From the NCBI RefSeq assembly GCF_003259375.1, contig NZ_QLLN01000001.1, positions 535,360 to 599,359 on the forward strand: 64,000 bases of DNA. The letters run 5' to 3'. Shown in pieces: positions 1 to 64,000 of the stretch (positions are counted from its first letter, which is position 1; each line of letters opens with the position of its first letter). Source of the DNA: Arenibacter echinorum (GTDB taxonomy: Bacteria; Bacteroidota; Bacteroidia; Flavobacteriales; Flavobacteriaceae). The position numbers and the translations under genes are program-made. The notes beneath the pieces are model-generated. The model was not told the origin of the DNA. It was given only the letters and a program-made list of their open reading frames with translations, and did no database searches.

Positions 1-839
1 TCAAAAGACACCCTGTCCCTAACTATTTGGGGATCTATTCCGTTTATCTTATTTACCTTAATAAGTGGGAAATACTTCTCACCTTCTTTTGGAGGACGAA
101 CATTTCCAAGTACGGTATCTCCAGTTTTTAATCCAAACAATCTTATTTGGGATTGTGATACATAAATATCATCTGGAGAAGAAAGGTAGTTGTAATCCGA
201 GGATCTTAAAAATCCGTAGCCATCCTGCATAATATCCAGGACCCCTTCACTTTCTATAATACTGTCGAACTCAAATTCCGGTTCTTTGTATTTGTTTTTT
301 AGGTCCTTATCAAAATTGCTGTTGTTTTTGTCAACATTACCTTTTTGATGGTGTGGATTTTTTTTATGCTGAGGTTTGTTGGGTTGCGGAGTATTTTGCT
401 GTGATGCATTTTGTTGCGTTGCACCTTTTTGAAAATCCTTTTTTGCCTGTACAGGATTATTGTGTTGGCGAGGTTTTCTTTCGCGTTTTGTATCCTCTTT
501 TTTATCTTCAACCACAGAAGTGGTTTCTTCTGGGGTGCTCAATTTTTCTGTTGGTTCAATAGATTTCACCTCCGGTTTTTCAGGTGCGGGTGCCTTTGCC
601 GCCGTTTCTTTTGGCTTAGACTTGATTATTCTAGACCTTTTGGGCTTGGCAGTACTGCTTTCCTCTGTGGTTACCTCGGTTCTTTCTTGAACAATTTTTG
701 GATTGGATGCTTGAACATCCAAAATTTGATAGACCAAATCGAGCTTTTTTAAAGTTTTAAATTTGGCAACATTTAGGCCCTGGGCTATTTCCTGAAGCTC
801 AGGAAGCTTTTTTGATTTTAAATCTGAAATCTCAAACAT
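1..839 (-). CDS. rho: Transcription termination factor Rho, 5' part (cut by window edge)
   Basis: Rho is the hexameric RNA helicase that ends transcription at Rho-dependent sites. The frame opens at the ATG complementary to 837-839 (protein [19 protein letters not shown]), a typical Rho N-terminal helical domain. A long lysine/asparagine/glutamine-rich low-complexity stretch follows, usual for Bacteroidetes Rho. Next comes the RNA-binding cold-shock-like domain, seen as [20 protein letters not shown] and [19 protein letters not shown]. The frame is still open at base 1, so the ATPase part lies outside the window. There are no close neighbours on this strand; the next gene is divergent. Identity is secure from the GFLR and [12 protein letters not shown] motifs. 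Confidence 0.95.
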
Positions 840-1006
840 TAAGTTTTGAATAAATTATACTTATTACGAAAATATGAAGTGTATGTTGTTATTGTTTTTG
901 GATAATAAGGGGAATGAAATCCCCTGTTGGTAAGTAATCTGACTTATAACGTAGCAATATTACAAATTATTTTCAATATTAGAGTGATAATTTTTAAAAA
1001 GACGCT

Positions 1007-1014
1007 TATTTTTG
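1007..1014 (+). promoter_or_regulatory. Candidate -7 promoter box (TATTTTTG)
   Basis: TATTTTTG matches the Bacteroidetes -7 consensus TAnnTTTG and lies 22 bases before the ATG of the DUF4293 gene. No convincing -33 TTG box was seen, so this is only a candidate. Confidence 0.4.
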
Positions 1015-1036
1015 CTTCTCAATTGTATTAAAAAGC

Positions 1037-1447
1037 ATGATTCAAAGAATTCAGACCCTTTATTTAATCGTAGTTATACTATTAGGGGCGGTTGTTCCGT
1101 TTTTTGTAAATCTATGGTCGGATGCTAGGGGTAATGAAATATTCGCGGAAAATGCAGTATTTGTTTCCATTGCTTTTTATGCCGTTGCAGTCCTTGGGCT
1201 GTTGGGGATAGTTTTATATAAAAATAGACAAAATCAATTTGTAGTGAACAGGTTGAATATAATATTGAATCTTTTTTTACTAGGATTTTTCGTTTACCGA
1301 TCACTAAACTTATCCGGAGAAACTATTGTTTCTGAGAAGGGTATTGGGATGCTGATTCCTGTATTTTCTATCGTTTTTTTAGTCCTGGCCAACAGGGCAA
1401 TAAAAAAGGATGAAGATCTTGTAAAATCTGTTGATCGATTGCGTTAA
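1037..1447 (+). CDS. DUF4293 family membrane protein
   Basis: A 136-aa integral membrane protein opening MIQRIQTLYL, the hallmark of the Bacteroidetes DUF4293 family, whose function is unknown. Four hydrophobic segments are visible at about residues 5-25, 42-61, 74-91 and 106-122, with a short basic C-terminal tail (KKDEDLVKSVDRLR). Full length for the family. It is a single-gene unit next to rho, with a strong hairpin terminator 30 bases after its stop. The rho/DUF4293 adjacency is common in flavobacteria from memory, but no role follows from it. Confidence 0.85.
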   Translation: MIQRIQTLYLIVVILLGAVVPFFVNLWSDARGNEIFAENAVFVSIAFYAVAVLGLLGIVLYKNRQNQFVVNRLNIILNLFLLGFFVYRSLNLSGETIVSEKGIGMLIPVFSIVFLVLANRAIKKDEDLVKSVDRLR

Positions 1448-1476
1448 GCCTAACATCTTAGTAGTATTAGTGCGTG

Positions 1477-1504
1477 AACCCGGGGTAGTGCCCGGGTTTT
1501 TTTT
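1477..1504 (+). terminator. Rho-independent terminator after the DUF4293 gene
   Basis: Perfect 8-bp stem AACCCGGG/CCCGGGTT (1477-1484 with 1491-1498) around a 6-base loop, followed by a run of eight T that begins within the stem end. Confidence 0.9.
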
Positions 1505-1620
1505 ATTGAAACTCGGTTTAAAAAAGTTGCTTGCAACGAATTTGTAGCTGATAGTAGAACTAATTCCGCTTTTTTAGCGGGATATTGTGGTTTAATTTTG
1601 GTATCAGAGGCCCCTGAGAA

Positions 1621-2118
1621 TCATCCCCTCTTACCAAGCTCTATGATCTCCAGCTCCTTAATGTTCTCTTTTTCTATCTTAAATCTCAACATGGTCCGTA
1701 TTTGATGAAAACCATGAATTCCACATGCCCCTGGGTTCATATGTAAAAGGTTTAACTTTTTATCCCACATTACTTTTAGAATATGGGAGTGTCCAGAGAT
1801 GAAAAGTTTTGGGGGATCTCTTTTGATCTCCTCCCTGATACGCACATTATATTTGTTGGGATATCCGCCAATATGGGTCATCCAGACATCAACTTCCTCA
1901 CATTTAAATCGGTTGTCCAAAGGATATTCCAACTGAATTTTGTTTTCGTCTATATTTCCATAGACGCCTTTTACCGGCTTTATTTTTAGTAAGGTATCCA
2001 TTACTTCCAAATTACCAATGTCCCCCGCATGCCATATTTCATCGGCCTCCCCGGCATATTTTAGGATTTTCTCGTCCATATGCCCATGGGTATCGGAAAG
2101 AAGGAGTATTTTTTTCAT
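1621..2118 (-). CDS. YfcE/MJ0936-type metallophosphoesterase
   Basis: A 165-aa calcineurin-like phosphodiesterase of the small YfcE class. Metal-binding motifs are in order: D-x-H in LLSDTHGH at the N-terminus, GD in WHAGDIGN, GN in VYGNIDEN, and GHSH near residue 132 (FISGHSHI). These proteins hydrolyse phosphodiesters with Mn2+ or similar; the natural substrate is unknown. The start is taken at the ATG whose protein begins MKKILLLSDTHG. An in-frame upstream start would add 22 residues that are not typical of the family. It is a cytoplasmic, single-gene unit divergent from truA. Confidence 0.88.
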   Translation of the reverse strand: MKKILLLSDTHGHMDEKILKYAGEADEIWHAGDIGNLEVMDTLLKIKPVKGVYGNIDENKIQLEYPLDNRFKCEEVDVWMTHIGGYPNKYNVRIREEIKRDPPKLFISGHSHILKVMWDKKLNLLHMNPGACGIHGFHQIRTMLRFKIEKENIKELEIIELGKRG

Positions 2119-2309
2119 GCGTTTAATTCTTTTTAATTTTTTGCCAAGAAAACAAATGACAAATATAAAAACTAGGTAACCCAACGGGTTTTACATTGGA
2201 ATTTTTGGAGCTGTAAACATAAGGGAATTGCTCAAATGGGCATAGTAATACTTTATAACAATATTGTATTAAAACATTTCCTCTATCTGTTTTTCTCCCT
2301 TAGAACAAG

Positions 2310-2317
2310 TATCTTTG
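2310..2317 (+). promoter_or_regulatory. Candidate -7 promoter box (TATCTTTG) for truA
   Basis: TATCTTTG fits TAnnTTTG and sits 25 bases before the truA start, giving a leader of about 20 bases. The upstream -33 element is not clear. Confidence 0.45.
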
Positions 2318-2342
2318 CCTACTACAAAACTAAATTATTCAT

Positions 2343-3095
2343 TTGAGATATTTCGTCCAATTTTCTTATCAGGGCAGGTCGTATCACGGTTGGCAAAAAC
2401 AGCCCAATGCAATAAGCGTACAGGAGGTTTTGGAAAACGCTTTTTCCTTAATTTTACGGGAATCAGTGTCTCTGACAGGGGCAGGGAGAACAGACGCAGG
2501 GGTCCACGCCAGGGAAATGTTCGCCCACTTTGATTCCGATTTACTTTTTGCTGGAACGGAAATAGTTCATCGTTTAAACGCTTATCTTCCAGAAGATATA
2601 GCCATTGTTTCTATATTTGAAGTTCCCGCAGAGTCACACGCCCGCTTCGATGCTACTGAGCGTACATACGAATATTGGATAGTGCAAAATAAGAATCCCT
2701 TTTTGGTAGATGGGGCCTATTATGTGAAATATCCGTTAAATATAGAGCAGATGAACAAAGCTGCAGCTATTTTAGTGGAGCATAAGGATTTTGAATGTTT
2801 TTCAAAATCCAATACCGATGTAAAAACCTACCGCTGCGATGTTAGAAAGGCCCAATGGACCAAAGATGGAGAGAAGTTGGTTTTTACCATAAGCGCCGAT
2901 AGATTTTTGCGGAATATGGTCCGCGCCATAGTAGGAACCCTTATAGATGTTGGTTTGGGCAAATCTTCCCCGAGCAACATGGAGTATATTTTGGCAAGCA
3001 AGGATAGGGGTGAGGCCGGGGTATCGGTACCTGCAAAAGGATTATATTTGACAGCAATAAAATATCCAAAAAATATTATTGAGTACAATGGATAA
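2343..3095 (+). CDS. truA: tRNA pseudouridine(38-40) synthase TruA
   Basis: TruA isomerises uridines 38-40 of the tRNA anticodon arm to pseudouridine. The 250-aa protein starts RYFVQFSYQGRSYHGWQKQP and carries the catalytic-Asp motif GAGRTDAGVHA near residues 47-57, plus the family motif FLRNMVRAIVGT near residues 188-199. The only in-frame start downstream of a stop at 2331-2333 that gives the full N-terminus is TTG at 2343, so a TTG start is assigned. Its last 8 bases overlap the ATG of the following ABC exporter, so the two are probably co-translated. Confidence 0.93.
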   Translation: MRYFVQFSYQGRSYHGWQKQPNAISVQEVLENAFSLILRESVSLTGAGRTDAGVHAREMFAHFDSDLLFAGTEIVHRLNAYLPEDIAIVSIFEVPAESHARFDATERTYEYWIVQNKNPFLVDGAYYVKYPLNIEQMNKAAAILVEHKDFECFSKSNTDVKTYRCDVRKAQWTKDGEKLVFTISADRFLRNMVRAIVGTLIDVGLGKSSPSNMEYILASKDRGEAGVSVPAKGLYLTAIKYPKNIIEYNG

Positions 3096-4854
3096 GGATA
3101 CAGGAAAAGCATTTGATTATAGATTGTTCAAGCGTCTGCTTAGACATGTTAGGCCATATAAATTAACTTTTTACGGCGTTGCCATAGCGGCAATCTTATT
3201 GTCGGGTTTTGCTGTTCTGACCCCTATTTTAGTAGGGGAAATTGTGGATAACGCCATTACCAATAAGGACGGGCAAAAATTATTGACCTTGACCTTGGCT
3301 ATGGTAGGAGTTTTGATCGGCGAAGTTTTAAGTCAGCTTTATTTTAATTATTACGCCAATTGGTTGGGGGAATCCGTCATTAAGGATATTCGGATAAATC
3401 TCTTTAAGCACCTCATGGGTTTTAAAATGAAGTATTATGACAATTCCTCCATAGGCGTGTTGGTTACGCGTGCGGTTACGGACATGCAAAGGATAGGTGA
3501 AATTTTTAGTGAAGGTTTCTTCGTCATCGTATCCGACCTCCTTAAAATGTTGGTGGTGGCGATTGTAATGCTTGTAGCTAATTGGAAACTGTCGCTAATA
3601 GTATTTGCCGTATTGCCCATAATTTTATACGCAACCAGACTGTTTCAAAAGGCCATGAAGGTTGCTTTTATTGAGGTAAGGGCACAGGTTTCAAATCTAA
3701 ATTCTTTTGTGCAGGAACGTATCACCGGAATGAAGATAGTACAGTTGTTTACGAGGGAAGAGATAGAGAAGGAAAAATTCAGGGAAATCAATGAGAAACA
3801 TCAAAATGCCTGGTTAAAAACAGTTTGGTACAACTCCATTTTTTTTCCGGTGGCTGAAATTGTATCCTCTATTACCGTTGGATTGATAGTGTGGTACGGG
3901 GGTCTGCAGAATGTTACCAATATTAGTAAGGAAGAATACGGTACCATTTTCATGTTCATATTGCTGTCCAGTATGTTGTTCAGGCCACTTAGGCAAATTG
4001 CGGATAAATTCAATACCTTACAAATGGGAATGGTAGCCGCCAATAGGGTGTTTAAAATATTGGATACGGACAGTAATATTCAAGACGTAGGTACAATAGA
4101 TAAAGACAGTATTAAAGGGGATATTGAGTTTCAAAATGTGCGCTTCGGCTATTTGGAAAATGAGGAAGTGCTACATGGAATTTCCTTTAAGGTAAAGGCG
4201 GGAGAGACCATTGCCATAGTGGGGGCAACGGGAGCCGGAAAATCTACCATAATTAATTTGCTCAATCGTTTCTACGAAATTAATTCCGGAGCTATTTTGA
4301 TTGATGGGATTAATATCAAGGACTACAAGTTAAACTCTTTAAGGTCTAAAATTGCCGTAGTGTTGCAGGATGTATTTCTTTTTGCCGATACAATAGCCAA
4401 TAATATTTCCCTAAAGAATGATGCTATTACCATAGAGCTTATGGAACAGGCCGCAAAGCAGATAGGTGTCCATGAATTTATTTCCAGTCTTCCCGGAGGT
4501 TATACCTACAATATAAAGGAAAGGGGTACCATGCTTTCCAGTGGTCAGCGACAGTTGATAGCCTTTTTAAGGGCCTATGTAAGTAATCCCAGTATTTTGG
4601 TATTGGATGAGGCTACATCTTCGGTAGATACCTATTCCGAGCAGTTGATACAACGTGCAACGGAAAAGATTACCGAAGGGCGTACTTCCATTATAATAGC
4701 ACATCGTTTGGCAACGATTAAAAAGGCCGATAAAATATTGGTAATGCAGGACGGCTTGATAGTCGAGACAGGAACCCATAAAGAACTATTGAAACAAAAA
4801 GGGTATTATCAAAATTTATATGAAGCCCAATTTTTGGCCGAAGAGGTAGCCTAA
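3088..4854 (+). CDS. ABC exporter, fused permease and ATPase (MsbA-like)
   Basis: A 588-aa half-transporter. Six membrane helices occupy about residues 20-320 (ABC_membrane type). The nucleotide-binding domain carries Walker A GATGAGKST near residue 378, the signature LSSGQ near residue 481, Walker B ILVLDEATS near residue 503 and the switch histidine in IIAHRL. Such homodimers export lipids, peptides or drugs across the inner membrane; the substrate cannot be read here. Start is the ATG at 3088 inside the end of truA. The gene ends 22 bases from the convergent stop of cdaA. Confidence 0.9.
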   Translation: MDKDTGKAFDYRLFKRLLRHVRPYKLTFYGVAIAAILLSGFAVLTPILVGEIVDNAITNKDGQKLLTLTLAMVGVLIGEVLSQLYFNYYANWLGESVIKDIRINLFKHLMGFKMKYYDNSSIGVLVTRAVTDMQRIGEIFSEGFFVIVSDLLKMLVVAIVMLVANWKLSLIVFAVLPIILYATRLFQKAMKVAFIEVRAQVSNLNSFVQERITGMKIVQLFTREEIEKEKFREINEKHQNAWLKTVWYNSIFFPVAEIVSSITVGLIVWYGGLQNVTNISKEEYGTIFMFILLSSMLFRPLRQIADKFNTLQMGMVAANRVFKILDTDSNIQDVGTIDKDSIKGDIEFQNVRFGYLENEEVLHGISFKVKAGETIAIVGATGAGKSTIINLLNRFYEINSGAILIDGINIKDYKLNSLRSKIAVVLQDVFLFADTIANNISLKNDAITIELMEQAAKQIGVHEFISSLPGGYTYNIKERGTMLSSGQRQLIAFLRAYVSNPSILVLDEATSSVDTYSEQLIQRATEKITEGRTSIIIAHRLATIKKADKILVMQDGLIVETGTHKELLKQKGYYQNLYEAQFLAEEVA

Positions 4855-4876
4855 GGTTTCCTTTGAGGTTATACAA

Positions 4877-5662
4877 TTAAAGCAGGTCCGATTTAATTAA
4901 ACTGGAAAGTTCTTCCAAATCCTTGTACAATACAAATTCACCATTTTTTATATAGGATATAAGGCCCGTTTCCTCACTCACTATGATGGCCAGGGCATCT
5001 GTTTTTTCCGTTATACCTACTGCTGCCCTATGTCTAAGTCCAAATCGCAATGGTATGGAACGTTCGTTGGAAACAGGGAGTATTACACGGGTAGCCACTA
5101 TAAAATTATCCTCAATAACGGCCGCTCCATCATGTAAGGGGCTGTTCTTATAAAAAATACTTTCCAGAATAGGCTGGGTTATTTCAATATACATTTTATC
5201 TCCGGTCGACTTAACAAAGTCCAAGGAATTATTTCTGCCAATAATGATCAGGGCACCGGTTTTGGTACTTCCCATTCTTTCACAGGCAGATATAATAGCA
5301 TCAACATTAGTGCCTATGGTAAGTCCGTCTTCCTTGAGGAATTTAAAATGCTTTAAAAAATTGCGTTTGGAGGCTAAATTGGTAGAGCCTACCATCAATA
5401 GAAATTTTCTGATTTCCTGTTGGAAAACAATGATAAGGGCAATTAGGCCCACTTGCATAAAACCACCGACCATGCTACTGATCATTTTCATATCCAAAAC
5501 TTCGGTCAACTTCCAAAAAGCCCAAACAATAACGATTCCTATAAATATGTTAATGGCTACGGTTCCACGGACTAATTGGTATACATAATACATTAGTATA
5601 GCCACCAAAAAGATGTCTATAATATCGGTAACACTAAAATCTAAGAAGTTTAAAAAATCCAA
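4877..5662 (-). CDS. cdaA: Diadenylate cyclase CdaA
   Basis: CdaA makes cyclic di-AMP from two ATP at the inner membrane; c-di-AMP governs osmotic and envelope homeostasis. The 261-aa protein has N-terminal hydrophobic helices (about residues 12-90), a linker, and a DAC domain with the DGA motif (NSPLHDGAAVIED, near residue 177) and the RHR motif (FGLRHRAAVGI, near residue 211). Both motifs are intact, so it should be active. The start is TTG at 5662; no in-frame ATG is seen upstream. No ybbR gene follows; folP lies immediately upstream on the same strand. Confidence 0.93.
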   Translation of the reverse strand: MDFLNFLDFSVTDIIDIFLVAILMYYVYQLVRGTVAINIFIGIVIVWAFWKLTEVLDMKMISSMVGGFMQVGLIALIIVFQQEIRKFLLMVGSTNLASKRNFLKHFKFLKEDGLTIGTNVDAIISACERMGSTKTGALIIIGRNNSLDFVKSTGDKMYIEITQPILESIFYKNSPLHDGAAVIEDNFIVATRVILPVSNERSIPLRFGLRHRAAVGITEKTDALAIIVSEETGLISYIKNGEFVLYKDLEELSSLIKSDLL

Positions 5663-5772
5663 TCCTGTGGTTTTTGTAAAAATAGGAAATAAGCTATAAC
5701 CTCATGATAAATTCGAAAAAATGTTTTGGCTCTTTTTTGAACAATTTTTCATTAGCTGGGAATAAAAATTGG

Positions 5773-6612
5773 TCACAGATGATTCTCGGATCCGTTAATG
5801 GCATTAAACAAATGGATACATTCCATGGCCTCCTTAACATCATGTACCCTTAATATATGAGATCCTTTGGTAAGCGAGTACATATGTAGGGCCGTACTGC
5901 CGTTCAAGGCATTTTTTGGAGTGGTTTCGAGTAGTCTGTAAATCATGGATTTCCTGCTTACGCCCGTTAAAATTGGCAGGTCCATGGTGTGCAGTAGATT
6001 AAATTTTTTCAGAATTTCATAGTTCTGTCCCAAGGTTTTTGCGAACCCAAAACCTGGATCAATAATAATATCATTAATACCGGCAGCCCTTGCCAAGGCT
6101 ACTTTTTCCGAAAAATAATATAGTATTTCTCCCAAAAGGTTTTCGTAATTGGTCATGCCCTGCATAGTTCCGGGAGTTCCTTTCATATGCATCATAATAT
6201 ATGGTGCCCGGTGCTTACCTACTATTTCCAACATATTTGGATCCAAATTACCAGCGGAAATGTCATTGATTATTGCTGCTCCAAGGGAAAGACATTCATC
6301 GGCAACCCTACTTCTATAGGTGTCTATGGAGATAAGGATGTCCGGGAAGGTCTTTAGTAATAGTTTTAGGATAGGGATAATTCGAGCCAATTCCTCACTT
6401 TCTTCTACAAGATCCGCACCTGGCCTGGAACTGTATGCCCCGATATCTATAAAACTTGCCCCATTGGCCAACATGGTTTCTACCTGTGCAATAATCTCGG
6501 TTTCGTCTTTGTATTTGCCACCATCGTAGAAGGAGTCGGGAGTAATATTGATTATCCCCATTACTCTGGGAGTACTTAGGTCCACTAAATTTCCTTTGCA
6601 GTTAATGGTCAT
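5773..6612 (-). CDS. folP: Dihydropteroate synthase FolP
   Basis: FolP condenses 6-hydroxymethyl-dihydropterin pyrophosphate with p-aminobenzoate in folate synthesis and is the sulfonamide target. The 279-aa TIM-barrel protein shows MGIINITPDSFYDGG near residues 18-32, a GAYSSRPGA loop, ISIDTYRS, IINDISAG and DPGFGFAKT. All signature elements are present and length is normal. It starts at ATG (complement of 6610-6612) and is transcribed with cdaA, 110 bases downstream, the usual flavobacterial order. Divergent from the DUF1599 gene across a 108-base AT-rich promoter region. Confidence 0.94.
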   Translation of the reverse strand: MTINCKGNLVDLSTPRVMGIINITPDSFYDGGKYKDETEIIAQVETMLANGASFIDIGAYSSRPGADLVEESEELARIIPILKLLLKTFPDILISIDTYRSRVADECLSLGAAIINDISAGNLDPNMLEIVGKHRAPYIMMHMKGTPGTMQGMTNYENLLGEILYYFSEKVALARAAGINDIIIDPGFGFAKTLGQNYEILKKFNLLHTMDLPILTGVSRKSMIYRLLETTPKNALNGSTALHMYSLTKGSHILRVHDVKEAMECIHLFNAINGSENHL

Positions 6613-6720
6613 GTTATTTATAAGATAAAGGGGAGTAAAACTTTTGGTAGTTAAGTTTAAATCTCGATTTTTGAATAGTTTAAAATTTTAAGCGAAATTT
6701 ACACAAATTAGAAAGATTAA

Positions 6721-7269
6721 ATGCATAATACTTCCGAGCAATACAATGCCGTCATTAAAATTTGTAGGGACCTTTTCCTGAAAAAGATGCAAGATTACGG
6801 CAGTGCATGGCGAATTTTAAGGCTTCCATCCCTTACAGATCAAATTTATATCAAAGCACAGCGCATTAGGAGTTTGCAGGAAAATGAAGTGCGCAAGGTG
6901 GATGAGGATGAGGTTTCCGAGTTTATCGGAATTATTAATTATTCCATTATGGCTTTGATTCAAATCGAAAAAGGAATAGTTGATCAACCAGATCTTTCCG
7001 CTGCAGAAGCTGTGACCCTGTTTGATAAGCACATTTCCATTACCAAGACCTTAATGGAAAATAAGAACCACGATTATGGCGAAGCCTGGCGGGAGATGAG
7101 GGTGAGTTCCCTGACAGATCTAATTTTGCAGAAGTTGTTGCGCGTTAAGCAAATAGAGGACAATAAAGGAAAAACATTAGTCAGTGAAGGGATAGATGCC
7201 AACTATCAGGATATGATCAACTATGCTGTATTTGCAATGATACATCTTGGGCAAAAAACAACATCCTAA
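6721..7269 (+). CDS. DUF1599 protein with two internal repeats
   Basis: A 182-aa cytoplasmic protein of the DUF1599 (nucleotide-modification-associated) family. It is an internal duplication: residues about 22-75 (QDYGSAWRILRLPSLTDQI) and about 113-175 (HDYGEAWREMRVSSLTDLI) align with conserved DYG-AWR, SLTD and late YSIMALIQIE/YAVFAMIHLG segments. The family is small and helical; a catalytic role has not been established as far as I know. The gene is conserved next to folP in flavobacteria, from memory, suggesting a link to folate or nucleotide metabolism, but that is inference. Confidence 0.85.
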   Translation: MHNTSEQYNAVIKICRDLFLKKMQDYGSAWRILRLPSLTDQIYIKAQRIRSLQENEVRKVDEDEVSEFIGIINYSIMALIQIEKGIVDQPDLSAAEAVTLFDKHISITKTLMENKNHDYGEAWREMRVSSLTDLILQKLLRVKQIEDNKGKTLVSEGIDANYQDMINYAVFAMIHLGQKTTS

Positions 7270-7350
7270 ATTTAATATTTAAACTTGTCCATTTAAGGCC
7301 GGTAAGTGATGATATCAATTTAAGTATAAAAATCAGAATTGTATTAGAAT

Positions 7351-8448
7351 ATGAAATATTTAGTGACTTTGTGTCGTATAATTGTAGGCATTTTATTTAT
7401 AATCAGCGGATTTATTAAATTGAATGATCCAGTTGGGTTTTCCTTTAAATTGGAAGAATATTTTAGTCCAGGAGTACTCGATTTGGGTTTTTTGATGCCC
7501 TATGCATTAGGAATCTCTATTTTTGTAGTAATCCTGGAGGTACTGTTGGGTATTATGTTATTAATTGGGTTCAGAGCTAGAATTACGGTCTGGAGCTTAC
7601 TTTTGATGATCATTTTCTTTACTTTTCTTACTTTTTATTCCGCATATTTCAATAAGGTTACCGATTGTGGCTGTTTTGGGGATGCCATAAAATTAACGCC
7701 TTGGGAATCCTTTACCAAGGATGTGATTTTATTGCTACTTATTGTCGTACTCTTCATGGGTGTAAAACATATTAAATCGCCTTTTGGTGATAGTTCCAAA
7801 AGACTTATTGTAGGTCTTAGTTTGTTGGTTAGTGCTATCTTTGCCTATTATGTGCTTAATCATTTACCAGCTTTGGATTTTAGGCCTTATAAAATAGGTG
7901 CCAATATTGAGGAAGGCATGAGTGTGCCAGAGGACGCTCCGGTAGCCATTTTTGATTACAGTTGGAAGTTTAATGTGGATGGCGAAGAAAAGGTAGTGGT
8001 TACCAATGGCGATTATCCGGCTGTAAATGGAGAGTTTATTGGAGTGGAAACCAAGGAAATTCAAAAGGGATACGAACCTCCGATCCATGATTTTACAATT
8101 GAATTGGATGGTGAGGATATGGCAGCCTCCTTGCTACAGGAACCTAAATTGGTTATGGTGATAGCCTATGATCTGGCAAAGAGCAATTACAGGGCTTTTG
8201 GTGAGATTAAGGAGGTAACAGATAAGGCTATGAAGAATGGATATAAGGTTATAGGAATGTCCGCTTCGGGAAAGGATTATACCCAAAAACTGAAAAAGGA
8301 ATATCAATTGGGTTTCGATTTTTATTTCACAGATGAAACCACTTTAAAAACCATTGTACGCTCCAATCCTGGTGTGTTGGTGTTGGAAGAGGGGACAATA
8401 ATACAAAAAGTCCATTACAACGACTTGGAGGATTTGAAGTTTGAATAA
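7351..8448 (+). CDS. BT_3928 family DoxX/MauE-like membrane protein
   Basis: A 365-aa protein. The N-terminal half (about residues 4-170) has five hydrophobic segments and a DoxX/MauE-like pattern (IVGILFIISGFIKLNDPVG), with the cysteine pair in TDCGCFGD. The C-terminal half (about 240-365) is thioredoxin-fold-like but has no CxxC, so it is not an obvious redox catalyst. The family occurs across Bacteroidetes beside tpiA and the DUF1599 gene, as here. Function is unknown; a role in periplasmic thiol or quinone redox is inferred from the MauE resemblance only. Confidence 0.8.
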   Translation: MKYLVTLCRIIVGILFIISGFIKLNDPVGFSFKLEEYFSPGVLDLGFLMPYALGISIFVVILEVLLGIMLLIGFRARITVWSLLLMIIFFTFLTFYSAYFNKVTDCGCFGDAIKLTPWESFTKDVILLLLIVVLFMGVKHIKSPFGDSSKRLIVGLSLLVSAIFAYYVLNHLPALDFRPYKIGANIEEGMSVPEDAPVAIFDYSWKFNVDGEEKVVVTNGDYPAVNGEFIGVETKEIQKGYEPPIHDFTIELDGEDMAASLLQEPKLVMVIAYDLAKSNYRAFGEIKEVTDKAMKNGYKVIGMSASGKDYTQKLKKEYQLGFDFYFTDETTLKTIVRSNPGVLVLEEGTIIQKVHYNDLEDLKFE

Positions 8449-8526
8449 TTCTTAAGCAATGCCTCTATAACCAAAGATAAATTAGCCTTAACGATATTAA
8501 AGGGAACAACATAAATTAGAATCAAA

Positions 8527-9279
8527 ATGAGAAGTAAAATAGTAGCAGGAAATTGGAAAATGAACAAGAATTTAGCGGAAACAGAAGTTTTGTTAGCAGA
8601 ACTTTCCGCTAAACTTCCAGATACCAAGGCAGAAGTGATGGTGGCACCTACATTTGTAAATTTGAGCGCTGCGGTGGATCAATTAAAATCATCCAGCATT
8701 GAGGTAGTAGCCCAGAACATGCATTTTGCGGAAAATGGCGCCTACACTGGTGAAATATCGGCCAATATGCTGTTAGGGATAGGGGTAGACACCGTAATTA
8801 TAGGTCACTCGGAAAGAAGGGCTTATTTTGGAGAGACCGATGAGATTTTAGCCAAAAAGGTAGTAGCTGCCCTGGGAAAAAACATGAGAGTAATGTTTTG
8901 CTTTGGAGAGGAATTGGAGGATCGTAAGTCCAGTAACCACTTTAAAATTGTGGAAAGCCAATTAAAAAATGCTTTATTTTCCTTAGATGCCTCTGCATGG
9001 AGTAAAATTATCCTGGCCTATGAGCCGGTATGGGCCATAGGTACCGGAGAAACCGCTTCGCCGGAACAAGCACAGGAAATGCACGCTTTTATTCGCAAGA
9101 CTATTACCAATGCTTATGATGCAGGTATAGCAAACAATGTTTCCATACTTTACGGAGGTAGTGTGAAACCAAATAATGCGGTAGAGATTTTTTCCAAACC
9201 GGATGTAGATGGCGGTTTAATAGGTGGAGCTGCTTTGGTAGCGGACGACTTTATTGCTATAATTAACGCAATAGCATAA
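8527..9279 (+). CDS. tpiA: Triose-phosphate isomerase
   Basis: TpiA interconverts dihydroxyacetone phosphate and glyceraldehyde 3-phosphate in glycolysis. The 250-aa protein has the catalytic Lys in AGNWKMN, His in IGHSERR, the catalytic Glu in AYEPVWAIGTG and the phosphate loop YGGSVKPNN, followed by GGLIGGAAL. Complete and typical. ATG start at 8527. It is followed by a weak hairpin terminator and then prmA. Confidence 0.97.
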   Translation: MRSKIVAGNWKMNKNLAETEVLLAELSAKLPDTKAEVMVAPTFVNLSAAVDQLKSSSIEVVAQNMHFAENGAYTGEISANMLLGIGVDTVIIGHSERRAYFGETDEILAKKVVAALGKNMRVMFCFGEELEDRKSSNHFKIVESQLKNALFSLDASAWSKIILAYEPVWAIGTGETASPEQAQEMHAFIRKTITNAYDAGIANNVSILYGGSVKPNNAVEIFSKPDVDGGLIGGAALVADDFIAIINAIA

Positions 9280-9361
9280 GAAACCGACAATAAATATTGG
9301 ATTCAAGCCTTGTGATAATTACTTAATTGAAGGGTTTGGGTGCAACGAAATAATTTAAAGG

Positions 9362-9387
9362 CCCGTTGAAATATCAACGGGTTCTTC
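9362..9387 (+). terminator. Hairpin terminator after tpiA
   Basis: Perfect stem CCCGTTGA/TCAACGGG (9362-9369 with 9374-9381) around a 4-base loop, followed by TTCTTCTT. The T run is interrupted, so strength is uncertain. Confidence 0.6.
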
Positions 9388-9423
9388 TTACCTAAAAGGT
9401 GTCTAATTAAGTTTTTTAACGAA

Positions 9424-10260
9424 ATGTTGAATTCTATATATCTAGAGTATAATTTTAAGGTAGTCCCTGTTCAACCGGCTTCGGATATTCTCATTGCGGA
9501 ATTGGGAGAAGTGCAATTTGAAAGTTTTGTGGAAACGGAAGATGGGGTTCAAGCTTATATTAAACAGGAAGATTGGTATCCAAATATTCTGGATGACCTA
9601 CAGATTCTTTCCAATCCTTTGTTTAGTATTGATTATGATTATTCGGAGATAGAACAGGAGAATTGGAACGCTACCTGGGAGAGTAACTTCAATCCTATTC
9701 AAGTTGGTCAGCAGTGTGTTATAAGAGCGCCGTTTCATGAAAAGCCCAAGGTGGAGTATGACATTGTTATAGAGCCAAAGATGAGTTTTGGGACTGGCCA
9801 TCATGAAACCACCCATATGATGTTACAACATATACTGGAACATGATTTAAAAGGGAAATCCGTTTTGGATATGGGAAGTGGAACCGGGGTTTTGGCTATT
9901 TTGGCGGCCATGAAAGGAGCAGCTGCCATAGATGCTATAGATATTGATAACTGGTGCTACCTAAATGCCAAAGAAAATGTAGAGCGCAACAATTGCAACC
10001 ATATTAATGTGTACGAAGGAACAGCCGACTTACTGGTAGACCAGAAATACGACATTATCATAGCCAATATAAATAGAAACATTTTGCTGGAAGACATACC
10101 GACCTATGTGAAATCATTAAAAAAGGGCGGCATATTATTTTTAAGTGGCTTTTATAAAGAGGATATCCCACGGATTTCGGAAAGATGTAAGGAAGTAGGG
10201 TTAAAATTCGAAAAAAATCTGGAAAAGAATAATTGGGTTGCCGTAAAATATGTATTTTAG
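9424..10260 (+). CDS. prmA: Ribosomal protein L11 methyltransferase
   Basis: PrmA trimethylates ribosomal protein L11 using S-adenosylmethionine. The 278-aa protein has an N-terminal substrate-binding domain, the motif PKMSFGTGHHETTHMML near residues 119-136, the SAM loop VLDMGSGTGVLAI near residue 149 and the NPPY-like motif IIANINRNI. Complete. The AGGAGG at its stop codon serves the following clpS gene, so the two are likely co-transcribed. Confidence 0.94.
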   Translation: MLNSIYLEYNFKVVPVQPASDILIAELGEVQFESFVETEDGVQAYIKQEDWYPNILDDLQILSNPLFSIDYDYSEIEQENWNATWESNFNPIQVGQQCVIRAPFHEKPKVEYDIVIEPKMSFGTGHHETTHMMLQHILEHDLKGKSVLDMGSGTGVLAILAAMKGAAAIDAIDIDNWCYLNAKENVERNNCNHINVYEGTADLLVDQKYDIIIANINRNILLEDIPTYVKSLKKGGILFLSGFYKEDIPRISERCKEVGLKFEKNLEKNNWVAVKYVF

Positions 10261-10281
10261 GAGGTATTAAAATTGAATTCT

Positions 10282-10557
10282 ATGAGTACAAAGGAAAAAG
10301 TCTCGGAAGAATTACTTTTGGATGAGGAGACTGTAAAGCAAAATGAGATTGTTTTGTTCAATGATGAGGTTAATACTTTTGATCACGTTATTGAAACTTT
10401 AATAATGGCCTGTGACCATACTCCGGAACAGGCGGAGCAATGTTCCCTCATTGTACATTACAATGGAAAATGTACGGTTAAGACAGGGGAATATAACGAT
10501 TTAAAGCCAAGGTGTAGTAAGCTTTTGAATGCTGGATTAAGTGCCGAGATCGTGTAA
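10282..10557 (+). CDS. clpS: ATP-dependent Clp protease adaptor ClpS
   Basis: ClpS delivers N-degron substrates to ClpAP/ClpCP. The protein has the core motif VLFNDEVNTFDHVIETL, then AEQCSLIVHYNGKCTVKTGE, matching the ClpS fold with its D-N-T substrate pocket residues. ATG at 10282 gives MSTKEK, the usual flavobacterial start, 91 aa. However an unusually good AGGAGG (10259-10264) lies 8 bases before an in-frame TTG at 10273 and 17 bases before the ATG, so a TTG start three codons earlier is possible. The gene closes the prmA unit. Confidence 0.92.
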   Translation: MSTKEKVSEELLLDEETVKQNEIVLFNDEVNTFDHVIETLIMACDHTPEQAEQCSLIVHYNGKCTVKTGEYNDLKPRCSKLLNAGLSAEIV

Positions 10558-10608
10558 ACAGGAAATAGATACCAAAAAGCCTTTTCTTCCTTATTTCAAC
10601 CAACCAAT

Positions 10609-10722
10609 TCACTTTCTAATGCAGGGAGTTGTTTTGTCCATACCCGTTTCCCTTAATTGATCCCAAAAATTAGGTTTGTGGTAATTGGTAAAATGACCTC
10701 CAGTATGTTGGTCTATGGGCAT
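10609..10722 (-). CDS. Possible 37-aa protein after the YeeE pair
   Basis: A short ATG frame (begins MPIDQHTGGHFTNYH, ends GMDKTTPCIRK) starts 3 bases after the stop of the second YeeE/YedE gene on the same strand, a spacing expected of an operon gene. It has three histidines and one cysteine near the C-terminus and no hydrophobic segment. I do not recognise it. It could be a small partner of the sulfur-compound transporter or chance; coding is supported only by spacing and reasonable composition. Confidence 0.3.
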   Translation of the reverse strand: MPIDQHTGGHFTNYHKPNFWDQLRETGMDKTTPCIRK

Positions 10723-10725
10723 AAT

Positions 10726-11139
10726 TTAATGGGGCAATTTCTTCTGGAGTAGGCCGTAGGTAAAAGTGCCCAAAAGGGCAGCGGCTATTACAATGAACAT
10801 ACTAAAAACACCGGTACCCACTAATATATACATGGGACCAGGACATGCACCTGCCAAGGCCCATCCGAATCCAAAGATGGTGCCACCAAGAATGTATCTT
10901 GCAACCCCTTTATCTTTTGGGACCAAATCTATGTCTTTGCCCTCAATACTTTTTATCTTGTACTTCTTAAATAGCCAAATAAATAGAACGCCTAGAAATA
11001 CTGCAGACCCAATTATTCCATACATATGAAAGGCTTGAAACTTGAACATTTCATAGATGCGATACCAGGATACCGCTTCCGATTTTACTAGTACTATCCC
11101 AAAGAAGATACCTACCAACAAGAATTTTAAAAACTTCAT
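10726..11139 (-). CDS. YeeE/YedE family transporter subunit (second half)
   Basis: A 137-aa membrane protein with four hydrophobic segments and the family motif GWALAGACPGPMY near residues 92-104, whose cysteine is the type seen in thiosulfate/sulfur-compound channels (YeeE, PmpA/PmpB). It is one half of a two-gene arrangement in which each polypeptide supplies half of a YeeE-type unit. The partner lies 133 bases upstream on the same strand. Substrate is inferred from the family as a thiosulfate-like sulfur compound. Alternative names include DUF6691. Confidence 0.85.
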   Translation of the reverse strand: MKFLKFLLVGIFFGIVLVKSEAVSWYRIYEMFKFQAFHMYGIIGSAVFLGVLFIWLFKKYKIKSIEGKDIDLVPKDKGVARYILGGTIFGFGWALAGACPGPMYILVGTGVFSMFIVIAAALLGTFTYGLLQKKLPH

Positions 11140-11272
11140 TTTATTTATGTTATGTACTTTTTGCTGAGAACAATTTCTTCAGCCTTAAGCTTATTTTTAA
11201 TTGTTACTACAATAATTTATGAATCGAATATTTAGCCCCACATATATGCGGTGAACCTCCTGAAATTCGTTT

Positions 11273-11836
11273 TTAAGATCCAAAAATTAAGGGTAGAATA
11301 AAAAAGGTCATAATAAGTCCGCCTACAAAAAAGCCAATTACCGCTATTAGTGAGGGCAGTTGAAGGTTGCTTAGACCGGTTATGGCATGACCTGAAGTAC
11401 ATCCTCCGGCATATCTTGTTCCAAAGCCCACTAAAAATCCCGCAATGACCAAGACTGCAATCCCTTTTAGGCTCAACACATTTTCCCAACTGTAAATCTC
11501 GGGAGGTAAGAGTGTTTCCCCAACCTCACTAAATCCTAATTCATTTAGGTCCGCAACGGTTTCGGCACTCAAGGCAATTGCAGAACCATCGGATAAATAT
11601 TGTGTTGCTATAAATCCACCAAGGATGGCACCTAGAACAACGGTGAGATTCCAGCGCTGGGCTTTCCAATCGAACCGGAAATAGTCCGAATATTTTCCTG
11701 CACCACCAATACTGCAAAGCGTCTGTAAATTGGAGGACATTCCGAAAGTTTTCCCGAAAAACACCAAAATTAGCATTACAAGGGCAATCAAAGGCCCGGA
11801 CACATACCATGGCCAGGGTTGAAGTATATAATCCAT
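11273..11836 (-). CDS. YeeE/YedE family transporter subunit (first half)
   Basis: A 187-aa membrane protein with about five hydrophobic segments and the key motif GFGTRYAGGCTSGHAITGLS near residues 140-160, with a cysteine matching that of its partner gene. The loop around residues 35-55 (LQTLCSIGGAGKYSDYF) carries another cysteine. It is the upstream gene of the YeeE/YedE pair. In many bacteria the pair lies near rhodanese, MBL-fold persulfide dioxygenase or Crp regulator genes; none is seen here. The neighbouring cytochrome gene ends 93 bases upstream on the same strand. Confidence 0.86.
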   Translation of the reverse strand: MDYILQPWPWYVSGPLIALVMLILVFFGKTFGMSSNLQTLCSIGGAGKYSDYFRFDWKAQRWNLTVVLGAILGGFIATQYLSDGSAIALSAETVADLNELGFSEVGETLLPPEIYSWENVLSLKGIAVLVIAGFLVGFGTRYAGGCTSGHAITGLSNLQLPSLIAVIGFFVGGLIMTFFILPLIFGS

Positions 11837-11929
11837 ATTATTTATTAAAATGCAAATATAAAGTTATCTAAAATTCTCTTTGTAACAATTGTTACACAAG
11901 GGATTTTGACGTTGAAATTTCCATTGTTT

Positions 11930-13987
11930 TTAGTTAAGGACTATCTCATCTACGAACAACCAACTTTTTCCACCTGGGTTGGTATGCCAGGACGGGTTCT
12001 TAAGTTGACTTATTACTTCTACTTTTACATAAGTAGATTTGGTTGGAGGTATGTTTAGGTCGAAAAATTGGAATTTGGTATCCGAGTTGGGTTTTTCCGT
12101 CGGAACTTTCTCCGTGTGGACAAGCTTAAAATTATTGCCATCCTGTGATACCCACACTTTGAAACCTGTTGGATAAAAAATCCATTTTTCAGGTGAAGAA
12201 AATGCCCCTACCGATACCGTAGATATCAATTCTTCTTTTTGGAGTTTTAGAGTGGCTGTAAAATTACTGCCTTCATAACCTATCCAATTGCCGTCAACAA
12301 AATTGATGGTTCCTCTTTTAAGATCTATCAAGGTGTTTCCTCCATTTCCTTTGTATTTTTCGTTGGGTTTATTGTTTAGGGTAATGGAATTGGGTAGAAT
12401 ATTCGATTTTTTAAAACTGACGGTTTTAACAGGGCTTAATTCCCAACCCGGTTTATGGCTAACTGCTTTGAGCTGGGTAGAGTTGGTCAGTAAAATGGGT
12501 TCATTGTATTTCGTGGATGTGGTGTCCGGTTCTGAACCGTCCAAGGTATAGTAGAGGTCCACTCCCTTGAAAAAATAATCTAGGGTCACTTCAATGGAAT
12601 CCTTGAAGAAATCCGTATCTGCAATTATAGATGGAGGTTCCAAACTGGATGGGGTAAAGAGATCTTCGCTGATACTGACCACTGTTACACCATTGTTCTT
12701 TTCGCTAAATCGATCCAGAGCTTCTTTGGTGATTTTGGAATTCCATGGATACAAAGTTTTTAAACCACTAAGGGCGGTCAACTTTTCCAGACCCTGATCC
12801 GTAATATCGGTACCATAAATATTTAGGGATTCCAGGTGTTTTAAATCTCCAATAGACGCCATGGACTTATCCGTGATCTTTGTATTTTGTAATTGTAGTT
12901 TGGTGAGATTCTTGAAGGAAGTTAGATACGAAGAAATGGTGTCATTAAAATTGGAGTTTCCCAAATTGAGTTCAACAATGTTGTCGGCATGCTTTTTTAA
13001 TGCTTTTAGATCATTCTTCCCTAAACTTTTATTGCCCGACAAGTTGACTATCAAAAGGGGATTTTTTTCCGCCAATTTTGTGATAATTGGTCCGTTGATG
13101 TTTATGGAGGCCAACCAGTCTTCTGGAACCATTGCCACTTCCTTTGCAATAATCGCCCTCGTGGAAGTGTCTTCTTCCAAAGAATTTAAAATATCATTGA
13201 TCTTTTCGGTTTTATCCAAAGTCCCGGCCACACAGTCGAAACAGTTCTCATGGCTTATCCACCATTCCAATAATTGAATTTCGTGATTGGTCAATTGAAC
13301 CTTGCCTTTTGGGGGCATATGGTCCTCGTCTTCCATGGGTAGTTTAATGTGGTGTATCAACCTGGGGGCTTCCCCCTTTTCGGCAAGCAATAAGCTGCCG
13401 GAGTCTCCCCCTGCAAGCATTTGTTCCTTGTTGGTCATAATTAAACCTCCCTTGATCTTGTTGGGATTGTGACAACCTATACACTTATCATCCAGAATTG
13501 GCATAATAATATCATTGAATACCACGGCTTTGTCCACATCGGTAATAACTACCTTTTTGCCCTTCTCACTTTTGTACAGATAATCCTCCCCATGGGTCAT
13601 GCTCCCGCCATAATGTCCCGTTAGGCCTAAAAGGCCCATTACGCAGATAAAAAGGGGCAGGTATATTTTTTTGGACCAGACCTTAGGATACTTTTTAATA
13701 AAATATAGAAGAGTACTGCCTATGGCCAAGCCAACGGCCATCCAGCGATGCCTAAACAACAAGGTCTCATCATACCCCCCGTCTTCACCCAATAACCAAC
13801 CGCTGGCCACAGATAGAACTGTGGTTGCTGCAGCAATGGCAAGGGTAAATTTGATAATATTGTTTTCTGTTTCGGAATCTTTATCCCTAAAGTATAGCTC
13901 CATTAGAAAGGCCAACACAAGAATGCCGATGGGCAAATGTACCAATAGTGGATGTAGGCGACCAATGCTTATAATCTGTAGTATCAT
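11930..13987 (-). CDS. Membrane cytochrome with LRR, chitobiase-like and C-terminal sugar-binding-like domains
   Basis: A 685-aa mosaic protein. Residues 1-125 hold about four membrane segments of DUF2231 type (GRLHPLLVHLPIG). A planctomycete-type cytochrome segment follows with one heme motif CIGCH (C169, C172, H173) and MPPKGKV. Residues about 305-440 form leucine-rich repeats (KNLTKLQLQNTKITDKSM). Residues about 455-530 resemble the chitobiase/FN3 C-terminal domain (LYYTLDGSEPDTTSTKY). The last 140 residues match a discoidin-like domain also found in the GH20 and DUF4838 proteins of this window. It heads the list of a three-gene set with DUF1501 and DUF1553 proteins, is likely exposed to the periplasm, and probably handles an oxidised sugar, though the reaction is unknown. 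Confidence 0.8.
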   Translation of the reverse strand: MILQIISIGRLHPLLVHLPIGILVLAFLMELYFRDKDSETENNIIKFTLAIAAATTVLSVASGWLLGEDGGYDETLLFRHRWMAVGLAIGSTLLYFIKKYPKVWSKKIYLPLFICVMGLLGLTGHYGGSMTHGEDYLYKSEKGKKVVITDVDKAVVFNDIIMPILDDKCIGCHNPNKIKGGLIMTNKEQMLAGGDSGSLLLAEKGEAPRLIHHIKLPMEDEDHMPPKGKVQLTNHEIQLLEWWISHENCFDCVAGTLDKTEKINDILNSLEEDTSTRAIIAKEVAMVPEDWLASININGPIITKLAEKNPLLIVNLSGNKSLGKNDLKALKKHADNIVELNLGNSNFNDTISSYLTSFKNLTKLQLQNTKITDKSMASIGDLKHLESLNIYGTDITDQGLEKLTALSGLKTLYPWNSKITKEALDRFSEKNNGVTVVSISEDLFTPSSLEPPSIIADTDFFKDSIEVTLDYFFKGVDLYYTLDGSEPDTTSTKYNEPILLTNSTQLKAVSHKPGWELSPVKTVSFKKSNILPNSITLNNKPNEKYKGNGGNTLIDLKRGTINFVDGNWIGYEGSNFTATLKLQKEELISTVSVGAFSSPEKWIFYPTGFKVWVSQDGNNFKLVHTEKVPTEKPNSDTKFQFFDLNIPPTKSTYVKVEVISQLKNPSWHTNPGGKSWLFVDEIVLN

Positions 13988-14003
13988 TCTTTGGTTTATA
14001 GGT

Positions 14004-15497
14004 TTAGGTTAGGATATCCTTTACGATATGGCCTTCAACATCTGTTAATCTAAACCTTCTTCCCTGGTACTTATAGGTTAATTTCTCATGATCTATTCCC
14101 AATAAATGTAACATTGTAGCTTGGAAATCGTGGACATGTACCGGATCCTTTACAATATTGTATCCAAAATCATCCGTCTCTCCATAGACGATACCAGGTT
14201 TAATACCTCCCCCAGCCATCCAAATGGTAAAAGATCTCGGATGGTGGTCCCTACCATAGTTGGTATCGGTTAAAAGACCTTGGGAATAATTGGTCCTTCC
14301 AAATTCTCCTCCCCAAATCACCAGGGTATCTTCCAATAATCCACGTTGTTTTAGATCGGCTACAAGAGCTGCTGAAGCTTGGTCCACATCTTTTGCCTGT
14401 TTGGCAATGGCCCCTGGAAGATTGTCGTGTTGATCCCAACCCATATGGTACAATTGGATAAAACGTACGTCCTGTTCCGCCAATCTTCTTGCCAAAAGGC
14501 AATTTGCTGCGTAGGTTCCCGGAATTTTAGCTTCGGGTCCGTACATTTCATAGATATAATCCGGTTCATTGGCGGTATCCATAACATTGGGCACGGAGGT
14601 TTGCATCCTGTACGCCATTTCATATTGGGCAATTCTACTTTTTATTTCTGGATCACCGGAATCTTGATAATGCTTATCGTTCAGAGCTGCTAAATTGTCC
14701 AGCATTTCGCGCTTAACCTCTTTGGTAATCCCCTTGGGATCGTTCAAATACAATACGGGATCCTTGGCTGCCCTAAATTGAACGCCTTGGTGCAGGGAAT
14801 GTAAAAATCCATTACCCCATAACCTTGTGTATAAGGGTTGTCCGTTGGGTCTTCCGGTACCTCGTGACAATAGGACGGTGAAAGCCGGGAGGTTTTCATT
14901 TTCGCTTCCCAAGCCATAGCTAAGCCATGATCCTATACTGGGTCTTCCCGGTTGTTGGGATCCCGTCTGGAAGAACGTAACCGCAGGATCATGATTGATG
15001 GCTTCCGTATACATGGATTTTATAATGCAAAGCTCATCGACCATTTTTGCAGTATAAGGCAGAATATCACTTATATAGGTGCCATTCTTGCCATGCTGAC
15101 TAAAATTGTGCAGGGAGCCGACCAATGGAAATGTATCCTGTCCGGAAGTCATCCCAGTAAGCCGTTGTCCATTTCTTATAGATTCCGGAAGATCTTCCCC
15201 ACGCCTTTTGTTCAGAAGAGGTTTATAGTCAAAAAGCTCCAATTGGGAAGGTCCCCCGCTTTGAAACAGATATATTACCCTTTTAATTTTGGCCGGGTGA
15301 TGCAGAGAATTTAAAATTCCCTTGACCCCTTCCAGTCCATCATCCTTGGTAAGTAGGCCATTTTCATCTTTTCTAAATAGGTTGGCACCTAAAAGGGATG
15401 CTAGGGCTACCCCGCCTACGCCTAAGGCCGTTTTGCCCAAAAATGACCTTCGGTTTAAAATCAAGGATCTTTCTTCTATAATTTTTTTTTCGCTCAT
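14004..15497 (-). CDS. DUF1501 family protein with Tat-type signal
   Basis: A 497-aa protein of the sulfatase-like DUF1501 family, common in Planctomycetes and marine Bacteroidetes. The N-terminus carries a twin arginine (NRRSFLGKTALGVGG, RR at residues 16-17), implying folded export by Tat. Family motifs seen are YLFQSGGPSQLELFDYKP, SMYTEAINHDPA, IWGGEFGRTNYSQ and GRDHHPRSFTIWMAGGG. The ATG at 15497 is preferred; a TTG two codons earlier overlaps the stop of the DUF1553 gene. The metal-binding D/H residues are present. Always paired with DUF1553 cytochromes, as here; the chemistry is undefined. Confidence 0.87.
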   Translation of the reverse strand: MSEKKIIEERSLILNRRSFLGKTALGVGGVALASLLGANLFRKDENGLLTKDDGLEGVKGILNSLHHPAKIKRVIYLFQSGGPSQLELFDYKPLLNKRRGEDLPESIRNGQRLTGMTSGQDTFPLVGSLHNFSQHGKNGTYISDILPYTAKMVDELCIIKSMYTEAINHDPAVTFFQTGSQQPGRPSIGSWLSYGLGSENENLPAFTVLLSRGTGRPNGQPLYTRLWGNGFLHSLHQGVQFRAAKDPVLYLNDPKGITKEVKREMLDNLAALNDKHYQDSGDPEIKSRIAQYEMAYRMQTSVPNVMDTANEPDYIYEMYGPEAKIPGTYAANCLLARRLAEQDVRFIQLYHMGWDQHDNLPGAIAKQAKDVDQASAALVADLKQRGLLEDTLVIWGGEFGRTNYSQGLLTDTNYGRDHHPRSFTIWMAGGGIKPGIVYGETDDFGYNIVKDPVHVHDFQATMLHLLGIDHEKLTYKYQGRRFRLTDVEGHIVKDILT

Positions 15498-15499
15498 GA

Positions 15500-17872
15500 T
15501 CAACCCCTGGTTATAGTTTCATCTAAGTTTAAAATGGTATGTGCCGTTAATGCCAATGCGGCCAATTGGTTCTTTGAATAGGTACCGTCTATTTCGTAAT
15601 CTCCGATGGACAGGTACTCCTGTGGGTCTATGCCTTCTTCATCTACTTTTTGGAGCATGCTATTGTAATAATTGTTCAACACGGACAATTCTTCCTCATC
15701 CGGAGTTCTGGACGTTGCCAGTTTAAAAATGTATTTTATTTGATCACTGATTTCTTTGTTACCATCAATAGCGTTTTTGGCAATGAGCCTGGATGCCTCT
15801 ATGATTTGAGGGTCGTTTAGCAATACCAACGCCTGTAAGGGGGTATTTGTTTCTTGCCGTTTTACCGTACAAAGATCTCTTGATGCAGCATCAAAAGTCA
15901 TCATGCTTGGTGGGGGAACGGTCCTTTTCCAAAAGGTATATAAACTTTTTCTATATAGATCTTTTCCAGTGCTGGTAATATAGGTTGCCGTACTTCCTCC
16001 TCCACCTCCGGTAGTGGCCTCCCAAATACCGGCCGGTTGATAGGGCTTAACACTTGGGCCTCCCACCTCTGGGTTGAGCAAACCACTGATCTTTAAGGCT
16101 TGGTCCCTTATGAGTTCGGCTGTTAGCCTTAATCTTGGGGCACGTGCCAAGAGACGGTTTTCAGGATCTAATTCCTGTAATTCTTTGGATACTTTGGTAC
16201 TTTGTTGGTAGGTAGCCGAAAGAGCCATATATTTTAATATTTTTCTTGAATCCCAACCTTCTTCCTTTAATTTAATAGCAAGGAAGTCCAGCAATTCGGG
16301 ATGTGTTGGCAGTGAACCTTGATTTCCAAAATCGAAGGAAGATGCCACTAAGCCCGTACCGAACATGCGTTGCCAAAACCTATTTACGGTAACCCTGGCA
16401 GTCAATGGATTGTCTTTATGGAACAGCCATTTTGCCAATCCCAATCTGTTTTTGGGATATTCCTCCGGGAAAGGGAGTATGGATTCGGGTGTATTGGGGA
16501 ATACCTGTGTAGTAGGTTGGTCATAAACGCCCCTGTTCAAGATATAGGATGGCCTAATTTCCTCCATTTCGTTCATGACCATTACGGGTACTGTCTTCAT
16601 GGTAGATTTTTGGAGTTGAACAAAGCTCAATACACCATTTTTTTCCTTTTCGGTAATGGTCATGTAGGGTTTTGGAATTTTTCCTGCCCCGCCTGGTGTC
16701 AGTCCCAATTCGTCAATATTGTTAAAGAAACTGAACAATTCAAAATGATTTTTTTGACTTATAGGGTCATATTTGTGATCATGGCATCGGGCACATTCAA
16801 AAGTGAGGCCCAGAAAAGCGGTTCCAAAGGTCACCGCCCTGTCCTCTACATACTCAATACGATATTCCTCGGGTATAACCCCGCCTTCAAAGGTGATCTT
16901 ATGGTTTCTGTTAAAGCCCGTTGCAAGAATCTGTTCGGCATTGGCATTTGGCATAAGATCGCCCGCCAATTGATAGGTGACAAATTGATCATAGGGCATG
17001 TTTTCCTTAAAGGCGTGAATCACCCAATCGCGCCAAGGCCACATGATTCGTTCAAAATCGTCCTGGTATCCATGGGTGTCTGCATATCGGGCAATATCCA
17101 TCCATTCAGCCGACATGTGCTCAGCATAATCAACTGTATTTAATAGTGAATCTATAATTTCTTCATAGGCGGTGGGGGAGTTGTTGTGAACGAAATTGTT
17201 TATCTGTTCCACGCTTGGTGGTAATCCAGTTAGGTCAAAGAATACCCTTCTCAGCATCTTTTCTTTTGAAGCTTTTTCATTGGGCTCCAAACCGTTTTGT
17301 TCCAGTTTGGATAAAACAAATTGGTCAATTTCATTTTGGGCCCATGCAGTGTTGGTTGTTTTCGGTATGCTCGGCTTTTCTGGAGCAATAAATGCCCAAT
17401 GTTCTTTGTACTCGGCTCCTTGTTCTATCCATTTTTTTAGAATTTCCTTTTCGTATTTGGTGACGATAAGGTTCGATTCTGGAGGCGGCATCATTAAAGA
17501 TTCGTCCGTAGTGTACAACCGATTGACCATTTCGCTTTTTTCAACATCTCCGGGAACAATGGCGTAATGATCCTTCTTTTTGCCCAAGGCCATATAGGCA
17601 TCTTCGGCCGTATTCAAGGATAGTCCACCCTCTATGGCATTTTTATCGGGACCATGACATTTGAAACAACGGTCCGATAGGATTGGTTTTACATGGAAAG
17701 TAAAGTCTATTTTATCAGGTATTCTCCCATTAAAATCATGGTTGGCGATTGTTTCGGAGGTTTGTTCTCCAGTGTTACAGCCATGGACAACTAAAACAGG
17801 AATGAATACCAATAGCGAATATAACCCAGATAGGTAGTGAGTAATGTATTTACTTATGGGATGGGCGAACAT
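15500..17872 (-). CDS. DUF1549/DUF1553 planctomycete-type cytochrome lipoprotein
   Basis: A 790-aa predicted lipoprotein. The N-terminal hydrophobic stretch ends at C32 (LVVHGC). A PSCyt1 segment with heme motif CFKCH (C69, C72, H73) follows, then DUF1549 (about residues 175-370) with a second heme motif CARCHDHKYDP near residue 360, and DUF1553 in the C-terminal half (LTARVTVNRFWQRMFG; RQETNTPLQALVLLNDP). It is first in the minus-strand unit, stops 2 bases before the DUF1501 ATG, and is the usual obligate partner of that protein. The family is associated with polysaccharide or sugar oxidation clusters; the electron acceptor is unknown. Confidence 0.88.
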   Translation of the reverse strand: MFAHPISKYITHYLSGLYSLLVFIPVLVVHGCNTGEQTSETIANHDFNGRIPDKIDFTFHVKPILSDRCFKCHGPDKNAIEGGLSLNTAEDAYMALGKKKDHYAIVPGDVEKSEMVNRLYTTDESLMMPPPESNLIVTKYEKEILKKWIEQGAEYKEHWAFIAPEKPSIPKTTNTAWAQNEIDQFVLSKLEQNGLEPNEKASKEKMLRRVFFDLTGLPPSVEQINNFVHNNSPTAYEEIIDSLLNTVDYAEHMSAEWMDIARYADTHGYQDDFERIMWPWRDWVIHAFKENMPYDQFVTYQLAGDLMPNANAEQILATGFNRNHKITFEGGVIPEEYRIEYVEDRAVTFGTAFLGLTFECARCHDHKYDPISQKNHFELFSFFNNIDELGLTPGGAGKIPKPYMTITEKEKNGVLSFVQLQKSTMKTVPVMVMNEMEEIRPSYILNRGVYDQPTTQVFPNTPESILPFPEEYPKNRLGLAKWLFHKDNPLTARVTVNRFWQRMFGTGLVASSFDFGNQGSLPTHPELLDFLAIKLKEEGWDSRKILKYMALSATYQQSTKVSKELQELDPENRLLARAPRLRLTAELIRDQALKISGLLNPEVGGPSVKPYQPAGIWEATTGGGGGSTATYITSTGKDLYRKSLYTFWKRTVPPPSMMTFDAASRDLCTVKRQETNTPLQALVLLNDPQIIEASRLIAKNAIDGNKEISDQIKYIFKLATSRTPDEEELSVLNNYYNSMLQKVDEEGIDPQEYLSIGDYEIDGTYSKNQLAALALTAHTILNLDETITRG

Positions 17873-18003
17873 TTGACTTTAGATAAATTAATACCCTCTA
17901 AGTTAACGAGTTTACAATTATTTAACGGTAAATTTCGACAAATGACAATCCCAAGTAGCTAAATGCGCCGAAAAAAAAGGGAATAAAGTTTATTCAGGAC
18001 GGT

Positions 18004-18720
18004 TTATTCCAAATTGCCATCTAAGATTTTACTTTTTACTTCATTGAGATAACTACGCCCAATGGTATATCTAATGCCTTGCACTTCCACACTGTTGCCT
18101 TCAATAGCATCTATCTTGTTAATGGCTATGGTATAGGACCTATGGATTCTAATAAATTTGTCCGCTGGGAGTTCTTCGGTAAAACTGCTCAAGGTTTTAT
18201 GAATGATATGTTTGTTGGCTTTGGTCTTTATCCTGATGTAATCCTTTAGACTTTCAATAACAATAATGTCGTCCAAATAAATTTTTTGCAATTTTTTCTT
18301 ATCTACCTTTACAAAAATGCTGGGATTATCATTGGTAGTATGCACTTCGTTTTTGGTAACTCCTTCCTTTAGATTAATAATTCTATTAACGGTCTTTAGA
18401 AACTTCTGAAAAGGTATGGGTTTCACCAAATAGTCTATAGCCTCCAATTCAAAACTTTTAAGGGCATAATCTTCATGGGCCGTTGTCATAACTACCATGG
18501 CCTTCGAATTTACACTACCTAGAAGGTCAAGCCCGTTCATAATGGGCATATTGATATCCAGGAACACAATATCTACCTCATTTCTTTGTAAAAAAGTGGA
18601 AGCGTCAATGGCATTGGTGAAGGTTTGTACCAACTCCAATTCCTTGATCTGTTCTACATAGTTTTTTAATATATTGATTGCCAGGGGTTCATCGTCAATA
18701 ATTATTACCTTAAAACTCAT
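18004..18720 (-). CDS. LytTR-family response regulator
   Basis: A 238-aa two-component regulator. The receiver domain has acidic residues D9/D10, phosphoacceptor D55 (DIVFLDINMP), T/S in VVMTTAHE and the conserved Lys in YLVKPI. Residues about 133-236 form the LytTR DNA-binding domain (IHRSYTIAINKIDAI). Its stop-start overlap with the kinase gene (TAATG) shows co-translation. Direction is away from the polysaccharide locus, with the promoter shared or adjacent to the symporter promoter. Targets are unknown; control of the adjacent locus is possible. Confidence 0.92.
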   Translation of the reverse strand: MSFKVIIIDDEPLAINILKNYVEQIKELELVQTFTNAIDASTFLQRNEVDIVFLDINMPIMNGLDLLGSVNSKAMVVMTTAHEDYALKSFELEAIDYLVKPIPFQKFLKTVNRIINLKEGVTKNEVHTTNDNPSIFVKVDKKKLQKIYLDDIIVIESLKDYIRIKTKANKHIIHKTLSSFTEELPADKFIRIHRSYTIAINKIDAIEGNSVEVQGIRYTIGRSYLNEVKSKILDGNLE

Positions 18721-19808
18721 TACACTTTTAATTTAAGAATAACGTTAAACATTTTGTCTTTTTCAAAGATAGATAAGTTGTAATCTTTGGGTTCGTAGCC
18801 TAGTTCCAAACGTTTTTTTACATTGGAAAGTCCAATTCCTCCCACTTCTGGGTTTATTGGGTTGCGTGATTTATTTTGAGGAATATTGTTGCTGATTTCA
18901 AAATTCAGGATGTCGTCAACAACTTCCAAGTTAATTTTGATAAACATGTTGCCAATATTTTTACTGGCGCCGTGCTTAAAACTGTTCTCTATAAAGGGCA
19001 TTAACAGCATCGGGGCAATACCTTTTCCTTCTATATCGCCCGATACATTCATATCAATTTTTAAGGAATTGTCAAATCGGATACGTTCCAAATCGATATA
19101 GTTTTGGATACATTCAATTTCTTTGTTCAAATCTTGGTAAGGTTTGTCCGTGGCATATAGCAAATAACGCATTAATTCTGATAACCTAAGGACAACCTGG
19201 GGTGCCCTGTCCGATTTTTCTAAAGTTAAGGAATATATGTTATTAAGCGTGTTAAAAAAGAAATGAGGGGATACCTGCGATCTCAGGAATTTTAATTCAG
19301 TGGTCAACTGCCTTTTTTCCAGTTCATGGAGTTTGCTGTTTTCATTTAACCAGTCCACCGTAATTTTTATGGCCGTCACAAACGACATTACATAAAGTTC
19401 TCCCAGCATGGTTACTATGGCGTAATTTAATGTGAGGCTTTCAACATCTCCGGCTTCGGGCATTACGTTATTGCTGACCAAATAGTAAGTAAGGTTGAAT
19501 TTTACCAAAAGTCCAATAAGTAAAGATGCGAGAAGCAAAAAAGTATAAGTGATATATCGTTTTTTGTATACGAATTTGGGCATCAAAAAATAAATATTAA
19601 AGTATGCCAAGGCCATATGTATTGGGAATCCCAACAGGTTGGTTTTTATGGAATAGGCAAAATCCTGATGCAGATTTCCCCAACGGAAAATATTGAAAAG
19701 GATATATACGGCCCAAAAAATAACATGGTGCCGGTAATTTATATTGAAATCACCGGAACTATTTCTACCAAGTAATTTATGATTCAGTGTTTTGATTTGC
19801 ATTAGCAT
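18720..19808 (-). CDS. LytS/YehU-type sensor histidine kinase
   Basis: A 362-aa membrane kinase. Four hydrophobic segments lie between about residues 28 and 150. The His_kinase domain has the phosphoacceptor in SQVSPHFFFNTLNN near residue 180, the N box MPFIENSFKHG near residue 275 and a glycine-rich GGIGLSNVKKRLEL. No extracellular sensor domain is visible, so the signal is probably sensed in or by the membrane. Kinase and regulator overlap by one base. ATG at 19808; a second ATG is two codons downstream. Confidence 0.9.
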   Translation of the reverse strand: MLMQIKTLNHKLLGRNSSGDFNINYRHHVIFWAVYILFNIFRWGNLHQDFAYSIKTNLLGFPIHMALAYFNIYFLMPKFVYKKRYITYTFLLLASLLIGLLVKFNLTYYLVSNNVMPEAGDVESLTLNYAIVTMLGELYVMSFVTAIKITVDWLNENSKLHELEKRQLTTELKFLRSQVSPHFFFNTLNNIYSLTLEKSDRAPQVVLRLSELMRYLLYATDKPYQDLNKEIECIQNYIDLERIRFDNSLKIDMNVSGDIEGKGIAPMLLMPFIENSFKHGASKNIGNMFIKINLEVVDDILNFEISNNIPQNKSRNPINPEVGGIGLSNVKKRLELGYEPKDYNLSIFEKDKMFNVILKLKV

Positions 19809-20117
19809 GGGTCACAATATTGATTTCTAAAAATTGGCGTTTGGCTTTACGGGTTGGTTGTTGGTCTAATTTTATTCCTCGTCATGAAAAAAAATCAAAT
19901 ATTTAATTCAGGTAAGTGGAATCCCCTTGTTGATTTTTGTTTATTTTATGAATTATACCCCCAATGCCGTCTTGAAAATTTGGGGAATTTATAAAAAAAA
20001 TAAGAGTTGTTGTCTATGGGAATGAAAAAACACAAGGTTGCGTTATCTTTTTAACCTTTGAAAATTAGAAAATACTGGTTGTTGGACTCTTTGTTTCAAC
20101 TCTAAAAATTAATTTGA
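19809..20117. promoter_or_regulatory. Divergent intergenic region, kinase and symporter
   Basis: A 309-base AT-rich gap between divergent genes that must hold both promoters. A TAACCTTTG (20052-20060) resembles a -7 box with one extra spacer base for the symporter. No RNA gene or strong hairpin was recognised. Confidence 0.4.
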
Positions 20118-21995
20118 ATGAATGTAATCGATGTGGCAATTATAGTTGCCTATATAATACTGACCCTTTTTGTAGGTATTTGGGTTTCAAAAAAAGCCTC
20201 CCAAGGGCTAAAGTCTTATTTTTTAGGGGGCAATAACATAAAATGGTATTATCTGGGGCTTAGTAATGGTTCTGGCATGTTCGATGTTTCCGGTACGGCC
20301 TGGATGGTTGGAATTCTATTTTTGTACGGTGTAAAGAGTTTTATGTTCATGTGGCTATGGCCAATTTGGAACCAAATCTTTGTAATGATGTTTTTGGCCG
20401 TTTGGATTAGGCGCTCCAATATTATGACCGGATCGGAATGGATACTTACCCGTTTTGGCGACGATAGGGCGGGGAGGGCTTCCCATAGTATAGTTGCCGT
20501 GTTTGCCATTGTTGCCGCCGTAGGTTTTATTGCTTATTTCTTTGAAGGTGTTGGCAAATTTTTGACCATTATTTTACCATGGGATATGGCTTTGCATATA
20601 GGGAGTCTGGTTTTGTTGAACTCCGAACAGTCCTATGCCATGATAATTATATTTTTGACCACGATCTATACCGTAAAAGGTGGAATGTTCTCGGTGGTAG
20701 CTACAGAAGTTCTGCAATATATCATTATGGTTATTGCAGGAATACTTGTGGCAGGCTATGCTTTTTTTGCTTTCTCCGATGTAGAGATCAATTCGGTAAT
20801 AAGCACCGAATGGAAAAACGTATTTTTCGGTTGGGAATTGGGAACCCATTGGGACAAAGAATTTCAAGCATTTAATGATTTGATCGATTCCGAAGGTTAT
20901 AAGATGTTCGGGGCCTTGATAGGTATGACACTTTTTAAAGGTTTCTTTGCTAGTATTGCAGGGCCAACCCCTAGTTATGATCTTCAGAGAATATTGTCTA
21001 CCAGAACGGTCAAAGATGCCGCGTATATGAGTGGTTTCACCAATTTGGTGTTGTTTATCCCAAGGTATTTGCTTATATCCGGGATCGTGGTCATCGCCTT
21101 GGTGGTTCTAACACCGGAAATGATTGCTAACCCTGCACTTTCGGGTGCTGAATTGGAGGTGCTGCTTCCCAAAGTAATCAACTTTCATGTGCCCGTAGGA
21201 ATAAAGGGCTTGTTGTTGGCAGGGTTGCTTGCCGCTTTTATGTCTACTTTCTCTGCCTTTGTAAATGCCGGCCCAGCTTATTTGGTCAATGATATTTACA
21301 AAAAATACTTTAGGCCTGAGGCGTCGCATAAACATTATATTAAGGTGAGTCATATAGCGTCGTTTTTGGTGGTGATTTTAGGTGTTATTATGGGGTTTTT
21401 CGCAGATTCCATCAATTCCCTGACCCTTTGGATAACAAGTGCCCTTTTTGGGGGCTATGTTGCGGCCAATTTTTTAAAATGGATCTGGTGGAGATTTAAC
21501 GGCTGGGGTTATTTTTGGGGTATGTTGTCCGGACTGATTGTTGCTTCCTTGCAATTTGTACTGGATAACAACAAGGGCAATTTTATGGAGGGTAGTTTAT
21601 TGTACGATCTTTCCCATGTGCACGCCATTTATCTTTTTCCAATCATTTTCGGGGTTTCCATGTTGGGATCGTTTTTGGGAACCTATTTTAGTCCCCCTAC
21701 CGACAAGGAAGTACTAAAGGCGTTCTATAAAAATGTGAAACCTTGGGGTTGGTGGAATCCTGTTTATAAGGAATTGAAAGCAGAAGACCCCAGTTTTGAA
21801 AAGAATCATGAGTTTTGGTGGGATATGATGAACTGTGCCATTGGTATCATTTGGCAATCCAGTATGATCGTCCTCCCCATATATTTTATGATCAGGGATT
21901 ACCCAAAAGCCATCATTGCTTTGATTGTCTTTGGTATAACTACCTCAATTCTAAAATTCACCTGGTTGGATAAGGTTAGGAAAATTCCCAATTAG
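20118..21995 (+). CDS. Sodium:solute symporter (SSS family)
   Basis: A 625-aa inner-membrane carrier with about 13-14 hydrophobic helices. It opens MNVIDVAIIVAYIILTLFVG and shows YFLGGNNIKWYYLGLSNGSG, the SSS family N-terminal pattern, and PTPSYDLQRILSTR in the middle. These carriers bring sugars or other small solutes in with Na+. It is the first gene of the glycan locus and sits 74 bases before the GH130 phosphorylase, so import of a mannose-containing di- or oligosaccharide is a reasonable inference. Confidence 0.88.
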   Translation: MNVIDVAIIVAYIILTLFVGIWVSKKASQGLKSYFLGGNNIKWYYLGLSNGSGMFDVSGTAWMVGILFLYGVKSFMFMWLWPIWNQIFVMMFLAVWIRRSNIMTGSEWILTRFGDDRAGRASHSIVAVFAIVAAVGFIAYFFEGVGKFLTIILPWDMALHIGSLVLLNSEQSYAMIIIFLTTIYTVKGGMFSVVATEVLQYIIMVIAGILVAGYAFFAFSDVEINSVISTEWKNVFFGWELGTHWDKEFQAFNDLIDSEGYKMFGALIGMTLFKGFFASIAGPTPSYDLQRILSTRTVKDAAYMSGFTNLVLFIPRYLLISGIVVIALVVLTPEMIANPALSGAELEVLLPKVINFHVPVGIKGLLLAGLLAAFMSTFSAFVNAGPAYLVNDIYKKYFRPEASHKHYIKVSHIASFLVVILGVIMGFFADSINSLTLWITSALFGGYVAANFLKWIWWRFNGWGYFWGMLSGLIVASLQFVLDNNKGNFMEGSLLYDLSHVHAIYLFPIIFGVSMLGSFLGTYFSPPTDKEVLKAFYKNVKPWGWWNPVYKELKAEDPSFEKNHEFWWDMMNCAIGIIWQSSMIVLPIYFMIRDYPKAIIALIVFGITTSILKFTWLDKVRKIPN

Positions 21996-22069
21996 AATAA
22001 AATTGAAGTGCCCTTGATTAACGTATTGGATAGTTTAAATTAGAGATAAAAAAGGTTTAATAATAATTT

Positions 22070-23050
22070 ATGAATCAAAATAAAGTGAGTAACATTCCAT
22101 GGCAAGAAAGGCCTGCCAATTGTGCAGATGTAGTTTGGCGATATTCAGAGAATCCAGTTGTTGAGAGAGATGCAATTCCTTCTTCCAACAGTATTTTTAA
22201 TAGTGCGGTAGTGCCATTCCAAGATGGCTTTTCCGGGGTATTCCGTTGTGATAACAAAGCGGTACAAATGAATATTTTTCCCGGTTTCAGTAGGAATGGG
22301 ATAGATTGGGATATTAACCATGAGCCCATTCAGTTTCAAGCTGGTAACACCGATATGATCGAATCGGACTATAAATACGATCCCAGGGTGGTCTTTATAG
22401 AGGATAGGTATTGGATAACTTGGTGTAACGGATACAACGGTCCAACCATAGGTATTGGGTATACCTTCGATTTTAAGGAATTTTTTCAGTGTGAAAATGC
22501 CTTTTTACCCTTTAATAGGAATGGCGTATTATTTCCGGAGAAAATAGATGGCAAATATGCTATGTTGAGCCGCCCAAGTGATAATGGACATACCCCCTTT
22601 GGAGATATTTACATTAGCTATAGTCCGGATATGAAATATTGGGGGGAACACCGCTGTGTAATGAAGGTAACTCCTTTTGTGGATAGCGCATGGCAGTGCA
22701 CCAAAATTGGAGCCGGACCCATTCCCATACTGACCGATGAGGGTTGGTTGACCTTTTATCACGGGGTAATAAATACCTGTAACGGATTTAGATATTCTAT
22801 GGGAGCGGCTATTTTGGATAGGGAGCGTCCAGATCAAGTGTTATATAGGACCAAGCCCTATTTGTTATCTCCACAGACCAATTATGAATGTGTAGGTGAT
22901 GTGCCCAACGTGGTGTTTCCATGTGCTGCATTGCATTCGATCGAAGAGGACAAGGTTGCTATTTATTATGGGGCTGCGGATACGGTTACCGGACTGGCTT
23001 TTGGACGTATATCTGAAATTGTAAAATTCACTAAGGAGAATAGTTTGTAA
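22070..23050 (+). CDS. GH130 family beta-mannoside phosphorylase
   Basis: A 326-aa five-bladed propeller enzyme of GH130 with no signal peptide, hence cytoplasmic. Family enzymes phosphorolyse beta-1,4-mannosides, including Man-beta-1,4-GlcNAc from the N-glycan core, giving mannose 1-phosphate. The catalytic acid Asp in KYDPRVVF falls at residue 104. Other landmarks are [19 protein letters not shown] and the C-terminal [15 protein letters not shown]. With GH92, GH20 and GH29 genes alongside, the N-glycan core disaccharide is the likely substrate, but mannan-derived mannobiose cannot be excluded. Confidence 0.88.
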
Positions 23051-23106
23051 TCCGTTCTTTTCCGCACGGCCCTTCCTTTTTAAATAGAAACCATAAAAAT
23101 CAAAAT

Positions 23107-24174
23107 ATGAAAACCACTATTTCCTTCCAAACCAGAACCTGGTCATTAGCGCTTTTGCTTTTGTGCCTTGGCATTACTACCATAAAAGGGCAAGAGCTTG
23201 TACCAAGAAGCTATATTGCATTTAAGGCAAGTGAAACACTTGTTATAGATGGGAAAGCGGATGATGATTCATGGCAAAAAGCACCTTTGTCGCAGGATTA
23301 TATCGATATCGAAGGGAAACAGATACCTAATTACAGGACTAGGATGAAAATGTTATGGGATAATGATTACCTATATGTTTTGGCGGAAATGGAGGAGCCT
23401 CATGTATGGGCTACTTTAAAGCAACGGGACACCGTTATTTTTTACAACAATGATTTTGAAATTTTTATAGACCCGGACGGGGATACCCACAATTATTATG
23501 AATATGAAATGAATGCCCATAATACATTGTGGGACTTGTTTTTGACAAAGCCGTATAGGAACCACGGCAAGGTGGTGGATAGCTGGGATATACAAGGGGT
23601 GAAATCGGCAGTGAATATCGATGGCACCTTAAATGATTCCTCGGACACGGACAAAGGATGGACGGTGGAAATAGCCATTCCTTGGAAGGTGATCACTGAG
23701 GCAAGCAGCGGAGGCCAGGTGCCGGAGAACGATTTTTGGAGGATCAACTTTTCTAGGGTAAATTGGAAATTTGATCTAACGGATGGACGCTATTCCAGGA
23801 AAAAGGACGATAACGGCAAGTTTATGCCCGAATATAACTGGGTGTGGTCGCCTCAGGGAGTTATTAATATGCATGAACCGGAACATTGGGGCTATGTATA
23901 CTTTTCATCCGAAGAGGCCGGTGGAAAGGCCAATTTCACCATTCCTAAGGACGATTATATAAAATGGCACTTGTATTCGCTTTACAGGGGAGTTTTACAA
24001 GGGAAAAAGGACGCTGAAAAATTGGTGGAAATGCCCAAGACTATTTTGGACAAGACTATAAAGCCAAACCTGGACAAGCACCGGTTTGGATATAATATTT
24101 GGGTAAAAAGTCCATTTACGGGTAAAATATTGACTATCAAGGAAGATGGGGAATTTCGTAGTGTGGATAAATAA
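23107..24174 (+). CDS. Secreted CBM9-like carbohydrate-binding protein
   Basis: A 355-aa protein with a signal peptide (about residues 1-28, ending TTIKGQE). The body is a family 9 carbohydrate-binding-like beta-sandwich: VIDGKADDDSWQKAP, MLWDNDYLYVLAEMEEPHVW, FEIFIDPDGDTHNYYEYE and WTVEIAIPWKVI. No catalytic domain is visible. Such proteins are frequent in Bacteroidetes glycan loci and may hold substrate or reducing ends at the surface or in the periplasm. Same strand as GH130 and GH20. Confidence 0.82.
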   Translation: MKTTISFQTRTWSLALLLLCLGITTIKGQELVPRSYIAFKASETLVIDGKADDDSWQKAPLSQDYIDIEGKQIPNYRTRMKMLWDNDYLYVLAEMEEPHVWATLKQRDTVIFYNNDFEIFIDPDGDTHNYYEYEMNAHNTLWDLFLTKPYRNHGKVVDSWDIQGVKSAVNIDGTLNDSSDTDKGWTVEIAIPWKVITEASSGGQVPENDFWRINFSRVNWKFDLTDGRYSRKKDDNGKFMPEYNWVWSPQGVINMHEPEHWGYVYFSSEEAGGKANFTIPKDDYIKWHLYSLYRGVLQGKKDAEKLVEMPKTILDKTIKPNLDKHRFGYNIWVKSPFTGKILTIKEDGEFRSVDK

Positions 24175-24235
24175 AAAAATGATATCGTAATACAAGCTAT
24201 AGGGCTGGTCAATGGAAATGAATAAAGGGAGTAAA

Positions 24236-26563
24236 ATGAAAAAGACAATAATTCAAAGCTTTTTAGTGATTCTGCTAGTTATCCTGATGGGATGTGGAGA
24301 GGAGAGCAAAACCATTTTTACGGAGAATGATATAAGTATTGTTCCCAAACCTTTGGAAATGAAATTTAACCAAGGGGCATTTAGGTTTACCAAGGACACC
24401 AAATTGGTGGTGGATATGGATAAAGCCCATGTCCTAGAAGTATTGCAAAATAAATTTGTTTCGGCAGCCGGATGGAAATTGGAAGTGGTAGAGACGGCGC
24501 CTAGTAGGAATTTTGTACTATTATCTATAGATCCGTCCTTGGCCGAGGAGGACTACAACCTACAGGTAACGGATGATCAGGTGATTATTAAGGCCCAAGG
24601 CTATAATGGATTCTTGTATGGTTTGGAAACTATTAGACAATTACTTCCAGTTGCTATAGAAAGTAAAAGCGTGGTTACCAATATTAATTGGGATATTCCC
24701 AATGTGGAAATAAAGGATAGTCCTCGTTTTAAATGGCGAGGTTTTATGTTGGATGTTTCCAGGCATTTTTTCGACAAGAACTATGTTTTGGCCACTATAG
24801 ATCAATTGGCATTGCTGAAGATGAACACCCTTCATCTTCATTTGGTAGATGACCAAGGCTGGCGTATAGAAATAAAAAAATATCCAAAATTAACAGAGGT
24901 AGGTGGCTTTAGGGTGGACCAAGAAGATAAGCCTTGGAATGCTAGACCAACACCTGACTTGGGGACTAAGACTACATATGGTGGATTTTATACCCAGGAG
25001 GATATTAAAGAAATTGTGGCTTATGCCGAGAGCAGGGGTGTAACTGTGGTTCCCGAAATAGAAATGCCCGCCCATGTAATGAGCGCTATAGCGGCATACC
25101 CTGAATTATCATGTTTCCAAAATCCGATCATGGTACCTTCCGGAGGGGTATGGCCCATAACTGAAATTTATTGTGCTGGGAAGGATTCAACTTTCGAGTT
25201 TTTGGAGAATGTTTTATTGGAGGTGATGGAATTGTTTCCCTCACAATACATTCATGTAGGCGGTGATGAGGCTACCAAGACCAATTGGAAAATATGTCCT
25301 GACTGTAAAAGAAGAGTGGCAAAAGAAGGCTTGGCCAATGTTGAAGAGCTTCAGAGCTACTTTATTCAACGCATGGAACGTTTTTTAAGTTCCAAGGGAA
25401 GAATTTTATTGGGTTGGGATGAAATATTGGAAGGTGGCTTGGCTCCAGGCGCAACCGTTATGAGTTGGCGTGGGGTAAAAGGTGGCTTGGAGGCCTCCGA
25501 AGCTGGTCATGATGTAGTGATGACTCCTAATTCGCATTGTTATTTTGACTATTACCAAGGGGACCAAGATGCAGAGCCCTTGGCTTGGGGTGGTAATTTA
25601 CCGCTTAGCAAGGTCTATCAATTTGATCCTGTGGTTGAGGGGATGAGTGAGGAGCAGGCCAAGCATGTTTTGGGAGGTCAGGCTAATTTATGGACGGAAT
25701 ACGTCCCGACCAATGACCAAGCGGAGTATATGACCTATCCGCGTTTGGCCGCCTTGGCAGAAGCTGTTTGGAGTAGTAAGGATAATAGAAATTGGGACGA
25801 TTTCTCAAACAGGGTAAGCAGTCTTTTTGAGAGATATGGTGCTATGGGGGTCAATTATGCCAAAAGTGCCTATCAGGTAACCACTGAGACTTCGGTCAAT
25901 ACTGAAAACGCAGTTATTTCAATCGCCCTTAAGTCGGAATTCCCCAATGCGGATATTCGCTTTACTGTAGATGGTAGTGATATTACTTCGGCTTCCAAAA
26001 AGTACACTACTCCTATAGACGTCAAAAATACCACTACCATTAAGGCTCAAGTTTTTGAAGATGACCTACCAGTTGGTGCCTTATTTGAAAAAACGATCAC
26101 CTATCATAAAGCTGTTGGGAAACCCGTAAACTATATCAATAAATATCACGACAGTTATCAGGGAGCCAAAGAATTGGGGATGGTGAATGTAGTTCGCGGT
26201 TCCAAAAATTTTCACGACGGACAATGGCAGGGATGGTTGGGTGATGATATGGAATTGGTGATCGATATGGAGTCTCCTACAGAAATGGAAAAAATATCTG
26301 TTGGCGCTTTGGAAAATCAAGGTTCTGGGATCTACTTTCCAATTCAAGTGGAAGTTTTCCTTTCGGATGATGGCAAAACCTTCAGAAGTGCAGGAATCGT
26401 AAAACGGGCTTATGCGGCAAACAATGGTTCGGAATTAAAGGATTTTTTAATCGAAACAGAGAGACAAACCGCTAGATACCTTAAGGTAAAGGCAACAAAT
26501 TTAGGAACTCCGCCTACAGGAGGTGGCTCTTGGATGTTTATAGATGAGGTAGTCGTGGAATAA
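24236..26563 (+). CDS. GH20 beta-N-acetylhexosaminidase lipoprotein
   Basis: A 775-aa lipoprotein (LVILLVILMGC) that should remove terminal GlcNAc or GalNAc. Domains in order are GH20 N-terminal domain 2 (about 35-150), the catalytic barrel (RFKWRGFMLDVSRHFF onward) with the Asp-Glu pair D344-E345 in HVGGDEATK, a chitobiase C-terminal-like domain (IRFTVDGSDITSASKKY), and a terminal discoidin-like domain ending GGSWMFIDEVVVE. The ATG at 24236 is chosen because it gives a good lipoprotein signal; an upstream in-frame ATG adds 8 residues. Central to the N-glycan locus. Confidence 0.92.
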   Translation: MKKTIIQSFLVILLVILMGCGEESKTIFTENDISIVPKPLEMKFNQGAFRFTKDTKLVVDMDKAHVLEVLQNKFVSAAGWKLEVVETAPSRNFVLLSIDPSLAEEDYNLQVTDDQVIIKAQGYNGFLYGLETIRQLLPVAIESKSVVTNINWDIPNVEIKDSPRFKWRGFMLDVSRHFFDKNYVLATIDQLALLKMNTLHLHLVDDQGWRIEIKKYPKLTEVGGFRVDQEDKPWNARPTPDLGTKTTYGGFYTQEDIKEIVAYAESRGVTVVPEIEMPAHVMSAIAAYPELSCFQNPIMVPSGGVWPITEIYCAGKDSTFEFLENVLLEVMELFPSQYIHVGGDEATKTNWKICPDCKRRVAKEGLANVEELQSYFIQRMERFLSSKGRILLGWDEILEGGLAPGATVMSWRGVKGGLEASEAGHDVVMTPNSHCYFDYYQGDQDAEPLAWGGNLPLSKVYQFDPVVEGMSEEQAKHVLGGQANLWTEYVPTNDQAEYMTYPRLAALAEAVWSSKDNRNWDDFSNRVSSLFERYGAMGVNYAKSAYQVTTETSVNTENAVISIALKSEFPNADIRFTVDGSDITSASKKYTTPIDVKNTTTIKAQVFEDDLPVGALFEKTITYHKAVGKPVNYINKYHDSYQGAKELGMVNVVRGSKNFHDGQWQGWLGDDMELVIDMESPTEMEKISVGALENQGSGIYFPIQVEVFLSDDGKTFRSAGIVKRAYAANNGSELKDFLIETERQTARYLKVKATNLGTPPTGGGSWMFIDEVVVE

Positions 26564-26604
26564 TTGGAAAGCTGGGGAAACATACCCTTAGCCTTCCACT
26601 GAAA

Positions 26605-26990
26605 ACACACCCCTAACCCCTCTCAAGAGGGGAATGTTAACGGTTATTAAAATATGAGTCGTATTCAATTAGGAGTAGTATTTTGGAAGTAGAGATTTAT
26701 TTCTTGGTTCAAAATTTATATGAGAAATAATTGTAAGAGGGATGTTTTTACTGTGAGGATAAATTTTATTATTAGGGCATTGAGAACTCCCCTCTTCAGA
26801 GGGGAATGTTGACGGTTATTAAAATATGAGTCGTATTCAATTAGGAGTAGTATTTTGGAAGTAGAGATTTATTTCTTGGTTCAATATTTATGTGAGAAAT
26901 AATTGTAAGAAGGATGTTTTATTGTGAGGATAAATTTTGTTATTGGGGCATTGAGAACTCCCCTCTTGAGAGGGGCTGGGGGTGTGTAAT
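26605..26990. repeat. Two tandem ~172-bp units with inverted ends
   Basis: Two near-identical units run from about 26627 and 26800 (period 173, next boundary 170 bases on), sharing GGTTATTAAAATATGAGTCG and TTTGGAAGTAGAGATTTATT. They differ by a few substitutions and small indels. Palindromes CCCCTCT/AGAGGGG sit at 26617-26632, 26790-26805 and 26960-26975. The left flank ACACACCCCTAACCCC and right flank GGGGCTGGGGGTGTGT are inverted relative to each other. Confidence 0.85.
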
Positions 26991-27000
26991 AAGATAAGCA

Positions 27001-27385
27001 ATGAAAAAAAGAAAAATCATTCCTTATAACCCTAAATTGAAAGAATTAGCTCGTGATTTGCGTAATAATAGTACGAAAGCAGAAATAATACTATGGTTAA
27101 AGTTGAAATCAAAACAGATGTATGGTTACGATTTTCATCGTCAGAAACCTATAGACAACTATATTTTGGATTTCTTTTGCCAGGAACTTATGTTGGGTAT
27201 TGAAGTTGACGGTTATTCACACGGTATAGTCGAAGTATATGATAAGGATATAGTAAAAGAGGAGAAGATGAATAACTTGGGTATTGATATTTTACGTTTT
27301 ACCGATGACCAAAATATTGAGGGATATGGACAATGTGTTGAGGGCAATTGAATCCTATATCCGGGATTATGAAGAAAAATCATAA
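27001..27385 (+). pseudogene. DUF559 endonuclease-like gene, frameshifted near 3' end
   Basis: DUF559 proteins resemble the very-short-patch repair endonuclease fold. The frame from ATG 27001 shows the family pattern RDLRNNSTKAEIILWLKLK, YGYDFHRQKPI, YILDFFCQELMLGIEVDG and DILRFTDDQ. It then ends after NIEGYGQCVEGN at 27351, 116 aa. The normal family C-terminus continues in another frame (MDNVLRAIESYIRDYEEKS, ending at 27385), so one base change around 27320-27325 has shifted the frame. Loss is only the last helix, so the protein could still fold. Surrounded by palindromic repeats. Confidence 0.7.
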
Positions 27386-27421
27386 AAACATCTAATCCCT
27401 CTGCCGAAAAAGTATGGCAGT

Positions 27422-27436
27422 CCCTCTCCAGAGGGG
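27422..27436. repeat. Fourth CCCTCT/AGAGGGG palindrome
   Basis: CCCTCT at 27422-27427, two-base loop, AGAGGGG at 27430-27436. Same palindrome as the three upstream of the DUF559 gene. The remainder of 27437-27638 shows no gene. Confidence 0.7.
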
Positions 27437-27638
27437 AATCAATGTGGGTTAGTTTAGTCTTTTAGGGTTTGATTTCCAATGCTTGAGGCATGAGAAGAGG
27501 AAAGTCTGAAAAACCAAGGTTTTCTTTTCAGTGGTTTAATTTAATTAAGGAGGATTCGTAGACTCCACAATTGATACGGGGTGTGTAAATTTAAGATTGA
27601 AGTACCCTCAATGCAAACATAAATAGCAAAGAACAACT

Positions 27639-29879
27639 ATGTGTTTACAACATAAAATAGTATTGATACTGATAGCATTCACCCTTGGCGTTTATGGTCA
27701 AAAGCAACCGGTAGATTATGTGAACCCCTTTATAGGGACTTCAAATTTTGGAACTACCAACCCAGGGCCTATTGCGGTAAGGGGTATGGTAAGTGTGTCC
27801 CCCTTTAATGTGGCGGGACCCAAAAATTTACCTTTGGAAAAAGACAGTCGATGGTTATCCACACCTTATGTTCAGGAGAACACTTTTTTAACAGGATTCA
27901 GTCACGTTAATCTAAGCGGTGTAGGCTGCCCGGAACTAGGGGTTATCTTGGCCATGCCCACCACAGGTGATCTTGAAGTTGATTATCTAAAATATGGTAC
28001 TTCCTATTCCAATGAGATTTCTAAAGTAGGATACTATTCCAATACCTTGGATGATTATAATATAAAGGTAGAGGCCACCGCTACGACCAGAGTAGGGGTG
28101 AGCAAATATTTCTTTCCGAAAGGGGATGCCAATATTCTTATAAATCTAGGCTTGGGCCTCACCAATGAACAAGGTGCTTCTATCCGGGTAGTTTCACCGA
28201 CCGAAGTTGAAGGGGTTCGTTCTGTTGGTTCATTTTGTTATTACAAACCAGAGGAAGCATATCCGGTGTACTTTGTAGCACGGTTCTCCCGGCCTGCGGA
28301 CGAATTTGGTGTCTGGAAAAAACCTACTACCTACAAAGGTGCCGAGGCGGAATGGATGGGTTACAACGGAAAGACACGGGTAATGCCGGGGTATGCCATG
28401 GAAGTTGTAGGCGATAGCATAGGTAGTTATATGCGGTATAATTTTAGAGAACCTACGGTAGTTGAAATGAAGGTTGGGATCTCCTATGTCAGCATTGAAA
28501 ATGCCCGTGAAAACCTGGAAAAGGAAACATCAACGCGAAGTTTTGACCAAATTTTGGAAGAGTCCAAGGAAAATTGGAACGAATATTTATCCAAAATTGA
28601 GGTAGAAGGAGGTGCTGAAGAAGATAAGGTCAAGTTTTATACGGCCCTGTACCACACTTTAATACACCCCAGTACGCTAAATGATTATAATGGGGAGTAT
28701 CCCAAAATGAGAACTAGGGAAACCTTAAGGACCGAGGATACTAGATACACCGTATTCTCCCTTTGGGATACGTATCGGAATTTGCATCAGCTTATGAGTT
28801 TGGTTTATCCAAGACAGCAATCCGATATGGTGAAGAGTATGCTGCAGGTCTATGATGAGAGCGGGTGGTTGCCTAAGTGGGAGTTGAATGCCACGGAAAC
28901 GACCACTATGGTAGGGGATCCGGCAGGAATTGTTATAGCCGATACCTACTTGAAGGGTATAAAGGACTTTGATGTGGAAAAGGCCTATTCGGCAATGATC
29001 AAAAGTGCAGATCAGATTCAGGATAACCCCCTTCGCCCTGGACTAAAGGATTATTTAGAAAAAGGATATTTAACCACCAAAACAACCAATAGCGGATCTG
29101 TATCTACCACCCAGGAGTACAATATTTCAGATTATGCCATAGCCCAATTAGCTAAGGCCTTGGGCAAAAAGAAGGATTATGAACGTTTCTCCAAAAGGTC
29201 CATTTCTTACAGAAATCTTTTCGACAAGGAATTTAATCTTTTGAGACCTAGGAATGATGACGGATCATGGTTGACCCCCTATAACCCGGAAGCCGGGGCC
29301 AACTTCGTAAAAAACCTAGGATTCATAGAAGGCAATGCCTGGCAGTATTCATTTATGGTTACCCATGATGCCAATGGTCTTATGAAACTTATGGGAGGGT
29401 CAAAACCTTTTGCAAATAGATTGCAGGATGTGTTTGATAAAGGGCATTTTGATATGGCCAATGAACCGGATATCGCTTATCCCTATTTATTCAATTATGT
29501 AAAAGGAGAGGAAAGACGCACGCAGCAAATGGTTTCGGACTTGCTGGATACATATTATAAGAATTCACCAGATGGACTCCCAGGAAATGACGATACGGGT
29601 ACCATGTCTGCCTGGGCCGTTTTTTCAATGACGGGGTTATACCCCATAAGTCCGGCAAATGCAATTTATACCATAACAACTCCCCGTTTTAATAAGATAA
29701 CCATACATTTGGATAGTGATTATTATCAACAGGAAAAAATTACTATAATTTCAAACTTTTCTGAGAAAAACCGCTTTATTGAAAATATTAAGATTGAGGG
29801 AAAACCACATAAGGGATATTTTATAAGCCATGATGAATTCGTAAACGGCAAAACTCTGGAGTTGAAATTGAACAAATAG
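27639..29879 (+). CDS. GH92 family alpha-mannosidase
   Basis: A 746-aa secreted enzyme with a signal peptide (about residues 1-20, ending GVYGQK). GH92 enzymes are Ca2+-dependent exo-alpha-mannosidases acting on high-mannose N-glycans. Seen are VNPFIGTSNFGTTNPG at the start, GFSHVNLSGVGCPELG, SLWDTYRNLHQLMSLVYP and the catalytic-base motif LPGNDDTGTMSAW near residue 648. Length and domain order (beta-sandwich then helical barrel) are normal. Linkage preference (1,2; 1,3; 1,4; 1,6) cannot be read. First gene after the DUF559 element; 18 bases before the DUF4838 gene. Confidence 0.92.
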   Translation: MCLQHKIVLILIAFTLGVYGQKQPVDYVNPFIGTSNFGTTNPGPIAVRGMVSVSPFNVAGPKNLPLEKDSRWLSTPYVQENTFLTGFSHVNLSGVGCPELGVILAMPTTGDLEVDYLKYGTSYSNEISKVGYYSNTLDDYNIKVEATATTRVGVSKYFFPKGDANILINLGLGLTNEQGASIRVVSPTEVEGVRSVGSFCYYKPEEAYPVYFVARFSRPADEFGVWKKPTTYKGAEAEWMGYNGKTRVMPGYAMEVVGDSIGSYMRYNFREPTVVEMKVGISYVSIENARENLEKETSTRSFDQILEESKENWNEYLSKIEVEGGAEEDKVKFYTALYHTLIHPSTLNDYNGEYPKMRTRETLRTEDTRYTVFSLWDTYRNLHQLMSLVYPRQQSDMVKSMLQVYDESGWLPKWELNATETTTMVGDPAGIVIADTYLKGIKDFDVEKAYSAMIKSADQIQDNPLRPGLKDYLEKGYLTTKTTNSGSVSTTQEYNISDYAIAQLAKALGKKKDYERFSKRSISYRNLFDKEFNLLRPRNDDGSWLTPYNPEAGANFVKNLGFIEGNAWQYSFMVTHDANGLMKLMGGSKPFANRLQDVFDKGHFDMANEPDIAYPYLFNYVKGEERRTQQMVSDLLDTYYKNSPDGLPGNDDTGTMSAWAVFSMTGLYPISPANAIYTITTPRFNKITIHLDSDYYQQEKITIISNFSEKNRFIENIKIEGKPHKGYFISHDEFVNGKTLELKLNK

Positions 29880-29897
29880 GTCAAAATCGCATTGTGA

Positions 29898-32141
29898 ATG
29901 AAAATATTAAAGGCAAATTTCAAAATTTTAAGTCTCTTATTAATATTATCGATCTTAACCTCCTGTAATAGGGATGGGATTGAACTGGTTTATGATAGCC
30001 AATCCAATTATGAAATAGTGTTCATGGGCAGTGCTACCGAGAGTCAGTATAAATCTGCCGAAATACTACAGCGTTACCTGCAAGAAATTAGTGGGGTAGA
30101 GTTGGAATTGGTGGATGAAAGTTCTCAGGATTTAAATAAGAACAAGATTTATGTGGGTATCATTAAGGGCGAAGATTTAAAACAGCAAGAAATTGCCATT
30201 CGGACAGAAAATAAGGACTTGTATATCTTGGGCGGGTCCGATAGGGCTACAAAATATGCCGTATACGAATTTCTGGAGCGTTATTTGGGTTGTAGGTGGT
30301 ATGCCCCCGAAGTTGAAAAAATACCTACTTCCAAGACCATTGACCTTCCTGCATTGGATTACGTATATACCCCGGATATTACTACTAGAACGGTGCATTC
30401 ACGATTGTTTTATGATAATCCCTTGTATGCGGAACAGCAGAAGGTAACACAGGAATCTTTTCCTACTTATGTTCCCAGTGCAAGGGTACATACGTTCCAT
30501 AAGTTTTTGCCCGAAGAAAAATTCTACAAACCGCATCCGGAATATTTTGCGTTGAGGGGGGACCAAAGGCTGCCCACCCAATTGTGCTTGACCAATCCAG
30601 ATGTTTTGGCGATTGTTAAGGACTCTGTAGCTTCTTTGTTTGAACAATATCCCAGGTCCAAGGTCATATCGGTGAGTCAGGATGATAATCAACAGCATTG
30701 CCAGTGCGACAATTGTAGTAAAATAGATGAAGAAGAGGGTAGTACGTCCGGTACCATGATAAGATTTGTAAATGAAGTGGCGGCTGATTTTCCAGACAAA
30801 ATGATTTCCACTCTGGCCTATCAGTATACTAGAAAGCCATCTAAGACCAGGCCTTTGGAAAATGTTTTGATTACACTTACTTCTATAGAATGCGACAGAA
30901 GTGCACCTATTGCAGAAAAATGTGCGGATTTTGCAAACGATATAGTTGGATGGGGTAAATTGACCCAGAACATAAGAATATGGGATTACACAACACAGTT
31001 TACTAATTTTTTTGCCCCCTTTCCCAATATCCATACACTGCAGCCCAATATTCAATTGTTTCGGGACAACAATGCGAAATGGATTTTTGAACAACACAGT
31101 AACAATCCGAGTGAACTTTTTGAACTTAGATCCTATATAATAGCAAAACTGCTTTGGAATCCCGATCAAAATTTTGATGCCCTGTTGACAGATTTTACCA
31201 CAGGTTATTACGAAGAGGCAGGTATTTATATCAAAGAATACATTGATGGAATTCATGCCAAGTTAGAGGAAGACAAGGATTTTTTTCTATTTCTGTATGG
31301 AGATCCATCTGAGGCATTTTCATCCTATTTAAGCCCGGAGATGCTTTTAAAATATTCCCAATTATTTGACGCGGCGGAAAAGGCGGTGGCCAAAAAACCG
31401 GAAATTTTGGCACGTGTAAAAGTCGCGCGATTGGGTGTGGATTTTGCAGAACTGGAGGCCAGTAGAAAGAATATTACCGACAGATATAGCCTTTTGATCC
31501 CCAATGAGGACGGTAAAAAAATAATAAATCCGCTGGTAACTACATTACTGGATAATTTTAAGGCAATCACTGCCAAGAACAATATAACCTTAATGAATGA
31601 AATGGGTTTTACCGTAACGGAGTATCTAGCAAATTACATGTCGGCACTTGAGGTAATAAGAATGCCCAATGTTGCCATGGGCAAAAAAGTGGTTACCGTT
31701 ACAAAACCAAAAAAATACGCAAAAGAAGACCCCATGGCACTGACGGATGGTGCTTTGGGAGGAAGCAGTTTTTATGCCAACTGGTTGGGGTATGAAGGTA
31801 ATGATATGGAGGTAGTGGTAGATTTAGGTAAGCCTATGAACATAAATACCATTTCCTTGGCCTTTTTACAGGTTACGAATCACGTTGTCTTTTTTCCGGA
31901 GAAGGTTACCTATTCAGGCTCCTTGGATAACCAGTATTTTGAAAGTTTTGGGACTATTAATAATCCCTTTCCCTTAACAAAGGACAGCAAGGTTAACGAC
32001 ATTCAATTTTTTAAATTGGATTTTGATAAAAGGAATACCCGGTATGTTAAGGTGAGGGCTACAAATACAAAAACACCTTATTGGCATCATGCTGCAGGAT
32101 TGCCTTCTTGGATCTTTGCTGATGAAATAATAATTAATTAA
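29898..32141 (+). CDS. DUF4838 lipoprotein with C-terminal discoidin-like domain
   Basis: A 747-aa lipoprotein (LLILSILTSC). The N-terminus (about residues 35-145) resembles the alpha-glucuronidase/GH20 domain-2 fold (ESQYKSAEILQRYLQEISG). The middle is DUF4838 (VISVSQDDNQQHCQCDNCSK; RIWDYTTQFTNFFAPFPN). The last 120 residues match the discoidin-like domain of the GH20 protein and the cytochrome mosaic, ending PSWIFADEIIIN. DUF4838 is a putative glycosidase-like TIM-barrel family; activity is unproven. It lies between GH92 and GH29 with short gaps, so it is part of the same transcription unit. Confidence 0.85.
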   Translation: MKILKANFKILSLLLILSILTSCNRDGIELVYDSQSNYEIVFMGSATESQYKSAEILQRYLQEISGVELELVDESSQDLNKNKIYVGIIKGEDLKQQEIAIRTENKDLYILGGSDRATKYAVYEFLERYLGCRWYAPEVEKIPTSKTIDLPALDYVYTPDITTRTVHSRLFYDNPLYAEQQKVTQESFPTYVPSARVHTFHKFLPEEKFYKPHPEYFALRGDQRLPTQLCLTNPDVLAIVKDSVASLFEQYPRSKVISVSQDDNQQHCQCDNCSKIDEEEGSTSGTMIRFVNEVAADFPDKMISTLAYQYTRKPSKTRPLENVLITLTSIECDRSAPIAEKCADFANDIVGWGKLTQNIRIWDYTTQFTNFFAPFPNIHTLQPNIQLFRDNNAKWIFEQHSNNPSELFELRSYIIAKLLWNPDQNFDALLTDFTTGYYEEAGIYIKEYIDGIHAKLEEDKDFFLFLYGDPSEAFSSYLSPEMLLKYSQLFDAAEKAVAKKPEILARVKVARLGVDFAELEASRKNITDRYSLLIPNEDGKKIINPLVTTLLDNFKAITAKNNITLMNEMGFTVTEYLANYMSALEVIRMPNVAMGKKVVTVTKPKKYAKEDPMALTDGALGGSSFYANWLGYEGNDMEVVVDLGKPMNINTISLAFLQVTNHVVFFPEKVTYSGSLDNQYFESFGTINNPFPLTKDSKVNDIQFFKLDFDKRNTRYVKVRATNTKTPYWHHAAGLPSWIFADEIIIN

Positions 32142-32152
32142 ATCCGGTAGAA

Positions 32153-33643
32153 ATGAATATTACGAAAAACAGATTTAAATCTCTTTTGATGGCGCTAGCA
32201 TTGGCCTTCATTTGTCAGGTAGTGGGTGCACAGGCCATCTATGAGGACGAGAGGTATGTTCCCGAGACCGATCCCTTGGTGCTGGAAAAGTTGGAACAAT
32301 GGCAGGATATGAAATTTGGTCTTTTAATGCATTGGGGGACCTATAGCCAGTGGGGTATTGTGGAATCATGGTCGCTATGCCCCGAAGAATATGGTTGGTG
32401 CGAGCGGACAAAGGGCTCTAATCCCAGTGATTATAATACTTATAAAATAGAATATGAAGGCTTGCAGAAGACCTTCAATCCGGTGAAATTTGATCCGGAT
32501 AAATGGGCCAAGGCGGCAAAGCATGCAGGGATGAAGTACGTAGTCTTCACTACCAAGCACCATGATGGTTTTTCCATGTTCGATTCCAAATACACCGATT
32601 ATAAAATAACGGATCCAAAAACCCCATTTTCAACAAACCCTAAAGCCAATATCACCAAGGAAATTTTCAATTCCTTCAGGGAACAGGGATTATGGGCCGG
32701 AGCTTATTTTTCCAAGCCAGATTGGAATACCCCTACCTATTGGGATCCTTATTATCCTCCTAGGGATAGAAATGTTAATTATGAGCCCGAGGCAAATCCT
32801 GAAAAATGGCAGGCATATATAGACTTTACCCACAATCAAATATTGGAATTGCTAACAGATTACGGTAAGGTAGATATCTTATGGTTGGATGGCGGCTGGG
32901 TGGCCAAAACGCCAAAATCTGAAATTACCAATTGGTATGAGCAACAGTTGGTCAACAATGACAACGGGTATTTAAAGAACCGTATCGTTAATCAGGATAT
33001 AAAGATGGACGAATTAGTGGTCAAGGCAAGGGAAAAGCAGCCGGGATTAATTGTGGTGGACCGGGCTGTGCACGGTAAAAATCAAAATTACCTTACCCCG
33101 GAAAATAGGGTGCCGGAGAAGCCGCTGCCCTATCCTTGGGAATCCTGTATCATAGCCGGCGGTGGATGGTCCTATTCTTTTGATGCCAAATACATGACAG
33201 GACGTGAGGCCATTCACACTTTGGTGGATATTGTTGCCAAAGGAGGCAATTTGTTGTTGAATGTTGCTCCAAGCCCTGAAGGCGAGTGGGATGAAGGGGC
33301 GTACAGACTGTTGAATGAAATAGGGGATTGGATGTCTGTAAACAAGGAGGCCATTTATGGTACACGATCTATGGCCCCATTTAAATTCGATAATGTATGT
33401 GTTACCGCTAAGCCAGATGGTACGGTATACCTCACCTATCTTTTAGAAAAAGGGCAGACTTCCTTGCCTTCAGAAATTGTTTTTCCTGATTATATTCCCA
33501 AAAGAAGTGCTAAGGCACAACTACTGGACGGTAAACAAAAATTAAAATGGACCCAAAAAGAAGATGGTATGGCTATTCAGCTTCCCAAGGATTTGGGGGC
33601 TCAATTATTGGGCACCGAAGCATTTGTTATTAGAATTAAATAA
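32153..33643 (+). CDS. GH29 alpha-L-fucosidase
   Basis: A 496-aa secreted enzyme (signal peptide to about residue 26, QVVGAQA). GH29 retaining fucosidases remove alpha-linked fucose, here plausibly from the N-glycan core or antenna. Family landmarks are WQDMKFGLLMHWGTYSQWG, AKHAGMKYVVFTTKHHDGFS and the nucleophile Asp246 in VDILWLDGGWV. GGNLLLNVAPSPEGE closes the barrel. The gene starts 12 bases after the DUF4838 stop and is followed by a good terminator. Confidence 0.93.
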   Translation: MNITKNRFKSLLMALALAFICQVVGAQAIYEDERYVPETDPLVLEKLEQWQDMKFGLLMHWGTYSQWGIVESWSLCPEEYGWCERTKGSNPSDYNTYKIEYEGLQKTFNPVKFDPDKWAKAAKHAGMKYVVFTTKHHDGFSMFDSKYTDYKITDPKTPFSTNPKANITKEIFNSFREQGLWAGAYFSKPDWNTPTYWDPYYPPRDRNVNYEPEANPEKWQAYIDFTHNQILELLTDYGKVDILWLDGGWVAKTPKSEITNWYEQQLVNNDNGYLKNRIVNQDIKMDELVVKAREKQPGLIVVDRAVHGKNQNYLTPENRVPEKPLPYPWESCIIAGGGWSYSFDAKYMTGREAIHTLVDIVAKGGNLLLNVAPSPEGEWDEGAYRLLNEIGDWMSVNKEAIYGTRSMAPFKFDNVCVTAKPDGTVYLTYLLEKGQTSLPSEIVFPDYIPKRSAKAQLLDGKQKLKWTQKEDGMAIQLPKDLGAQLLGTEAFVIRIK

Positions 33644-33815
33644 GGAATTTCAACAGATTGGGGATTTGCACTATAAATTGTAACTAAATATTAATTTATT
33701 GGTCTAAAAATGTAACGGAACACAGGTTCAACTGGAAAACAGCCCTACCTTGAAATGCAGTTGATTGCTCTGGTGATTAACATATTTTATCAAAAATTAA
33801 TCATAAATTATCCCA

Positions 33816-33854
33816 ATACCCTGATATCATTCGTGAAAATCAGGGTGTTTTTTT
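33816..33854 (+). terminator. Rho-independent terminator after the GH29 gene
   Basis: Stem ACCCTGAT/ATCAGGGT (33818-33825 with 33839-33846), 13-base loop, then G and a run of T. It separates the enzyme genes from susC/susD. Confidence 0.8.
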
Positions 33855-33889
33855 GCATAAAGACCAAATTATTGTTAAGGGATACTACT

Positions 33890-33899
33890 AAAACGTTTT
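33890..33899. promoter_or_regulatory. Palindrome AAAACGTTTT upstream of susC
   Basis: A perfect 10-base palindrome 142 bases before the susC ATG, followed at once by a partial repeat (GGAAAAACGT). The CG-centred A/T arms are the style of LacI-family operators. No LacI-type gene is in the window, so it is only a candidate operator. Confidence 0.3.
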
Positions 33900-34040
33900 C
33901 GGAAAAACGTCATTAGGCTTTTGGCAATAGTCATTAGTCGAATTAATTTCTTCACTTCAGTAGGAAAACGAAAATTTAGTAATTATTTAACATTAGGGTA
34001 ACTCCCTAAACTTCTAATTAACTAACTAAAAATTATTAGT

Positions 34041-37000
34041 ATGATTAAAAAATTTCATTACTATTTATTGCTGGCTTCATTTCTCGTTGTACAGGGAATG
34101 ACGGCTCAGAACAAAACGGTTACCGGTACAGTGTCCGATGATTTGGGCACCCCGCTACCAGGTGTCAACGTTGTGGAGAAGGGTACTTCAAATGGTACTT
34201 CCACAGATTTCGATGGTAACTTTTCCCTTAATGTAGGGAACAATGCTACCTTGGTTTTTTCTTCTTTAGGTTTTACCAAAAAGGAAATTGCAGTAGGAGC
34301 ACAGGCTACAATTAAAGTTGTTCTTGAGGAAGATGCTGAGCAATTAGGGGAAGTTGTTGTAACAGGTTTGGGTATTACTAGGGAAAAGAAGGCCCTTGGT
34401 TATGCTACTGCCACTATTAGTGCAGAAGCTTTGACCGAAACGGCAACCCCTAACTTTGCAACAGCACTGTATGGAAAAGCTCCCGGGGTTAGTATAAATA
34501 CTACTCCTGGTGGATCTACCAGTGCCTCCAACATTACTATCAGGGGGGTAGCCTCAATTACAGGTAGAAGTCAGCCATTAATTATTTTAGATGGTGTACC
34601 TATTAGGGACGGTGAAGTTTCCAACAACAACTATTGGGGAGACCAACGTCTAAGGGGTAATGGTCTTTTGGATATTAACCCAGAGGATATAGATAACATT
34701 TCCATTCTTAAGGGAGCATCTGCTGCAGCCCTCTATGGGTCTGAGGCAGTAAACGGGGTGGTATTGATCACTACCAAAAGTGGTAAGAATAGAAAGAATG
34801 GTATGACCGTAGATCTAAGCTCCTCCTATAGCTTTGACAAGGTGGCTTATCTTCCAAGATACCAAACGGTGAGGGGACCAGGTGCTCCTTTGAACGTTTC
34901 TGATGGTGGCCAGGATGCTGAAGGATTTATTTATCATGATGTGGATGGTGATGGTACTGCTGAAACCAGAGGTGTATTGGGTTACAGTATTAACTTTGGA
35001 CCTAAATTTGACGGTAAGCCAACCATTGGTTGGGATGGAATCGTAAGACCTTATGAGGCTCAGGATGATCGTTATGGTGGCTTGTTCAACACGGCACACA
35101 ATACAAGCGTTAACATGTCCATTACCAATGTTACCGATAACTCCAATTTAAGATTTTCGTATACCCGTCAGGATAACCAAGGTATCAGTATTGGAGCTGA
35201 GGAGGAAAAGAATGTATTTAATTTAAATGCAACCTTTAAGTGGGCAGATAATATATCCACGGATGTAATTGTAAATTATGTGAATCAGTCTGTTTTCAAC
35301 AGACCTTATTCTGTAGACCGTTTAACAAATAACTTTACGGGAATGATGTCCCCCTTCGATAGTGCCGATTGGTATTTGGATAGATATAAAACCAGTAGAG
35401 GCTATCGTTATGTTACAGGAACCGGTCAGAGTTTAACTCCTGAGGAAAATATAATTTATCCTGGGTTTAAAGGAGATATAGCAAGCTTCGTTTGGAGCGT
35501 AAAGGAGAATCGCTTGGAAGAACAAAGCAACAGGATCATAGGTACCATTACCAACAATTGGGATATAACTACTGGACTTAATTTAAGGGGTAGAATTTCC
35601 ACGGATTTCACCAATAGAAATTCAGAGGGCAGTAGTACTACGGAAAGACCTTTGGCTTTCGGTAACTCTGGTGGCTTTAGCATGAGCAATGATAGTTACA
35701 ACTCCTTGTACGGAGAATTATTGTTGAGATATGAAACCCCAATTACAACCGACTTAACCCTGGCCATGATGGCGGGCTACAACGCTACCAAACAATCTGA
35801 ATCCCACTTGAGCAGGGGAACAAATGGTGGATTGAGTGTTGAGAACTGGTTTGACATATCTGCATCGGTAAACACACCTAATTCCGGAAGTAGTCGTAAC
35901 TCTATTGTGAAGGATGCATTTTTAGGTACAGCTAATCTTGATTATAAAGGATACTTTTTTGTAGAAGGTACCATTCGTAAGGATAAGACCTCCACTATGA
36001 ACCCAAATAACAATAGTTTTGTGTATCCTTCGGTAAACTCCAGTTTCGTGCTTTCCGAGGCATTTGACTTACCACTTTTTATGAATTATTTTAAAATTCG
36101 TGGTTCATGGGGTATTGTAGGTAACTATCCTGATCCTTATCAGGCCAACATCGCCTATAACCAGAATACATTGGGATCTCAAGGTGGTAATCCAGTGCTT
36201 TACACTACTATCCCTTCCAGTTTTGGTAATGATGGTATTAGACCAGAAGAGAAACATGAGTACGAATTTGGTATGGAAATCAAATTTTTTCAGGGAAGGT
36301 TAGGTCTTGATGCTTCCTATTACAACGCCCAAGTTGTGGATCAGATCCTGCCTTTGACACTTCCAAGTAGCTCTGGAGCGGGTAATGTACTGACCAATAT
36401 TGGTACACTTAGGAATAAAGGTTATGAATTTGGTTTGACCGGTACACCTATTGACACAGGTTCCTTTAGATGGGATGCAATCGTAAACTTTGCCAAGAAC
36501 GATAACAAAGTTGAGAAGTTGGCCCCTGGACTTGATGAATTGTTACATGCCGATTATGATGGAAATGCCGCTCAGTTGAAGTCGTTGGTAGGGCAACCAA
36601 TGGGAGATCTTTATGCACATCCCGTAGCAACAGATGCACAAGGTAGAAAAATTGTGGATCCCAATGGTATGTACAAGATTGATGCGGACAACATGGAAAA
36701 ATTTGGTAACGCCATGCCAAAATGGACCGGTGGTGTTATGAACTCTTTTAGCTATAAGAACATAACTTTGGATGCTCTTGTGGATTTCCGTATTGGTGGT
36801 CATGTAATGCCAACTGCACTTAACTGGATGACCAGCCGTGGTCTAACAGAAGAGAGCACAAAGTTTATGGATACGGAAAGTGGTGGACTAAGTTATTACG
36901 AAGATGGTACAGGAAAAAGAATTCAGACAACTCCTGGTGCTACTGCAGGCCCTGGAGGAGAAGTGGTTTACCATGACGGTATTTTGTTGGATGGTGTTAC

Positions 37001-37367
37001 CAATGATGGGCAACCTAACGACCAAATAGCTTCTGCTGCGGATTACTACTGGACCGTTTACAACTGGGGTGGACCTCAATATAGTCCAAACACCCGTTAT
37101 GAGCTATACATTAAAGAAAACACTTACTTTAAAATGAGAGAGTTGTCCATAGGCTACAAAATGCCAAGAAAAGTAATTGATAAGATAGGACTTAGTAAAT
37201 TGCAATTCTCTGTTTTCGGTAGAAACTTGTTCTATTTATATAGAACAATTAAAGATATGGATGGGGAACAGACCACAGCAGGTTCTAGATGGTTCCAAAA
37301 TGTTAATAACGTCGGTACCAACCCTTCAACTCGTTCTTTCGGTTTAATGGTTAGAGCTAGTTTATAA
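34041..37367 (+). CDS. SusC/RagA TonB-linked outer-membrane transporter
   Basis: A 1108-aa outer-membrane porin that imports oligosaccharides using TonB energy. The signal peptide ends near residue 23 (GMTAQNK). A carboxypeptidase-regulatory-like domain follows (VTGTVSDDLGTPLPGVNV), then the TonB-box region LGEVVVTGLG, the plug (IRGVASITGRSQPLIILDGV; LKGASAAALYGSEAVNGVV) and the large beta-barrel ending in FGLMVRASL with a terminal aromatic-rich strand. Complete. It lies 34 bases before its SusD partner and probably has its own promoter after the GH29 terminator. Confidence 0.96.
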   Translation: MIKKFHYYLLLASFLVVQGMTAQNKTVTGTVSDDLGTPLPGVNVVEKGTSNGTSTDFDGNFSLNVGNNATLVFSSLGFTKKEIAVGAQATIKVVLEEDAEQLGEVVVTGLGITREKKALGYATATISAEALTETATPNFATALYGKAPGVSINTTPGGSTSASNITIRGVASITGRSQPLIILDGVPIRDGEVSNNNYWGDQRLRGNGLLDINPEDIDNISILKGASAAALYGSEAVNGVVLITTKSGKNRKNGMTVDLSSSYSFDKVAYLPRYQTVRGPGAPLNVSDGGQDAEGFIYHDVDGDGTAETRGVLGYSINFGPKFDGKPTIGWDGIVRPYEAQDDRYGGLFNTAHNTSVNMSITNVTDNSNLRFSYTRQDNQGISIGAEEEKNVFNLNATFKWADNISTDVIVNYVNQSVFNRPYSVDRLTNNFTGMMSPFDSADWYLDRYKTSRGYRYVTGTGQSLTPEENIIYPGFKGDIASFVWSVKENRLEEQSNRIIGTITNNWDITTGLNLRGRISTDFTNRNSEGSSTTERPLAFGNSGGFSMSNDSYNSLYGELLLRYETPITTDLTLAMMAGYNATKQSESHLSRGTNGGLSVENWFDISASVNTPNSGSSRNSIVKDAFLGTANLDYKGYFFVEGTIRKDKTSTMNPNNNSFVYPSVNSSFVLSEAFDLPLFMNYFKIRGSWGIVGNYPDPYQANIAYNQNTLGSQGGNPVLYTTIPSSFGNDGIRPEEKHEYEFGMEIKFFQGRLGLDASYYNAQVVDQILPLTLPSSSGAGNVLTNIGTLRNKGYEFGLTGTPIDTGSFRWDAIVNFAKNDNKVEKLAPGLDELLHADYDGNAAQLKSLVGQPMGDLYAHPVATDAQGRKIVDPNGMYKIDADNMEKFGNAMPKWTGGVMNSFSYKNITLDALVDFRIGGHVMPTALNWMTSRGLTEESTKFMDTESGGLSYYEDGTGKRIQTTPGATAGPGGEVVYHDGILLDGVTNDGQPNDQIASAADYYWTVYNWGGPQYSPNTRYELYIKENTYFKMRELSIGYKMPRKVIDKIGLSKLQFSVFGRNLFYLYRTIKDMDGEQTTAGSRWFQNVNNVGTNPSTRSFGLMVRASL

Positions 37368-37401
37368 TAATATAAATAAGAATTATTTAAAAAGATATTT
37401 C

Positions 37402-38985
37402 ATGAAAAAATTATCGATAATACTCAGTATTGTTATGGCCACGGCCATTAGCGGGTGTACTGAGGCAGATTTTAGCGAGAATTACGCCAACCCTTCGAAG
37501 GTATCGACAGCAACAGTAGAGAAGCAATTTGCTGGAATGTTGGTTGCCAATAAGGATTACGTTCTTCCCGCCTATTGGAACTATTTCGTAGTGCTTAGAA
37601 CTACTTTAACACGTTATACGCAAGCAGTAGGTTGGGTAAATACTTCCAACCAATATGTTCCTGGAGAAGCAGGAATTGGAGGTCGTTGGGGTAATTACTA
37701 TGATTTCTTGGCCCAATACAGGGAATTGGAGAAGATTTACAATAACCTTACTCCAGAGGAGCAGGCAGATTTAAGGGTTTATATGCTTACGGCCACAATT
37801 TACCTCTACGACCATACTCAAAAAGTAGTTGACTTACATGGTGATATTCCGTTTTCCGAAGCGGGTCGCTTAAGTCAAAATGGAGGAGATTATTTAAATT
37901 CATTACCTGCATACGACACTGCTGAAAGTATTTATACTACCATGTTGGATGGTTTAAAGGCTTATTCTGACGAATTGAACAGTATTAATGTTAGTGCAGG
38001 AATCATGGTAGGGTTTCAGACCCAAGATTTTGTTAACGGAGGTGATTTAAGTGCTTGGAAAAAGTATTGTAATTCCCTTAGACTAAGAATGTTGACCAGA
38101 GTTTCCGGTGTTTCTGAATTCCAATCCAGAGCGCAGTCTGAAATTGCTGCTATTTTGGCCAATCCAGGACAATATCCTTTAGTGGAGGAAAATTCTGAAA
38201 ATATTCAGATCGATGTTGTTAGTTTGGATACTCCGATAAACTCTAAAGGTTTCAGGAGTGGTTTGGAAGACTGGGATGGTAATTTGGCAGGTAAGGCCAT
38301 GATCGATCACATGTTGGATAATACCGATCCAAGATTAAGAGCTATGTACGAACCAGGAGAGTTTGCAGGTAGCGACTATTCAGGTTTAGATCCATTGCTA
38401 AACGAAAATGACCAAACTACTTTGGTAGCTACTGGTACATTATCTAGGTACAACCGTTCCACTTTAAGTAGAAATGAATACTTCCCAGGACTTTTGTTTA
38501 CTGCTGCCGAGGTAAGTCTTCTTAAGGCGGAATATTATTTGAATGCCAGTAATGACGCTATGGCACAAGCTAGTTATGAGGATGCTATTGAAAAATCAAC
38601 TGAATTTTACTATGGTCTACGTGATTTGAGTGCTGACGGAACGGCTATTGACTTAGTTCCTACCAATGATACGGAAATACAGGCCTATATTGGCAGTACA
38701 GATGTAAATTGGGACAACGCAACTACCGATGATGAGAAATTGTCCTTGATCGCAACTCAAAAATGGATACACTTCAGTGTACTTCAATTGCCTGATAGCT
38801 GGGCGGAACAAAGAAGGTTGAATTTACCTGATTTTTCTTTCCAGGTAGATAATGCCAACGAACAAACATTGCCACCTAGCCGTTGGATTTATCCAAACAG
38901 TGAGCGTGTTTATAACACTGATAATTATAATACAGTTAGCGGCGAGGATAATTTGACCACCAAATTATTCTGGGACGTTAATTAA
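37402..38985 (+). CDS. SusD/RagB-family (SusD-like_2) lipoprotein
   Basis: A 527-aa surface lipoprotein (MATAISGC lipobox, C19) that caps the SusC barrel and binds glycan. The pattern ENYANPSKVSTATVEKQFAG and YTQAVGW, with helical TPR-like repeats, fits the SusD-like_2 subfamily rather than classic SusD. It ends TKLFWDVN, the typical C-terminus. Directly follows SusC and is closed by a strong terminator. The subfamily is seen with oligosaccharide and peptide/glycoprotein loci, so it agrees with N-glycan use without proving it. Confidence 0.93.
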   Translation: MKKLSIILSIVMATAISGCTEADFSENYANPSKVSTATVEKQFAGMLVANKDYVLPAYWNYFVVLRTTLTRYTQAVGWVNTSNQYVPGEAGIGGRWGNYYDFLAQYRELEKIYNNLTPEEQADLRVYMLTATIYLYDHTQKVVDLHGDIPFSEAGRLSQNGGDYLNSLPAYDTAESIYTTMLDGLKAYSDELNSINVSAGIMVGFQTQDFVNGGDLSAWKKYCNSLRLRMLTRVSGVSEFQSRAQSEIAAILANPGQYPLVEENSENIQIDVVSLDTPINSKGFRSGLEDWDGNLAGKAMIDHMLDNTDPRLRAMYEPGEFAGSDYSGLDPLLNENDQTTLVATGTLSRYNRSTLSRNEYFPGLLFTAAEVSLLKAEYYLNASNDAMAQASYEDAIEKSTEFYYGLRDLSADGTAIDLVPTNDTEIQAYIGSTDVNWDNATTDDEKLSLIATQKWIHFSVLQLPDSWAEQRRLNLPDFSFQVDNANEQTLPPSRWIYPNSERVYNTDNYNTVSGEDNLTTKLFWDVN

Positions 38986-39016
38986 GGAATTGAGTTAGTT
39001 TTATTTTTATTTCCTC

Positions 39017-39050
39017 AAAAGCCCGATACATAAATTGTATCGGGCTTTTT
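39017..39050 (+). terminator. Strong Rho-independent terminator after susD
   Basis: Perfect 14-bp stem AAAAGCCCGATACA/TGTATCGGGCTTTT (39017-39030 with 39036-39049), 5-base loop, T-rich tail. It closes the plus-strand locus. Confidence 0.95.
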
Positions 39051-39266
39051 GTTTTGAGTATTTAGTCATTGGTGAACTTAAGTGAAATTAAAGTAGTCCT
39101 TTTTAGAATAAGCTTTGAGCGGGATACTTTAAGGTTGTAGTAAACAGTATATCCGCTTTTGACCATAGGTAATGTGGTTTTAGTGTTGTTAATTCCGGAC
39201 ATGGGATAATTAAAAAAAATCTTCCATGTAAAAGGAGTTTCCCTAAACCATTCAATTCAATTTAAT

Positions 39267-40451
39267 TTAATTCCCCATCCTATTCTCAAAAAGAAAAACG
39301 CCATTTTTATTAGCAATCACGATGTCCGGTTTTTTGTCCATATTCATGTCTTCTACAACGATATTAAGGCCTGCACCTGAATCATGGTCAATTAGGTGCT
39401 CCTTGAAATAAGGGGCGTTTTCCGGAGTAAATTCAATATAATAGAGAATAGGGGCATCACTGTCCCCGGCATCATTTCCGTTATGTGCCAAATATCGCTT
39501 CCCTGTAATTAATTCATTACTGCCATCTCCGTTTAAATCGGCCATAATAGTAGCATGCGTCTGTGCCGTTGTAGTGCTTATTAAATGTGTATCAAAGTTT
39601 TCCCCTTCTTGTCGTTCATGCCACCAAATACCAAGGGCATGGGCCGAGGCAGTGACCACATCGTTTTTACCGTCGTTATTTACATCCAACACTTGCATGT
39701 GGGAGCAGGGATCACCTAGGTTGGTTGTGTGAAATCTCCAATTGCCTGCCTTTTTATCCGTTTTTCCTTCAAACCATCCTTCCGGAATAACCACATCATC
39801 CATACCATCATTATTAAGGTCTCCCAGTCCAATGCCATGGGAAAATCGGTCCGTTCCAGGTACATTTTCAGTGCTGATAGGAAATCTTTTCCATTCGGTA
39901 TCCCCTGGATTCAACGGAGCCTGTAGCCAAACTATCTGCTTTTTATCCACATCACCACAAAGGATATCCAGCCTGCCATCACCATCAATATCTACAAAAC
40001 CCGGTGATTCATTGGAAATGCCCATTCCGTCGGCTATAATATGCTTTTTCCAAACCCCGGATTTGTTTTTGGGGTTTTCGAACCAGAAACCAGGTTTTCC
40101 GGGATAATCTATGATAATCACATCATCCCAGCCGTCCAAATTTACGTCCATACCCAAGTTAAGGAAAGATTCACAGTATTCCTTCCACGGATTAAAGGTG
40201 CGGGAGGGAGCCATCTCGTGGCGCGTCCAAGAAGGAGCTTCAAACCAATAGTAGCCCGCGACAATATCCATCAACCCGTCCTTGTTTAAGTCTGCCACAG
40301 CAACACCCTCAGAAATAAAATCCCGCGTTAGGACAGTTTTTTTGAATTCTTTTGAGGTTTCGGTCTGACCATAGGTCACCACAATACAGCCGAAATATAA
40401 AATAAGGCCACCTAAAAGCTGTCCAATAGTCCTAGTTGTTTTCCTTTTCAT
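39267..40451 (-). CDS. Secreted FG-GAP/VCBS repeat protein
   Basis: A 394-aa protein with a signal peptide (about residues 1-28, VVTYGQ). It consists of about seven calcium-binding-like FG-GAP repeats, for example DLNKDGLMDIVAGYYW, DIDGDGRLDILCGD and DLNNDGMDDVVIPEGW, expected to form an integrin-like beta-propeller. No enzymatic motif is recognised. It is the last gene of a four-gene minus-strand block convergent with susD. A role in binding glycan or metal at the surface is inference. Confidence 0.85.
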   Translation of the reverse strand: MKRKTTRTIGQLLGGLILYFGCIVVTYGQTETSKEFKKTVLTRDFISEGVAVADLNKDGLMDIVAGYYWFEAPSWTRHEMAPSRTFNPWKEYCESFLNLGMDVNLDGWDDVIIIDYPGKPGFWFENPKNKSGVWKKHIIADGMGISNESPGFVDIDGDGRLDILCGDVDKKQIVWLQAPLNPGDTEWKRFPISTENVPGTDRFSHGIGLGDLNNDGMDDVVIPEGWFEGKTDKKAGNWRFHTTNLGDPCSHMQVLDVNNDGKNDVVTASAHALGIWWHERQEGENFDTHLISTTTAQTHATIMADLNGDGSNELITGKRYLAHNGNDAGDSDAPILYYIEFTPENAPYFKEHLIDHDSGAGLNIVVEDMNMDKKPDIVIANKNGVFLFENRMGN

Positions 40452-40505
40452 TATATAGCCTGTTTGTAGTTCGAAAATTAGTTATTTTTAGTTGAAAATT
40501 ATTTG

Positions 40506-43388
40506 CTATTGTTCACTTAATAAATTGTCAATGAGCACTATTTGTGTTTTATTTTCCTCGGATTGCCCAGTATATAATTGGTCTTTGAAATCCTGTAATA
40601 ATTTCTTGGATGCCATTGTTTTCAAAGCTCCGATCCTTTGAAGCGTATACGTTAGAATAATAGGATTTTGTGCTTTCCGGGCCAATTGGAGGGAACGTTC
40701 AGGGTCTATGGGAATCAAGGGTTCGGTGGCGTACCATAACATTAAGGGTAGATTGTGGTCTGCCATGTCTTCCGATTTTTGAACCAGTGTCTCCAAAACG
40801 TCCCATCGATTTGCGGGTGTTAAGCGAAGCAAGCCCGAAGTCAGGTAGAGTCTTACCAAAGGTGATGGATCTTTTTTTGCCATCCTTACAAACTTTTCTA
40901 AGGTGGTTGGTGATACCTTCTTATCCTCGGTCAGTAACTGTATGGCCCAACTTCTAAGATATTCATTGTCACTGCTCAATAAATCATTTAGTTCCTTTTC
41001 ATTAAGCCCTTTGGTAACATGTAAGGTCCATAGTGCTCTAAGTTTTCTAGTTACGTCTTCATTATCGGCTAGAATCTTTTTAAGCGAAGCATGTACTTCT
41101 GGATTGCCTCCTCGCTCTTGTAAAATTGTCCTGGCCTGCCTCACGTAAAATTCGTTGGGATGTAATTGGTAGTTGACCAGTTCCAGGTCTGAAGCTTTGT
41201 TTAAATCTACTTGTACCCATTGATCATTTTTGTGACTGATCTTAAAGATCCGTCCTAAAGTTTTGTCATGCACATCCGGGTTGGAACTGTGGCATTGATT
41301 CTGATCGTACCAATCTATGGCAAATACCGATCCACTGGGGTCGTATTTAAAGTTGAGCCATTGTGACCACGAATCGTTCATGGCCAAAAAGTCTTTATTA
41401 TGGGAACCAACATATCCTGACCCCGAACGGGTAAGTTGATCATTGTTAAGTTTGGAACCATTAATATTATTCATAAAAATGGTATTGTGATATTTTTTAG
41501 GCCAGGTATTTCCTCCCAAATAGATCATTGCCCCCGCATGGGCATGGCCACCTCCGGCGGCTGCCGACCTAAAATTGCCCGCATGTGGACCCCTATCACC
41601 TAGCCAGTGTACATGGTCTCCTATAGTCTTAATATCATCATAGGTATAAGGATTAAAATGATTCCCTGCCTGTCTTTGGTAGCGTGCCCCTTGAATTACG
41701 TGATAGAGATGTGGAATTACGCAGACCGTGATGAACGGATGTCCGTAATCGTTAAAATCAATTCCCCATGGATTACTACTCCCTTCGGCAAATACTTCAA
41801 ACTCATGTCTTGTTGGGTGATAGCGCCATACTCCTGCGTTGATTTTGGTTCTTTGGTTGTCAGAAGCGCCGGGCTTGCCTACATTGGAATGTGTAAAAAC
41901 TCCCTGAACACCATAAAGCCACCCATCCGGTCCCCAGCGCAGATTGTTTAGTACCTCATGGGTATCATCCAATCCCCAACCATCCAGTAATTTTTGAGGT
42001 GGTCCCGATGGCTTGTCTTTTTCAGCATCGATTGGAATATATAGCAAATACGGGGCTGCCCCTAACCATACTCCTCCCATGCCCACTTCTATGCCGCTGA
42101 CCAGATTTAGACCTTCGGTAAATACCTTTCTCTTATCCAAAGTTCCGTCACCATTGGTATCCTCAAAAATGAGAATACGGTCTTTTCCCTTTTCTTCAGG
42201 GGCGGGAGTAGGGTAGGTATGAGCTTCAACGACCCAAAGTCGACCGCGTGGATCCAGGGTAAAGCTTATGGGGCGAACCACATCGGGTTCTGAGGCGGCC
42301 AAAGTTATTTTAAAGCCTTCGGGCAAGGTCATGGCCTTTGCTGCTTTTTCACCAGAAAGACCAGAATTGATAATTGGATCCAATGGGGGCAGTACAATAA
42401 TATCATCCTTATTTAATTCATTGGGAAAGTAGGGTCGAGTAGGGTAGAACCGGAAGTCATCAAAATTTATATGTGCCCATTTATCATCCTTTATATAAGG
42501 AATCTGTGAGATACCAGTTTCATTATCAATAATGCGGATAATTATATCCTTATGTACATAAGGTTCAAGGTCTACTACCACAGGTTGTAAGGTGGCCCTA
42601 CCTTGTCCTGTTGAACTAAAGATAACCTGATTGGTTTCTGCCAGCACCAATTCAACGCGGGTATCTGCCAATGCACCACCCGATACCTTAAAGGAAGCAT
42701 AGGGATGGGTGATCTTGAAGGGAACAGAACTTAAGGTGCCGGTAAGTTTGTAATTTGTGTTACCGCCACTAGTTAGAAAGTAGTCGCCATTAAAGGAGAT
42801 TAGTGCATCGGCCTCATGCACAGGGGAAGGGTCTTGGTCGTATAGTGGCGATTTAAAAGCATCTCCAGTGGCTGTCCAATCTTGTAAAGAACCAGTTTCA
42901 AAACCTAGGTTCAGCGGTTTTCCATTTTTTGTGGGTATATCTCCCGCAATGGATGGTCCTGATAGGTCTCCCTCCACGACCTCAAATTTCCCCACCATAC
43001 CCGCCGCGCGATGTCCAGGAACCGTACAGAAATAAGTGTCATTTTCTATTGCCTTGAAGGCGATACTAGTACTTGACCCCTTTTCCAATAGGGTGCCACT
43101 CTTTATTCCCAATTTCTCCATAGCAATATCATGGGTCATGGTTTCGCCGTTAGTAATTGTAATGCGAACGCGATCTCCTGGGTTGGCCCTTAAGGTCGGA
43201 TTTCGGGTTCCATCTTTGGCAAAATATCCCAGCATGGTAGCTTCCAGTGCATAGTCTCTGTCAATAATCGTAGTATCCTGAACAGTTTGTTGCGAAGTCT
43301 CTTTGTTGCTCTTTGTTCGGCAACCAACAAAAACGATCAATAGCATTAGGGTTGCGGAGATGCGGGATATTAAACGAAGATTGCTCAT
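40506..43388 (-). CDS. Lipoprotein fusing a type-1 copper domain to a PVC-type propeller/HEAT protein
   Basis: A 960-aa lipoprotein (lipobox ending at C23, IVFVGC). Residues about 45-140 form a plastocyanin/azurin-like domain with a full type-1 copper set: H86 (MTHDIAM), C121, H126 (FCTVPGHRAAGM) and M131. A beta-sandwich (about 155-320) follows. Then comes a PVC-type dehydrogenase-like propeller (LPEGFKITLAASEPDVVRPI; LWVVEAHTYPTPAPEE; GDHVHWLGDRGPHAG) and C-terminal HEAT-like repeats. Planctomycete relatives often carry a CxxCH cytochrome; none is seen here, so copper may replace heme as the electron carrier. Substrate is probably a sugar, by context only. Confidence 0.82.
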   Translation of the reverse strand: MSNLRLISRISATLMLLIVFVGCRTKSNKETSQQTVQDTTIIDRDYALEATMLGYFAKDGTRNPTLRANPGDRVRITITNGETMTHDIAMEKLGIKSGTLLEKGSSTSIAFKAIENDTYFCTVPGHRAAGMVGKFEVVEGDLSGPSIAGDIPTKNGKPLNLGFETGSLQDWTATGDAFKSPLYDQDPSPVHEADALISFNGDYFLTSGGNTNYKLTGTLSSVPFKITHPYASFKVSGGALADTRVELVLAETNQVIFSSTGQGRATLQPVVVDLEPYVHKDIIIRIIDNETGISQIPYIKDDKWAHINFDDFRFYPTRPYFPNELNKDDIIVLPPLDPIINSGLSGEKAAKAMTLPEGFKITLAASEPDVVRPISFTLDPRGRLWVVEAHTYPTPAPEEKGKDRILIFEDTNGDGTLDKRKVFTEGLNLVSGIEVGMGGVWLGAAPYLLYIPIDAEKDKPSGPPQKLLDGWGLDDTHEVLNNLRWGPDGWLYGVQGVFTHSNVGKPGASDNQRTKINAGVWRYHPTRHEFEVFAEGSSNPWGIDFNDYGHPFITVCVIPHLYHVIQGARYQRQAGNHFNPYTYDDIKTIGDHVHWLGDRGPHAGNFRSAAAGGGHAHAGAMIYLGGNTWPKKYHNTIFMNNINGSKLNNDQLTRSGSGYVGSHNKDFLAMNDSWSQWLNFKYDPSGSVFAIDWYDQNQCHSSNPDVHDKTLGRIFKISHKNDQWVQVDLNKASDLELVNYQLHPNEFYVRQARTILQERGGNPEVHASLKKILADNEDVTRKLRALWTLHVTKGLNEKELNDLLSSDNEYLRSWAIQLLTEDKKVSPTTLEKFVRMAKKDPSPLVRLYLTSGLLRLTPANRWDVLETLVQKSEDMADHNLPLMLWYATEPLIPIDPERSLQLARKAQNPIILTYTLQRIGALKTMASKKLLQDFKDQLYTGQSEENKTQIVLIDNLLSEQ

Positions 43389-43440
43389 GGGTCCGGGTTA
43401 TAGTTGGTGTGGTTGATTATATTTGAGAGCTCTAATTTTT

Positions 43441-44079
43441 TTACTTTATTTCTTCAATAAAAATATCTTTAAAAGCAACCAGTGCTTTACCGTCACCATG
43501 AATTTGCAGGCCTATTAGACCCGTCTGTGGTATGGTCATGTCTTCTTCGGTATAATCAACCGTCATGTGACCGTTGATGTAAAGACGTATGTTCCGATTT
43601 TCGGCCCTAATTTCATAATCGTTCCAGTCGTTTATGTTTATCCAACTAAGAACTTTTAGGGAGTCGGGAGCCATCAACGTTTTATTTCTTCGGGATTCAT
43701 CATAGAGGCTTGCCCAATAGTTTTCGCCCCAATCTGCTTGGTAGCCTGTCATTTCATAAGGTGGGTCTATTAACCTTTTACTTCTAAATTGGATGCCTGA
43801 GTTGATAAATCCTTCATTCCCAATTAATTTTATCTTTAGTTTAAGAATGAAATTGGCATAAGAACGCTTAGTGCACAGGAAATCATTGTGAGGAACAGTT
43901 TTATCCAAGGAGCCTCCAGTGATAGTTCCATTTTTAATCCGCCAAGTAGATATGGTATCGCCTTCCCAACCAGAAAATGTTTTCCCGTTGAAAAGAGAGG
44001 TTGCCCCTGTAGCCGTCTTATTTTTACATGCCATCAATATAAACAGCAGTAAAATAAAGGATAGTAGTAAACGTTTCAT
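43441..44079 (-). CDS. DUF1080 (3-keto-disaccharide hydrolase-like) lipoprotein
   Basis: A 212-aa lipoprotein (ILLLFILMAC). It has a single concanavalin-like DUF1080 domain: SLFNGKTFSGWEGD, WRIKNGTITGG, FINSGIQFRSKR, GYQADWGENYWASLYDE and GLIGLQIHGDGKALVAFKDI. Members of this family hydrolyse 3-keto-glycosides after an oxidoreductase has made the keto sugar. Its position directly upstream of the copper/PVC-type protein suggests the two act in one oxidise-then-hydrolyse route, an inference from family knowledge. Confidence 0.87.
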   Translation of the reverse strand: MKRLLLSFILLLFILMACKNKTATGATSLFNGKTFSGWEGDTISTWRIKNGTITGGSLDKTVPHNDFLCTKRSYANFILKLKIKLIGNEGFINSGIQFRSKRLIDPPYEMTGYQADWGENYWASLYDESRRNKTLMAPDSLKVLSWININDWNDYEIRAENRNIRLYINGHMTVDYTEEDMTIPQTGLIGLQIHGDGKALVAFKDIFIEEIK

Positions 44080-44182
44080 TTGGCTTTGGTTTACAGTTGG
44101 ATTAACTAGTGATGACTACAAATTAAGCTAAAGAATTAAGAAAACCTACAGACCCCACTTTCCCCTGAGATTTAAAAAGCTG

Positions 44183-46105
44183 TTAGTCCTTTAAATAGTA
44201 AAAATGTCCGTCTTCGGCACCGATCAATAAATTTGGTTTTCCATCCTTATCCCAATCAACTACGGTTGGGCTAGTGCTGTGCCCTGCAAGCTTGGTTTTG
44301 ACCAAATTTCCTTTTTTCTTAAAAACAGTGTTTCCGTTTGATTCCCCTAAATTCTCGTACCATTCAATATTTTCACTGTTCGCCAATAGGTCTAGGTCCC
44401 CATCGCCATCCCAATCGGTAAACTCTATTTTTCTGCGTCCACTACTACCTGCTTCACGCTCGTTTAAACGCAGTTGGTCTTTGCCCATTTCTCCATCGGC
44501 ATTTTTAAATATTCGCTGACCTGGTTTTAGATATAGCTTGTCCCGCTTTTTAAAACGTTCAAAAAAGGCCAAGTAGCCTTCGTGATCTAACATTACCAAA
44601 TCCATTAGTCCGTCCTTGTTCCAATCTATTGCGTATGGCGTTGTTCTCCATTGAGTGGCCAATTCATCTTTTTCCGGATTCCACCAGTTCCATTTGGGTT
44701 TTGGAACCTTGTTTTTTTTCCAAGCCACTTTGACACCTCCCATTTTAGCAAGTTTGGGAGCTCCTTTAGTACCTGTATTTTTATACCATTCCACTTTTCC
44801 AAATATGGAATTCAACAGAATATCTTTTAAACCATCACCGTCCCAATCAGCGACCGTTAAAGTAGTATAGCCCCATTTGCTTTCAGCCGGCCCTTGAATG
44901 GAACCACTGTTGCCAGCCATTATGCGTATTACTTCCCCATCGGCTTTCAGATATATGGGTTCTTTCCATTCGGGACTAACACCTCCATCCAAATTCTCGA
45001 TAAAACCTATGTAACCGGCCGAATTTCCACAGATTAGATCCTCGTCTCCATCATCATCCCAGTCAACACTAAATGGGGTGACCAAGGCACCGAATTTGAG
45101 ATTTTGACTTTTCTGTTGGATATATGTGGGCGATTTAAAAACTGGCATTTGATTACTTACTACACCTGTATTTTCAATAAAGACAACCCTACCGTCCTCG
45201 TCGCCAACAATAAGGTCTATTTTAGTATCGTTGTTCCAGTCAAGTGCCACGGGCCTCATCATTTCCAGATCCATTTTTAGGATTCCATTATTATTTTCAA
45301 GAAATCTACCTGTAGCATAGACAGGGTTTTTACGATTTCCTATATTCTCAAAGTAGCTAAAACGATCAATGAATTCCCCGCAGATAATATCCAAATCCCC
45401 ATCACCATCAAAATCGGCTATGTTGGGGGTAGTATTGCCATAAACATCTATAGGATTGTCACCTGCTAGGATTTTCCCATCATTTCTATATTCTCCGTTG
45501 TCGTTGGTCAATAAATAAAGGTATCCACGAAGATCTCCGTTGGTCCATTCCCCTTTGTCGTTAAAGGCATTGTCCCAACCATACTCACTCCAATCATCTA
45601 TTCCTACGATGAGGTCCATATCCCCGTCATTGTCATAATCAACGTATTTCCAATCGCTAAAACGCTCTTTATAAAGATCAAGTAGCTCGGATGCCTGGTA
45701 CAGACCTTCTGGCCGAGTATATCCATATTTTCTAAAGTTGTCGTATTCCAAGCCAACCCCCAAAACCCTAGGTTCCCCTTCCACATAGGAGATGGAAACA
45801 TTCCGCATACCGTCACCAATTTTGACAGGAGCATCAAAAATGAGGTTCCCTTGTTGATCTGTGGTTGAGTTTTTGAACAAAAATGTGCCATTAAAAGGAA
45901 CGTCGGTACAGGAGATAACCAAATCCAGATCTCCATCTTGATCGTAATCCATGGGCAAGGGATTGGCCCAGAGTCCCACCGCCAGATCTTTGGTAGAGGT
46001 GGTATCCTTGTATTGTAATCTTATAAGGTTGTCCTCGGTGGTTTGACCAATGGAAACGGCAGTGCTAGTTAGGAAAAAGCAAATGATTAATCGTTTAAGC
46101 TTCAT
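44183..46105 (-). CDS. Secreted FG-GAP repeat protein (nine repeats)
   Basis: A 640-aa protein with a signal peptide (about residues 1-20, AVSIGQ). Around nine Asp-rich Ca2+-loop repeats are visible, among them DYDQDGDLDLVISC, DFDGDGDLDIICGEF, DWDDDGDEDLICGNS and DWDKDGKPNLLIGAEDG, suggesting one or two beta-propellers. The gene begins the minus-strand block. No catalytic motif is seen. The paralogous seven-repeat gene at the other end of the block makes these a pair that may act together. Confidence 0.85.
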   Translation of the reverse strand: MKLKRLIICFFLTSTAVSIGQTTEDNLIRLQYKDTTSTKDLAVGLWANPLPMDYDQDGDLDLVISCTDVPFNGTFLFKNSTTDQQGNLIFDAPVKIGDGMRNVSISYVEGEPRVLGVGLEYDNFRKYGYTRPEGLYQASELLDLYKERFSDWKYVDYDNDGDMDLIVGIDDWSEYGWDNAFNDKGEWTNGDLRGYLYLLTNDNGEYRNDGKILAGDNPIDVYGNTTPNIADFDGDGDLDIICGEFIDRFSYFENIGNRKNPVYATGRFLENNNGILKMDLEMMRPVALDWNNDTKIDLIVGDEDGRVVFIENTGVVSNQMPVFKSPTYIQQKSQNLKFGALVTPFSVDWDDDGDEDLICGNSAGYIGFIENLDGGVSPEWKEPIYLKADGEVIRIMAGNSGSIQGPAESKWGYTTLTVADWDGDGLKDILLNSIFGKVEWYKNTGTKGAPKLAKMGGVKVAWKKNKVPKPKWNWWNPEKDELATQWRTTPYAIDWNKDGLMDLVMLDHEGYLAFFERFKKRDKLYLKPGQRIFKNADGEMGKDQLRLNEREAGSSGRRKIEFTDWDGDGDLDLLANSENIEWYENLGESNGNTVFKKKGNLVKTKLAGHSTSPTVVDWDKDGKPNLLIGAEDGHFYYLKD

Positions 46106-46469
46106 AGGTAGTTTTTTCTCTGTTTTTTATGATGGTTGTTGAATTAAAAAATTCAAATTAGTATTTATTTTTCAATTGACCAATCTTTTATTTCTTGGGA
46201 CTAGTTGATTGATTTCATATTTTGATAGGTGTTGGATAAGGAAAATTTGGGTTAGTAATACTAAGGAGCTGGAATTTAGGGGATAAGTAAAAAAGATTCA
46301 TTTTTTTGCCAAAAGAGTAGGGTTAAATTGTTTGATCTTTCCTATTTTTGCAATCTCATTTTCGGGATGTGGCCCTTCGTCTGCGCTCAGGACAGGCTGC
46401 CCCACAGAGGATTCATTTATAAATGGAGATTCTGAAAAATAATAGAAGTATTGAGCAAATTTGTAGTAT
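46106..46469. other. Noncoding region before tRNA-Pro, with a -7 box and a stray tRNA 5' copy
   Basis: AT-rich. TATTTTTG at 46343-46350 fits a -7 box on the plus strand. CGGGATGTGGC at 46363-46373 repeats the first 11 bases of the tRNA gene 107 bases downstream, at the distance from the box where the tRNA would be expected. The stretch CTGCGCTCAGGACAGGCTGCC follows. No protein gene is supported. Confidence 0.5.
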
Positions 46470-46546
<77 letters not shown>

Positions 46547-46570
46547 GACTAGTTTCATCTAGTCGCATGA

Positions 46571-46600
46571 CGTTGCAAATCACCTGATTTGCAACGTTTT
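46571..46600 (+). terminator. Terminator after tRNA-Pro
   Basis: Stem CGTTGCAAAT/ATTTGCAACG, extendable by two pairs, followed by TTTT. Ends the tRNA transcript ahead of the integrase. Confidence 0.85.
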
Positions 46601-46769
46601 ATGTTTTTAGGGGGTCCAGATGAAACCACTTGAAACTACCTGAAAACACCCCTCTGGTGTCCATAAAGGGATTTTGAAACCACAGTATTTTTTGTACATT
46701 GAAGTAGCTTTAGAGGGTATTTGACCCTGTGTTTTTTACCGTTTATTTATTAATTTAAAGCTATGTAAT

Positions 46770-48017
46770 ATGTTAGAAAACAGTAGATTATCGGTGGTAT
46801 TTGTCACTCGAAAATTGAATTTGGAAAATGGGAACATTAAGATCTATGCTCGGGTCACCGTGGATGGAAAAAGAGCGGAATTCAGTTTAAATCGGGAATT
46901 GCCAGTGTCCCTTTGGGACGAAAAACGCAAAAGAGGTAAGGGGTTTTCCAAATATGTAATCTCTCTAAACAAGTATTTGGATCAGGTTTTTACGGGATTG
47001 CACGAGGCACACCGGCAACTTTTGCAGGAGGAAGTTGACATTACTTCGGCCGGAATAAAGGCTCGATATTTAGGAGAGGACGATAGGGGCAAGACACTGC
47101 TCGATTTGATAAGCTATCACAATACCTCCATGATCAGCGTCCTTAGAAAAGGAACTATGAAGAACTATTACAGTACGGAACGTTGTATCAAGGAATTTTT
47201 AAAAGAGAAAATGGGCGTTGAGGATATTCCTCTTAAAAAACTGAATTATGGTTTTATTGTAGATTTTGAACAATATATACGGAAGTATAAACCGGCCACA
47301 CGAATGGGTTGTGCCAATAACGGTGCCATGAAACACATGGAGCGCTTAAAGAAGATGTCCAGGCTTGCCGTAAAACTGGAATGGTTGGAAAAGGACCCCT
47401 TTATCAATTATAAACTACGTTTTGAAAAAACAGAACGTCAATTTCTGACGGAAAGGGAACTGCAGCTCATTGAGGATACCACGTTTAATATTCCAAGTAC
47501 CCAACACATAAAAGACCTGTTCATTTTTGCCTGTTATACGGGTTTGTCTTTTATTGATGTTAGTGGGCTAAAAATTGACCATTTGGTAAAAGGAATGGAC
47601 GGTAACGATTGGTTATATACTAAAAGAACAAAGACAGATGAACCTTTGAAGATTCCTTTGCTACCCAAGGCCATGGAAATCATTGATAAATATAAAAGCC
47701 ATGCTAGTCTGCTTGAAAATGGAAGATTATTACCTATATACAGCAACCAAATGATCAACCGCACCCTTCGGGATATCACAACCGCCTGCGGTATTCGTAA
47801 AAAGATAACCTTTCATGTAGCCCGACATACCTTTGCCACGGCGATTACACTTTCCAATGGGGTGCCAATTGAAACCGTTTCCAAACTTTTGGGGCATACC
47901 AAGCTTTCAACTACTCAAATCTATGCTAGAGTGGTTGAAAAGAAGGTAGGGGAGGATATGCAGAATTTGATGGCTACGATGAAGCTAAAAAAGGTTAGAG
48001 CTGAGGAAATTTATTAA
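46770..48017 (+). CDS. Tyrosine site-specific recombinase (Bacteroidetes type)
   Basis: A 415-aa integrase with the Bacteroidetes layout: arm-binding domain (about 8-95), SAM-like core-binding domain (about 107-205) and catalytic domain (225-400). Active-site residues are His349 and Arg352 in HVARHTFAT, His376 in LGHTKLS and Tyr385 in TQIYARV. At the Arg I position there is Ser260 (YTGLSFIDV), as known for the CTnDOT integrase IntDOT. The gene lies 226 bases after tRNA-Pro and points into the island, so it is probably the integrase that inserted it. Confidence 0.93.
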   Translation: MLENSRLSVVFVTRKLNLENGNIKIYARVTVDGKRAEFSLNRELPVSLWDEKRKRGKGFSKYVISLNKYLDQVFTGLHEAHRQLLQEEVDITSAGIKARYLGEDDRGKTLLDLISYHNTSMISVLRKGTMKNYYSTERCIKEFLKEKMGVEDIPLKKLNYGFIVDFEQYIRKYKPATRMGCANNGAMKHMERLKKMSRLAVKLEWLEKDPFINYKLRFEKTERQFLTERELQLIEDTTFNIPSTQHIKDLFIFACYTGLSFIDVSGLKIDHLVKGMDGNDWLYTKRTKTDEPLKIPLLPKAMEIIDKYKSHASLLENGRLLPIYSNQMINRTLRDITTACGIRKKITFHVARHTFATAITLSNGVPIETVSKLLGHTKLSTTQIYARVVEKKVGEDMQNLMATMKLKKVRAEEIY

Positions 48018-48444
48018 GCTATAAAATAATGTTTTGCGGCTGTTTGAACGAATTCATTCAGGCAGGTTATGTAACTTTGCTTTGGGTGCGGCATAAAAAG
48101 TAAAGATTGAGATTCTTTACTTTTTTGAGTGTCCCGATATGGCTATCGGGAGGTGTGCTGGCGTATTTGGTATTTGTTTTCTCAGGCCCTCGCTGCATCT
48201 CGTACAAATTTTTTAAGATTATCAATCTTCAAAAATTATGTGGTCTTCTAAAAGTTTCTTCTAAAAAATTAATGGAACACTTTTTATGCTAGCCGACAAT
48301 AGGAGGGGAGTGTAATATGTGTGGAATGTTATTTTTACTATTTTCTCCAAAATATGTTACGGTTTTCCGTAAACGATTACTTGTTAAATTTTGATATATT
48401 TGATTTAGACCATTCAACACAAAACATCAATTACCACTAGTTTA
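48018..48444. other. Gene-poor region with two hairpins
   Basis: No supported gene. CCCGATA/TATCGGG (48133-48139 with 48144-48150) and an AAGATT/AATCTT hairpin flanked by T and A runs (about 48210-48236) are visible. These resemble small repeats scattered in flavobacterial genomes, from memory. Confidence 0.4.
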
Positions 48445-48549
48445 ATGATAGAGCGTATTAAGAACTATTTAAGTCTTATTTCTAAAGAGATTGAAGAACA
48501 TTTATATGAAGAATTTGAAATTAATAGCGATATGGCTATTTCGGAGTGA
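48445..48549 (+). CDS. Possible 34-aa protein or gene fragment
   Basis: A short ATG frame, MIERIKNYLSLISKEIEEH then LYEEFEINSDMAISE, charged and helical in appearance. A hairpin (GGTTCTTCC with GGAAGAACC, 48552-48579) follows the stop within 3 bases, which supports an expressed unit. It is not recognised; it could be the start of a truncated gene, since island rearrangement is evident just downstream. Confidence 0.35.
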   Translation: MIERIKNYLSLISKEIEEHLYEEFEINSDMAISE

Positions 48550-48551
48550 TG

Positions 48552-48579
48552 GGTTCTTCCTCAAATTTGGGGAAGAACC
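48552..48579 (+). terminator. Hairpin after the 34-aa frame
   Basis: GGTTCTTCC (48552-48560) pairs with GGAAGAACC (48571-48579), extendable inward with one G-T pair. There is no clear T run, so the terminator call is tentative. Confidence 0.4.
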
Positions 48580-48584
48580 GTTTA

Positions 48585-48640
48585 TCAGTGCCACCCATTC
48601 CGTTTCAATCTGTGCCACTTAAGGTAAAAAAGAAAAAATA
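48585..48640. repeat. Dispersed repeat, copy A
   Basis: Begins TCAGTGCCACCCATTCCG and contains a second GTGCCACTTAAGG, so the GTGCCAC core is repeated inside about 22 bases apart. Related copies start at 61805 and 63853. The doubled core resembles the multiple terminal repeats of IS21-type elements, but this is not established. Confidence 0.55.
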
Positions 48641-48672
48641 CTCCAGCTTTTGCTAGGCACATATTAAATGTA

Positions 48673-48682
48673 AGCTATTACC
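48673..48682. repeat. Target-site duplication, left copy (AGCTATTACC)
   Basis: Identical 10-base sequence found at 49934-49943 on the other side of the ISAs1 element. Confidence 0.9.
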
Positions 48683-49933
48683 CAGGGCAAACTCACACTT
48701 TTATTCCTAATATTTTGGTCATATAGTTATTGTCATAGGCCGCTTTAAGTCTTTTGCCTTTTAAGCCTTGCTTGGTCTGTTTGTCCTGTCTCAACAGGTT
48801 TAAGGCAATTTTGCTCAGTATCGAGAAGTTTTGGGCGGCATTTCCCGCTCTTTTTCTTGATGCATCTTCCGAGAAGGCGACATCCAATACCCAATGTAAT
48901 TTATTTTCAATTCCCCAATGTAGGCGTATCATTTTCTGGAAGGCCTCCGCACTGTTCTCCAAGCTTGAGATATAATATCGGGTAGCCGTTTCTTTGGATC
49001 TTGCACTATTTTTAAACTCCCTGATGCTTTCAATTTTTATGATGCTCTTTAATTTGGTCCATTTATCCGTGTTTTCTATAAAGTCAAAAGTATTGATGAC
49101 ACTACAGCTACGTGTCTCTATTCTACCATGGCCCAGGTCGTCATGGATATGGGTCCCGATAGCTTTGCCAAATCTAAATTCATCTTCGATATCCCGGTGC
49201 AACCGCTTTTGATTGTCCTTTACGGCCAAGATGTAATCGGCCCCTTGCCCAACATTGGTCTTGGCAATATGTTCTTGGCAACCCATGGCATCTATGGTGA
49301 TTACACAGTCTTTTATGGCAATAAGCTCCAAGAGTTTTGGGATGGCGGTAATTTCGTTGGACTTCTCGCAGACCTTGACCTGGCCCAAAACCATGTTGTT
49401 GTCACTGGCCCAGGCACTTACCATATGAAAAGGGGACTTCTTTCCATTGGATCTGGATCCTCTTAGCGTTTTGCCATCAATGGGGATAACCTCGCCATCG
49501 GTAAGATCGGCCAATCCCGATACCCAGCCCATAAAGCAGGATTCGAACTGTTCTGGATCTATTGATGAGAATACACGGTTGAAGGTGTCATCGGAAGGTA
49601 TGCCATTGGGAAGATCCAGGAACGAACGTAAAAAATCCTCTTTTGCCCTGGCGTATGTTTCCATATCTTTCCATGTATCCGCGGCACAGATCACCGAAAT
49701 TATACCAATAAGAAGGATATCGTCCAATCTGTGAAGCTTGTTTATATCGCTCCTGGGGTCGTCCATCTTGCTGAAAATGGACTTGAAATTGTGGATTGTT
49801 TTCAACAACAATCAATTATCAGTACAATATACAAATAATCGACCTAAAAAACAACACTTATTTACTTGAATTACATCTATTTGGATGAAATTTTATTGAA
49901 GATGTATTTATTGGAAAGTGTGAGTTTGCCCTG
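48683..49933 (-). mobile_element. Intact ISAs1-family insertion sequence
   Basis: A 1251-bp element bounded by 19-bp perfect inverted repeats CAGGGCAAACTCACACTTT (48683-48701 and complement of 49915-49933) and by a 10-bp direct duplication of target, as usual for ISAs1. It carries one full transposase gene. Perfect ends, duplication and open frame point to a recent insertion. Confidence 0.93.
48693..49811 (-). CDS. ISAs1 family transposase
   Basis: A 372-aa DDE transposase. The N-terminal DDE_Tnp_1-associated domain (DPRSDINKLHRLDDILLI) and the catalytic aspartates in VIPIDGKTLRGS and VITIDAMGCQ are present, as is the late Glu in HWGIENKLHWVLDVAFSED. No ATG gives this N-terminus; the frame starts at one of three successive TTG codons from 49811. 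The stop lies within the left inverted repeat. Undamaged and probably active. Confidence 0.92.
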   Translation of the reverse strand: MLLKTIHNFKSIFSKMDDPRSDINKLHRLDDILLIGIISVICAADTWKDMETYARAKEDFLRSFLDLPNGIPSDDTFNRVFSSIDPEQFESCFMGWVSGLADLTDGEVIPIDGKTLRGSRSNGKKSPFHMVSAWASDNNMVLGQVKVCEKSNEITAIPKLLELIAIKDCVITIDAMGCQEHIAKTNVGQGADYILAVKDNQKRLHRDIEDEFRFGKAIGTHIHDDLGHGRIETRSCSVINTFDFIENTDKWTKLKSIIKIESIREFKNSARSKETATRYYISSLENSAEAFQKMIRLHWGIENKLHWVLDVAFSEDASRKRAGNAAQNFSILSKIALNLLRQDKQTKQGLKGKRLKAAYDNNYMTKILGIKV

Positions 49934-49943
49934 AGCTATTACC
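49934..49943. repeat. Target-site duplication, right copy (AGCTATTACC)
   Basis: Second copy of the 10-base duplication flanking the ISAs1 element. Confidence 0.9.
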
Positions 49944-50081
49944 TAAGTTTTTTTTTCTTTTATAGTTAATATTTTATTACAAAAAAGTAAGAAATAGTGT
50001 ATATTAAATAAATAATCTACTAATTTTATTAATGTGTATATACATAAGTAATTTTTATTAATCTTTTAAAAATTTTTAATT

Positions 50082-50303
50082 ATGAAAACAAAAAATTATT
50101 TAAAATTATTAGGTGGTTTATTAGTAGCTGTTGTGATGGCGGTTAATTATGTTAACATTAATAGTAGTTCGGCAAATTCTTTTTCTGTTATAGAGGTTAA
50201 AGATGCCAAGGCATCTGGCTTTTGTGTTTACAGTGATTGGGATACATGTATTGAAGAGGGTGGTGGTGAATGGTATACACTTTATGATTTTGAAGAAATA
50301 TAA
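50082..50303 (+). CDS. NVEALA-like small secreted protein
   Basis: A 73-aa protein with a basic start (MKTKNYLK), a hydrophobic segment (residues about 9-23), a linker, and then VIEVKDAKASGFC at the place where NVEALA-family proteins carry their name-giving motif. A42-K43-A44 forms an A-x-A site. Cleavage after it would release a 29-residue peptide with two cysteines (C48, C56), eight acidic and no basic residues. Such families are multicopy in gut Bacteroidetes and of unknown function. Family assignment rests on architecture, not close identity. The next genes may have been its operon before an IS30 insertion. Confidence 0.6.
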   Translation: MKTKNYLKLLGGLLVAVVMAVNYVNINSSSANSFSVIEVKDAKASGFCVYSDWDTCIEEGGGEWYTLYDFEEI

Positions 50304-50534
50304 AAGTCTCATGGATTATTCATTGTTTTACTTTGTACTATCATATTTGTTGTCAAGTTAAGGGGGTTCTGCTAAATTTTATTGATTTATCTCAGATGAA
50401 TAGACTGTAGTTCAAAGTGTATCCAAGTATGATTTGCTTTAACGTTTTGGAGATATGTTATTTTGCCTCTTGGATTTATTATATCATAGAAGGGGAATTT
50501 GGCTTAGATTCAATTGCTATTGAAAGTTTTTGAT

Positions 50535-50576
50535 GGGAGTTTTCCTTCGGGGGTATCCCCGAAGGAAAAATTCCCC
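50535..50576. repeat. Long palindrome
   Basis: TTTTCCTTCGGGG (50540-50552) pairs perfectly with CCCCGAAGGAAAA (50557-50569) around a 4-base loop, and GGGA...TCCC extends the arms with mismatches. It could be a two-way terminator or the edge of the degraded IS30 copy that starts about 25 bases later. The stretch 50304-50534 holds no gene I can support. Confidence 0.6.
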
Positions 50577-50601
50577 AAAAAAGTCAAATAGTTGTGTTAA
50601 G

Positions 50602-51545
50602 AGCTACAAACAAATGACCTTGGAACAAAGGTCTGTTGTTGAGTGGAAGTTGAAAAACGGCCTTAAGAAGATAGATATATTCATAAAGCATCCATTGCCG
50701 AGTCGTCCCTTTCCCAAGAGCAGGAAAGGAACTAGGGAAGACGGGGCGTTAACAATACCAAAGATACCGAAATAATTGTAGACGAGCGAATGAGGGAAGG
50801 ACATGTGAAAAAGCGTTTTACGCCCAAGATGTAGCTTTATGAATGGGACAAGCTCTGGAATTACTAATGGTCCCTCTAAGTGATAACAAGTAGTGCACGT
50901 CTGAGGGATATAGATATGGTCTGTCGTGAGCGCATCTAAATAAGGATATGGGAGGACAAGGCTATTGGAGGTAAACTTTACAAGAGTTTGAGGAATTCTT
51001 ACGTAAAATATAAACGATACTGAGAAAAGACAATAGTGGGCATACTGGGAAGGGTCGCCATAGATAAGTTCCTCTCGATTGTGGAAAACAAGAAAACTGT
51101 CGGGAACTTCAAGGAAGACCTTATCATCGAAAAGGGGCATAAGGGTGCATTTTGGACAGGTGCTCCAGCTTACTGTTAGTCGAAAATGTCGGTGGAAATG
51201 CAATCGATAAGTTCTTCAAGATCACAGTAAATGCACAAGAACTTTATAAGGAATGAATCCATATTAATCCAATGACAAAGGTAAGGAGATCTCTGGGCAT
51301 ATGAAAATCGCCAAGAAATCGGTTGTAATGTATTTTTCATATATCCATAAGTATCTTGGGAACGGGCATCAATGAGTATACCAACAAATTATTGAGAAAG
51401 TATTTTTCCAAGGATTCACCTTTGGGCAACGTGCAAAACAACCAAATTGGTCATGTAGTTAAATTACTTGATGACAGATCAAGGAAAAAATTGGATACGG
51501 AACACCCTAAAAAGTATTTTTTGGATGTATTCACAAAAAATCAAA
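50602..51545 (+). pseudogene. Degraded IS30-family transposase
   Basis: Pieces of an IS30 transposase appear in order but in changing frames with stops: YKQMTLEQRSVVEWKLKNG (HTH start), RVAIDKFLSIVENKKTVG, FKEDLIIEKGHKGAFWTG (DDE core), then GTGINEYTNKLLRKYFSKDS and LLDDRSRKKLDTEHPKKYF (C-terminal end). Many substitutions and frameshifts show an old insertion. It separates the NVEALA-like gene from the rest of the cargo and ends only about 30 bases before the BF3164-type gene. Confidence 0.85.
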
Positions 51546-51573
51546 ACATACATATGCTAGTATAATCGACCTT

Positions 51574-52782
51574 GTGATGATTAATTATTTTAAGTTGCGC
51601 TTTGTTTTTATGATACGTATTTTACGAACATGTTATAGGAATATTTATAAAGGATTTTATAAGATACATCCGCCTCTACATATATACTGTTTAAAAATAC
51701 TAGCAACGTGTGTTCTGTTGGGTTGTGCTAACAACTACAATAATCCGTTAAACGATTTTTCTAAAGATAATGAGATTGTACTGGTAGGTGAGGAAATCCG
51801 ATTTCAAAGCGACACAATACTATTTCGGCCCCGTAAATTCGAAGTTTATGACACCTTGGCCATTTTTAATGATAATACAGGTGAGGCGGGTTTTAGTATT
51901 GTCAATTTAAAAGATGGCCGTTTAGTAGAGAAGTTTGGTTTTGCGGGCAATGGAGAATCCGAAATGAATATTAATGCAGTTTCAATGGAAAATGGTGTCG
52001 CAAACAATGATTCAGTTTTTAGTATTACCCAGGTAAACTCTCCGCATAAAATCTTTCGCTATAATTGGGACAGTTTATTAAATAAATCTGAATACAGGCC
52101 GAAACCTATTTTTTATTCAACAAAAATTACTTTTTCGAATACTTATTTCTTGAACGATTCAATTCTATTCGGTAAGTTTTTAACTTCAAATATGGATAAC
52201 AAAACCTTTGGCGTTTTGAACCTCTATACAAACAAATTAACAACGGGTATTGAAGTACCCGGAAATGAAAATAATAAAACCCAAAGCGAAAAGGATTCTT
52301 TGTACTTCAAATATTTAAATATGAGAATGGATAATAGAGTAGCCTATAGACCAGGAAGCTTCCATGAATTTGCTTGTTTTTCTGGTAAAGGAGCAGTAAT
52401 TCAAATAATATCGGTTGACAAAAATTATCGTTTAAAGAAAAAATATCAAAAAGTATACTATCTGCCTACTTTTAATCTTCTTGTAGGACCAAATTCAAAG
52501 AAAATTGTTGCAGGGAAGGACAGTAAAAAAGGCTTTCGCAATATTGCGGTTAGTGATAAAAATATCTTCGCCCTTTACAGTGGCCCTTTGTTGAACGACA
52601 GTGATGAAAACTTCAATATATCCGATATTGTCTTGGTTTATGATTGGGAAGGGAATCCAGTAAATAGAATTAAATTGGACAGAAAAGTGAATACAATAGC
52701 TATCGACAGAGAAAATTTCACACATTTATATGGAATGATGGACTCTAACAAATTAATTAAATATGTATTATCTGAAAACTAG
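51574..52782 (+). CDS. BF3164/TolB-like beta-propeller lipoprotein
   Basis: A 402-aa protein whose lipobox VLLGC lies unusually late, near residue 51. The body fits the BF3164 family of six-bladed TolB-like propellers (ILFRPRKFEVYDTLAIFND; IVNLKDGRLVEKFGFAGNGE; IALDR-like IAIDRENFTHLYGMMDSNK). The ATG at 51574 gives an N-terminus too long for a normal signal; another ATG is at 51610. The 5' end may have been altered by the adjacent IS30 remnant. In Bacteroides this family often neighbours NVEALA genes, from memory. Function unknown; an outer-surface binding role is inferred. Confidence 0.72.
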   Translation: MMINYFKLRFVFMIRILRTCYRNIYKGFYKIHPPLHIYCLKILATCVLLGCANNYNNPLNDFSKDNEIVLVGEEIRFQSDTILFRPRKFEVYDTLAIFNDNTGEAGFSIVNLKDGRLVEKFGFAGNGESEMNINAVSMENGVANNDSVFSITQVNSPHKIFRYNWDSLLNKSEYRPKPIFYSTKITFSNTYFLNDSILFGKFLTSNMDNKTFGVLNLYTNKLTTGIEVPGNENNKTQSEKDSLYFKYLNMRMDNRVAYRPGSFHEFACFSGKGAVIQIISVDKNYRLKKKYQKVYYLPTFNLLVGPNSKKIVAGKDSKKGFRNIAVSDKNIFALYSGPLLNDSDENFNISDIVLVYDWEGNPVNRIKLDRKVNTIAIDRENFTHLYGMMDSNKLIKYVLSEN

Positions 52783-52816
52783 TCAGTAAAAGTTAGTGAC
52801 TTAATTATTTTAGAAA

Positions 52817-53257
52817 ATGGAAAATGAATACAAAATATTGCTATGGACAATATTACTTTTTATTGGATTGACTGGATGTAATCAAAAACACAAAGACAAG
52901 AATAATGAATATAATTTGGAATTTAAGAATGTGCAAAACGATAGTGTTAAGATTGAGTTTATTACAAATACTACTATCAATATAGGTTCCGTTAAGATAG
53001 GCGATACAATTAAAAGGGTTTTTAAATATAAGAATGTAGGGCAACACCCATTTTTAATTTATAACGCAGAGGCTACTTGTGGCTGTACGGTAGCTTATTT
53101 TAATGATAGCCCTTTACCTGTTGGAAAGACTGATTCGATAATTGGCATCTTTGTAAGTGATGAACACATGAAAGGTTTTGTAAACAAAGTAGTGACTGTT
53201 AACAGTAATTCACCATTATCCCCATTTTTATTGACATTTTATGGTAGGGTGGAATGA
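52817..53257 (+). CDS. DUF1573 lipoprotein
   Basis: A 146-aa lipoprotein (FIGLTGC). The DUF1573 immunoglobulin-like fold is seen as INIGSVKIGDTIKRVFKYKN, ATCGCTVAYF and DSIIGIFVSDEHMKG. The CGC pair is a family hallmark. Function is unknown; the family is found in cell-surface clusters of Bacteroidetes. It starts 34 bases after the BF3164-type gene. Confidence 0.85.
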   Translation: MENEYKILLWTILLFIGLTGCNQKHKDKNNEYNLEFKNVQNDSVKIEFITNTTINIGSVKIGDTIKRVFKYKNVGQHPFLIYNAEATCGCTVAYFNDSPLPVGKTDSIIGIFVSDEHMKGFVNKVVTVNSNSPLSPFLLTFYGRVE

Positions 53258-53356
53258 AACTTTGGCTCTTTACAGTACTATAGAACCAATGATTGTTGGC
53301 TTGTTACATTTATTAAGCATAAGGGCTATTCCACTTCATATTCTATTTTGTTTCCA

Positions 53357-55564
53357 ATGAGTAAAAGATTATTTGTTCTTTTGGTAAATCTACAAATATT
53401 GGTATTTTTTCTTCTCCTATTCTATAATTGTGTGGATTTAAGAAGATATCCATATCCGAAAGGTGTGCTTTCCTCTTTAGAAAAAGCGGGGGAAAATAAA
53501 ATGGAATTGATTAAAGTGCTAGATCATTATAAAAAGTATCCACAAGACAGTTTAAAATATAGGGCGGCCTGTTTTCTTATATCTAATATGAAGGGTCATT
53601 TTTCATCAAAAAGGATTGAGTCCTACCCAGATTTAGTAAAAGAATCATTTAAAAAAATTGACTCGCTTACCAAAGTAATCTTCTTTCATGAGGCAGATAC
53701 TTCACTTTTCCGGTTTGCAGATTATCTTCATAATATTCTAGACACAAAGGATTTCGCTCCGACAAAGGGCTTTGTAGATTCCCTGATAAAAAGAACTTAC
53801 CCTGATACTGTTGACGTAAAATTCCATAGAAAAAAAGTTGTACATTTTGAGCACTTTGTAGATAGTATTGGCAAGGAATTGCTATTCAATATCCAAACGG
53901 AAAATCAAACCAACGGAATTTATCCCGATTTGAAAAATATCTCCTGCAACTGGTTGATTGACCATATTGATAATGCGTTTTCCTGTTGGAAGAAGTCCCC
54001 TTTTGCAAGGGATTTGAGTTATAACGAGTTCAAGAACACCTTGTTGACATATAGGAGCATGAATGAATCTGTGGATACATATTCCAGTTATATTAATAAT
54101 TATTTTTACGGTATTGTTCATTCTAATGATTCTTTAAACCTTGCTAATACCGTGAGACGCTTAAATTTTGCCACCTATTGTCTCGATGTTTTCGAGGACA
54201 ATGGCCATAAAATCGGAAATTTAGGGTTTTACGATATTTTACAGTTTTATAAGTTCGATTGCGACCGACATTCCGAATGGACAGTAAGGGTATTAAACGC
54301 ATGTGGCGTTCCCGCTTATTTGGACTATACTTCGGGTTACTTTAACAGGGACAAAATACATTATGGGGTATCGGTACGGGATACTTCAGGAATTTATCAC
54401 CATTATTCCCCTAAATGGCAACAGTTAGGTGATTACAGGCATCAAAACGAATTATCCAAAATGTACAGAAATATGTATGTCAAACAGAGGTGCCCAAGAA
54501 CATTGGCCAGCATTAATGAATACGTCCCGAATACATTCAAAAACCCATATATGAAGGATGTAACCGAGGAATACCACAAGGTTACCACCTTTTCAGTTCC
54601 CTACAAGTTTAAGAAGGATAGTACCAATAGAAAATTGGGCTATTTGGCGATATTTAGCCCTAGAGGCTGGAAGCCCATTGCCTGGGGAGAGATTGATTAT
54701 GACCGTAAAAAAATCAATTTTGAAAAAGTTCCTGTAAATGCAACTTATATTGTTGGTATCTATGATTCCAATGGGTTCATTCCAATCTCCAACCCATTAC
54801 ATATCGATTTCGACAGAAAGGTTATGGAAATAGCTCCCAACAACAATCCGATTACCTTACGACTTACTCGTAAATTTCCCTTGAAATACCATTTAATTGA
54901 GTTCATGAAGGATATGATTGGCTCCAAAATACAAGGGGCCAACAGCGCGGATTTTTCGGATGCAATAGACCTCTATTCCATTGGCTCATCAGACATTTTG
55001 GATTTTTCAGTGAAAGCCTTACCTATTTCGACAAAAAAGAAATTTAGGTATGTGAGGTGTATTAGTAATGGTAAACCGCTTAATATTGCAACTTTTGAGG
55101 TGTTCTCTTCAGTAAATCAAAACATGAATATTGTCAAAGGGTCGGAACCTTCTATCTTGTCTGAGGAAAAATTAAGAAACGTGGATGTTGGTCTTTATAC
55201 AAAATTGAATGGTAACCTTTTACCTTCAAGCCAAGATGTAGAGCGGGCCTTGGATGGCAACCTAGAAACATACGTTACAACTTTTTCCATAGGTATCGAT
55301 TTTGGAAGCCCTCAGCACATTTCACAAGTAAGGTTTGCCCCCAGAAATGCCAACAATGGAATAGTGATTGGGGATAATTACGAGCTTTTATATTACGATA
55401 AGAGATGGAAAAGTGGAGGCTCCAAAATTGCAGAGTATAACTTTTTAAAATTTGAGAATGTACCCGAGAATACGATATACTGGTTAAGAAACAAGGACCA
55501 CGGTAAGGAAGAATTACCCTTTGTTTATAGGGACGGTAAGCAAATATTCGTAAACGAACGTTAG
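53357..55564 (+). CDS. Transglutaminase-like protein with C-terminal discoidin-like domain
   Basis: A 735-aa protein with an N-terminal hydrophobic anchor (FLLLFYNC, possibly a lipobox). Residues about 270-370 form a transglutaminase-like papain fold: FYKFDCDRHSEWTVRVLNA with the Cys, GVPAYLDYTSGYF, and the His in KIHYGVSV. The catalytic triad looks mostly present, though the usual GxCxxxA spacing is altered (DCDRHSEW). The C-terminal part (about 600-735) is sandwich-like (ALDGNLETYVTTFSIGIDFG). Such enzymes cross-link or cleave peptides; substrate unknown. ATG at 53357 is preferred over an upstream TTG. Confidence 0.75.
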   Translation: MSKRLFVLLVNLQILVFFLLLFYNCVDLRRYPYPKGVLSSLEKAGENKMELIKVLDHYKKYPQDSLKYRAACFLISNMKGHFSSKRIESYPDLVKESFKKIDSLTKVIFFHEADTSLFRFADYLHNILDTKDFAPTKGFVDSLIKRTYPDTVDVKFHRKKVVHFEHFVDSIGKELLFNIQTENQTNGIYPDLKNISCNWLIDHIDNAFSCWKKSPFARDLSYNEFKNTLLTYRSMNESVDTYSSYINNYFYGIVHSNDSLNLANTVRRLNFATYCLDVFEDNGHKIGNLGFYDILQFYKFDCDRHSEWTVRVLNACGVPAYLDYTSGYFNRDKIHYGVSVRDTSGIYHHYSPKWQQLGDYRHQNELSKMYRNMYVKQRCPRTLASINEYVPNTFKNPYMKDVTEEYHKVTTFSVPYKFKKDSTNRKLGYLAIFSPRGWKPIAWGEIDYDRKKINFEKVPVNATYIVGIYDSNGFIPISNPLHIDFDRKVMEIAPNNNPITLRLTRKFPLKYHLIEFMKDMIGSKIQGANSADFSDAIDLYSIGSSDILDFSVKALPISTKKKFRYVRCISNGKPLNIATFEVFSSVNQNMNIVKGSEPSILSEEKLRNVDVGLYTKLNGNLLPSSQDVERALDGNLETYVTTFSIGIDFGSPQHISQVRFAPRNANNGIVIGDNYELLYYDKRWKSGGSKIAEYNFLKFENVPENTIYWLRNKDHGKEELPFVYRDGKQIFVNER

Positions 55565-55722
55565 TTTAACAGGTTTCGGAGTTTGTGAATATTTTTTTCA
55601 TTTTACATGGACTATATGGAGATGTGGATAATTTCCGATTATTGTAATACTCACTTTCTATAAAATTTGAAAAAGCCTTAGCCCCTTGAATCCTGAAAGT
55701 TATTTTGCAAAAGGACATTGAA

Positions 55723-57609
55723 ATGACACTTAAGATAGATTGTACCAAAATTAGAATATTAAGATTAGAACATAGTATTAACTTATTGATAGTGCTGTTG
55801 TTATTCTCTCTATACGTATTTTTGCCATCGATTGATTTCTTGCCATTTCGACGCTCCCCAGTGACCGGAAAATTTATTATATTCTTACTCGCAACCCTAT
55901 TAATCGTCTGCTTATTTTTGGGAAAGCTGAAAGTTTCTGATGAATCCTTTTCTATTGGCCGGATAGATATTTCAATTCTTCTACTCGTGGTTTATATAAC
56001 GTTCAATAGATATTTTTTTCAACCCACTTACGGTTTTTCAATAAGGTTCTACGAATTGCTGGGGTTGCTGGCATTGTATTTTGTGATAAAATCGCTTACA
56101 CCTAAACATCATTCTTGGCTACTTATTGCGGCCATTATCGGTGCCAATATCCAAATCATTATAGGATGGTTACAATTATACGGCTTGATAGAATCTAACA
56201 GTTCGGTTTTAAAGGTAACAGGTGGTTTTTTTAACAGTGGCCCCTACAGTGGTTACTTGGTAGCCGTTTTTCCAATTGGCCTACAGTTCTTAAAGAATGG
56301 TAATTTCCTAATTGAAGATGGGAAAAAATATATTAATATACGAAAAGCAATCGTTCACTTTGCTGTTGTTTTAAACATTATTGGGTGTGTGACAATAATT
56401 CCTGCATTAAGATCGAGAGCCGCCTTTATTGTTATTTTCTTTACTGTAGGATATATCTATCGCAAGAATATTCAGTCCTTTTTTGAAAAAAACACAAAGA
56501 AAAGGGTTGTAAAGGTTTTGTTGGTTTTGGGGGCAATATGTTGCATGATTACTTCCATTATTTTTATATATAATTTTAAAAAAGGGTCAACTGAAGGGAG
56601 GTTGTTGATATTGAAAACTACTGTGGAAATGTTGAAAGATAGGCCTGTTATGGGTTTTGGCTATGACAGGTTCCATAGTAACTATATGCTTTATCAGTCA
56701 GAATATTTTGAAAAACACAATAACATAAAAATGGCGCTAAGGGCAGGGAATACAGCTTATGCCTTTAACGAACCATTACAGTTTTCCGTAGAAAATGGAA
56801 TATTAGGATTGTCAATTTTGTTGCTAGTGCTATATTTTTTAATTATTAGAAGAGGGACTTTAAAAGAAAATGAACCATTGTACGAGATGGCAATGGCCGG
56901 AATTTTGTCGATAATTATCTTCTCACTATTCTCGTATCCTTCTAAAATTCTGCCTATTAAATTGGTGTTAATCCTTTACGTGGCAATTTTATCTGCAAAC
57001 CAGGCTAGTTCCTTTTGCAACCGTTTTAAACCCCAAAATAAATCAAAATCAAGATCATTTTACATACTATTGATTAGTCTATCTATCTCTTGCTTACTGT
57101 TTTATAAGACACTGAAACTAGCAAAAGCTTATTATGTTTGGAATAATTCCCACGAAAATTATTTGGATAAAGATTTTAATTTGGCAGTTAAGGGTTACAG
57201 GTTAATATACCCGTTTTTTGATACCGACGGGAAGTTCCTTACCGACTATGGTCTGGCTTTATATAGTGCAAAGGATACATATGCTGCCATTAATATATTG
57301 AGCAAAGCCAAGAATTATTCTAATAATTCCGTAATAGAAAATGTGTTGGGGAATTGCTATAAGGAAATAGAAGATTACAAAAATGCTGAAATATGTTATC
57401 AACGTTCCATTAATATGGTTCCAGGAAGTTTTAGGAGCCATTACTTATTGCTTAAAATGTATTCCGACAACAATCAAATGGAAAATGCTGTGAATGTTGC
57501 TAATAGAATATTGAATTTAAAGGTTACAGTTCCTTCCGAGACAACGTTTGAAATAATAAATGGAGCAAAAAATTTTCTAAAACTTCAAGGTGTGAACTAT
57601 GTTGATTGA
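55723..57609 (+). CDS. O-antigen ligase-like membrane protein with TPR tail
   Basis: A 628-aa membrane protein with about 11 hydrophobic helices. A Wzy/WaaL-type large loop follows the central motif GGFFNSGPYSGYLVAVFPIG and has RPVMGFGYDRFHSNY, the usual Wzy_C pattern. The C-terminal 160 residues are TPR-like (NVLGNCYKEIEDYKNAEICY). Family members join or polymerise surface glycans. ATG at 55723 with AAAGGA upstream is preferred. Beside a signal peptidase and secreted proteins, it could instead transfer glycan to a protein, as PglL-type enzymes of this superfamily do. Confidence 0.78.
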   Translation: MTLKIDCTKIRILRLEHSINLLIVLLLFSLYVFLPSIDFLPFRRSPVTGKFIIFLLATLLIVCLFLGKLKVSDESFSIGRIDISILLLVVYITFNRYFFQPTYGFSIRFYELLGLLALYFVIKSLTPKHHSWLLIAAIIGANIQIIIGWLQLYGLIESNSSVLKVTGGFFNSGPYSGYLVAVFPIGLQFLKNGNFLIEDGKKYINIRKAIVHFAVVLNIIGCVTIIPALRSRAAFIVIFFTVGYIYRKNIQSFFEKNTKKRVVKVLLVLGAICCMITSIIFIYNFKKGSTEGRLLILKTTVEMLKDRPVMGFGYDRFHSNYMLYQSEYFEKHNNIKMALRAGNTAYAFNEPLQFSVENGILGLSILLLVLYFLIIRRGTLKENEPLYEMAMAGILSIIIFSLFSYPSKILPIKLVLILYVAILSANQASSFCNRFKPQNKSKSRSFYILLISLSISCLLFYKTLKLAKAYYVWNNSHENYLDKDFNLAVKGYRLIYPFFDTDGKFLTDYGLALYSAKDTYAAINILSKAKNYSNNSVIENVLGNCYKEIEDYKNAEICYQRSINMVPGSFRSHYLLLKMYSDNNQMENAVNVANRILNLKVTVPSETTFEIINGAKNFLKLQGVNYVD

Positions 57610-57681
57610 TTCGACAATACCTGTTGTTTATGGTTGCGGCAGGCACAATCAATTAAAAATGAAATCATTATAACTGTAATT

Positions 57682-58578
57682 ATGGAAAAGCGTTTGAATT
57701 TACGACTAAAGATAGCTCGCTTTTTTTTTCTTAAGCTATTAAATGTCTTATTTTGGTTTTTTTTGAGTACGATTGTTTTAAGGTTATTTTTTTTTGATGT
57801 TTTCCATATACCAAGTTCTTCGATGGAGAACACCTTACAAAAAAACGATTTTATAATTGTTAGCAAGATTTTTTACGGCAGCCCCCTAGCAAAAATCTTA
57901 AAAGAGCTGAAATTTAAGCAAAAACCAAAAATAAACGATCTTTTAGTCTTCAGCGTAGGTAAAGAATCAACGATATACGTGAAGAGATGTGTTGGTCTGC
58001 CAGGTGACATAATTGAAATAAAAGACACGGATATTTTTATTAATGGGCGATACGCACACCCTCCCCGTACCTCGTGTCATTTTCGAAAGGTTTGGTACCG
58101 AAATTTTAATGACTTAAAAGAGTGTATGAATAAGGACTCAAGCAGTATTATACAGAAATATTCCGGTTACGTTATAATCAATCTTGATTTGAACCAGGAA
58201 AAATTGCTTATGGGTTGTAAAAGCGTCGATTCGATCGGGGCAATCGAGCCAGACGCCAAACATAATAACTCAATGATTCAATTCCCACCCTATTCGGAAA
58301 ACAACATGGATAAATTTGTAATTCCCTACAAAGGATTAAAGATTAGCTTTGAGTCAAACAAAATAAAGGATTATCGTGATATTATGGAATGGGAAGAAGG
58401 GGGTGAAATTGGAGAAGAATGTTCTTTTTATTATGATAATAAAGAAAGTGAATTTTATATTTTCAAAAACGATTACTATTTTATGATTGGGGACAACAGA
58501 AACAAGTCTATTGACTCTAGGTCATTTGGCCCTGTTGCCCAAAAGAATATTATCGGAAAAGTAATATTCAAAATATAA
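57682..58578 (+). CDS. lepB: Type I signal peptidase (S26), island copy
   Basis: A 298-aa membrane peptidase that removes signal peptides on the outer face of the inner membrane. One hydrophobic helix (about 14-38) precedes the catalytic Ser47 in HIPSSSMENTL. The general base is Lys101 in YVKRCVGLPGD, and box E is GDNRNKSIDSRSFGPV near residue 274. All catalytic parts are intact, with a large insertion between boxes D and E as in other Bacteroidetes. It lies in an island with a small secreted protein, so it is probably a dedicated second peptidase. ATG at 57682 is preferred. Confidence 0.88.
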   Translation: MEKRLNLRLKIARFFFLKLLNVLFWFFLSTIVLRLFFFDVFHIPSSSMENTLQKNDFIIVSKIFYGSPLAKILKELKFKQKPKINDLLVFSVGKESTIYVKRCVGLPGDIIEIKDTDIFINGRYAHPPRTSCHFRKVWYRNFNDLKECMNKDSSSIIQKYSGYVIINLDLNQEKLLMGCKSVDSIGAIEPDAKHNNSMIQFPPYSENNMDKFVIPYKGLKISFESNKIKDYRDIMEWEEGGEIGEECSFYYDNKESEFYIFKNDYYFMIGDNRNKSIDSRSFGPVAQKNIIGKVIFKI

Positions 58579-58767
58579 AACAAGCTTTCTCTTCTTTAAG
58601 TATTTAGGTCGCTAATGTTTAAAGAGTAAATTTTTTAAAGCATTAATACCTTCCAATAGGATGGTATTTCATTTTAAATAAATTCAAATGACTAACTTAA
58701 GTACAAACTCTAGATATCTAGATATTAAAGTGTGCGTTTGGTTAGAAGTTTACTATTCGAAATAAAA

Positions 58768-61497
58768 ATGTCAAGAAAGTTTATCATTCTGCTATTATTG
58801 TCGATTTCAACCTCCGTTTTTTCACAAGATAGGTGGTCGCCCGAAAAGATCTATTTGCAGCTTGCCTCCGAAGTGTTCGCTACCGACCAAACTATCTGGT
58901 TCAAGGCCATCGTAACCGATGCAATTTCCCACCGTTTCACGGAAATTAGCGGTGTACTTCATGTTGAATTGATTGGTCCAGACGGGAAAATCGTGTCGCG
59001 TAAATTGGTCAAGTTGTCCAAAGGGGTAGGGAGGGGGTCTTTTGAACCCGAAAAGGGCTTGCCGGAGGGCCGCTATCTGGTACAGGCCTATACCCAATGG
59101 AACAGAAACTTTGGGGATGATTTCATTTATAAGCGCTACGTGGACATTGTAGCTCCTTGGCCCTCAAACAACCCGAAATTATTGGATTCCCTAAAACTGG
59201 AGAAAGTAGGTGACGGGCGGTTCCTTTTGAGCGCTAAGGTTAGGTCAGACGCCATAGAATCGACCGGGGCCAAGCAGGTACAGGTCGCCATAGAAAGAGA
59301 TAAGGGGAGCGACACCCTGCTTATAAAAAGAAATGGCCATGGAGCTTATGCATTTGAATACGAGATGCTGGAAGACCCTAGCTGGGTGACCGTGACAGTA
59401 GAGGGGCTATCCGAAACGGTCGTCCTGGATCAAAACGAGGTAGACCTGCAATTCTTTCCTGAAAGCGGTACGTTAATTGAGGGGTACAGCAACAAGATAG
59501 CGTACAAGGCCATAGGCATCGACGGCAAGGGAAGCAGGGTCCAGGGAACCGTTTTCGACGACAGGGGGAAACATATCATTGATTTTGTGTCAAACCGTTT
59601 GGGAATGGGCTATTTTTCAATTTACGCCGAAAGTTCCCGTACCTACCATGCCGAAATTCGTTCCACGAACGGACCGAAAACCATCGTAAAATTCCCTTTG
59701 CCCAAATCGGCATCCAATGGAAGTATTATCTCTGTTCAACGAACTGGCAAAAATATTTGGGCGGGGGTATACTCAAATGTCCTTTCCGGCAATGTGTATA
59801 TCAAGGTCTCTTGCCGGGGGCAGGATCTTATTATGATAGAGGGTCCGTTGCGAGACGGATATCTGTCCAAGAGCCTTTTATCGGAGGCATTGCCAGAGGG
59901 CATACTCGTCTTTACCCTGATGGACCAGAACAAAAATACCGTTGCGGAGCGGCTGTTCTTCAATGAAAAGACCGAAGACCATTTGAAGGTGGACCTGGCT
60001 ACGGACAGGGAAACGTATGCACGGCGCCAACCTACCCAATTGGATATCCTTATCACGGGACAAGATTCCGTTCAGGGCCCCGTAGAATTGTCCGTTTTGG
60101 CCATCAATTCAGTACAGGGCCAGCATACGTTTGGGAACATTAAATCCTACTTTCTTTTAAGTTCGGAACTGCGGGGAACGATCGAGGATCCCGATTACTA
60201 CTTTAATTCCCAGAATACCGGACGTGCCCAGGACCTCGACGCCCTTATGCTCTCCCAGGGCTGGCGCCGTTACAAATATCCTGCAAAACGCATCGAGAAG
60301 ACCCTTTATTGGCCTCAGTCTCGCCTCGAGGTCAGGGGCTCGGTACAGGCCCCCGGAAGGAGCAAACTCTCTAAGGAAGGCGTGGGGCTTACCTTATCTT
60401 CCTTCTCAAAGTCACCGGTCTTCTACTCAGGAACCACCGATAGTCTGGGTAACTTCAGGTTCATGATGGAGGATACCTATGGCCCACCCATGCGGGTCCT
60501 ACTTACGGTAGATGATGGAAAAAAGGGGAATAAACTTGATTATAGGATCAATTTGAATAACCCAAAGCCTCCAAAAGTAACCTATGATCGTAGGCCGGCC
60601 TTTCGTCAACTGGATACCCTGATCAGAAGTGTGGCCGTGGCGGGAATGGAACGTGTCCGAACAGAAGCCATATTAGATTCCCTCTATGGGGTTACGCAAC
60701 TGGACGAGGTGATTGTTACCGACAACCTCTTAAGTCCCGAGCGCAAAAAACTTTACGACAAATACGGAGAACCAGATGGGATCGTCAATGGAGATGATTT
60801 AAGGGCAAAGGAGAAAAAATGGTCCTATGGGCTATACAGTATCCTTCTTTTCAATTACGGAGATCAGGTATTTATTGAAAAATATAGCGACGGGTTTATG
60901 CTTGCGCATGTCAGAGCGGGACAGTATGGAGCCGTAAGATATCAATCCGGACGCGGTATCGTACCGGGAAATCCAAAAAAGGAGGGGACTTTATTGATCG
61001 TCGACGGTAAACCGCTTGACAAACACCAATATGGTCAGGTGTCCAATATGTCCCCCGAAATTATAGAGCGGGTAGAACTTATCCAGTACGCCAGTTCCTT
61101 TAGGAGCTTGTACCAGAGTGTTTTTCCAGAGGTAAGTCCCATGAATACGCCATCTCTTGGACATATCATTTCTGTGGTTACCAAAGGCGGTTTAGGTATC
61201 AATACTTCCATAAGGCCGACACCTGGCACCTTTAATACGTCTGTCGAGGTCTTTTCCCCGGTCATGGAATTCTACACCCCAAAATACGACAGTCCGATTC
61301 CCACCAAAGAACAAAAGCCGGATCTTAGGGCACTTATCCACTGGCAACCCCATCTGAGCACTGATAAGTCAGGAAGCGCATCGGCTCGTTTTTATAATGG
61401 AGACGTTCCGGGCGACTATATAATTGTTGTAGAGGCTATTTCAAGGGACGGGCGCGTCGGTTATGGAAAGAAGCATTATGTTGTATCAGAAAAGTGA
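58768..61497 (+). CDS. Macroglobulin-like MG2/TonB-plug protein without barrel
   Basis: A 909-aa secreted protein with a signal peptide (about residues 1-19, TSVFSQD). The N-terminal half is a chain of macroglobulin-like sandwich domains (EKIYLQLASEVFATDQTIWF). Around residues 540-600 is a carboxypeptidase-regulatory-like domain. A TonB-receptor plug-like segment follows (LDEVIVTD; GTLLIVDGKPL; IIERVELIQYASSF). It ends with the family closing motif GDYIIVVEAISRDGRVGYGK. There is no beta-barrel, so it is not a transporter. Base composition is visibly richer in G+C than the AT-rich genes before it, a sign of separate origin. The ATG at 58768 is chosen over an upstream GTG because it gives the signal peptide. 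Confidence 0.78.
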   Translation: MSRKFIILLLLSISTSVFSQDRWSPEKIYLQLASEVFATDQTIWFKAIVTDAISHRFTEISGVLHVELIGPDGKIVSRKLVKLSKGVGRGSFEPEKGLPEGRYLVQAYTQWNRNFGDDFIYKRYVDIVAPWPSNNPKLLDSLKLEKVGDGRFLLSAKVRSDAIESTGAKQVQVAIERDKGSDTLLIKRNGHGAYAFEYEMLEDPSWVTVTVEGLSETVVLDQNEVDLQFFPESGTLIEGYSNKIAYKAIGIDGKGSRVQGTVFDDRGKHIIDFVSNRLGMGYFSIYAESSRTYHAEIRSTNGPKTIVKFPLPKSASNGSIISVQRTGKNIWAGVYSNVLSGNVYIKVSCRGQDLIMIEGPLRDGYLSKSLLSEALPEGILVFTLMDQNKNTVAERLFFNEKTEDHLKVDLATDRETYARRQPTQLDILITGQDSVQGPVELSVLAINSVQGQHTFGNIKSYFLLSSELRGTIEDPDYYFNSQNTGRAQDLDALMLSQGWRRYKYPAKRIEKTLYWPQSRLEVRGSVQAPGRSKLSKEGVGLTLSSFSKSPVFYSGTTDSLGNFRFMMEDTYGPPMRVLLTVDDGKKGNKLDYRINLNNPKPPKVTYDRRPAFRQLDTLIRSVAVAGMERVRTEAILDSLYGVTQLDEVIVTDNLLSPERKKLYDKYGEPDGIVNGDDLRAKEKKWSYGLYSILLFNYGDQVFIEKYSDGFMLAHVRAGQYGAVRYQSGRGIVPGNPKKEGTLLIVDGKPLDKHQYGQVSNMSPEIIERVELIQYASSFRSLYQSVFPEVSPMNTPSLGHIISVVTKGGLGINTSIRPTPGTFNTSVEVFSPVMEFYTPKYDSPIPTKEQKPDLRALIHWQPHLSTDKSGSASARFYNGDVPGDYIIVVEAISRDGRVGYGKKHYVVSEK

Positions 61498-62085
61498 GTT
61501 CAAATAAATGAAGTACATCACCTCGTTAAAAGAAACTGCGTTTGGTGAGACGTTAAATTCTAGTTTTTTAAAGTCCCATAAAACGAACGTAACCGTTGCA
61601 CAAGCAAATAAATTATAAAAAAAACAAACTTCTATAACTCCCTTTTAAGGCAGTTTCTCTTTTTAGGTCAGCAAGTAACCGGATATTTTTGGAGGCCTTT
61701 GCAAACCAGCTTTCAACAAAACCAACACGGGCAGCCGTTGTACAAGTCCTAATTTTTAGAAAATCCAGCTTATTTAAACCGCTTTACAGGCTTTCTTTAA
61801 TGCATCAGTGCCAGCCATCCCGTTTTAAATTGTACCACTTTAAAGAAAACAAATAAAATTCCCCACTGGCTCGTGCCTTCCCTTAAATTGGCTGGCCAAA
61901 CACCGCTCCTGTCCAACCTCTTTGCATATTATTGACTAAAAATCCCTAAATTGGAAAAAATAAAAAGGATCCAATCCCTGTAGCAAGGATAGCGCAAAAC
62001 CGAGACCGCATAGTTACATTAAAGAACTGCGCCCTTGGCTTACCTGATTTAATCCTATAATGTTAACGGTAATTTGAAAACCACA
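61498..62085. other. Gene-free region with repeat B
   Basis: No intact gene. On the minus strand 61620-61760 reads open for a short while (ASKNIRLLADLKRETALKG), possibly a decayed transposase or other gene, unrecognised. Repeat copy B occupies 61805-61976. Confidence 0.4.
61805..61976. repeat. Dispersed repeat, copy B (long form)
   Basis: Starts TCAGTGCCAGCCATCCCG, has the second core TGTACCACTTTAAAG, and ends CCCTAAATTGG...AAAAAGGATCCAATC. The start matches copy A; start and end both match copy C at 63853-63965. Copies B and C flank the HTH and hydrolase genes in the same orientation. Confidence 0.65.
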
Positions 62086-62649
62086 ATGAAGAATAGCTTA
62101 AAGGAGCATAGAAGACTTAAAAACCTGACTCAAGAAGAGTTATCAAAGTCTTCTGGAATATCCATTAGAACTATTCAGCGAATCGAAAAAGGATTGTCAA
62201 CGGGAAGTTCTCATACCCTCAAAACTTTAGCGAAAACTTTATCCATTGAAAGCTCAGATATATTTCATGATGAAGGTAACCCCAAATTATTTGTAAAAAA
62301 CAACATAAAAACATTGAAACTTATGAATTTTAGTGTTTTAACAATGTTGGTAATCCCATTTGGTAATATTATTTTCCCATCAATTATATTTTTCAAGAAT
62401 AGAAATGATAGAAAGATGAATACTATTGGAAAGAAAATTTTGAATTTTCAAATTTTAAGTATGTTAGCACTACCTTTTTTCCTAGTTATTCTATTCCTGT
62501 TAGCAGGAAAAGGGTATGGAGGATTTCCTATAATTTTAATAGTCTCTTATTTAACTTATGGGTTAGCAAATATCATCATTACAATACATATATCAGTTCA
62601 GATAAATAAAGAAAAGGAAGTATTAAGCTTCGTCCCAAATGTTCTTTAA
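62086..62649 (+). CDS. HTH (XRE) regulator with membrane domain
   Basis: A 187-aa protein. Residues about 4-60 form an XRE-type helix-turn-helix (NLTQEELSKSSGISIRTIQR). About 75-180 hold four hydrophobic segments of DUF4870-like type. Such HTH-membrane fusions are common in flavobacteria; target and signal are unknown. ATG at 62086; an in-frame TTG 12 bases earlier is possible. It lies 114 bases before the hydrolase gene, with which it forms a two-gene module between repeats B and C. Confidence 0.82.
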   Translation: MKNSLKEHRRLKNLTQEELSKSSGISIRTIQRIEKGLSTGSSHTLKTLAKTLSIESSDIFHDEGNPKLFVKNNIKTLKLMNFSVLTMLVIPFGNIIFPSIIFFKNRNDRKMNTIGKKILNFQILSMLALPFFLVILFLLAGKGYGGFPIILIVSYLTYGLANIIITIHISVQINKEKEVLSFVPNVL

Positions 62650-62763
62650 ATCCTACATTGTCATACAGATGGCGTAAAAATGACATACGTCTTTTTCAAT
62701 TCTCTCCTATTTACTCCAATAATTTTGCATCAGGAGAAAATACAAACATCTGAATCACTAAAT

Positions 62764-63702
62764 ATGAGAAGTGAACTTAAAATAATTCTGAGCATTTTAT
62801 TTGTAATTGCCTTAAATCCGTCAAATCATGCTCAAAATAACGATAACGAATTAGTTGTTGTCGATGGCAAAAGAATAGCGTACAAATCCTTCAATATTGA
62901 AAACAGAAAAAAAGGGGAACCAATTCTTGTTTTCGAAACGGGATTAGGTGGCGGAACTTTTGGCCCTATTCTTCCTTTTCTACCTAGTAATATTTCGGGT
63001 ATTCAATACGCTAGAAATGGAGTTGGAAAATCAGAGCTAGATACTGAAATAACATCTGATTCTCAACTTGCCGATCGACTACATAATTTATTAACAACCT
63101 TGAACATTGAACCACCATATTTATTGGTTGGGCATTCCATAGGTGGACCGTACATAAGATTATTCGCATCTAAGTTCCCAAACGAAGTTTGTGGGCTCGT
63201 TTTTTCGGACCCAACCGACTTTATGTTGACTGTTGAAGAGGATGAAGAAGCAAGAATAAAATCTAAAAGTGCTACTGGTTATCGGGAAACGTCTTTGTTA
63301 ATTCAGAAAATGATGTCCGAAAATGATAGTTTTGGCCAAGGAGCAAGGAATGATGCCACAAGGGCTTTGAAATCTAGTGTATCGGGTTACTTTCAAGAAT
63401 ATCAACACTTACCTGAATTGAATAGGAATATTGCTGCAACGGTAATTATTTCATATAACAAACCTATCGAACAACCAGACGAAGAATTAAATAAGAACCT
63501 TAATCTAGGAATTAATTTCAAGCCTTGGTGGAAAGAATACGATAATTTGAGAATACAGCATTTCACGGATTTGATAAAGGACAATGATAACAGTAGAATT
63601 ATTTTGTTGCCAAAATACAGCCACGGCATATATTATCAAAATCCAGAATTGGTAGCAAAACTGATTATTGAAAACTATAATAGCAATATCAAAGAAAAAT
63701 AA
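62764..63702 (+). CDS. Secreted alpha/beta hydrolase
   Basis: A 312-aa alpha/beta-hydrolase with a signal peptide (about residues 1-23, PSNHAQN). The nucleophile elbow is GHSIGG (LLVGHSIGGPYIRLFAS), the oxyanion region ETGLGGGTFGP, and the likely catalytic His is in PKYSHGIYYQNP near the C-terminus. Substrate cannot be told; esterase and peptidase relatives look alike. An upstream in-frame ATG would add 28 residues before the signal; the ATG at 62764 is preferred. Confidence 0.82.
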   Translation: MRSELKIILSILFVIALNPSNHAQNNDNELVVVDGKRIAYKSFNIENRKKGEPILVFETGLGGGTFGPILPFLPSNISGIQYARNGVGKSELDTEITSDSQLADRLHNLLTTLNIEPPYLLVGHSIGGPYIRLFASKFPNEVCGLVFSDPTDFMLTVEEDEEARIKSKSATGYRETSLLIQKMMSENDSFGQGARNDATRALKSSVSGYFQEYQHLPELNRNIAATVIISYNKPIEQPDEELNKNLNLGINFKPWWKEYDNLRIQHFTDLIKDNDNSRIILLPKYSHGIYYQNPELVAKLIIENYNSNIKEK

Positions 63703-63722
63703 ATAACTACAGCTGATATCTA

Positions 63723-63785
63723 AGCGTTCGTGTGGTCGGTACGGCCTGTCCCGCGAAATTTGCGGGAGCCAAACATGAACGCCGT
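63723..63785. repeat. Nested imperfect palindrome
   Basis: Inner arms TCCCGC/GCGGGA around GAAATTT (63750-63768) and outer arms AGCGTTCGTGTGGTC with GCCAAACATGAACGCC form a long hairpin. No gene is near except the hydrolase that ends 20 bases before; it may act as a terminator or be a scattered repeat. Confidence 0.5.
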
Positions 63786-63852
63786 GTTGACTGAACCTTA
63801 GCCTAGTTTCCCCTTACCAAGTGGCCTGCCAGTTAATAATATATCCCGGTTA

Positions 63853-63965
63853 TTAATGCCAGCCATTCCTATTTAATCATTACCACTTAAGGAAAGCAAA
63901 GAAAAATCCTCCATACACAAACCAAAATTCCCTAAATTGGTAAGAAATAAAAAGGATCCAAATCA
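63853..63965. repeat. Dispersed repeat, copy C
   Basis: Matches copy B at its start (ATGCCAGCCATTCC), middle (TACCACTTAAGG) and end (CCCTAAATTGG, AAAAAGGATCCAAATC), but is about 60 bases shorter. No gene is seen in 63703-64000. Confidence 0.6.
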
Positions 63966-64000
63966 ATAGTTAGTGTCCAGTCAAGCCTAAACCTACGGGT

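Follow-up and report, generated by a model that had tools for sequence, protein, structure and literature searches.

The window, a stretch of 64,000 nucleotides from the marine bacterium Arenibacter echinorum, contains a seven-gene cassette at 50082..61497. The cassette and its surroundings hold the following features.

46470..46544, + strand: tRNA-Pro (ggg), left attachment site of the predicted element (ARAGORN)
46770..48017, + strand: tyrosine integrase of the element (PF00589, 64.7 bits; cut-off 27.1)
48577..62549, strand not applicable: block 99.9% common to two other Arenibacter genomes, where it has other flanks
48680..49936, - strand: insertion sequence (inverted repeats, PF13808 and PF01609), which we take to be of the ISAs1 type
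50082..50303, + strand: NVEALA-like precursor gene, 73 aa (open reading frame, hydrophobic leader, conserved site register)
50214..50300, + strand: predicted released peptide of 29 aa, after A44 (VKDAKA/SGFC; A-x-A register of relatives)
~50560..51565, + strand: decayed transposase remnant between the precursor and propeller genes, presumably IS30-like (three-frame translation; limits approximate)
51574..52782, + strand: six-bladed propeller lipoprotein (PF15869, 54.9 bits; cut-off 29.2; LLGC lipobox)
52817..53257, + strand: DUF1573 lipoprotein (PF07610, 68.4 bits; cut-off 26.1; LTGC lipobox)
53348..55564, + strand: TGm, lipoprotein-like, with a predicted transglutaminase-fold core (predicted structure, module comparisons)
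55705..57609, + strand: O-antigen-ligase-like (Wzy_C) membrane protein with a TPR tail (PF04932, 52.6 bits; cut-off 31.7; alignment)
57634..58578, + strand: accessory type I signal peptidase S26 (TIGR02227, 124 bits; cut-off 47; tree)
58732..61497, + strand: MG2/plug-like secreted protein (sub-threshold PF01835 and PF07715; relatives adjoin TGm)

The seven genes are open frames with no internal stops in the window. The frames are also intact in four other copies of the cassette (L001-L004), and the small protein is unchanged in all five. The preliminary description had recognized these seven genes as an island, and the intact frames and the four families that exceed curated cut-offs bear it out. 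It had overlooked the insertion sequence upstream and the presumed IS30-like remnant between the precursor and the propeller.

The S26 protein was described as an intact type I signal peptidase. Its sequence agrees with this prediction, since the profile score is far above the cut-off and the Ser/Lys dyad is kept; both residues are invariant in 8/8 aligned sequences, the window's among them. The Wzy_C profile was compared with PDB sequences. The best 60 of 280 matches are TPR-type, so no ligase structure is among them. TGm contains a CBM62-like module and a weak F5/8-type-C-like module. It had been called a transglutaminase-like enzyme; a structure model suggests such a fold core, but a Pfam search of the protein gave no match. 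The top Foldseek match of the model was transglutaminase 2 (E 9.6e-4), with no good full-length fit. The last protein was named for macroglobulin and plug domains. Its relatives lie beside TGm, but its Pfam scores are below the cut-offs for both MG2 (PF01835; 23.1 bits against 32.8) and Plug (PF07715; 18 against 23.9), and its structure prediction is poor (mean pLDDT 52.9). Defence-system models gave no match to the six larger proteins of the island. A neighbouring gene (62074-62649) had generic HTH-type matches only.

The cassette is cargo of a predicted ~32-kb integrative mobilizable element at tRNA-Pro. The last 13 bases of the tRNA gene, CTGTCATCCCGAC, recur as a direct repeat 32.3 kb downstream, beyond the window. 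Among the Arenibacter copies compared, sequence identity jumps from 80-81% to 100% at tRNA-Pro. An integrase at a tRNA gene, direct repeats and a relaxase mark the element as integrative and mobilizable. It is partly identical across species, though the truA genes of those species diverge by 10-15%. The insertion sequence lies directly upstream of the precursor gene. It is bounded by 22-bp inverted repeats with 2 mismatches (48680-48701 and 49915-49936) and encodes a DDE transposase (48693-49811).

The small precursor protein and its A-x-A site

The hydrophobic stretch of the precursor ends near residue 21, and the site A42-K43-A44 lies 23 residues further on. The part after A44 runs from SGFC to EEI and contains 29 residues with two Cys. 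A site about 20 residues past the hydrophobic segment and a 29-residue product had been proposed before, and the window sequence (AKA/SGFC) is in accord with both, as a predicted cut. In this protein our script first chose an A-x-[AGST] at residue 33, whereas homology places the site at residue 44.

The far A-x-A is conserved across aligned NVEALA-like proteins. It is in register in 13/13 Flavobacteriaceae proteins, and A-x-A/S/G/T is in register in 20/20 Bacteroidales proteins, counts that arise partly by selection because a motif-holding Pfam model or profile, or the A-x-[AGST] detector, found most of the non-Arenibacter proteins. The median gap from hydrophobic segment to site was 25 residues among script picks, near the 23 of the window. 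The site table has 57 rows; five are the same proteins twice, and in some the script pick is not the homologous site (20 were recounted). Among the relatives compared, the leaders are alike and the released parts differ.

The label "NVEALA-like" is upheld by the position of the site and by the gene cluster, and not by membership in PF14055. The PF14055 profile had no match to the small protein at E 1 and none in the window's own genome at E 0.001. Leader profiles were borderline. Among 957 open reading frames, two of them matched the small protein at E 0.011 and 0.021 and the Bacteroidales one at E 2, and two of the three score unrelated control frames above it. A homologue search with the small protein returned a single match, a 69-aa near-copy in the protein database.

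Recurrence of the gene set

True NVEALA (PF14055) loci of Bacteroidales contain the small gene with an accessory S26, a transglutaminase-fold lipoprotein, Wzy_C and propeller lipoproteins. NVEALA-like loci of Flavobacteriaceae keep the same company (S26, TGm, Wzy_C and six-bladed propellers), and the window cluster holds all four as well. None of 20 control stretches contained any of these cassette families; one control locus (L094) had one match from the small-ORF detector. Because homologous sets recur elsewhere, in distant Bacteroidales as well as in Flavobacteriaceae, the cassette is more than chance. The linkage of the gene set into a recurrent unit, which had been offered as a conjecture, is real as judged by sequence comparison.

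For the Bacteroidales families, 14 of the 23 listed strong TGm places were used, chosen by us, and two G354 loci were added; G429 has two more partial TGm places, over E 1e-60, that were excluded from the 23. For the Flavobacteriaceae, 19/20 non-window places were used, with G513 left out. Six loci were read by eye: five were missed by the small-ORF detector (L023a, L024, L066, L070 and L081) and one had the wrong frame (L065).

The gene that follows the peptide gene encodes a propeller lipoprotein in 28/33 cases. Three pairs among these 28 small genes use one propeller each (L023, L074 and L047). Peptide and propeller showed no co-variation in a rank-based test (r about 0), and the co-variation signal comes from close pairs only.

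Several relatives, though not all, also carry an RND/MFP/TolC exporter. The window contains none. A dedicated RND2 is present in 2/18 Arenibacter genomes (E 1e-60), and the window's genome has no match at that threshold; it carries the MG2/plug protein in the same cassette. TGm, MG2/plug and Wzy_C occur without S26 or NVEALA at L049, L053 and L057, and TGm with MG2/plug occurs without Wzy_C, S26 or NVEALA at L056. TGm and Wzy_C are thus not peptide-specific.

Processing by the linked signal peptidase

We read the island as the gene set of this recurrent cassette. The linked S26 is predicted to cut the membrane-inserted precursor after A-K-A44, likely releasing an acidic 29-residue peptide with two cysteines. 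We put the probability of this reading at roughly 55%. The precursor would be inserted by the Sec route, and the linked S26, rather than the housekeeping peptidase, would cut it after residue 44. The propeller lipoprotein may be the cognate partner of the released peptide. The Wzy_C protein could transfer a glycan to the peptide or to its partner, and the transglutaminase-fold lipoprotein, with its sugar-binding-like modules, could act on the glycan-bearing product. In relatives, the RND/MFP/TolC pump would export the product.

Placement of NVEALA genes at random with respect to S26 does not hold, given that the gene set recurs and relatives keep the far A-x-A in place. Among the S26 matches listed, at least 10/24 NVEALA matches have an accessory S26 no more than 20 kb away, where chance would give 0.27; "accessory" is our own sorting of the S26 matches. 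G443 is one of the 24; the count of genomes omits it, as its match lies in a 988-aa frame.

The earlier interpretation stands as to the recurrent unit and the conserved far site; its peptidase link is weakened, as for most NVEALA matches (14/24), some of them on short contigs, the S26 matches listed include no accessory S26 at 20 kb or less. G453 and G460 have NVEALA and no accessory S26 among the matches listed. These cases would suit a different division of labour, in which a housekeeping SPase processes the small protein, the linked S26 serves the MG2/plug, TGm or glycan-assembly protein, and envelope-glycan assembly is what keeps the genes together. A housekeeping-type SPase of ~582 aa is indeed encoded elsewhere in the window's genome (G000:C1:270114-271277), and the four loci with TGm and MG2/plug and without S26 or NVEALA also point this way. 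We consider this rather unlikely, as accessory S26 tracks NVEALA both by genome and by position. The S26 tree also argues against it: G001 has two leader types beside two S26 clades, and the pair with ALAQ leaders in G001 and G002 has sister S26s. The window S26 forms a long branch in the tree. Sorting of the tree by ANAQ and ANAE leader types was rejected, as only the ALAQ pair groups.

The Arenibacter precursor gene could also be a remnant that makes no peptide, on an island kept by mobile-element spread alone. An insertion sequence upstream of the gene and the presumed IS30-like remnant downstream within the operon would fit such decay, as would the weak family match of the small protein and the dedicated RND partner not found in this genome. 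The near-identity of the copies, too recent for judging selection, leaves room for it as well. Decay is nevertheless improbable, since the frames and the small protein are kept in 5/5 copies, TGm relatives at 38-50% identity are mostly full length, and the protein database holds the near-copy. It is quite unlikely that the small proteins are fibre or coat subunits, like TasA processed by SipW, anchored by glycan and transglutaminase action. The predicted transglutaminase fold with sugar-binding-like modules might suggest this, as might the SipW-TasA precedent, in which a fibre protein and its dedicated signal peptidase are encoded together (PMC6173796). A soluble exported peptide better explains why the products are short, variable and cysteine-bearing, with similar leaders, a propeller partner and, in relatives, an RND/TolC pump.

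For the released peptide of our preferred reading, an interbacterial role is the most likely, on weak grounds: a toxin with its partner immunity lipoprotein, or a signal with its receptor. More broadly, NVEALA cassettes may be a Bacteroidota peptide secretion system of a new class, with a far-from-membrane cut by a dedicated S26, decoration by Wzy_C and a sugar-binding transglutaminase, export by twin RND or MG2/plug proteins, a propeller as immunity protein or receptor, and pairs spread by mobile islands. We hold this wider proposal tentatively and regard it as doubtful.

Comparison with known systems

Text searches of the literature found no paper on such a cassette, and NVEALA, a named Pfam family, has no described role in the literature searched. 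Matches for PF14055 concerned Plasmodium or enzyme profiling; they were taken as Plasmodium gene names of similar letters and rejected. Tying NVEALA to a dedicated S26, a glycan-ligase-like enzyme, a transglutaminase-fold lipoprotein, RND pumps and propellers would make an orphan family a testable secreted-peptide system. Such a system would reach from Bacteroidales into marine Flavobacteriaceae, and its Arenibacter form lies on recently mobile DNA.

The closest likeness is to NVEALA of Bacteroidales. Both have a small precursor whose N-terminal hydrophobic leader is followed after about 25 residues by an A-x-A. They also have in common Cys in the predicted released peptide, an adjoining propeller lipoprotein and an S26/TGm/Wzy_C cluster. 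The window differs in having no PF14055 match, the motif VIEVKDAKA instead of NVEALA, and no RND in the cassette.

Wzy_C (PF04932) presumably comprises WaaL/PglL-type enzymes. The window protein resembles these in a Wzy_C domain above the cut-off and differs in its TPR tail.

Bacterial peptide toxins occur with immunity genes. The window and its relatives resemble such systems in a variable product, alike leaders, a partner gene directly downstream and mobility. Toxin and immunity functions are putative in the cassette, where the partner is a propeller lipoprotein.

In Bacillus, the tapA-sipW-tasA operon encodes a secreted substrate together with the type I signal peptidase dedicated to it (PMC6173796). 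The window likewise encodes a signal peptidase beside its predicted secreted substrate. The window differs from that operon in an unrelated substrate, a diderm host, a predicted cut at a distance from the membrane segment, and propeller, Wzy_C and transglutaminase-fold partners.

Gene content and recurrence of the cassette

The cassette contains seven intact genes in the same direction, spanning 50082-61497 in the window:
Gene 1: precursor, 73 aa
Gene 2: six-bladed propeller lipoprotein (PF15869)
Gene 3: DUF1573 lipoprotein
Gene 4 (53348-55564): lipoprotein-like protein with a transglutaminase-fold core (TGm), 738 aa
Gene 5: Wzy_C membrane protein with a TPR tail
Gene 6: S26 (type I) signal peptidase
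Gene 7: protein matching MG2 and Plug below threshold

An insertion sequence, which we assign to the ISAs1 type, ends 145 bases upstream of the precursor gene. A decayed transposase stretch, presumably IS30-like, occupies most of the 1.27 kb separating the precursor from the propeller gene. The genome encodes its housekeeping-type signal peptidase elsewhere, outside the cassette.

The preliminary description linked these genes into one set. It was right, and homologous sets were retrieved from genomes G255 and G354, from two other Arenibacter genomes (G001 and G002), and from other Flavobacteriaceae. Genes matching NVEALA (PF14055) were scarce in the phylum sample (4/392 genomes at E 0.001, 2 above the cut-off). 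The two strong genomes, G255 and G354, contained eleven hits, ten of them clustered with propeller lipoproteins, S26 of ~290 aa, TGm, Wzy_C, and DUF1573-type genes. The G255 clusters also contained the exporter genes RND, MFP, and TolC. The eleventh hit (G255:C4) had a propeller as its sole companion. Locus L047 contains a direct duplication (4378-12037, offset ~6 kb) in which a thiol/DUF1573-like gene is accompanied by NVEALA genes whose mature parts vary.

The G001 and G002 clusters are related to the window's, and their small proteins differ from it. The G001 cluster encodes an RND pair, MFP, TolC, TGm, Wzy_C, two S26 peptidases, propellers, and an MG2/plug protein. It is followed by a gene run (L065:9885-15000) that we take to be conjugative transfer (tra-like) in appearance. 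The fetched part of the G002 cluster encodes an RND pair, MFP, TolC, S26, and a propeller.

The remaining Flavobacteriaceae loci were located through TGm alone. Eight contained S26 or RND (L066, L070, L071, L074, L076, L078, L080, and L081), and all except L076 and L078 contained NVEALA-like small genes (6/8). L070 was nearest in content to the window, with a small gene, a propeller-type DUF4221 gene, two MG2/plug genes, TGm, S26, and Wzy_C, and integrase pieces flank it on either side. In L080 (Seonamhaeicola), one S26 gene is broken into two frames (4098-5077) and a second is intact.

Association was measured in 61 genomes from the Bacteroidales family to which G255 belongs. Among the S26 matches listed, 10 of 24 NVEALA hits had an accessory S26 no more than 20 kb away, versus 0.27 expected; the other 14 did not, and therefore orphan NVEALA genes exist. 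Accessory S26 was present, among the matches listed, in 6/8 NVEALA genomes versus 3/53 others (Fisher P 4e-5, uncorrected for kinship). None of twelve families was detected at E 1e-8 in twenty 19.9-kb control stretches that we placed in the same genomes at a distance from the clusters.

Precursor and predicted propeller partner

The relatives share a lysine-started hydrophobic segment followed by A-x-A at a median of 25 residues (script's picks). The corresponding distance in ordinary signal peptides is roughly 3-7 residues. Strict A-x-A occurred in 6/6 Arenibacter and 7/7 other Flavobacteriaceae proteins and, read by eye, in the small proteins of L066 and L070. In 20 Bacteroidales proteins, the final residue of the NVEALA motif was A in 13, S in 5, G in 1, and T in 1; the script counted 14 strict A-x-A there, one of them upstream of the motif. 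In flavobacterial proteins, the consensus reads N-T-A-N-A|E-C, and its last A falls close to residues 42-44. The window's A42-K43-A44 fits this register and is followed by 29 residues. The A-x-A, whose conservation the preliminary description proposed to check, is kept in register among the relatives (with S, G, or T as the final residue in some Bacteroidales proteins). The earlier proposal, in which the linked peptidase would cut the precursor there, is a good candidate mechanism.

The window's protein matched three leader profiles at E 0.011, 0.021, and 2. The match is borderline, and the protein is therefore termed NVEALA-like by position, site, and neighbors. Leaders are similar among the small proteins and released parts are dissimilar. 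Four to six Cys were present in 42/56 released parts (five proteins counted twice); the window's contains two.

A propeller lipoprotein (PF15869, PF17170, or DUF4221 type) was the first long downstream gene in 28/33 cases, three small-gene pairs among the 28 having one propeller in common. In the window, the transposase remnant intervenes. The nearest relative was the same for mature part and propeller in 9 of 29 pairs, and for leader and propeller in none. A linear Mantel test of mature part versus propeller gave r 0.42 (P 0.0005), and r 0.19 (P 0.0085) minus three closely related pairs. The signal was absent from a rank-based version. On our reading, peptide and propeller are probably inherited as a pair beneath a shared leader, a pattern suggestive of possible binding between the two.

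Mobile element and other settings of TGm

The window is Arenibacter (Flavobacteriaceae) DNA, and A. algicola E3M18, A. troitsensis DSM 19835, and Arenibacter sp. F20364 and ARW7G5Y1 contain the same sequence. Each of the five copies has the seven frames intact. Block 48577-62549 is 99.9% identical to two genomes whose flanks differ, and identity with A. troitsensis and F20364 is complete from 46470 to 65046. The truA genes of the four carriers are 90% (G001), 89% (G012), 90% (G017), and 85% (G016) identical to the window's. To the left of 46469, identity drops to 79-81% for both G017 and G016 (3.5 kb compared).

An integrative mobilizable element, predicted from sequence, carries the cassette as cargo, because this step coincides with the start of tRNA-Pro(ggg) (46470-46544), a tyrosine integrase gene follows the tRNA, the last 13 bases of the tRNA gene are repeated 32.3 kb downstream (13-bp direct repeats), and the repeats enclose NikA-like and relaxase genes. 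The ~32-kb element occupies 46470-64000 of the window and continues to about G000:C1 614201 in the same genome. It also contains a DUF6088/AbiEi-like gene. Two ~68-base stretches (63846-63913 and 48578-48645, the latter at the shared block's left end) are 78% alike and are possibly IS ends.

TGm was scarce in searches scoring the best three candidates per genome: 8/392 genomes at E 1e-40 (three with shorter frames) and 18/397 Flavobacteriaceae at E 1e-70, counting the window's genome. TGm with Wzy_C and without S26 was frequent among the loci examined; therefore, the two form a module serving more than one setting. MG2/plug proteins accompany them in L049, L053, and L057, and accompany TGm without Wzy_C in L056. 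Repeated secreted-protein pairs with alike leaders (N-V-T-x-I-V) lie between Wzy_C and TGm at L073:4274-8997 and L075:4096-8053, and maybe represent another substrate class of the TGm-Wzy_C module. Short peptides with the leader EMxxIEGGG adjoin TGm genes in G466 (L075:1217-1396 and L077:11378-11569). We take this to be a double-glycine-type leader, as in bacteriocin precursors.

Relation to known systems

In an open full-text library, we found no paper on NVEALA proteins or the cassette gene set. Beyond the preliminary description, the present analysis adds a predicted propeller partner, an exporter, and the mobile element. A dedicated signal peptidase has a known counterpart in SipW (PMC6173796).
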